From: Trueperaceae bacterium
GTDB lineage: Bacteria > Deinococcota > Deinococci > Deinococcales > Trueperaceae
Direction: 5' to 3'
NCBI GenBank assembly: GCA_011390455.1
Contig: JAABSI010000011.1
Coordinates: 1 to 25,317 of the forward strand
DNA length: 25,317 nt
Numbering within the stretch: position 1 is the first letter of the stretch; each line of letters begins with the position of its first letter. The notes below the pieces were generated by a model that was not told the DNA's origin, searched no databases, and worked only from the letters and a program-made list of their open reading frames with translations. Of the stretch, positions 1 to 25,317 are shown in pieces. The position numbers were made by a program, and so were the translations under genes.

Positions 1-668
1 GTGAAGCGCTTGTTGCCTTCTCGATCGGTCCAGGAGTCGTTGACCAGGCGGCCGGTGACGAACACCGGGTCGCCCTTGGCGAGCGTCGCGCTGGACTCGG
101 CGAGCTCGCGCCACACGTTGACGTCGATGTAGTGCGTGCGCTCCTGGTCGGCGCCGCTCCGATCGCGGAAGCGCTCGTTCACCGCGATCGAGAAGCGCGT
201 GACCGCGCTGCCGTTCGGGGTGTAGCGGAGCTCCGCGTCGCGGGTGAGGTTGCCGATGAGCAGCACCTGGTTGAGCGCGTCGCGCAAGCGCTGCTGTCCG
301 CGGGCGTCTCCGACCGTCGGCTCGTCGCCGCGGCCGCCGAAGCCGGCGACCTCGATCCGCGAGGCGACGACGTCGAGCGACGCGCGCTTCTGACCGTCGG
401 GCGCTTCCCAGCTGCGGTAGTTCAGGCGGCCCTCGACGAACACCGGGCTGCCCGCCTCGAGCTGGTTGGCGAACGACTCGCCCTGCGCGCCGAACACCGT
501 GACCCGGTGGTACCAGGCCAACTCCCGCGGCTGACCGTCGTCGCCGATGACGTGGTCGTTGCCGGCCACGTTCAGCTCCAAGATCGCCAGCCCGGCGGGG
601 GTGTAGCGAAGCTCGGGCGCCTGCGTGAGCGTCCCGACCAGGTAGACGTTGTTCAGTCCTCGTGCCAT
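1..668 (-). CDS. ssb: Single-stranded DNA-binding protein with two OB folds (3' end beyond window)
   Basis: Binds and protects single-stranded DNA in replication, repair and recombination. 222 residues are visible; the C-terminus lies off the left edge. Two OB folds sit in tandem: the first begins LNNVYLVGTLTQAPELRY (about residues 5-107), the second begins LNQVLLIGNLTRDAELRY (about 132-222), each with the SSB pattern GxLTxxxELRYTPxG and a later VFVxGRL strand. One chain with two OB folds is the Deinococcus-Thermus form, which works as a dimer instead of the usual tetramer. The ATG at 668-666 is preceded by a good GAGGAG ribosome site at 680-675. It lies 69 nt downstream of rpsF, the usual rpsF-ssb pairing; rpsR would be expected next, outside the window. 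Confidence 0.96.
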   Translation of the reverse strand, partial: MARGLNNVYLVGTLTQAPELRYTPAGLAILELNVAGNDHVIGDDGQPRELAWYHRVTVFGAQGESFANQLEAGSPVFVEGRLNYRSWEAPDGQKRASLDVVASRIEVAGFGGRGDEPTVGDARGQQRLRDALNQVLLIGNLTRDAELRYTPNGSAVTRFSIAVNERFRDRSGADQERTHYIDVNVWRELAESSATLAKGDPVFVTGRLVNDSWTDREGNKRF

Positions 669-737
669 CGTGTGCTCCTCACCGCCGGTCGACGCGCATG
701 CCGAACCGAACGGGCGGCGTGATCAACGCCTCGACCT

Positions 738-1082
738 TCAGGCTGCGGCTTCGCCTTCGGCGGGCTTCGCCTTCTTGGTCTTCCACTCGGGACGGTCCTT
801 GACGACCAGAACGCGCATGACGTTATCGCGCTGGCGCAGAGCGGCCTCGATCGTCTTGGGCGTCGTGCCCGAGAGCTCTAGGCGGTAGATGAGGTAGTAG
901 CCCTCGCCGCCCTTGCGGATCGGGTACGCGAGGCGGCGGATGCCCCACTCGTCGAGCTCGAGCACGGTTCCAGCGGCGCGTTCCACCTGCGTGGCGACGG
1001 CGTCCTTCTCGGTCTGGATCTGTGCCTCGGTGAGGCTCGGGTCGAGGATGACGTTCAGGTCGTACTTCGCGGGGTTGGCCAT
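738..1082 (-). CDS. rpsF: 30S ribosomal protein S6
   Basis: Component of the small ribosomal subunit that binds 16S rRNA together with S18. The 114-residue product has the S6 pattern: an opening YDLNVILDPSLTEAQ strand-turn, the WGIRRLAYPIRKGGEGYYLIYRLE core, and NVMRVLVVK near residue 95, followed by a short Lys/Ala/Glu-rich tail. Length is normal for the family. The ATG at 1082-1080 follows a near-perfect Shine-Dalgarno AGGAGGTG at 1095-1088. It is first in the order rpsF-ssb on this strand, with a long untranslated leader upstream. Confidence 0.97.
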   Translation of the reverse strand: MANPAKYDLNVILDPSLTEAQIQTEKDAVATQVERAAGTVLELDEWGIRRLAYPIRKGGEGYYLIYRLELSGTTPKTIEAALRQRDNVMRVLVVKDRPEWKTKKAKPAEGEAAA

Positions 1083-1368
1083 GGTTGCACCTCCTATCGA
1101 TGTGCTGGTGGTGCGTGGCCGCGCGTCCGACGTCCTTCGACCCCCGCGGTCCGGCGGCCCGGGGGCCGCGGCGGAGCGGAGCAGCGCCGCCGACGGGGTC
1201 GGAGGCGGGTCGTCCGGTGCGCCGGGCTCGGTGGCCGGCAGCGCGGTGGACGGTCGTAGGGAGCCGTCGGTCCGGGAGCTCCTCGGATCTCCGAGGGCGC
1301 CCTCGCGCGGGGGTCGTCACCCTCCCCAGCGTAGGCTCGCGGTCCGCGCGCAGGGCGCGCGAAGCCGA
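1083..1368 (-). promoter_or_regulatory. Long structured leader of rpsF
   Basis: No convincing gene lies between hemG and rpsF. If transcription starts just after the extended -10 at 1383-1375, the rpsF mRNA has a leader of about 285 nt. It holds several inverted repeats: GCGCGC arms at 1346-1351/1355-1360, CCTCGG/CCGAGG at 1281-1286/1291-1296, and GCGGCC/GGCCGC at 1154-1159/1164-1169. In many bacteria rpsF leaders carry an RNA element bound by the S6:S18 complex for autoregulation. I cannot show that motif here, and hairpins arise easily in such GC-rich DNA. Confidence 0.35.
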
Positions 1369-1374
1369 ATGCGG

Positions 1375-1383
1375 AGTGTAGCA
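1375..1383 (-). promoter_or_regulatory. Candidate extended -10 promoter for rpsF-ssb
   Basis: Reading the minus strand, TGcTACACT is a TG-extended -10 element, 35 nt beyond the hemG stop. No recognisable -35 hexamer lies 16-18 nt upstream. It is one of very few TAnnnT hexamers in this GC-rich gap. Confidence 0.35.
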
Positions 1384-1417
1384 CACCCGGGCGTACCTTC
1401 GGGGCCGGTGGCTGCGC

Positions 1418-2809
1418 TCAGACCCGCGGCACCCCCGCGAGGCGTTCCGCCGCGGCCTTCGCGGAGCGCACCACGTCGTTGAGCCCCACGCCGTCGAGGT
1501 AGTTCCCGGCGAGCACCACGTTCGGCCGGCGCGTGGCGAGCGCCGCGCGGGCGCGGGCCACGCGCTCGCGGTGCCCGAGCCCGAACTGCGGGATGCCGCG
1601 CGGCCAGCGTGCGATCAGCACCGACTCCGGCTCCGCCACGATCCCCATGGTCCGCTCCAGGTCCCGGCGCACGGCCGCCAGCGCGTCCTCGTCCGACAGC
1701 GCCACGAAGCCCGGATCGAGCGCGCCGCCGGCGATCGCGCGCAGCGCCACCTTGCCGGACGGCGCCTGGTCGGGGAAGGTCGACGAGCTCCAGAGCACGC
1801 CCAGCGACCGGACCCCCTCGCCGCGCGGCGCCAGGAAGCCGAAGCCGTCCAGCGGCCGCGCGACGTCGATCCGGTCGTAGCCGAGCGCCACCACCGCGAC
1901 GTCGACGTAGCGGATCGTCGCGAGCTCGCTGGCGGCGTCCGGGACGTCGTGCGCGAGCAGGTCGGCGGCCGCGAAGGCCGGCGTGGCGAGCACCACCGCG
2001 TCGGCGTCGAGCGCTTCGCCGTCCGCCAGCTCGACGACGACGCCGCCGCCCGGACGCCCGACCGCGTCGCGCAGCGCCACCGCCCGCGCGCCCGTGCGCA
2101 GCCGCGCGCCCAGCTCGTCCGCCAGCGCGTCGATCAGCGTCCGCACGCCGCCCTCGAACGTGGTGAGGCGGCCGTCGCCCTTCGGTGCGCCGCTGGGGGC
2201 CGGCGCGGCGCCCTCGGCGCGGCGCGCCGCCGCCATGCCGCGCAGCAGCGAGCCGTGGGACGCCTCCAGCTTGCGCAGGCGCGGGAACAGGGCGTCGAGC
2301 GACAGCTCGCGCGGGTCGCCGGCGGTGATTCCCGCGACGAACACGCCGGCGAACACACGCGCCGCCTCGAAGCCGAAGTGGCGCGCGACGAAGTCGTACA
2401 CCGTCTCCTCGCGCCGCACGGAGCGCGCGAGCAGCGGTTCGGACAGGGCGCGCAGCTTGCCGGGGAACGACAGCAGCTCCGAGCGCAGGAAGCTACCGGG
2501 CGAGGTCGGCAGCGCGCGGAGCCCGCCGTCGCGGTAGACGAAGCGCGCGGCGGCGGCGTCGGCCGCGGGGCGCAGCCGGTCCTCGAGCCCCAGCTCGCGG
2601 GCGAGCACCAACGTCTCGGGCACGTTGGCGAGGAAGCCGTTCGGACCCCAGTCGAAGGTGTAGCCGTCCTGGACGGACGTGCGCACCTTGCCGCCGGGCG
2701 CGTCCGCGGCCTCCAGCACCACGACGTCGAGCTCGGGGCGGAGGTGCAGCAGGGCGTGGGCGGTGGCGAGGCCGGCGAGGCCCCCGCCGACGACGGCGAC
2801 GCGGTTCAT
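1418..2809 (-). CDS. hemG: Protoporphyrinogen/coproporphyrinogen oxidase (HemY/HemG type, FAD)
   Basis: FAD- and oxygen-dependent oxidation of protoporphyrinogen IX to protoporphyrin IX, the penultimate heme step. The 463-residue protein opens with the dinucleotide-binding VAVVGGGLAGLATAHAL (residues 4-20), has VVVLEAADAPGGKVRT at about 29-44, a WGPNGFLANVPE segment near 54, and ends with the FAD-contacting GNYLDGVGLNDVVRSA motif near residue 440. The same family includes CgoX, which oxidises coproporphyrinogen III; hemF nearby favours the protoporphyrin role. It starts 34 nt after hemH and lacks a Shine-Dalgarno, but TACGCT lies 7 nt before the ATG, so it may have its own leaderless transcript as well as read-through from the hem operon. 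The alternative symbol is hemY. Confidence 0.93.
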   Translation of the reverse strand: MNRVAVVGGGLAGLATAHALLHLRPELDVVVLEAADAPGGKVRTSVQDGYTFDWGPNGFLANVPETLVLARELGLEDRLRPAADAAAARFVYRDGGLRALPTSPGSFLRSELLSFPGKLRALSEPLLARSVRREETVYDFVARHFGFEAARVFAGVFVAGITAGDPRELSLDALFPRLRKLEASHGSLLRGMAAARRAEGAAPAPSGAPKGDGRLTTFEGGVRTLIDALADELGARLRTGARAVALRDAVGRPGGGVVVELADGEALDADAVVLATPAFAAADLLAHDVPDAASELATIRYVDVAVVALGYDRIDVARPLDGFGFLAPRGEGVRSLGVLWSSSTFPDQAPSGKVALRAIAGGALDPGFVALSDEDALAAVRRDLERTMGIVAEPESVLIARWPRGIPQFGLGHRERVARARAALATRRPNVVLAGNYLDGVGLNDVVRSAKAAAERLAGVPRV

Positions 2810-2816
2810 GCGGGTC

Positions 2817-2822
2817 AGCGTA
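2817..2822 (-). promoter_or_regulatory. -10-like TACGCT before hemG (leaderless start)
   Basis: TACGCT on the minus strand ends 7 nt before the hemG ATG; no ribosome site is present between. It fits the TANNNT leaderless pattern seen at several other genes here. Confidence 0.5.
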
Positions 2823-2843
2823 CCGCCGTTCAGCGCGCGGGCT

Positions 2844-3968
2844 TCATCGGGTCGGGTACTGCGCGTTCTTCGGGGACACGGTCACCGCCGTGCGCTTGTA
2901 CGGCGCGACCGGCTTGAGCACGTTGCGGCACTGCGGGTTGACGCAGCCGGGGCAGCGGAAGCCGTAGTTGGGCGTGCACGCGACGCCTTCGGCGAGGTGG
3001 CCCGCCACCAGGTCGGCGAGCGCGTCCTGGAACTCGGGCATGCCGTTGAGCGCCGGGGCGCGGTGGAAGTTCGTGATCCCCGCCTCGTGGGCCACCTCGC
3101 CGTACTCGATGTCGAGCTCGTGCAGCGTCTCGATGTGGTCGCTCGTGAAGGCGATGCCCACCACCAGGACGTTCTTCCGCTTCTTCTTGCCCAGATCCTT
3201 CAGCACCGACTCGGTCGAGGCGCCCAGCCAGCGCACCGGGCCGACGTCGGACTGGTAGCTGATCAGGTACTCGTGGTCGTAGCCGAGGCGCTCCATCACC
3301 TCGTGCACCGAGGCCCCGATCTCGGCCGGGTAGGCGTCGCCGCGGTCGATGACGTCGAGCGGCAGCGAGTGCGCGCTGAAGACGATGACCGCGTCGTCCC
3401 GGTCCTCGGGGGCGAACTTCGCGAGCCCCTGGCGCACCGTCTCGGTCATCGCGTCGATGAAGCCGGGATGCGTGGGCCAGCGGTCGAGCACCGACCAGGT
3501 GAAGCGGTCGGCGAGCCCGGTGCGGCGCGCCGCGCGCCACAGCTCGTTGAGCGAGGAGCCGGTCGTCGAGCAACTGAACTGCGGGTACTGGGTGAAGGCC
3601 ACCGCGCGGGTCACGCCGTCGGCCGCCATCTGCTTCAGGGCCGTCTCGCTGGTCGGTTCGATGTAGCGGAAGGCCACGTAGAACTTGTGGGGTGCGGTCT
3701 CGGGCGAGAGCCGGTCGAGGCGCTCGACCATCCCGCGCCCCTGCTCCTCGGTCCACGCGAGGATGGGGGAGCCGCCGCCGATCTCCTGGTAGTGCTGCTG
3801 GATCTTCTTGGTGCGGCGGTCGGCGATGAAGGGGCCCAGCCACTTCTGCAGCGGCAGCTGGATGATCTCGCGGTCCTCGAACAGCGCGCGCAGGAAGGGG
3901 TTGACGTCGTCGAGGGTCTTGGGCCCCCCCAGGTTCATCATCACGATGCCGGTCGGTCCGTCGCTCAT
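2844..3968 (-). CDS. hemH: Ferrochelatase with animal-type [2Fe-2S] cysteine pattern
   Basis: Inserts Fe2+ into protoporphyrin IX to form protoheme. The 374-residue protein has NLGGP (12-16), FIADRRT (47-53), GGGSPI (64-69), the catalytic His in FSAHSLP (His200) and the acidic TSDHIETLHELDIEY segment (275-289). Four cysteines stand where the human mitochondrial enzyme binds its [2Fe-2S] cluster: Cys133 in QFSCSTTGSSLN and Cys339, Cys342, Cys347 in CPGCVNPQC (C-x2-C-x4-C); a further Cys331 lies near. Alignment from memory with human FECH is strong over nearly the whole length, unlike the shorter cluster-free Bacillus type. The ATG at 3968 overlaps the hemF stop (ATGA) and follows GAGGAG at 3980-3975. 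Confidence 0.97.
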   Translation of the reverse strand: MSDGPTGIVMMNLGGPKTLDDVNPFLRALFEDREIIQLPLQKWLGPFIADRRTKKIQQHYQEIGGGSPILAWTEEQGRGMVERLDRLSPETAPHKFYVAFRYIEPTSETALKQMAADGVTRAVAFTQYPQFSCSTTGSSLNELWRAARRTGLADRFTWSVLDRWPTHPGFIDAMTETVRQGLAKFAPEDRDDAVIVFSAHSLPLDVIDRGDAYPAEIGASVHEVMERLGYDHEYLISYQSDVGPVRWLGASTESVLKDLGKKKRKNVLVVGIAFTSDHIETLHELDIEYGEVAHEAGITNFHRAPALNGMPEFQDALADLVAGHLAEGVACTPNYGFRCPGCVNPQCRNVLKPVAPYKRTAVTVSPKNAQYPTR

Positions 3969-5032
3969 GGGTCGCTCCTCACGGGGGTCCCGCCGGGGCT
4001 TTCGAGCCATGCGCGGGGCTGGAAGTAGGCGAGCGCGGCGGCCTCGGGGCTGCCGGGCTCGGGCTGGTGGTCGAAGGCCCACCGGGCGATCGGGGGCATG
4101 GACATCAGGATCGCCTCGATGTGGCCGCCGGTCTGCAAGCCGAACAGCGTTCCGCGGTCGTAGACGAGGTTGAACTCCACGTAGCGCCCGCGCCGCACCG
4201 CCTGCCAAGCGCGTTCGGCGTCGGTGTAGGGGTCGCGGCGATGGCGCTCCACCAGCGGGACGTAGGCCGGCAGGAGCGCGTCGATGCCCCCCTGCACGCA
4301 GGCGAGGTCGGCCTCGAAGTCGCCCGCGCCCACGGGGCTGAGCTCGTCGAAGAAGACGCCGCCCACGCCGCGCATCTCGCCGCGGTGGCGCACGGTGAAG
4401 TACGCGTCGCACGTGGCCTTCCACGCTGGGTAATCGGCCTGCGGGTGGTCGGCGCACCAGTCGGCCAACGCGCCGTGGAAGTGGCGCACGTCGTCGGCCA
4501 CCGGGTACGCGGGGGTCAGGTCGGCGCCGCCGCCGAACCACCAGGCCGCGGGCCCCTCCCCGCCGACCTCGAAGTACCGGAAGTTGGCGTGGAAGGCGGG
4601 CACGTGCGGGTTGCGCGCGTGTAGCACCATCGACACGCCGGTGGCGAACCAGGGGCGCCCCTCGGTGCCGGGGTGCGTCGCCGCGAGGCTCGGGGGCACC
4701 CGCTCGCCGCGCACGGCCGAGACGTTCACGCCGCCGCGCTCGAACACCCGGCCCTCCTCGATCACGCGCGCCTGGCCGCCGCCGCCCTCCGGTCGATGCC
4801 AGACGTGGCGCCCGAAGCGCCCCGGGCCGGCGTCCGCCCCGGCCTCGTCGGGCCGGCCGGTCGCGCCGTCCTGCGCCTGGGCGTCCTCGAGCGCCTCGAA
4901 GCCGGCCACGAGCGTCGCCTGGGCCGTGAGCATCATGTCGAGCACGCGCGCCCGGCGACCGCTCAGGTCGAGGCCGAAGGGCCGGTCGTCGCCGGCGCGC
5001 ACGACGTCCGGAGCCACCGTCGCTCCGCTCAT
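3965..5032 (-). CDS. hemF: Oxygen-dependent coproporphyrinogen III oxidase
   Basis: Oxidatively decarboxylates coproporphyrinogen III to protoporphyrinogen IX using O2. The 355-residue protein shows GGGGQARVIEEGRVFE (83-98), GGVNVSAVRGE (100-110), the signature HANFRYFEVGG (148-158), WWFGGGADLTPAYP (164-177), GVGGVFFDEL (222-231) and YVEFNLVYDRGTLFGLQ toward the C-terminus, all in HemF order. A residue stretch rich in Asp, Gly and Ala at about 50-75 has no counterpart in E. coli HemF as I recall it, making this copy longer than the ~300-residue norm. The ATG overlaps the hemE stop by 4 nt, and its own stop overlaps the hemH start. HemF marks the protoporphyrin-dependent, aerobic pathway. Confidence 0.97.
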   Translation of the reverse strand: MSGATVAPDVVRAGDDRPFGLDLSGRRARVLDMMLTAQATLVAGFEALEDAQAQDGATGRPDEAGADAGPGRFGRHVWHRPEGGGGQARVIEEGRVFERGGVNVSAVRGERVPPSLAATHPGTEGRPWFATGVSMVLHARNPHVPAFHANFRYFEVGGEGPAAWWFGGGADLTPAYPVADDVRHFHGALADWCADHPQADYPAWKATCDAYFTVRHRGEMRGVGGVFFDELSPVGAGDFEADLACVQGGIDALLPAYVPLVERHRRDPYTDAERAWQAVRRGRYVEFNLVYDRGTLFGLQTGGHIEAILMSMPPIARWAFDHQPEPGSPEAAALAYFQPRAWLESPGGTPVRSDP

Positions 5033-6066
5033 CGGACCGCCTGGGCGTGGCGGTCGAAGCCGCGGACGGTGGCGACGAGCCGCTCGACGGCGGCGGGGTC
5101 GGTCTGGGGGAAGATGCCGTGGCCGAGGTTGAACACGTGGGCGCCACCGAGGCCGGCGCGCAGGACCCCGCGCACCTCCTCCTCGAGGGCGTCCAGCGGC
5201 CCCAGGAGCGCGGCCGGATCGAGGTTCCCCTGGAGCGTCTTGGCCGGGGCCACCGCGCGCCACGCACCGAGGGGGCGGCGCCAATCGACCGACAGCGCCT
5301 CGCACGGGAGCGCCGCGACCTCGCGTTCGAGATGGGCGCCGTCGAGCGCGAGGTAGATGCGGGGCACGTCCAGGTCTGCGAGCCCGTCCAGCACGCGCTT
5401 GGCGTAGGGCGCGCCGAAGCGCGCGTAGGTCCCGGCATCGTGCAGGCCGGCCCACGAATCGAACAGTTGGATCGCCTGGGCGCCGGCCTTCACCTGCATC
5501 CGGAGGTAGGCGATCGAGGTGTCGGCGAGCTTGCCGAGCAGCGCGTGGGCGGCGTCGGGCTCGCTGCGCAGGAAGGCCCGGAAGTGCGCGTACTCCTTGC
5601 TGCCCGAACCCTCCACCGCGTAGGTGGCGAGCGTGAGCGGGGCTCCGCCGAAGCCGAGGAGCGCGGTGCCGCGGTGCTCCTGCTCGAGCTCGGCGCGCAG
5701 CAGCCGGATCGCCTCCGCGACGAAGGGGGCGACCTCGTCCTCGCTCGGCACCCGCAGCGCGTCGACCGCCGCGCGGTCGCGGACGGGCGCGGTCAGCACC
5801 GGACCGGGCCGGAAGTCGAGGTCGAGCCCCATCGGCGGGAGCGGCGTCATGATGTCGCTGAACAGGATCGCGCCGTCCATCGCGTAGCGGCGCACCGGTT
5901 GCAGCGTGACCTCGGCGGTCAGGTCCGGGGTGCGCGCCAGCGTCCAGAAGTCGTGGCGCTCCTTGAGGGCGCGGTACTCGGGCAGGTGGCGGCCCGCTTG
6001 ACGCATCACCCACACGGGTGCGCGCGGCGTGTCTTCACCCGCAAGGGCGCGGAGCAACAGGCTCAT
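5029..6066 (-). CDS. hemE: Uroporphyrinogen decarboxylase
   Basis: Removes four carboxyl groups from uroporphyrinogen III to give coproporphyrinogen III. The 345-residue product is of normal length and carries the N-terminal signature VWVMRQAGRHLPEYR (18-32), LFSDIMTPLPPMGL with the catalytic Asp71, GFGGAPLTLATY, the FDSWAG motif, and the C-terminal FNLGHGIFPQTDP. The usual MRQAGRYLPEY has His instead of Tyr at residue 27. The ATG at 6066 follows GAGGAG and overlaps the response-regulator stop (ATGA); the hemE stop overlaps hemF in the same way. Its position right after a two-component regulator shows the sensor genes are inside the heme transcript. Confidence 0.97.
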   Translation of the reverse strand: MSLLLRALAGEDTPRAPVWVMRQAGRHLPEYRALKERHDFWTLARTPDLTAEVTLQPVRRYAMDGAILFSDIMTPLPPMGLDLDFRPGPVLTAPVRDRAAVDALRVPSEDEVAPFVAEAIRLLRAELEQEHRGTALLGFGGAPLTLATYAVEGSGSKEYAHFRAFLRSEPDAAHALLGKLADTSIAYLRMQVKAGAQAIQLFDSWAGLHDAGTYARFGAPYAKRVLDGLADLDVPRIYLALDGAHLEREVAALPCEALSVDWRRPLGAWRAVAPAKTLQGNLDPAALLGPLDALEEEVRGVLRAGLGGAHVFNLGHGIFPQTDPAAVERLVATVRGFDRHAQAVR

Positions 6067-6782
6067 CGGGTCTCCTCGTGAACGGGCTCGGGCTGGGGCG
6101 TGAAGCGGTAGCCGACCCCCCAGACGGTGTGGATGTGCACGGGTGCGGACGGGTCGGGCTCGAACAGCCGACGCAGACGCAGCACCACGTTGTCGATCGT
6201 GCGCGACGAGGGGAAGGCGTCGTCGCCCCACACCACGTCGAGGATGTCGTCGCGGCCGACCACCTGGCCCGAGCGTTCGGCCAACAACCGCAGGATGCCC
6301 ACCTCGCGCACGCCCAACGCCTCGCGCCGGCCGTCGGCCAACGTCGCCGTCCAGCTCCGCAGGTCGACCGTATGGCCGGCGAACCGGAGCTCCTCGACCG
6401 GCGGCGCGGCCGCGCCCCACGTGCGGCGTCGCAGCAGCGCATCGACGCGCAGGAGGAACTCGGGCAGGTGGAACGGCTTCGCCAAGTAGTCGTCGCCGCC
6501 CGCGCGCAGCCCGCGGACGCGGTCCTCGGGCTCACCGCGCGCCGACAGGAAGAGCACCGGCGTCGCGTCGCCCGCAGCGCGGCGGCGCTCGCAGAGGCTG
6601 AAGCCGTCGATGCCCGGCAGCATCACGTCGAGGACGACCAGGTCGGCGCCAGCGGCCCACGCGGCCTCCCCGGCCGGCCCGTCGGGGGCGATCGTCACCC
6701 GGTACCCCTCGGCCTCGAGGTTGTCGCGCAGCACGTCGGCCATCGCGGCCTCGTCCTCGACCACGACCACGCGTGCGCTCAT
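6063..6782 (-). CDS. OmpR/PhoB-family response regulator embedded in hem operon
   Basis: DNA-binding response regulator, 239 residues. Receiver domain at about 1-118: acidic Glu9/Asp10 (VVVVEDE), phospho-acceptor Asp52 in LDVMLPG, Ser80 in LFLSARGE and Lys102 in YLAKPF. A winged-helix OmpR-type domain fills about 130-232, with the typical ending HIHTVWGVGYRF. It is coupled by 4-nt overlaps to the histidine kinase upstream and to hemE downstream, so it is the obvious partner of that kinase. Family members bind two direct repeats of about 7 bp spaced 11 bp apart; such a repeat lies before hemA at 11886-11903, a candidate target by inference only. Function other than transcription control cannot be read from the sequence. 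Confidence 0.95.
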   Translation of the reverse strand: MSARVVVVEDEAAMADVLRDNLEAEGYRVTIAPDGPAGEAAWAAGADLVVLDVMLPGIDGFSLCERRRAAGDATPVLFLSARGEPEDRVRGLRAGGDDYLAKPFHLPEFLLRVDALLRRRTWGAAAPPVEELRFAGHTVDLRSWTATLADGRREALGVREVGILRLLAERSGQVVGRDDILDVVWGDDAFPSSRTIDNVVLRLRRLFEPDPSAPVHIHTVWGVGYRFTPQPEPVHEETR

Positions 6783-7945
6783 GCCGGCGCCTCCACGGCG
6801 CGCGTGCCGCCACCGGCCGGCGCGCTCTCCTCGGCCGCCACCACCCGCCGCGGCAGCACCACCGTGAAGCGCGCCCCGGTGCCGGTCGGGTTCTCCTCCG
6901 CGCGCACCCAACCGTGCAGCGACTCGACGATCGTCCGCACCAGGTGCAGGCCGATGCCGACGCCGGTCGTCGTGCGGGTCATCTCGTCGCCGGCCCGGTA
7001 GAAGCGATCGAACACCCGCTCCCGCTCGTCGCGCGTCAGGCCCGGCCCGGCGTCGTCGACGTGCAGGTGCACCAGGTCGCCGTCGGCGTGGAGCGTCACC
7101 CGCACCCGCTTCCGGGGGTTCGGGTCGTACTTGACGGCGTTGTCGAGCAGGTTGTGGAGCACGATCGCGAAGGCGTCGACGTCGAGCGAGACGGGCAGCG
7201 GCTCCGGTGCGTAGGCGACCTCGAGGAGCGCGCCGCGCTCCTCGAGGCCCGCGCGCGCGCGGCCGAGATGCCCTTGCACCACGGCGTTGAGGTCGGCCGC
7301 GGCGAGGACGGGTGGCGCGTCGCCGTGCTGCAGGCGCGCGCTGGCGAGCACCTGGTCGCTCGTGCGCTCGAGGCGGTCGAGCTCGGTCTCCATCTTGCGC
7401 AGGTACGCGACCGTTCGTTCGGGCGACGCGGGCCTGAGCGAGAGCGTCTGCACCAACAGCCGCAGGGTGCCGATCGGCGTCTTGAACTCGTGGGTGACCG
7501 CGGACAGGAAGTTCTGCTGCCGCCGCTTGAGCTCGCGCTCCACCCGCAGGCTGCCGGCGATCAGCCACAGCATCCCCAGGATCACGAAGGCGAAGAAGGG
7601 GCCCTCGAAGGCGAACATGCGCTGCGTCGAGCGCGTCGCCGCCTCCACGCCGCGCTGCGCCTCGGGGTCGATCTCCAGGCGCCCGGTGGCGGTGGCCTGC
7701 AGGTGGGGGTACCGCGCGAGCAGCGCGGAGGTGGCGCCGGGGTCGGCGGCGAGCAGCTCGTTCGCGGTGGCGACGTCGCGCGCCCAGGCCGCGGCGCGCT
7801 CGCGTGCGGCCGCGTCGAGGGCCCGCCCCTGGTACACCATCCACCACGCCACCTGCGCGAGCACGAAGGCGACGATCACGAAGAACGCGATGCGGGTGGC
7901 GGCGCGCGAGCGACCGCCGTGCAGGACCTCGGTGCGGCGGTTCAT
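6779..7945 (-). CDS. Sensor histidine kinase embedded in hem operon
   Basis: Membrane sensor kinase of 388 residues, partner of the adjacent OmpR-type regulator. Two membrane segments, about 18-37 and 112-132, enclose an extracytoplasmic region of roughly 75 residues with no sensor fold that I recognise. Then follow a HisKA domain with HEFKTPIG (His152 in FLSAVTHEFKTP), an N box LLDNAVKYDP, a G1 box DDAGPGL and a G2 box GVGIGLHLV; the catalytic domain ends near residue 370. There is no obvious HAMP or PAS domain. The ATG at 7945 overlaps the hemB stop, and its stop overlaps the regulator start. The signal is unknown; heme, porphyrin or redox stress are guesses from the neighbours. Confidence 0.94.
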   Translation of the reverse strand: MNRRTEVLHGGRSRAATRIAFFVIVAFVLAQVAWWMVYQGRALDAAARERAAAWARDVATANELLAADPGATSALLARYPHLQATATGRLEIDPEAQRGVEAATRSTQRMFAFEGPFFAFVILGMLWLIAGSLRVERELKRRQQNFLSAVTHEFKTPIGTLRLLVQTLSLRPASPERTVAYLRKMETELDRLERTSDQVLASARLQHGDAPPVLAAADLNAVVQGHLGRARAGLEERGALLEVAYAPEPLPVSLDVDAFAIVLHNLLDNAVKYDPNPRKRVRVTLHADGDLVHLHVDDAGPGLTRDERERVFDRFYRAGDEMTRTTTGVGIGLHLVRTIVESLHGWVRAEENPTGTGARFTVVLPRRVVAAEESAPAGGGTRAVEAPA

Positions 7946-8988
7946 CCGGTCCAGCCCCCCTCCGCGGCCTCGATCGCGTGGTAGGTGAGGATCAGGTCGG
8001 CGCCGGCGCGGCGGATCGCGAGGAGCGTCTCGCGCACGGCGTCGGCGCGGTCGAGCGCGCCCACCGCGGCGGCGGCCTCGAGCATCGCGTACTCGCCCGA
8101 CACCTGGTAGGCGACGAGCGGCAGCGAGGTGGTCGCGCGCACCCGAGCGACCACGTCCAGGTAGGGGAGCGCGGGCTTGACGAGCAGCAGGTCGGCCCCC
8201 TCGGCGACGTCGAGCGCCGCTTCGACGTCGGCCTCGCGGAGGTTGCGCGGGTCCATCTGGTAGCTGCGGCGGTCGCTGGGGGGGCGCAGGTCGTGGTGCG
8301 CGGTCGCGCCGGCGGTCGCGGCTCCGCCGGGCGCGGATCCGGCCGCGTCGCGGAACGGCCCGTAGAAGGCCGAAGCGTACTTGACCGCGTACGCGAGCAC
8401 CGACACGCCCGAATGCCCGGCCGCGTCGAGCCCGGCGCGGATCGCCGCGACGCGGCCGTCCATCATGTCGGACGGGGCGACCACGTCGGCGCCCGCGTCG
8501 GCGTGGGCCACGGCCATGGAAGCGAGCAGCGGCAGCGTCGGGTCGTCGGCGACGACCGCGTGCGCTCCGTGCGCCCGACCGGGCGCCAACACGCCGCAGT
8601 GGCCGTGGTCGGTGTACCCGCACAAGCAGACGTCGGTCATCAGCACCAGGTCGTCGCCGAACGCCGCCCGGGCGGCGCGGAGCGCCGACGCCACCGGCCC
8701 TTCGGGATCGGCGGCGGCGCTTCCGAGCGGGTCCTTGGCGGTGCCGTCGACGACGCCGAAGAGCATCACGGAGCGCACGCCCGCGGCGAGCGCGCGTTCG
8801 AGCTCCGGCAGCAGGCGGTCGACCGACCGCCGCGCGACGCGCGGCAGCGAGGCGATCGGCTCGACCCGGTCGCGACCGCCCACGACGAAGGTCGGCCAGA
8901 TCAGATGCTCGGGCGCGACGAAGGTCTCGGCGACCAGGGCGCGAAGCGCCGGCGTGGCGCGCAGTCGGCGTGGACGCCGGGCGCTCAC
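7942..8988 (-). CDS. hemB: Delta-aminolevulinic acid dehydratase (porphobilinogen synthase)
   Basis: Condenses two 5-aminolevulinate molecules into porphobilinogen. Starting at the GTG (8988-8986) that overlaps the hemD stop gives 348 residues. The zinc-type active site is present: Cys121, Cys123 and Cys131 in TDVCLCGYTDHGHCG; Schiff-base lysines are Lys203 in YAVKYASAFYGPFRD and Lys271 in LLVKPALPYLD. SDMMDGRV and YQVSGEYAM match the family. Between GSAP (217-220) and DRRSYQMDP (239-247) there is an extra Ala/Gly/His-rich stretch of about 16 residues where most bacterial HemB proteins have only two or three, in the active-site lid. It is coupled to hemD and the kinase by 4-nt overlaps. Confidence 0.97.
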   Translation of the reverse strand: MSARRPRRLRATPALRALVAETFVAPEHLIWPTFVVGGRDRVEPIASLPRVARRSVDRLLPELERALAAGVRSVMLFGVVDGTAKDPLGSAAADPEGPVASALRAARAAFGDDLVLMTDVCLCGYTDHGHCGVLAPGRAHGAHAVVADDPTLPLLASMAVAHADAGADVVAPSDMMDGRVAAIRAGLDAAGHSGVSVLAYAVKYASAFYGPFRDAAGSAPGGAATAGATAHHDLRPPSDRRSYQMDPRNLREADVEAALDVAEGADLLLVKPALPYLDVVARVRATTSLPLVAYQVSGEYAMLEAAAAVGALDRADAVRETLLAIRRAGADLILTYHAIEAAEGGWTG

Positions 8989-9725
8989 GGGGCGGCGCTC
9001 CCGTCGCCGGACCGCCCGGCGGGCGCCGACCGCGCGACCGGCTCGCGCGCGAGCGCGGCGGCGACCGCTTCGGCGGTCGGCGTGGCGGCGACCGCCACCC
9101 GCCAGCCGCGCCGGCGCGCCGCCGCGGCGGTCGTCGGCCCGATCGCGACGATCAACGCCGCGCTCCCGACCGCCGCGGGGAGCGCGGAGACCCCGGAGGG
9201 GCTGGCGACGACGATCGCGTCGACCGGCGCTTCCACGCGCCAACCCAACCCGATGCGGTCGTACACGACCGCGATGCGCACCTCCACGCGACCGGCCCGC
9301 AAGCCGCGCGCGAGCGCGGGCCGGGCGCTCGATCCCTGGACCACGCCGACGGCTTCGCCTTGGCGCGGGCCGTCCGGGTGCGCGAGGACCTGGGTGGCGA
9401 GCGCGGCGGCCGTCGCGGGCCGCGCGACGAGGTCGACGTGCGCGCCCGCGGAGCGCAGCGCCGTGGCGGTGGCGGGCCCGACGGCGCCGAGCCGCGTGTC
9501 CGGATCGAACCCGAGGCCCAGCGCGCGCCATGCCTCGACCGCGGTGCGGCTGGGGTAGAGGCGCCAGCGGAGCGGCTCCAGCGCCGCCGCCGCGGCGCGG
9601 CTGGCGTCGTCGCTGCGCGGCTGCACCGCGATCAGCGGGCTGCGCACCGGATCGTGGCCCAGCGCGCGCAGGCGCGCCTCGAGGCCCTCCAGGCGGCCGC
9701 TCGAAGCGGTGATCGCGACCCTCAC
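8985..9725 (-). CDS. hemD: Uroporphyrinogen-III synthase
   Basis: Closes hydroxymethylbilane with inversion of ring D to yield uroporphyrinogen III. The 246-residue reading frame starts at GTG 9725-9723 (VRVAITASSGRLEGLEARL), overlapping the hemC stop as GTGA, and ends overlapping the hemB start. HemD sequences are poorly conserved, but the pattern is right: a first-domain start VAITASSGR, SRTAVEAW near residue 60, AVGPATATALRSAG, the second-domain VVASPSGVSAL, and IVAIGPTTAAAARRRGW near the C-terminus. Length and place between hemC and hemB support the call strongly. The alternative, a DUF of similar bilobal fold, is unlikely here. Confidence 0.93.
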   Translation of the reverse strand: MRVAITASSGRLEGLEARLRALGHDPVRSPLIAVQPRSDDASRAAAAALEPLRWRLYPSRTAVEAWRALGLGFDPDTRLGAVGPATATALRSAGAHVDLVARPATAAALATQVLAHPDGPRQGEAVGVVQGSSARPALARGLRAGRVEVRIAVVYDRIGLGWRVEAPVDAIVVASPSGVSALPAAVGSAALIVAIGPTTAAAARRRGWRVAVAATPTAEAVAAALAREPVARSAPAGRSGDGSAAP

Positions 9726-10633
9726 GCCCGCCGCCCCGGGCGCCCGAGCGCCTCGAACGCGAGCAGCGCCGCCCCTTCGGCGACGCGATGGTGCACGTCG
9801 ACGCGCGCGCCCTCGTACCAGGCGGCCAGCGCCATGTCGCCCTCGGCCGTGCGCGCGGCGTAGGCCCCGAGCGCCAGTTGGCATCCCGCGTCCAGGGCCG
9901 CCATCAGCCCGCGCTCGGCGGCGACCATGGGGAAGCCCCGGACGTCGTGGAGGTCGGTGAGGGGATCGCCGAGCGCGTCGCCGCGGCGGATCTCGAGCGC
10001 GAGCGCCCCCTGCGCGGGTGCCGGCAGGAAGACGGTCGGATCGAGGTCGATGCGCACCAAGCCGTCCAGGTCGAGGTCCAGGCGATCGAGGCCGGCCGCG
10101 GCGAGCATCACCGCGTCGAGCGGCTGGCCGTCGCGGGTGGCCTTGGACCGCGCCGCCCCGGCGCGCGTGGGGACGTTGCCCCGGATGCCGATCGCGGCGA
10201 GGTCGGGGCGGAGCGCGCGCAGTTGCGCCTGGCGCCGCACCGCGCCGGTGCCCACGCGCGCGCCCTGGGCGAGCGGCAGCGCGCCCGCGCCGGGATCGTG
10301 CGCGTCGGGGTGCACGAGCAGCACGTCGTGCACGGCCGCGCGCTCCGGCACGGCGGCCACCTCGAGACCGTCGGCGGGGGCCGCCGGGAGGTCCTTGAAC
10401 GAGTGCACGGCCAGGTCGGCGCGCCCGTCGCGCACCGCCTCCTGGACCGCCTTGACGAACACGCCCACGCCCACCTCGCGGATCGGCGCCGTGCTGCGGT
10501 CGCCCTCGGTGCTCACGAGCACGAGCTCGGTCGCCAGGCCGGACCGCTCCAGCCGCGCCGCGACCCAGCGGGCTTGCCAGAGCGCGAGGTCGCTCGCGCG
10601 GGTGGCGATGCGGACGGTGATCGGGCGGGTCAT
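9722..10633 (-). CDS. hemC: Porphobilinogen deaminase (hydroxymethylbilane synthase)
   Basis: Polymerises four porphobilinogens into hydroxymethylbilane using a covalent dipyrromethane cofactor. The 303-residue protein has RIATRASDLALWQA (8-21), the catalytic Asp81 in AVHSFKDLP, VGTGAVRRQAQL (127-138), IRGNVPTR (150-157), FLPAPAQGALALE (202-214) and the cofactor-attachment Cys251 in AGCQLALGAY. After the conserved GNVxTR the spacing to the next conserved DAVMLAAAGL is about six residues longer than in E. coli HemC. The ATG at 10633 follows AGGAGGT and overlaps the hemA stop; the stop overlaps hemD. Confidence 0.97.
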   Translation of the reverse strand: MTRPITVRIATRASDLALWQARWVAARLERSGLATELVLVSTEGDRSTAPIREVGVGVFVKAVQEAVRDGRADLAVHSFKDLPAAPADGLEVAAVPERAAVHDVLLVHPDAHDPGAGALPLAQGARVGTGAVRRQAQLRALRPDLAAIGIRGNVPTRAGAARSKATRDGQPLDAVMLAAAGLDRLDLDLDGLVRIDLDPTVFLPAPAQGALALEIRRGDALGDPLTDLHDVRGFPMVAAERGLMAALDAGCQLALGAYAARTAEGDMALAAWYEGARVDVHHRVAEGAALLAFEALGRPGRRA

Positions 10634-11850
10634 CGCTCGGCGACCTCCTGGAGGGCCGGTACGTCGGGTCCGGTGCGCGTCGGCTCGAGGGCCTGCAGGC
10701 CGGTCTCCTCGAGGAAGGTGCGGGCGGCGGCGAGGCCGTGCTCGCGGGCGACGGCGCGCAACCCTTTGACCGGCACGTGCGCCACGCGCCGGGCGAGGCG
10801 GCGCGCCTCGTCCGCGGGCAGCGCGTCGGCCAGGGTCGCCTCGAACCACCCCTGGAGGGCGCGGATCGAGGGCGCCAGGCTGCGCTCCGTCCAGGCGCCC
10901 ATCGCCTCGTCGATGCCGGTGCGCAGCAGCCCCTCGGCGGTGGCGAGGTGGCACGCCAGGGCGCCGCGGCGCGCCTCGCCCGCCACCTGCAGGGCGTCGA
11001 CGTCGAGCACCCGGACGCCGCGGGCGTGCGCCGCACCGCCGTCGATCGTACGGGGGATGCCGAGGTCGACGACCAGTCGGAGCGACGGGGCGCGGGCCAG
11101 CCACGCGTCGTCGATCAACCGACCGCCGCTGGTCGCACCGACCAGCACGTGCGCGTCGAGGTCGCGGCCGGCGACGTCGGCGAGCGCGCACGCCTCGGCG
11201 CCCAGCTCGTCGGCGACCGCGCGCGCTCGCGCGACGTCCCGGTTGACGACGACGAGCTCCACGCCGGGGATCGCAGCGAGCGAGCGCGAGGCGATCCGCC
11301 CCATCTCGCCGGCCCCGACGACCACCGCCCGGCCGCCGTGCGCGAGCACGGCCTCGACGTCCGCGCGCGCGAGGCTGAACAGGGAGGCGTCGCGCGGCGC
11401 CAGCGGCACCTCGCGCCGCACCCGCTTGGCGACCCGCAGCGCGGCGTCCACGGCGAACGACAGGGTCGGATCGATCCGGCCCTCGGCGCGCGCCAGCTGG
11501 ACGGCGTCGCGCACCTGCCGCATCACCTGGTCCTCGCCCGGGTTGAGGGCGTCGAGCGAGGACGCCACCCGCGCCAGCTGCTCGAGCGCGGCTTCGCCGA
11601 CGAAGGCGTACGGGCGCTTGCGGGCGTGGGCCGGCGTGATCGCCGCGCGCAGGCGGTCGACCCCGAGCCCCTCGGGGCGGGTGAGCACCACGTCGACGCG
11701 GTTGCACGTGCGCAGCTCGAACCACGACGCCACGCCCAACGCCGCGAGCCGCTCCGGAAGGGGGCGTTCGGCGTGGTCGGTCGCGTACGTTTCGAGCGCT
11801 TCGGCACCGCCGCGGCGGTGCGAGACGCCGATCAAGGTCAGGTGGTCCAC
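10630..11850 (-). CDS. hemA: Glutamyl-tRNA reductase, first gene of the hem operon
   Basis: NADPH-dependent reduction of Glu-tRNA(Glu) to glutamate-1-semialdehyde, the first committed step of the C5 heme pathway. 406 residues from the GTG at 11850-11848, which gives VDHLTLIGVSHRRGGAEALE; the active-site Cys49 lies in ELRTCNRVDV, PGEDQVMRQVRDA near residue 110 matches the family GEdQIlgQ motif, and VVVGAGEMGRIASRSL is the nucleotide-binding loop. No Shine-Dalgarno precedes the GTG; TACCCT lies 9 nt upstream, suggesting a nearly leaderless transcript. The reading frame stays open further upstream, but nothing there resembles HemA. It is followed by hemC with a 4-nt overlap. The partner HemL is not in the window. 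Confidence 0.96.
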   Translation of the reverse strand: MDHLTLIGVSHRRGGAEALETYATDHAERPLPERLAALGVASWFELRTCNRVDVVLTRPEGLGVDRLRAAITPAHARKRPYAFVGEAALEQLARVASSLDALNPGEDQVMRQVRDAVQLARAEGRIDPTLSFAVDAALRVAKRVRREVPLAPRDASLFSLARADVEAVLAHGGRAVVVGAGEMGRIASRSLAAIPGVELVVVNRDVARARAVADELGAEACALADVAGRDLDAHVLVGATSGGRLIDDAWLARAPSLRLVVDLGIPRTIDGGAAHARGVRVLDVDALQVAGEARRGALACHLATAEGLLRTGIDEAMGAWTERSLAPSIRALQGWFEATLADALPADEARRLARRVAHVPVKGLRAVAREHGLAAARTFLEETGLQALEPTRTGPDVPALQEVAER

Positions 11851-11859
11851 CGGTCGCAA

Positions 11860-11865
11860 AGGGTA
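11860..11865 (-). promoter_or_regulatory. -10-like TACCCT before hemA
   Basis: TACCCT on the minus strand ends 9 nt before the hemA GTG, 20 nt downstream of the 7-4-7 direct repeat. It is the likely main promoter -10 of the hem operon; no good -35 is visible, as expected if an activator substitutes. Confidence 0.45.
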
Positions 11866-11885
11866 CGGCGGCGGGGCCGGGGCGT

Positions 11886-11903
11886 GTGTCACCGAAGTGT
11901 CAC
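11886..11903. promoter_or_regulatory. Perfect 7-4-7 direct repeat, candidate OmpR/PhoB-type operator
   Basis: GTGTCAC (11886-11892), four bases CGAA, then GTGTCAC again (11897-11903), an 11-bp period. OmpR/PhoB-family regulators bind this layout (the E. coli pho box is two 7-bp CTGTCAT-like repeats 4 bp apart). It lies in the divergent region between hemA and the lipoprotein operon, so either or both could be controlled. The link to the regulator at 6063-6782 is an inference. Confidence 0.45.
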
Positions 11904-11991
11904 GCGGCGCGCTCGGGCACCGCGCCCGACGGCGACCCAGCGCCGTTAGGCGCACGCCGGGTTCGACGCCCGGTGCGCTCGCCGCGCGCCC

Positions 11992-11997
11992 TAGCCT
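11992..11997 (+). promoter_or_regulatory. Candidate -10 (TAGCCT) for the lipoprotein-Lnt operon
   Basis: TAGCCT lies 75 nt before the ATG at 12073, which has a clear Shine-Dalgarno AAGGAG at 12061-12066. No matching -35 is seen. An ordinary leadered transcript is suggested. Confidence 0.3.
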
Positions 11998-12072
11998 GCT
12001 CCCCACGCCGCAGCCGCGGCGCCCGTTTCTGGCGTCGGTGCGTACGCCCGGCGCGTTCGAAAGGAGCCCACC

Positions 12073-12690
12073 ATGCCTCGACCTCGTCCCCTCCTCCGCG
12101 TTCGGCCCGCACGCCGGCAGCCCCGGCGCTGGGCGCACGGGCCCCTCGGCGCCAGGGCCGGCCGCACCGCTCGCGTGCTCGGGCTGGCGCTGGCGGGCCT
12201 GCTCGCGACGCTCGTGCTCGCCGCGTGCCAGGGCGGCGCATCGGTCGCCGCCCCGGACGCCTGGACCGAGGCGGAGCTCGCCGGCGTGTTCGACCTGTCG
12301 GAACTCGGCACCGACCTCGTCGCGGCCGCCGACGGCGACCACCTGACGCTCGATGGGCGCGCCCTGCCGCCTGCCCTCCTCGAGCAGCTGCCGCACCTGT
12401 CGATGGGGCGCTCGCTGAACCTGCTGCGGCTGTCCGACGACGCCCTCTCGGCCATGGCGCCCGACGTCGCCGCCTTCCTCGTGCGCGCCGCGCCGGGCGA
12501 GCTCCGCGAGCACCTCCGTGGCTACGGCCTCGCCGTCCCGGACGTGCGTGCGGCGTGGAGCACGACCGGCGCGCTCGACCTCGCCGGACTCCGCGCGGTC
12601 GCCCAGCGGCTCGACGCCGCCGATGGCCTGCACGTCGCCGGCCTCGGTGCGGGAAGCCGCCTCCTCGCCGACCTCGGGGTACCGCGGTGA
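12073..12690 (+). CDS. Predicted lipoprotein of unknown function
   Basis: 205 residues; I do not recognise a family. A long Arg/Pro-rich start is followed by a hydrophobic stretch (about 35-50) and a lipobox ending in LAAC, with Cys52 the predicted lipidated residue, so it should be anchored in a membrane facing the envelope. The mature part is about 150 residues, rich in Leu, Ala and Asp and probably mainly helical, with no catalytic motif seen. AAGGAG at 12061-12066 supports the ATG, although the 34-residue n-region is unusually long. Its stop overlaps the next start as GTGA. It is the first gene of a four-gene operon ending in an Lnt-like acyltransferase, which could act on this lipoprotein. 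Confidence 0.8.
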   Translation: MPRPRPLLRVRPARRQPRRWAHGPLGARAGRTARVLGLALAGLLATLVLAACQGGASVAAPDAWTEAELAGVFDLSELGTDLVAAADGDHLTLDGRALPPALLEQLPHLSMGRSLNLLRLSDDALSAMAPDVAAFLVRAAPGELREHLRGYGLAVPDVRAAWSTTGALDLAGLRAVAQRLDAADGLHVAGLGAGSRLLADLGVPR

Positions 12691-13220
12691 CCCGGGCCGG
12701 TGCGCGCACCGCGTGGCTGTTGGCCGCGTGCCTGCTCCTCGGCGCCGCCCTCGCCGGTGGCGGTGGCGGCGGCGGCGGGGGAGGGACCGCCCCCAGCGAT
12801 CCCGAACCGTCCGACCCCATCCCCAGCTCGTCGCAGTACCGCTCCGCGGTCCTCTCCGGCTCCGTCGCCGACGGCTCCTACGACGTGTGGGCCTGCGGTC
12901 AGCCCAGCCTTGCGACGTACACCACCGCGCGCGGCTCGGCCAGCACCCAGAGCTCGCCGCACAAGTCGAGCTACCTGGCCCACAACGTCCGCCTGTACGT
13001 GAACGGTTCGCTCGTGGCGCGCTCGCCCGACGTCGTGCGCCGCGTGAGCGGGGCGAGCGAGACGAACTACATCTCCTCGCTGAGCCCCGTGTCCGTCGCG
13101 TACCGGCTCTCGTGCCCGCAAGCGCTGGTCGCGACGGTGGAGGCGCGCGGGTGGCACAAGGCGATCTCGATCCACGGGTACAGCGTCACCCTCTACACCT
13201 CCGACGCCTACTACGGATGA
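12687..13220 (+). CDS. Exported protein with poly-Gly linker, unknown function
   Basis: 177 residues from a GTG at 12687 overlapping the upstream stop (GTGA). A signal-like hydrophobic segment (about 9-23) leads straight into ten consecutive glycines (24-33) and a Pro/Ser/Asp linker (PSDPEPSDPIPSSS). The mature domain of about 130 residues is rich in Ser, Tyr and Val, with alternating strands and two cysteines that could form a disulfide. I recognise no family. In many lipoproteins a lipobox Cys is followed by a run of Gly; here the corresponding position reads LAG-Gly, so the lipidation Cys is absent. The only Cys in the signal region (residue 15) sits too early for a normal lipobox. Coupled on both sides by 4-nt overlaps. 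Confidence 0.75.
   Translation: MTRAGARTAWLLAACLLLGAALAGGGGGGGGGGTAPSDPEPSDPIPSSSQYRSAVLSGSVADGSYDVWACGQPSLATYTTARGSASTQSSPHKSSYLAHNVRLYVNGSLVARSPDVVRRVSGASETNYISSLSPVSVAYRLSCPQALVATVEARGWHKAISIHGYSVTLYTSDAYYG
12756..12785 (+). repeat. GGN codon run encoding ten glycines
   Basis: Ten glycine codons in a row (mostly GGC, with GGT, GGG and GGA) form a low-complexity tract directly after the signal segment of the gene at 12687. Such tracts can slip in length. Confidence 0.85.
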
Positions 13221-14143
13221 CGCGCCCCCTCCTCGCCCCCCCGGCGCCGAGGCGCCGGGGGGGCGCCCTCGTGCTCGCGCTGCTCCTGGCGACGTGGGCC
13301 ATCGGCCAAGCGGACCCGACGTCCTCCGGAGGCGCGGCGCCGACGCCGTGCGGCACGCTCGATGGGCTCGGCTTCGTCGTCCAGGGCGCGCTCGTCGGCG
13401 ATCACCTGCGGGCCACGTGGACCCTCGTCGCGGCGCCCGTCGCGGCGCCCGTGTTCCGTCCGCTCGTCTTCGTCGACGGCGTTCTGCGGACCGACTTCGG
13501 GCCGGTCGCCTTCCCGTGCGAACGGCCCGTGTCGGTCGAGGCGCCGGACCTCGGCGCGCGCGACGCCGTGCACTGGTTGCTCCACGGGTGGCCGCCGGTG
13601 CCGAGCGCGCTGACCGCGCTCGGCTTCGAGGAAGCGCGCGCCGCCTACGCGGCGCGCCTCCCCCCTGGCACGTTCGCGCTCGCGGACGTCGGGTTCGACC
13701 GGCCGATCGGCGGACGGGCGCGCGCGAGCGAGGCCGCCGCGACGCACGCCGCAGGGGTGCTCGTCGAGGACCGCGTCGAGGTCCCGGCGTGGGCGCTGCC
13801 GAGCGACGGTCGCGACGGCCGGGGCGGCGACGATCGGCTCGTGCGCGCACCGGTCGGAACGTCGCTGCCGGTCCGGATCGTGTACGCCGCTCCGGACGCG
13901 GCGCGCGTGCTGGCCATCTGCCTCCTCGACGGGGTCCAGGTGCCCGCCTTCGCGGGCGCATCGGCGGTCGCCGCCCGCCTCGAGCCGGGCGGGGTGCTCG
14001 TGCTCGACGGCGCTGTGCGGGTGCCGGGTCCGGGCTGGCACCGGCTCCACTGCCTGCTGCTCCCCGACGACGCGGACCCCGAGACGCCCACCCCGCCGCG
14101 GCCGCTGGCGGCGCTCTACGTGTGGGGCGCGGCTCCTCCGTGA
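13217..14143 (+). CDS. Exported protein with four cysteines, unknown function
   Basis: 308 residues; ATG at 13217 overlaps the upstream stop (ATGA) and the stop overlaps the next GTG. Residues 11-30 (RRRGGALVLALLLATWAIG) look like a signal peptide with likely cleavage near residue 32. The mature part has cysteines at 45, 101, 235 and 279, consistent with two disulfides in an extracytoplasmic protein, and many Val/Leu strands typical of a beta-sandwich. No family is recognised. It belongs to the lipoprotein-Lnt operon and is presumably an envelope protein serving the same purpose as its neighbours. Confidence 0.75.
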   Translation: MTRPLLAPPAPRRRGGALVLALLLATWAIGQADPTSSGGAAPTPCGTLDGLGFVVQGALVGDHLRATWTLVAAPVAAPVFRPLVFVDGVLRTDFGPVAFPCERPVSVEAPDLGARDAVHWLLHGWPPVPSALTALGFEEARAAYAARLPPGTFALADVGFDRPIGGRARASEAAATHAAGVLVEDRVEVPAWALPSDGRDGRGGDDRLVRAPVGTSLPVRIVYAAPDAARVLAICLLDGVQVPAFAGASAVAARLEPGGVLVLDGAVRVPGPGWHRLHCLLLPDDADPETPTPPRPLAALYVWGAAPP

Positions 14144-15627
14144 CCACGTCGCACCGCGCCGCGGCGATGGCCCGACTCGTCGCCGCGGTGGCGCTCGTCG
14201 CCTGGGCGTGCCGCCCCGAGGGCCCTTGGCTCGCCTCGATGGTCGGAGCCGCCCTGGTGTGGCCCGACCTGGCGCGCGGTTCCGGGCCGCGTCCGGCCGC
14301 CACCGCGGCGCTCCTGCTGGCGCCGGTGCCCGCGAGCGCCTTCGAGGGGCTGCGGGTGCACGACCCTGCCGCCTGGGCGGCCGTCGCCGTCGGCTGGTCC
14401 GTGGCGTACGGGGCCGTGGGCGCCCTCGGTGGTCGGGTGGTCGGGCGCACCTTCGCGCCGTCGGCGCGCCCCGTGGGATGGGCGGCGGCCTGGGCGGCCT
14501 TGGACGCGGCGGTCGTCCACGGCGCACCCTTCGTCTCGGCGCTCCCGGTCACGCCCGGGTACCTGCTGCTCGACGGTCCGCTGGTGGCCTGGGCGGCGGT
14601 GGGTGGACCGGTGGCGCTCGGGGTGGCGTGGGCGCTGCTCGGCGCGGCGCTCGCGGCGGTGGTCGGCCGGTTCGGGGTCGCGCCGGGCGGGACCGCCGCG
14701 GGGGCCGCGTGGGGGGCGGTGGCCCTCGCGCTCGTCGGCGGGGCCCACGCGTGGAGCGCTGCGGCCACGCGCGCGCCGACCGTGCCGAGCCGGACGGTGG
14801 CCGTCGCGCACGGCGTCGGCGGCGAAGCCGCGCTCGCCGCCACGCGCACCGACCCCGACGCTGCGGCGGGGATCGTGGCCGCGCTGCTCGAGCGTGCGCG
14901 TGCCTCGCCCGCGGTCGACCTCCACGTGTGGCCCGAGAGCGCGCTCGGGTACGTCGCCCCCGAGGGGCTCCCGGGGTTGGTCGAGGTCGCTCGGGCGCTC
15001 GGCGCGCCGGTGCTCGCCGGCGGGTACCGGCCCGATGCCGACGGTGGGTGGCGCAACTCGGTCGTGTTCGCCACGACCGCGGCCGCCACGTGGGCGGTCG
15101 ACAAGCGCCACCTGGTGCCGCGCTACGAAGCGTGGCTGACGGCCGGCGTCGGCGAGCGCTGGCCGGTGCGGGTCGCGGGCCGGCGCTGGGGCGTGCTGCT
15201 CTGCTGGGAGTCGTTGCACCTGGGTGCGGCCTTGGAGCGCGCGCGGGCGGCCGATGTGCTGCTGGTCCTCACCCACGACGGGTGGGCGGGCGCGACGGCC
15301 ACGCCCTGGTGGCACGCTCGGAGCGGGCGGCTGCTCGCGTGGTCGACGGGGAAGCCCGTGGTCGTCGCGTCGCACGACGGGCCGTCCATGGCATGGAGCC
15401 ACGACGGCCGCCTGCTGGGCTCGGCGGCGGGCACCGAGGTGGGCCTCGCCGTGGCGCTCGATCCACCGGAGCGGTGGACGACCCCGTACGCGCGATTCGG
15501 TCCTCGGGGCGTGGCGGCGGCGGTGGCGGCGGCGTGGGCGGTCCTGCTCGCCACCGTGGTGGCGCGCCACGCGGTCGCGGTCGACGGGCGTCAGGGGTGC
15601 GGCGCCTCGGGCCCCCAGGCGGCGTAG
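14140..15627 (+). CDS. lnt: Apolipoprotein N-acyltransferase-like membrane protein (nitrilase fold)
   Basis: Lnt adds the third acyl chain to the N-terminal Cys of lipoproteins. From GTG 14140 the product is 495 residues: hydrophobic, multi-spanning N-terminal half (about 10-205), a nitrilase domain (about 217-445) and a last membrane segment (about 457-475). The nitrilase triad is visible: Glu266 in VWPESALGY, Lys322 in DKRHLVPRYE and Cys355 in GVLLCWESL; HARSGRLLAW...PVVVASHDG matches the following Lnt region. The membrane half is divergent, so a specialised paralogue is possible and the symbol is tentative. It is coupled to three exported-protein genes by 4-nt overlaps. The last 37 nt overlap the end of the convergent cysQ-like gene. 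Confidence 0.82.
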   Translation: MTTSHRAAAMARLVAAVALVAWACRPEGPWLASMVGAALVWPDLARGSGPRPAATAALLLAPVPASAFEGLRVHDPAAWAAVAVGWSVAYGAVGALGGRVVGRTFAPSARPVGWAAAWAALDAAVVHGAPFVSALPVTPGYLLLDGPLVAWAAVGGPVALGVAWALLGAALAAVVGRFGVAPGGTAAGAAWGAVALALVGGAHAWSAAATRAPTVPSRTVAVAHGVGGEAALAATRTDPDAAAGIVAALLERARASPAVDLHVWPESALGYVAPEGLPGLVEVARALGAPVLAGGYRPDADGGWRNSVVFATTAAATWAVDKRHLVPRYEAWLTAGVGERWPVRVAGRRWGVLLCWESLHLGAALERARAADVLLVLTHDGWAGATATPWWHARSGRLLAWSTGKPVVVASHDGPSMAWSHDGRLLGSAAGTEVGLAVALDPPERWTTPYARFGPRGVAAAVAAAWAVLLATVVARHAVAVDGRQGCGASGPQAA

Positions 15628-16391
15628 AACTCCGGGTTGCGCAGGTCGGGCTTGTTGTACGCGAGCGGGACGCCGTCGGCCACGCGCCGCAGCACGCCGC
15701 CGGCCGCCTCCAGGATCGCCTGCGACGCCGCGGTGTCCCACTCGCTGGTGGGGCCGAGGCGGGCGTAGACGTGCGCTCGACCCTCCGCGACCAGGCAGGC
15801 CTTGATCGCGCTGCCGCGCTGGGCGACGTCCACGTCCCAGTCGGCGGCGAGCGCGTCGAGCCAGGCGCGCGTGCGGCCGCCGGCGTGCGATCGGCTCGTC
15901 AACACGCGCAGCGCGCGCCCCTCGGGGGCCGCGACGCGGATCGCGGACCAGGCGCCGTCGCCCTCGCGCCGCCATGCCCCGTGGTCGGGGGCGCCGGCGT
16001 ACGCGACCTGCTCGATCGGTCCATACACCACCCCGAACGCCGGTCGGCCGCGCTCGACCAACGCGACGTTGACCGAGAACTCGCCGGTCCGGTTCACGAA
16101 CTCGCGGGTGCCGTCGAGCGGGTCGATCAGCCAGAAGCGCGGCCAGGAGCGCCGCACCTCGTGCGGGACCTCGGCCTGCTCCTCGCTCAGCACGGGCACG
16201 TCCGGCGTCAGCGCGCGCAGGCCGCGGACGAGCAGATGGTGGGCGCGCAGGTCGGCCTCGGTCACCGGGGTGGCGTCGGCCTTGAGCTGCACCTCGAAGT
16301 CCCCCTGGTAGACCTCGAGGATGGCGGCTCCGGCCTCGTGGGCGAGGCGCGCGACCGCATCGCGGAGCGGTTCGAAGCGGTTCGGAAGCAT
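15591..16391 (-). CDS. cysQ: 3'(2'),5'-bisphosphate nucleotidase CysQ-like (inositol monophosphatase family)
   Basis: Metal-dependent phosphatase predicted to turn 3'-phosphoadenosine 5'-phosphate into AMP, clearing a by-product of sulfate assimilation. The 266-residue protein shows metal-binding Glu70/Glu71 (SEEQAE), the family core WLIDPLDGTREF (Asp90, Asp93), GSAIKACLVAEGRAHVY and EWDTAASQAILEAAGG with the last metal Asp. Thr-Arg-Glu-Phe after DPLDG is the CysQ rather than the SuhB variant, but an inositol phosphatase is not excluded. The ATG has no ribosome site; TACGAT lies 8 nt upstream. The 3' end overlaps the convergent lnt-like gene by 37 nt. Confidence 0.88.
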   Translation of the reverse strand: MLPNRFEPLRDAVARLAHEAGAAILEVYQGDFEVQLKADATPVTEADLRAHHLLVRGLRALTPDVPVLSEEQAEVPHEVRRSWPRFWLIDPLDGTREFVNRTGEFSVNVALVERGRPAFGVVYGPIEQVAYAGAPDHGAWRREGDGAWSAIRVAAPEGRALRVLTSRSHAGGRTRAWLDALAADWDVDVAQRGSAIKACLVAEGRAHVYARLGPTSEWDTAASQAILEAAGGVLRRVADGVPLAYNKPDLRNPEFYAAWGPEAPHP

Positions 16392-16399
16392 CGGGACGC

Positions 16400-16405
16400 A
16401 TCGTA
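16400..16405 (-). promoter_or_regulatory. -10-like TACGAT before cysQ (leaderless start)
   Basis: TACGAT on the minus strand ends 8 nt before the ATG; no Shine-Dalgarno. A separate promoter in the 67-nt gap behind the ATPase gene is therefore likely. Confidence 0.5.
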
Positions 16406-16458
16406 CGCGGTCGCGTGGGCGTCGCCGACGCGTGCCGCTCTGGCGCCGCCCGCGAGCG

Positions 16459-18396
16459 TCAGTGCGGCGCTCGGCCGCGGCCGAGCAGGCGCAGGCCGTT
16501 GGCGACGACGAGCAGCGTCCCGCCCTCGTGCCCGATGACCCCCAACGGCAGCGGCAAGCGGCCGGCGAGCGTCGCCACGACCATCAGCCCCATCACGCCG
16601 AGCGCGAAGCCGAGGTTCTGGCGGATCACCCGCCGGGTCGCCTTGGCGAGGGAGACGGCCTCGGCGAGGCGCCGCAGGTCGTCGGAGAGCAGCGCGACGT
16701 CGGCCGTCTCGAGCGCCACGTCGCTGCCGGCGACCCCCATCGCGATGCCCACGTCCGCGGTGGCGAGCGCGGCGGCGTCGTTCACGCCGTCGCCGACGAA
16801 GGCGACGGTGCCGTTCGCCTTGAGCGTCCGCAGGCGATCGACCTTGTCCTCGGGGAGCAGGTCGGCGTGCACCTGGTCGGCCGACAACCCCAGGTCGTCC
16901 GCGACGGCGCGGGCGACGTTCGCGTGGTCGCCGGTCAGGACCGCCAGCCGGGTCAAGCCCTCGCGGCGCAGCGCGTCCAGGCCCTCGCGCGCGTGCGGGC
17001 GCGGGGTGTCGGCGACGCCCAGGAAGCCGAGCAGCCGCGACGCCACCCCGTCGCCGCGGTCGGCCACCACGACGACGCTCCGGCCGGCGGCCTCGAGCAC
17101 CGCCAGCGCCTCGTGGGCGGCCGGGTCGGCGTCCAGGTCGATGCCCTCGGACGCGACCAGCCGCCGGTTGCCGGCCCAGGCGTCGAAGCCGTCGACGCGA
17201 CCGACGATGCCGCGCCCCGGCCGCGCCTCGACGCCCTCTGCGGGGGGCGGGTCGATGCCGCGCTCGCCCGCGTAGCGCACGACGGCGCGCGCGATCGGGT
17301 GTTCGCTGGCGTGCTCGAGGGCGGCCGCCACCCGCAGCAGCTCGCGTTCGTCGACCGCCAAGGGCACCACGTCGGTCACCGTCATGACGCCGCGCGTCAG
17401 CGTGCCGGTCTTGTCGAAGGCGATCGCGTCGACCGCCGCGAGGGCCTCCAGCGCGCCGCCCCCCTTGAACAGCACGCCGCGGCGCGCGGAGGCGGCGAGC
17501 GCCGACAGCACCGCCGCCGGCACGCTGATGACCACCGCGCACGGGCTCGCCACCACGAGCAGCGTCGCGGCGCGGTAGAAGGCCTCGGATGCGGGGAGCC
17601 CGAACGCGAAGAAGGCGCCGAGCGCAACGGCCGTGCCGGCGAGCACCCAGACCGTGTAGCGCTGCCCGAACCAGTCGCTGAAGCGCTCGCTGGGGGCCTT
17701 GGCCGCTTGCGCCTCGGTCACCAGCTGGACCATCCGCGCGAGCGTCGACTGGCTGGCCGTCTTGGTCACGCGCACGGTCAGCGCGCCGTGGCCGTTGACG
17801 GTGCCCGCGAACACCTCGCTCCCCGGCTGCTTGTCGACCGGCATCGACTCGCCCGTGATCGGCGCCTGGTCCACGGCCGACTCGCCGGACGCCACCACCC
17901 CGTCGAGCGGCACGCGCTCGCCCGGGCGGACGCGCACGAGCGCCTCGACGGCGACGTCCTCGGCCGGGCGATCGACCTCGGCGCCGTGCTCGACCACGTG
18001 CGCGACGTCGGGCCGGAGCGACATCAGCGCCGCCACCGCCCGTCGCGTGGTGCCCATCGCCCGCTCCTCGAGGGTGCCGGCGAGGCTGAAGAGGAACAGC
18101 AGGATCGCTCCGTCGCGCGGCGCGCCGACCGCCGCGGCCGCCAGCGCGGCCAGGACCATCAGCAGATCGATCTCCAGCCGTCCGCGCGCCAGAGCGCGGA
18201 CGGCCTCGATCCCGGCGGGACCCCCGCCGGCGAGGAAGGCGAGCCCGTACGCCCATGGCACTACCGCCTCGAGCCCGGTCCAGCCGGCGACGAGCCCGAC
18301 GCCGAGGCCGATGCCGGTGAGCGCGGTCCAGGTGATGCTCCAGCGCAACTCGGCTTGTTCGCTGGCGAGTTCCGCCTTCAGTTCGGCTGCGTCCAT
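16459..18396 (-). CDS. P1B-4-type heavy-metal exporting ATPase (CtpD/ZosA/PfeT-like)
   Basis: ATP-driven export of a transition metal (Co, Zn or Fe2+) across the cytoplasmic membrane. 645 residues: TGES actuator loop (181-184), SPC metal site in the membrane (284-286), phosphorylated Asp in DKTGT (328-332), SEHP nucleotide loop (364-367), TGD (488-490), GDGVND hinge (535-540) and HEGGT in the last membrane region (623-627). SPC together with HEGGT defines subgroup P1B-4. There is no N-terminal metal-binding domain; the chain begins with a short charged helix. Members of this group include iron-efflux pumps, which would suit a genome region rich in heme genes, but the metal cannot be read from sequence. 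No Shine-Dalgarno; TAGCCT stands 6 nt before the ATG. Confidence 0.93.
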   Translation of the reverse strand: MDAAELKAELASEQAELRWSITWTALTGIGLGVGLVAGWTGLEAVVPWAYGLAFLAGGGPAGIEAVRALARGRLEIDLLMVLAALAAAAVGAPRDGAILLFLFSLAGTLEERAMGTTRRAVAALMSLRPDVAHVVEHGAEVDRPAEDVAVEALVRVRPGERVPLDGVVASGESAVDQAPITGESMPVDKQPGSEVFAGTVNGHGALTVRVTKTASQSTLARMVQLVTEAQAAKAPSERFSDWFGQRYTVWVLAGTAVALGAFFAFGLPASEAFYRAATLLVVASPCAVVISVPAAVLSALAASARRGVLFKGGGALEALAAVDAIAFDKTGTLTRGVMTVTDVVPLAVDERELLRVAAALEHASEHPIARAVVRYAGERGIDPPPAEGVEARPGRGIVGRVDGFDAWAGNRRLVASEGIDLDADPAAHEALAVLEAAGRSVVVVADRGDGVASRLLGFLGVADTPRPHAREGLDALRREGLTRLAVLTGDHANVARAVADDLGLSADQVHADLLPEDKVDRLRTLKANGTVAFVGDGVNDAAALATADVGIAMGVAGSDVALETADVALLSDDLRRLAEAVSLAKATRRVIRQNLGFALGVMGLMVVATLAGRLPLPLGVIGHEGGTLLVVANGLRLLGRGRAPH

Positions 18397-18402
18397 GCGA
18401 CC

Positions 18403-18408
18403 AGGCTA
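18403..18408 (-). promoter_or_regulatory. -10-like TAGCCT before the metal ATPase (leaderless start)
   Basis: TAGCCT on the minus strand ends 6 nt before the ATG. The 105-nt divergent gap to the next gene holds no other clear signal; a weak TGCGAT at 18487-18492 lies 9 nt before the plus-strand ATG at 18502. Confidence 0.5.
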
Positions 18409-18501
18409 CGCTCAACGGTTCCCGCAGGACGTCCCGTCGTCGGTGCGCGGGGGTCGTACCGTGCGCGTCGGGTGCGTGGGGGCGCGTGCGATGATGCCGC
18501 G

Positions 18502-19692
18502 ATGAACCGGGACCTGCACGACCTGGTCGAGCGCGTCCACGCGGCGCCGGCACGCCTCGTCTACGACTTCGCCGGCGCCGGCGTCCAGGCGCTCGCTTGG
18601 TTGCATGCGGTGGGGGGCTCCTCGCGCACCGTGCTCGAAGCGGTCGATCGCTACGCCGCCGCCTCGCTCGAGGAGGGCGTGGGGGGTCCCATAGGGACCT
18701 CGGTCGCGCCGGAGGTGGCCGCGGCGCTCGCGGCGCGGGCGCGCGCCCGCGCCCGCGCCCTGGCCGGGCCCTGCGAAGCGGTGCTGGGCGTGGCGTGCAC
18801 CGCGACGATCGCGACCGATCGCGCCAAGCGGGGCGCCCACCGCGCCTGGGTCGCGACGGCCGACGGGCTCGGGGTGCGCCTGTACGGCCTCGAACTGACC
18901 AAGGGCGCGCGCGACCGGGCGGCCGAGGAGGCGCTGGTGAGCGCGCTGGTGCTGCGCGCGGTCGCGGACGCGTCGGGGGTCCTGCAGGTCCCGCCGCTCG
19001 CGCTGATCGGCGACGAGCGCATCGAGCGGGCCTTCCGGGCGGGCCCCGAGCTCGAGGCGTTCGCCGACGGTCGGCGGCCGTTGCTCGCCGTGGACGTGCA
19101 CGGCGAACCGGTCGACGCGCTGCCGTGGCCGGTCGGCGGGGGCGCGGTCGTGAGCGGCTCGTTCCACCCACTGCACGACGGCCACCTCGGGCTCGCCGCC
19201 GCCGCGCAGCGGCACCTCGGTCGGCCGGTGGCCTTCGAGCTGGCGGTCGCCAACGCCGACAAGCCGACGATCGACCTGGACGAGGCGCACCGCCGCGCGA
19301 CCCAGTTCGCGGGCCGCGCGCCGCTGCTCCTCACCCGCGCACCGCGCTTCGACGCGAAGGCGGCGCTGCTTCCCGGGGCGGTCTTCGTGGTCGGCGCGGA
19401 CACCGCCGCCCGGGTGCTCGAGGAGCGCTTCTACGCGGACGACGACGGCTTGACCGGCGCCTTCGATGCGCTGCGTGCGAGCGGTGGCCGCTTCCTGGTC
19501 GCGGGCCGGCGCTCCGCCGGGCGCTTCCTCACCCTCGCCGACCTCGACGTGCCGGCGGCGCACGGCGACCTGTTCGAGGCGCTGCCCGAGGCGGCGTTCC
19601 GGGCCGACGTCTCGTCGACCGAGATCCGCGCCGCATGGGACGCCGCCGAGGGCCGCACCATCGGCGACGTCCCCGAGCGGCGGGTTCCGTGA
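18502..19692 (+). CDS. PncC/CinA-C-like domain fused to NMNAT-like nucleotidyltransferase domain
   Basis: Fusion protein of 396 residues. Residues about 5-165 resemble the CinA C-terminal (nicotinamide-nucleotide amidase, PncC) fold, with SVAPEVAAALA (67-77) and GVACTATIATDRAKRG (96-111), but without the classical ESCTGG segment. Residues about 213-380 are a cytidylyltransferase-like domain with the nucleotide-binding SGSFHPLHDGH (218-228), VVGADTAARV near 297, and SSTEIR (371-376), which matches the ISSTxIR motif of NMN adenylyltransferases. Both domains relate to pyridine nucleotide salvage, so a role in NAD metabolism is plausible; the true substrate is unknown and the first domain may be inactive. 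The repeated Ala-Arg run at 79-87 is low complexity. The start is the first good Met, without a ribosome site. Confidence 0.8.
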   Translation: MNRDLHDLVERVHAAPARLVYDFAGAGVQALAWLHAVGGSSRTVLEAVDRYAAASLEEGVGGPIGTSVAPEVAAALAARARARARALAGPCEAVLGVACTATIATDRAKRGAHRAWVATADGLGVRLYGLELTKGARDRAAEEALVSALVLRAVADASGVLQVPPLALIGDERIERAFRAGPELEAFADGRRPLLAVDVHGEPVDALPWPVGGGAVVSGSFHPLHDGHLGLAAAAQRHLGRPVAFELAVANADKPTIDLDEAHRRATQFAGRAPLLLTRAPRFDAKAALLPGAVFVVGADTAARVLEERFYADDDGLTGAFDALRASGGRFLVAGRRSAGRFLTLADLDVPAAHGDLFEALPEAAFRADVSSTEIRAAWDAAEGRTIGDVPERRVP

Positions 19693-19709
19693 CCGCGGTG
19701 TTCGTGCGG

Positions 19710-19715
19710 TAGGGT
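19710..19715 (+). promoter_or_regulatory. -10-like TAGGGT before the gene at 19721
   Basis: TAGGGT ends 5 nt before the ATG at 19721; no Shine-Dalgarno. It favours that ATG as a leaderless start over downstream alternatives. Confidence 0.45.
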
Positions 19716-19720
19716 GCCGC

Positions 19721-20671
19721 ATGAACGAACTCGAACGCAGTGCGATGCGCCATCCTTTCGTCCCTGAGGGCGCGTCCCGGCCGGCCACGGCCGTTTCGCG
19801 TGGCGGTGCTCGTCCGGCCTGGAGGCGGGTGCGACGGGTGTGCTCGGCGTGGGCGCTGGCCTCCGTCCTGGCCCTCGGCGCCGTGGGCGCCCAGGAGGCG
19901 CCCGGCGCTCCGGACGACACGGTGTCGGGCGTCGTCGACCAGGTGCCGGCGGTTGCGGCGTTCGGCGTCGCGTTCGGGTTCCCGGCGTACCGGACCGCCG
20001 GGATCGGCGCCTCGCTGCAGTCCGGCGCGTTCGGCGCCGCGGTGCGCGCTGCCTGGGGGAGCGCCGGCATCGCCGTCGGCCTGCAGGCGCGCGCGTACCC
20101 GCCGGTGCCATGGCCGGTGCCCACCTACGTCGCGGCCGGCGCCGACCTGTACGGGAGCGGCGCCGCCCCTCACGTGGCCGTGGGCGCGCACGTGCCGCTC
20201 GCGGAGCGCTGGCGGCTGGACGTCGAGGGGGGCGTGGCGTGGCCACCGCTCCTCGACGCCCGTCCCCTGACGCCGTACCTGTCGTTGGGTGTGGGCTACG
20301 CCTTCGCGCTGACGATCGCCCCCTCGACGTCGTCGACGGCGCCCGCGCCGGCCGCGGCCGACGCGGGCGCGGCCGCCGCATGCGTCGCGGGCCCCCCCGA
20401 CCCCGCGCTCCTGAGCGCCGCCATCGACGCGACCGTCCGGCGCTTCGTGGCCGACGCGACGGCGACGTACGGCAGCCTGTACCGCGGGCTCGAGTACCGC
20501 GTGCGCGTGGTCGATCGCGAGGTGCGTGGGGAAGACGCACTCCTGACCGTCGCGTACGAGGGCTCGGTCGTCGAGCGCGCCACCGGCCGCACGATCGAGG
20601 CGTCCGGCACCGCCGAGGTCACCTTCCGGTGGCGCGGATGCGGCTGGGTCCGGACCGGTCTGACGTACTGA
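19721..20671 (+). CDS. Exported, probably beta-barrel-like envelope protein, unknown function
   Basis: 316 residues from the ATG at 19721. A hydrophobic signal segment lies unusually far in (about 41-56, WALASVLALGAVGAQ, cleavage near residue 57), giving a 40-residue n-region; a GTG at 19829 would give a normal signal peptide but has a poorly spaced GGAGG, so the start is uncertain. Residues about 75-200 contain regularly alternating Gly/Ala/aromatic strands (AFGFPAYRTAGIGASLQSG, GVGYAFALTIAP), suggesting outer-membrane beta-strands. A Ser/Thr/Pro/Ala linker near 203-222 leads to a second alpha/beta domain with two Cys. No family is recognised. Confidence 0.72.
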   Translation: MNELERSAMRHPFVPEGASRPATAVSRGGARPAWRRVRRVCSAWALASVLALGAVGAQEAPGAPDDTVSGVVDQVPAVAAFGVAFGFPAYRTAGIGASLQSGAFGAAVRAAWGSAGIAVGLQARAYPPVPWPVPTYVAAGADLYGSGAAPHVAVGAHVPLAERWRLDVEGGVAWPPLLDARPLTPYLSLGVGYAFALTIAPSTSSTAPAPAAADAGAAAACVAGPPDPALLSAAIDATVRRFVADATATYGSLYRGLEYRVRVVDREVRGEDALLTVAYEGSVVERATGRTIEASGTAEVTFRWRGCGWVRTGLTY

Positions 20672-20717
20672 GTCCGCGCCTCCACGGGGGACGACCGCCG
20701 CGGGGCGACGCCCGCGG

Positions 20718-20723
20718 TACCCT
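20718..20723 (+). promoter_or_regulatory. -10-like TACCCT before azlC (leaderless start)
   Basis: TACCCT ends 6 nt before the azlC ATG; no Shine-Dalgarno in the 58-nt gap. Confidence 0.5.
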
Positions 20724-20729
20724 CCGCCG

Positions 20730-21455
20730 ATGACGTTCCGCGACGGCGTGCTCGAGGGGTTCCGCGACGTGATCCCGATCCTGTTGGCGGTCACGCCCTT
20801 CGGCCTCGTCGCCGGCGTGTCGGCCGCCGAGGTGGGGTTGCCGGTCGCCCACGCCGTGGGGATGAGCTACGTCGTGTACGCCGGGACCGCGCAGCTCGCC
20901 GCGCTGCAACTCCTCGCCGTGGGCTCGCCGTTCGCGGTCATCGTGCTGACCACGCTGCTCCTGAACCTCCGCTTCGCCCTCTACTCCGCGACGCTCGCCC
21001 CCCACCTGCGCGGCCCGCGCTGGCCGATGCGCTTGTGGATGGCGTCGATGATGACCGATCAGTCGATGGCGCTCGGCATCCATCGGTACGCGACCAAACC
21101 CGAGCGCGGCGCCAAGGTGGCGTACTACCTGGGCGTCTCGGTGCCCGTCTGGATCGTCTGGACGACGGCCGCCACCGTCGGGGTGTTCCTGGGCGCGGCG
21201 GTGCCGGCCGGATGGTCGCTCGAGTTCGCCGTGCCGCTCGTCTTCCTGACGCTCTGGGTGTTCGCGCTCGCGCGCGGTCGCGGGCCGGTGTGGTGGGCGG
21301 GCGGCGTGGGCGCGATCGTCGCGATCCTCGCGCGCCCGCTGCCCTTCAACCTCGGGCTGCTCGTCGCGTCCTTCGCGGGCATCGCTGCGGGCTTGGCCGC
21401 CGAGCACCTCCGCGACCGGCGCCGCCCGGTCGTCGACCCCGGGGGCGCGCCGTGA
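20730..21455 (+). CDS. azlC: AzlC family branched-chain amino acid exporter, large subunit
   Basis: Large membrane subunit of the AzlCD (YgaZH-like) exporter for branched-chain amino acids. The 241-residue protein begins with FRDGVLEGFRDVIPILLAVTPFGLVAG, the AzlC opening, followed by AHAVGMSYVVYAGTAQLAALQLL, LLLNLRFALYSATLAPHL and WMASMMTDQSMAL, each typical of the family; several hydrophobic membrane segments run to about residue 225. The stop overlaps the azlD GTG start by 4 nt. Substrate is inferred from family only. Confidence 0.93.
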   Translation: MTFRDGVLEGFRDVIPILLAVTPFGLVAGVSAAEVGLPVAHAVGMSYVVYAGTAQLAALQLLAVGSPFAVIVLTTLLLNLRFALYSATLAPHLRGPRWPMRLWMASMMTDQSMALGIHRYATKPERGAKVAYYLGVSVPVWIVWTTAATVGVFLGAAVPAGWSLEFAVPLVFLTLWVFALARGRGPVWWAGGVGAIVAILARPLPFNLGLLVASFAGIAAGLAAEHLRDRRRPVVDPGGAP

Positions 21456-21796
21456 GCGGGGCGTCCAGCGACGCGGCGCTCTGGGGTCTGCTCCTGGCGA
21501 TGTCGGCCTTGACGTTGACGCTGCGGGCGAGCTTCTTCGTGTTCGGCGACCGGATCCGCATCCCACCGCTCGTGCGTCGGGGCCTCGACTACGTGCCGGC
21601 GGCCGTGCTGGCGGCGATCGTCGCGCCCGCCTTCGTGCTGTTCGCGCCCGGCGAGGCCGTCGACCTGGCCGTGCAGGCGCCCCGCTGGGCGGCGGGCGTG
21701 GTGGGGGTCGCCGCAGCGCTGATCACCCGCAACATGCTCGCCGTGCTCGTGCTCGGGATGGCGACGCTGTGGGGCGTCCAGGCGCTCCTGGGCTGA
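21452..21796 (+). CDS. azlD: AzlD family branched-chain amino acid exporter, small subunit
   Basis: Small partner of AzlC, 114 residues with three or four membrane segments. Starts at GTG 21452 within GTGA, giving VSGASSDAALWGLLLAMSALTLTLRASFF; the LRxSFF and LDYVPAAVLAAIVAP segments (about residues 44-60) and TRNMLAVLVLGM near the end are AzlD features. Its stop is only 1 nt from the stop of the convergent aldo-keto reductase gene, leaving no room for a separate terminator. Confidence 0.92.
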   Translation: MSGASSDAALWGLLLAMSALTLTLRASFFVFGDRIRIPPLVRRGLDYVPAAVLAAIVAPAFVLFAPGEAVDLAVQAPRWAAGVVGVAAALITRNMLAVLVLGMATLWGVQALLG

Positions 21797-21797
21797 A

Positions 21798-22610
21798 TCA
21801 GCGCTCCCAGTCGACGTCGAAGTCGTCCACCAGGCGCAGGTTCCGGTCGAGCGCCGCGACCTGCGCCATCTCGTCGTCCGACAAGGCGAAGTCGAAGATC
21901 TCGAGGTTGGCGCGCTGGTGCTCCGGCGACGCCGCCTTGGGGATCGCCAGGACCCGCGGCTGCTGGACCAGCCAGCGCAGCGCCACCTGCGCGGCGCTCT
22001 TGCCGTGCGCGGCGCCGATCTCGAGGAGCACCGGGTCGTCGTGCACCGCGCCGCGCGCCACGGGCGCGTAGGCGGTCACGAGCAGGTCGAGCTCGTCGGC
22101 CTGGCGGAGCAGCGCGTCCTGGGACAGGAACGGGTGGTACTCCACCTGGTTGGTGAAGATCGGTCCGGTCGCGACCGCGCGCGCGACCCACGACGGCGCG
22201 AAGTTGCTGACTCCCACGTGGCGCGTCAGCCCGCGCTCGCGCACCGCGTGCAGCGCGCCCAGGGTGTCCTCGAGCGGCACGTCGGTGCGCGGCCAGTGCA
22301 GGAGCACCAGGTCGACGTGGTCGACCCCGAGCGCCGCAAGGCTCGCCTCGACGCTGGGACCGAGCAGGTCGGGGGCGAAGTAGCGCGGCCGGACCTTGGT
22401 CGTCAGGAAGACGCGGTCGCGCTCCACCCCCGAGCGGCGCAGACCCTGGCCCACCTCCACCTCGTTGAAGTAGCCCTGGGCGGTGTCGAGGTGCCGGTAC
22501 CCCAGCGCCAGCGCGTGTTCGACGGCGCGCACGCACGCATCGCCGTTCATCTCCCAGGTGCCGAGGCCGAGCGCCGGCACGAGCGTCCCATGGTGGTCGT
22601 GGTGGATCAT
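21798..22610 (-). CDS. Aldo-keto reductase (2,5-diketo-gluconate reductase-like)
   Basis: NADPH-dependent reduction of carbonyl compounds in the cytoplasm. 270 residues forming a complete (alpha/beta)8 AKR: VPALGLGTWEMNG (11-23), catalytic tetrad Asp42 (HLDTAQGY), Tyr47, Lys72 (LTTKVRP) and His105 (LVLLHWP), then GVSNF, NQVEYHPFL, and the cofactor-binding IPKAASPEHQRANLEIFDF. It begins MIHHDHHGTL, a His-rich start that differs from the usual N-terminal hairpin. Substrate unknown. No Shine-Dalgarno; TACGGT is 6 nt before the ATG. Divergent from the MFS transporter gene and convergent with azlD. Confidence 0.93.
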   Translation of the reverse strand: MIHHDHHGTLVPALGLGTWEMNGDACVRAVEHALALGYRHLDTAQGYFNEVEVGQGLRRSGVERDRVFLTTKVRPRYFAPDLLGPSVEASLAALGVDHVDLVLLHWPRTDVPLEDTLGALHAVRERGLTRHVGVSNFAPSWVARAVATGPIFTNQVEYHPFLSQDALLRQADELDLLVTAYAPVARGAVHDDPVLLEIGAAHGKSAAQVALRWLVQQPRVLAIPKAASPEHQRANLEIFDFALSDDEMAQVAALDRNLRLVDDFDVDWER

Positions 22611-22616
22611 GACCCC

Positions 22617-22622
22617 ACCGTA
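22617..22622 (-). promoter_or_regulatory. -10-like TACGGT before the aldo-keto reductase
   Basis: TACGGT on the minus strand ends 6 nt before the ATG at 22610; no ribosome site. Fits the leaderless pattern. Confidence 0.5.
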
Positions 22623-22692
22623 CCCGGCCACCGACGCCGAGCGGCGTGCCCCGATGCCCGATCCGCGGACCGGTCGGCGGCGGGGGGCGTGC

Positions 22693-22698
22693 TGTGAT
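22693..22698 (+). promoter_or_regulatory. -10-like TGTGAT before the MFS gene
   Basis: TGTGAT ends 6 nt before the GTG at 22705. It is a weaker match (G at the second position) but its spacing supports this GTG as the start. Confidence 0.35.
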
Positions 22699-22704
22699 GG
22701 GTTG

Positions 22705-23979
22705 GTGGAACCCGTCGCCCGCCGCCCCTTCTTCGGATGGAGCGTGGTGGGCGGAACGATGGGGCTGCAAGGGCTCCAGGCCCTGCTGTTCGGCCAGGCG
22801 TACGGCTTGTACGTCGTGGCGCTCACCAGCGAGCTCGGGTGGAGCCGCACGGCGGTGGCGTCGGGGTACGCGCTCGTCCAGCTCCTGGGCGGGCTGATGG
22901 GGCCCGCGCAGGGGTGGCTGCTCGAGCGCTTCGGCCCGCGCCGGGTCGCGGGCGTCGGGGTGGCGCTGTTCGGCGCCGGCCTGATCCTCGCCTCGACGGT
23001 CACGACGTTGTCGGCCTTCACCGGCGCGATGGCGCTCACCGGCGTCGGCGTCGCGCTGTCCGGGTTCCTGACCGCGACCACCGCGATCGTGCCGTGGTTC
23101 CGACGGCGCCGCGCGACGGCGTTGGCGTACATGTCGGTGGGCATGAGCCTGGGCGGCCTGCTCGTGCCGATCGTCGCGGCGTCGATGGTCGCCTTCGGCT
23201 GGCGGCCGACGCTGGCGGGCTCCGGGGTGGCGATGCTGCTGCTCGGGCTCCCGGCCGCCGGGTTGCTCCGGCGCGACCCGGAGCGCTACGGGCAAGCGGT
23301 CGACGGCGGTCCGGTCGGCCTCCCCGACCCGGCGCGCGGCGGCGCCACGTGGCGCGCGACGGGTCCGGCCGCGGACTTCACGCTGCGCGAGGCGTTGCGC
23401 ACGCGCGCCTTCTGGGCGCTCGGCCTGGGCCACGGCGCGGCGCTGCTCGTGGTCGCGGCCGTCGTCGTGCACCTGGTGCCGCACCTGGAAGCGGGCGTCG
23501 GCCTCTCGCTGCAGGCGGCGTCGGCGGTCGTGGCCGCCGTGACCGCGACCACGGCCGTGGCGCAGGTGGTGGGTGGCGCGCTCGGCGATCGCTTCCCCAA
23601 GCGGCGGATCGCCCAGCTGGCGATGTTCGCCCATGCGGGGGCGCTGCTGGCGCTCGCCTGGGTGCCCGGTTGGTTCGGCATCGGGCTCTTCGTGCTGCTC
23701 CACGGATGGGCCTGGGGGAGTCGGGGTCCGCTGATGGGGGCGATGCGCGCCGATTACTTCGGGGCGTCCCACTTCGGTTCGATCATGGGGGCCTCGAGCT
23801 TGGTGATCATGGGGGGTCAGTTGGCCGGGCCGGTGATCGCCGGGGCGCTCGCCGACGCGCTCGGCGACTACCGATGGGGCTTCACGATCCTCGCGGCGCT
23901 CGCGGCGGTGGGTTCGTTGGCGTTCGTGCTCGCGACGCCGCCGAGGCCACGGCCGGCCGGCGATCCTCGCGACGGCTGA
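22705..23979 (+). CDS. Major facilitator superfamily transporter
   Basis: Secondary transporter with about twelve membrane segments, 424 residues from GTG 22705 (VEPVARRPFFGWSVVGGTMGLQ). The open frame reaches further upstream but that part is not hydrophobic and runs across the divergent promoter. Family marks include GPAQGWLLERFGPRRVAGVG (motif A-like loop between segments 2 and 3), VPWFRRRRATALAYMSVGMSLGGLL between segments 4 and 5, and GGALGDRFPKRRIAQLAMF in the second half. The arrangement resembles monocarboxylate/oxalate-formate type MFS members; the substrate is not known. Short leaderless-type start, no Shine-Dalgarno. Confidence 0.9.
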   Translation: MEPVARRPFFGWSVVGGTMGLQGLQALLFGQAYGLYVVALTSELGWSRTAVASGYALVQLLGGLMGPAQGWLLERFGPRRVAGVGVALFGAGLILASTVTTLSAFTGAMALTGVGVALSGFLTATTAIVPWFRRRRATALAYMSVGMSLGGLLVPIVAASMVAFGWRPTLAGSGVAMLLLGLPAAGLLRRDPERYGQAVDGGPVGLPDPARGGATWRATGPAADFTLREALRTRAFWALGLGHGAALLVVAAVVVHLVPHLEAGVGLSLQAASAVVAAVTATTAVAQVVGGALGDRFPKRRIAQLAMFAHAGALLALAWVPGWFGIGLFVLLHGWAWGSRGPLMGAMRADYFGASHFGSIMGASSLVIMGGQLAGPVIAGALADALGDYRWGFTILAALAAVGSLAFVLATPPRPRPAGDPRDG

Positions 23980-24004
23980 GCCACGCGCGCGCGCCGCTAT
24001 GGTC

Positions 24005-24021
24005 GGGGGCTCCGGACCCCC
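24005..24021. other. GC-rich inverted repeat before the ABC binding-protein gene
   Basis: GGGGG (24005-24009), loop CTCCGGA, CCCCC (24017-24021), 25 nt after the MFS stop and ending 4 nt before a -10-like TAGATT. No T-run follows, so an intrinsic terminator is doubtful; it could be an operator over the promoter or chance. Confidence 0.3.
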
Positions 24022-24025
24022 GTGG

Positions 24026-24031
24026 TAGATT
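24026..24031 (+). promoter_or_regulatory. Candidate -10 (TAGATT) for the ABC binding-protein gene
   Basis: TAGATT is the most AT-rich hexamer of the gap and would give a leader of about 60 nt carrying AAGGAGGT at 24085-24092. No good -35 is seen; the inverted repeat at 24005-24021 occupies the spacer. Confidence 0.4.
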
Positions 24032-24096
24032 GGGGTTTGCATCACGTTTCAGGGTCGTTCCGTGGCGTTCCGCTGTGGCGGCCCAAGGAGGTACCC

Positions 24097-25317
24097 ATGG
24101 TGAGAGCGACCTTTCGCGCACTCCTGGTCACCGCCGTCGTGCTGGGTCTGGCGACCGCGTCGGCCCAGGACTTCGACTGGCGCCGCTTCGACGGCACCAG
24201 CATCCGCTTCATGATGAACCAGCACCCGTTCACCAACTGGCTGCAGCCGTTGGTGCCGGAGTTCGAGGAGGCTACGGGCATCGACGTGACGCTCGAGGTC
24301 TTCCCCGAGGACCAGTTCCGTCAGCGCCGCATCCTCGAGGTCAGCAGCTCCGCCGCGACGCTCGACGGCTACATGATCATGCCGGGCCAGGTCTCGGCGC
24401 AGTACCTCGGCGCCGGTTGGGTCCGTCCGGTCGACGACTTCCTCGCCGACCCGACCCTGACCATGCCCGATCTCGACCTCGACGACTTCTACGCCGGCGC
24501 GCTCGACACCTTCCGCTCCGACGCCGGCCTGTTCGGCCTGCCGCTGCAGATCGAATCGAGCGTCCTCTTCTACCGCGCCGACCTCTTCGAGGCCGCCGGG
24601 CTCGAGGGCCCGCCCGCCACGATGGACGAGCTGATGGCGTACGCCGCCGCGCTCGACAGCGACGAGGTCGCCGGCTTCGCCATGCGCGGTCGCGGCGCCG
24701 CCGCGACCAGCCAGACCGTCAACCTGCTCTACTCGTTCGGCGGGCGCTGGATGAACGAAGACGGCTCCTCCGCCCTGGCCTCCCCGGAGAGCGTCGCGGC
24801 GCACGAGTTCTACGCCGAGCTCATGCGCGAGTACGGTCCGCCCGGACCGGCCAACCTGCATTGGGCCGAGGTCACCAGCCTCTTCGCGCAGGGCCAGGCC
24901 GCGATGATCTTCGACGCCAACGTCTTCCGTCCGATCATGGAGGACCCGGCGCAAGCCATCGACGTCGTGCGCGAGAACGTGCGCTACGCGCCGCTCCCCG
25001 AGGGCCCGGCCGGCAGCGTCCCGGGCGTGCTGGTCTGGGGCCTGAGCGTCAACCACGCCTCCCAGAACCCCGAAGCCGCTTGGCTCTTCATCCAGTGGGC
25101 GATGTCCAAGGAGAACCAGGAGCGCCTGCTGGAGTTCGGCGTGCCCGCCGCCCGCGCCTCGGCGTGGGAGAACGAAGACTTCCGCGCGAACGCTCCGGCC
25201 GACTGGATCGAAGCGTCGCAGACCTCGTTCCAGAACGGGCAGCCCGACTGGAACCCGCCGGTGATCCCGGTCGCCGAAGTGCGCGACGCCTACGGGCAAG
25301 CGATCGTCGCGGCCCTC
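24097..25317 (+). CDS. ABC transporter extracellular substrate-binding protein, family 1 (3' end beyond window)
   Basis: Periplasmic binding protein that delivers a solute, typically a sugar or oligosaccharide, to an ABC importer. 407 residues are visible and the frame is open at the right edge. A signal peptide (1-24, LLVTAVVLGLATASA before QDFDW) is followed by the family-1 pattern: FEEATGIDVTLEVFPEDQFRQR, VRPVDDFLADP, GLFGLPLQIESSVLFYRADLFEAAGL, LFAQGQAAMIFDANVF, VPGVLVWGLSV and AAWLFIQWAMSKENQE. A strong Shine-Dalgarno AAGGAGGT lies 4 nt before the ATG, in contrast to the leaderless genes nearby. Permease genes would be expected just to the right. Confidence 0.94.
   Translation, partial: MVRATFRALLVTAVVLGLATASAQDFDWRRFDGTSIRFMMNQHPFTNWLQPLVPEFEEATGIDVTLEVFPEDQFRQRRILEVSSSAATLDGYMIMPGQVSAQYLGAGWVRPVDDFLADPTLTMPDLDLDDFYAGALDTFRSDAGLFGLPLQIESSVLFYRADLFEAAGLEGPPATMDELMAYAAALDSDEVAGFAMRGRGAAATSQTVNLLYSFGGRWMNEDGSSALASPESVAAHEFYAELMREYGPPGPANLHWAEVTSLFAQGQAAMIFDANVFRPIMEDPAQAIDVVRENVRYAPLPEGPAGSVPGVLVWGLSVNHASQNPEAAWLFIQWAMSKENQERLLEFGVPAARASAWENEDFRANAPADWIEASQTSFQNGQPDWNPPVIPVAEVRDAYGQAIVAAL

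Follow-up and report, generated by a model that had tools for sequence, protein, structure and literature searches.

A two-component pair within a heme synthesis operon of Deinococcota and a predicted binding site upstream of hemA

We found that in the window (the whole 25,317-nt stretch of DNA that was analysed) a sensor histidine kinase gene and an OmpR/PhoB-type response regulator gene lie amid the genes of heme synthesis. On sequence grounds, we consider it probable that this pair is a dedicated controller of heme supply, acting on a box before hemA and on the promoter of the operon. The box itself, a TGACA direct repeat shared with most relatives that carry the pair, is the likely switch by which the pair would tune heme supply.

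Operon organization and the hemA promoter region

Gene identities were assigned from Pfam and NCBIfam profile matches (Table 1). As originally predicted, the order is hemA-hemC-hemD-hemB-kinase-regulator-hemE-hemF-hemH, with all genes on the minus strand, and all eight junctions are 4-nt ATGA or GTGA overlaps (10630, 9722, 8985, 7942, 6779, 6063, 5029 and 3965). The run of nine genes is real but was described as too short, since hemY starts 34 nt past hemH, giving ten genes. The hemA product is of a divergent type and scores below the NCBIfam cut-off (TIGR01035; 139.3 versus 209.55 bits). The kinase and regulator belong to the same broad families as PhoR and PhoB, whose NCBIfam models they match, and the box has the form of PhoB-type direct repeats, but the scores are far under the curated cut-offs (regulator, TIGR02154, 153.5 versus 296.2 bits; kinase, TIGR02966, 112.8 versus 334.2 bits) and the neighbours are hem genes, not pst genes.

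Table 1. Heme operon genes and predicted upstream elements in the window
Feature	Position	Strand	Basis or remark
TGACA-CTTCGG-TGACA box, predicted regulator binding site, upstream of hemA	11887..11902	-	motif match
TACCCT, predicted -10 hexamer	11860..11865	-	21 nt past box, 9 nt ahead of hemA start codon
hemA, glutamyl-tRNA reductase, divergent type, GTG start	10630..11850	-	PF05201, PF01488
hemC, hydroxymethylbilane synthase	9722..10633	-	TIGR00212 above cut-off
hemD, uroporphyrinogen-III synthase	8985..9725	-	PF02602
hemB, porphobilinogen synthase	7942..8988	-	NF006762 above cut-off
Sensor histidine kinase, HisKA/HATPase_c	6779..7945	-	PF00512, PF02518; AlphaFold2 model
OmpR/PhoB-type response regulator, Response_reg/Trans_reg_C	6063..6782	-	PF00072, PF00486
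hemE, uroporphyrinogen decarboxylase	5029..6066	-	TIGR01464 above cut-off
hemF, oxygen-dependent coproporphyrinogen oxidase	3965..5032	-	NF003727 above cut-off
hemH, ferrochelatase	2844..3968	-	TIGR00109 above cut-off
hemY, protoporphyrinogen oxidase	1418..2809	-	TIGR00562 above cut-off

The exact pattern TGACA-N6-TGACA has a single match in the whole window and none in 100 shuffles. This box did not figure in the original prediction. No sigma-70-type -35/-10 pair was found in positions 11800-12100. In 35 of 40 aligned sequences (the window and sequences with a one-mismatch box included) a TAnnnT-like hexamer stands 20-22 nt past the box. From this near-fixed spacing, together with the lack of a -35 element in the window, we predict activation of a leaderless promoter; the use of leaderless promoters with a TANNNT element is established for D. 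radiodurans (PMC12340547). The phosphorylated regulator would bind the box before hemA and, once bound, would switch on the leaderless promoter predicted for the entire operon, which is probably one transcript that includes the kinase and regulator genes themselves. Activation is suggested by the box standing approximately where a -35 element would be. More tentatively, and by analogy with the HemKR system of Leptospira, whose kinase becomes a phosphatase in response to ALA or a porphyrin made from it and which controls hemA directly, an increase in porphyrin or precursor may here switch the kinase to phosphatase activity and silence the operon, in which case the positive self-loop would be capped by its product.

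Distribution of the pair and the box in Deinococcota

The kinase search placed the kinase in 54 of 111 Deinococcota genomes, counted singly with kinship ignored. The placement of the pair recurs in relatives, a check that the original prediction had proposed, with the kinase immediately 3' of hemB in 46 of the 54 kinase loci, these being of the Truepera and Meiothermus lineages, and the regulator adjoins the kinase downstream in all 50 loci where both genes were found. A correlation between kinase and regulator identities was set aside, as its pairs are not independent of one another. With start codons picked close to the aligned start, a 4-nt overlap is possible at 43 of 50 kinase-regulator, 33 of 43 regulator-hemE, 19 of 46 hemB-kinase and 9 of 36 hemA-hemC junctions in relatives. 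The conserved feature is the position of the pair; the overlaps vary and are not strictly kept. This variation, as well as the 8 of 54 loci in which the kinase lies apart from hemB, would fit an origin by chance, an unrelated two-component pair having landed in a compact operon with no regulatory meaning, yet we regard such an event as very improbable given that the position directly after hemB is kept in both lineages together with a conserved box at hemA.

Among the 43 kinase-positive genomes with a readable hemA upstream region, the box is exact in 37, has one mismatch in 4 and is absent in 2 (L165, which has the full cluster, and L343). The exact boxes start 48-54 nt ahead of the start codon in 35 of 37 cases, and the spacer at hemA sites prefers [C/G]T[T/C]nnG. 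By comparison, 45 of the 48 kinase-negative genomes with hemA have no box there, these controls not being matched by ancestry, since their hemA is of another type. The other three have the same type of hem cluster and a box at hemA; the contig stops before the kinase position in two of them, and the third, G102, has the regulator without the kinase. Genome-wide, a stricter form of the box is found in 40 of 54 kinase-positive versus 5 of 57 kinase-negative genomes (kinship ignored), and the generic TGACA-repeat pattern in 87 of 111 genomes. The box at hemA therefore tracks the pair (41/43 versus 0/45), which supports the part of the original prediction that saw in the pair a dedicated controller of heme synthesis.

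PhoB-type regulators typically recognise TGACA or TGTCA repeats with a period of 11 bp, and TGACA repeats also precede phosphate-transport genes of the pstS type. The half-site is not heme-specific, given these phosphate sites and the breadth of the generic pattern. Both points favour a different reading, in which the hemA box is read by another OmpR/PhoB-type regulator, for example PhoB, and the pair is merely co-expressed with the operon and controls something else. We consider this unlikely, as the hemA box accompanies the pair, the hemA spacers have their own preference whereas most pst-type sites read ...CATGACA, and, where the pair has moved, boxes are located at it or at heme-uptake-type genes. 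Similar boxes occur before heme-uptake-type genes, one lone ferrochelatase gene and one relocated pair. The pair is away from hem genes at L124, L125, L170 and L172; the box is at the relocated pair itself in L170, and at heme-uptake-type genes in L172 and in L254, which belongs to the genome of L124. A pair apart from hem genes and with unrelated targets had been named as the finding that would speak against a heme controller; the first half of this is what we observe at the four loci, but the second is not, since the boxes sit at the moved pair or at heme-uptake-type genes. These observations favour control of heme supply by the pair.

Outside the phylum, a Myxococcales locus with the order hemA-kinase-regulator (L002) was rejected as the same system, its best box match having at least 3 mismatches in the 440 nt before hemA; its kinase has 55 other matches in 188 Myxococcota genomes, at 32-44% identity and mostly over the kinase core only. 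No relative was found in viral contigs.

Comparison with HemKR and the kinase sensor

HssRS, HrrSA and ChrSA, like the controller proposed here, represent two-component control of heme balance, and they are linked to heme efflux, degradation or use and are not known to sit inside a complete synthesis operon. The earlier statement that the heme-linked systems known so far are separate from biosynthesis genes is contradicted by L. interrogans, in which hklep/rrlep (HemKR) are located between hemE and hemL; in L. biflexa the hemKR pair is located elsewhere, and Bdellovibrio is named as another hem-linked case (PMC2266917, PMC11426443). Such a hem-gene setting is already known from HemKR of L. interrogans, and the novelty claimed for it was partly wrong. 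The likeness extends to a HisKA membrane kinase with two membrane segments and an OmpR/PhoB-type regulator (domain matches and model here), to the linkage with hem genes seen in L. interrogans (here in the window and in 46/54 kinase loci), and to the box, TGACA-N6-TGACA being the published hem-box of Leptospira HemR upstream of hemA (PMC2266917, PMC11426443) and present here in the window and, exactly or with one mismatch, in 37 and 4 of 43 genomes. Boxes at heme-uptake-type genes in relatives also resemble the heme and iron import genes of the HemKR regulon. Unlike HemKR, the pair here lies between hemB and hemE inside one tight operon, a leaderless promoter is predicted, and no heme oxygenase site was seen, an hmuO gene being recognised in none of the 33 stretches examined (9 of which have no gene assignment).

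In L. biflexa, HemR represses hmuO and activates hemA, and deletion of hemKR leaves the hemA operon without significant change in standard medium and raises it under iron shortage (PMC11426443), so that control goes beyond simple activation even in that species. The repression of hmuO and the rise under iron shortage would suit a regulator that chiefly represses hemA and releases it on dephosphorylation, which we judge quite improbable for the present operon, as the box precedes the putative -10 hexamer, at the place of the missing -35, where activation fits better.

PDB entry 4q7e, which we take to be the L. biflexa HemR receiver, ranks 30 of 217 for the receiver profile (a comparison of this single domain), indicating no special closeness, and is absent among the 50 matches listed in the receiver-fold searches. 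A plasmid search with hemB gave no Leptospira among the 60 listed of 655 matches.

The kinase has two predicted membrane helices and a small extracytoplasmic hairpin, the extracytoplasmic part comprising ~70 residues versus 32 in L. biflexa HemK. No HAMP domain was matched in Pfam, and the AlphaFold2 model contains no globular sensor domain; compared with the PDB, the whole-kinase model retrieves histidine kinase structures among the 50 matches listed, aligned over about the length of the core. In L. biflexa, HemK with its periplasmic loop replaced still complemented (PMC2266917). Given the model and this exchangeable loop, the sensing of an envelope signal, another part of the original prediction, is not supported. 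The membrane helices or the cap formed by the small hairpin may detect the signal, which is a guess. The RYPHL stretch of the sensor loop is not put forward as a heme-binding motif, as its His is not fully conserved.

Only for a few groups of bacteria is it known how tetrapyrrole synthesis is matched to demand. For Deinococcota, the predictions made here comprise a regulator, a site and a small regulon covering synthesis, ferrochelatase and heme-type import; a search of the open-access literature, with most subscription papers outside its scope, returned no report of such a system in the phylum among the matches listed. Tentatively, and with somewhat more doubt than confidence, heme synthesis in the Truepera and Meiothermus lineages may be governed by a self-amplifying two-component loop that the operon itself encodes and that acts on the same box and gene as HemKR, either an old circuit that crossed phyla with the divergent hemA cluster or one built twice from PhoB-type parts; its kinase would use its membrane helices, without a globular sensor, to sense a tetrapyrrole or precursor. 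Meiothermus species, including M. ruber, encode the kinase, so that the question of the HemK-type signal can be addressed outside Leptospira.

Place of the kinase-regulator pair in the hem cluster

We found that the sensor kinase is present in 54 of 111 Deinococcota genomes, using a profile (A1) built from 31 kinases at a cut-off of E <= 1e-70, with a single match per genome, the weakest at 2.6e-108. One kinase-positive clade bears Meiothermus names (M. ruber, M. rufus, M. silvanus). The original prediction had proposed a search of Deinococcota for the same gene order, and upon examining one locus per kinase-positive genome (L001, a Truepera MAG, L096 and L123-L174) we observed that hemB directly precedes the kinase in 46 of 54, the remaining eight being L123, L127, L124, L125, L141, L145, L170 and L172. 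Both kinase and regulator were found in 50/54 loci, with a gap of at most 129 nt. A 4-nt overlap is possible at 43/50 kinase-regulator, 19/46 hemB-kinase and 9/36 hemA-hemC junctions, and these differing counts indicate that the place of the pair, not every overlap, is what is conserved. In L123 (8441-10729) and L127, a ferrochelatase gene directly follows the kinase and no regulator was detected beside it.

Within the window, the predicted order of nine genes joined by eight 4-nt overlaps was borne out, all eight junctions being ATGA or GTGA in their expected places, and hemY lies 34 nt beyond hemH, making a run of ten genes. Both HemA, at 139.3 bits where TIGR01035 demands 209.55, and HemD score under their NCBIfam cut-offs, yet match in Pfam. 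The nearest named homologues of the window kinase carry the label Trueperaceae, and the closest relative among the loci is L154 (genome G088), with a kinase 94% identical and a hemB 99% identical over the part present. Additionally, a Myxococcales MAG (L002, 8635-11823) has hemA, kinase and regulator in a row, preceded by sequence in which CxxCH-like motifs were noticed by eye. The 440 nt before its hemA showed no box, and this is another hem-linked pair, apparently a distinct one.

Features of the window
Feature	Coordinates	Strand	Remarks
hemA-hemC-hemD-hemB-kinase-regulator-hemE-hemF-hemH	11850 to 2844	minus	gene names from Pfam and NCBIfam
TGACA-N6-TGACA box	11887-11902	minus	upstream of hemA; sole exact match within the window
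Open frame, divergent from hemA	12073-12690	+	side observation; lipoprotein-like N-terminus by eye; no Pfam match
Carbon-nitrogen hydrolase domain protein	13294-15627	+	side observation
AzlC/AzlD pair	20730-21796	+	side observation; frames as listed, starts unchecked
MFS transporter	22483-23979	+	side observation

A box and a predicted promoter upstream of hemA

The hem-box of Leptospira has been published as TGACA-N6-TGACA (PMC11426443), the sequence that stands upstream of hemA here. The exact box was absent from 100 shuffles of the window and appeared in 2 of 200000 shuffles of the 200 nt upstream of hemA. Among the 43 of 54 kinase-positive genomes with a readable hemA upstream sequence, 37 carry the exact box (including G081/L250 and G105/L344), four carry it with one mismatch (L136, L159, L161, L345) and two have none at hemA, namely L165, which has the full hem cluster yet a box-less hemA upstream, and L343, from a genome whose pair stands away from hem genes. 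The box starts 48-54 nt ahead of the start codon in 35/37 exact cases, the distance being about 151 nt in L134 and L137 with the start as assigned here.

Upon aligning 40 upstream sequences, including the window, the one-mismatch cases and three kinase-negative genomes, the best -10-like hexamer falls 20-22 nt past the box in 35 sequences; its distance to the start codon is 7-10 nt, likewise in 35. These calls come from a lenient procedure that takes the best hexamer within a short range. A search of 11800-12100 in the window yielded no sigma-70-type pair, and none of the hexamers lying 15-19 nt ahead of the window's predicted -10, TACCCT, exceeds 3 of 6 matches to TTGACA. The box occupies roughly the place of a -35, and we infer that box and hexamer would form an activator-dependent promoter layout. 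In D. radiodurans, leaderless promoters with TANNNT beside the start codon have been demonstrated (PMC12340547).

Distribution of the box and the predicted regulon

The hemA family PF05201 is found in 91/111 genomes, 48 of them kinase-negative. At 45 kinase-negative hemA starts, two of them on short stretches (180 and 304 nt), no box with at most one mismatch was found on either strand; these controls are not ancestry-matched, because their hemA proteins are stronger PF05201 matches. By PF05201 E-value, two hemA types occur in the phylum, a cluster type at 1e-17 to 1e-28 and a control type below 1e-38. The hem cluster and its pair may have their own ancestry. The remaining three kinase-negative genomes (G078, G091, G102) carry cluster-type hemA with the exact box; the contigs of G078 and G091 stop before the kinase position. 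In G102 (L240, ~7967-8199) the hemA box and regulator are present with no kinase between hemB and the regulator, and no kinase match occurs anywhere in that genome at E <= 1e-70.

PhoB-type regulators typically go with direct repeats of TGACA that recur every 11 bp, and the generic box pattern occurs in 87/111 genomes; the argument rests on box position and genome distribution, not on the motif alone. A stricter pattern, TGACANTYNNRTGACA, scanned genome-wide, was found in 40/54 kinase-positive versus 5/57 kinase-negative genomes (Fisher p 5e-13, relatedness not corrected). We examined 33 site-bearing stretches, comprising 31 around sites outside the main loci together with L170 and L172; nine of the 33 have no gene assignment. 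Sites lie at hemA in nine, at a lone ferrochelatase in one (L255, TIGR00109), at the kinase-regulator pair itself in one (L170), at heme/siderophore/B12-type periplasmic-binding-protein genes in six (L243, L246, L247, L248, L254, L172) and at phosphate-transport-like genes in seven (L236, L244, L245, L249, L252, L257, L261), PstS being confirmed by HMM for L245 and L252 and the other five called by resemblance.

All five binding proteins scanned, out of the six, have a Peripla_BP_2 domain. The genes that follow were scanned for L246 and L172, and in both they encode FecCD permeases. The L246 binding protein, the only one compared with the PDB, is closest to the heme-binding proteins 5gj3 and 3md9 HmuT (the latter at 4.7e-38), and in L172 the pair lies ~100 nt beyond the permease gene of its transporter. 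The pstS genes bear a close variant of the box. At the seven phosphate-transport loci the TGACA repeat mostly ends ...CATGACA, and this repeat is probably a Pho box of Deinococcota.

Relation to HemKR and the sensor region

The arrangement is real and conserved and is probably a functional heme-control circuit, with binding of the regulator to the box and the direction of control being predicted. The system resembles HemKR (Hklep/Rrlep) of Leptospira in its parts, hem linkage, box and heme-import-type genes in the predicted regulon, and would represent a variant of already known HemKR-like heme control. Membership in HemKR is not claimed, since an indirect comparison of a single domain, the receiver profile against the PDB, gave no special closeness to 4q7e, taken as the L. 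biflexa HemR receiver (30th of 217). The earlier view placed known heme-linked systems away from the biosynthesis genes. This fits L. biflexa, whose pair is not among them (PMC11426443), but not L. interrogans, with hklep/rrlep between hemE and hemL, nor Bdellovibrio, mentioned as a further case of a hem-gene-linked pair (PMC2266917). Deletion of hemKR in L. biflexa raised the hemA operon when iron was short and made no significant difference to it in standard medium (PMC11426443), which counts against a simple reading of regulator action. Among the matches listed from the open-access literature, with subscription papers mostly outside, no report of such a system in Deinococcota was recognised.

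In an AlphaFold2 model of the kinase (mean pLDDT 83.9), a long helix (9-67) is followed by a short one, then by a hairpin of two strands (82-84, 90-92) and last by a single helix (94-170) that spans the second membrane segment and runs on into the kinase core; no globular sensor domain was seen in the model and no HAMP match in Pfam. The L. biflexa kinase still complements the mutant with a swapped periplasmic loop, and ALA triggers its phosphatase activity (PMC2266917, PMC11426443); by analogy, a similar product-dependent shut-off might, tentatively, operate here. Finally, a 628-residue protein (P0097) has both kinase and regulator domains and resembles a naturally occurring fusion of the two.
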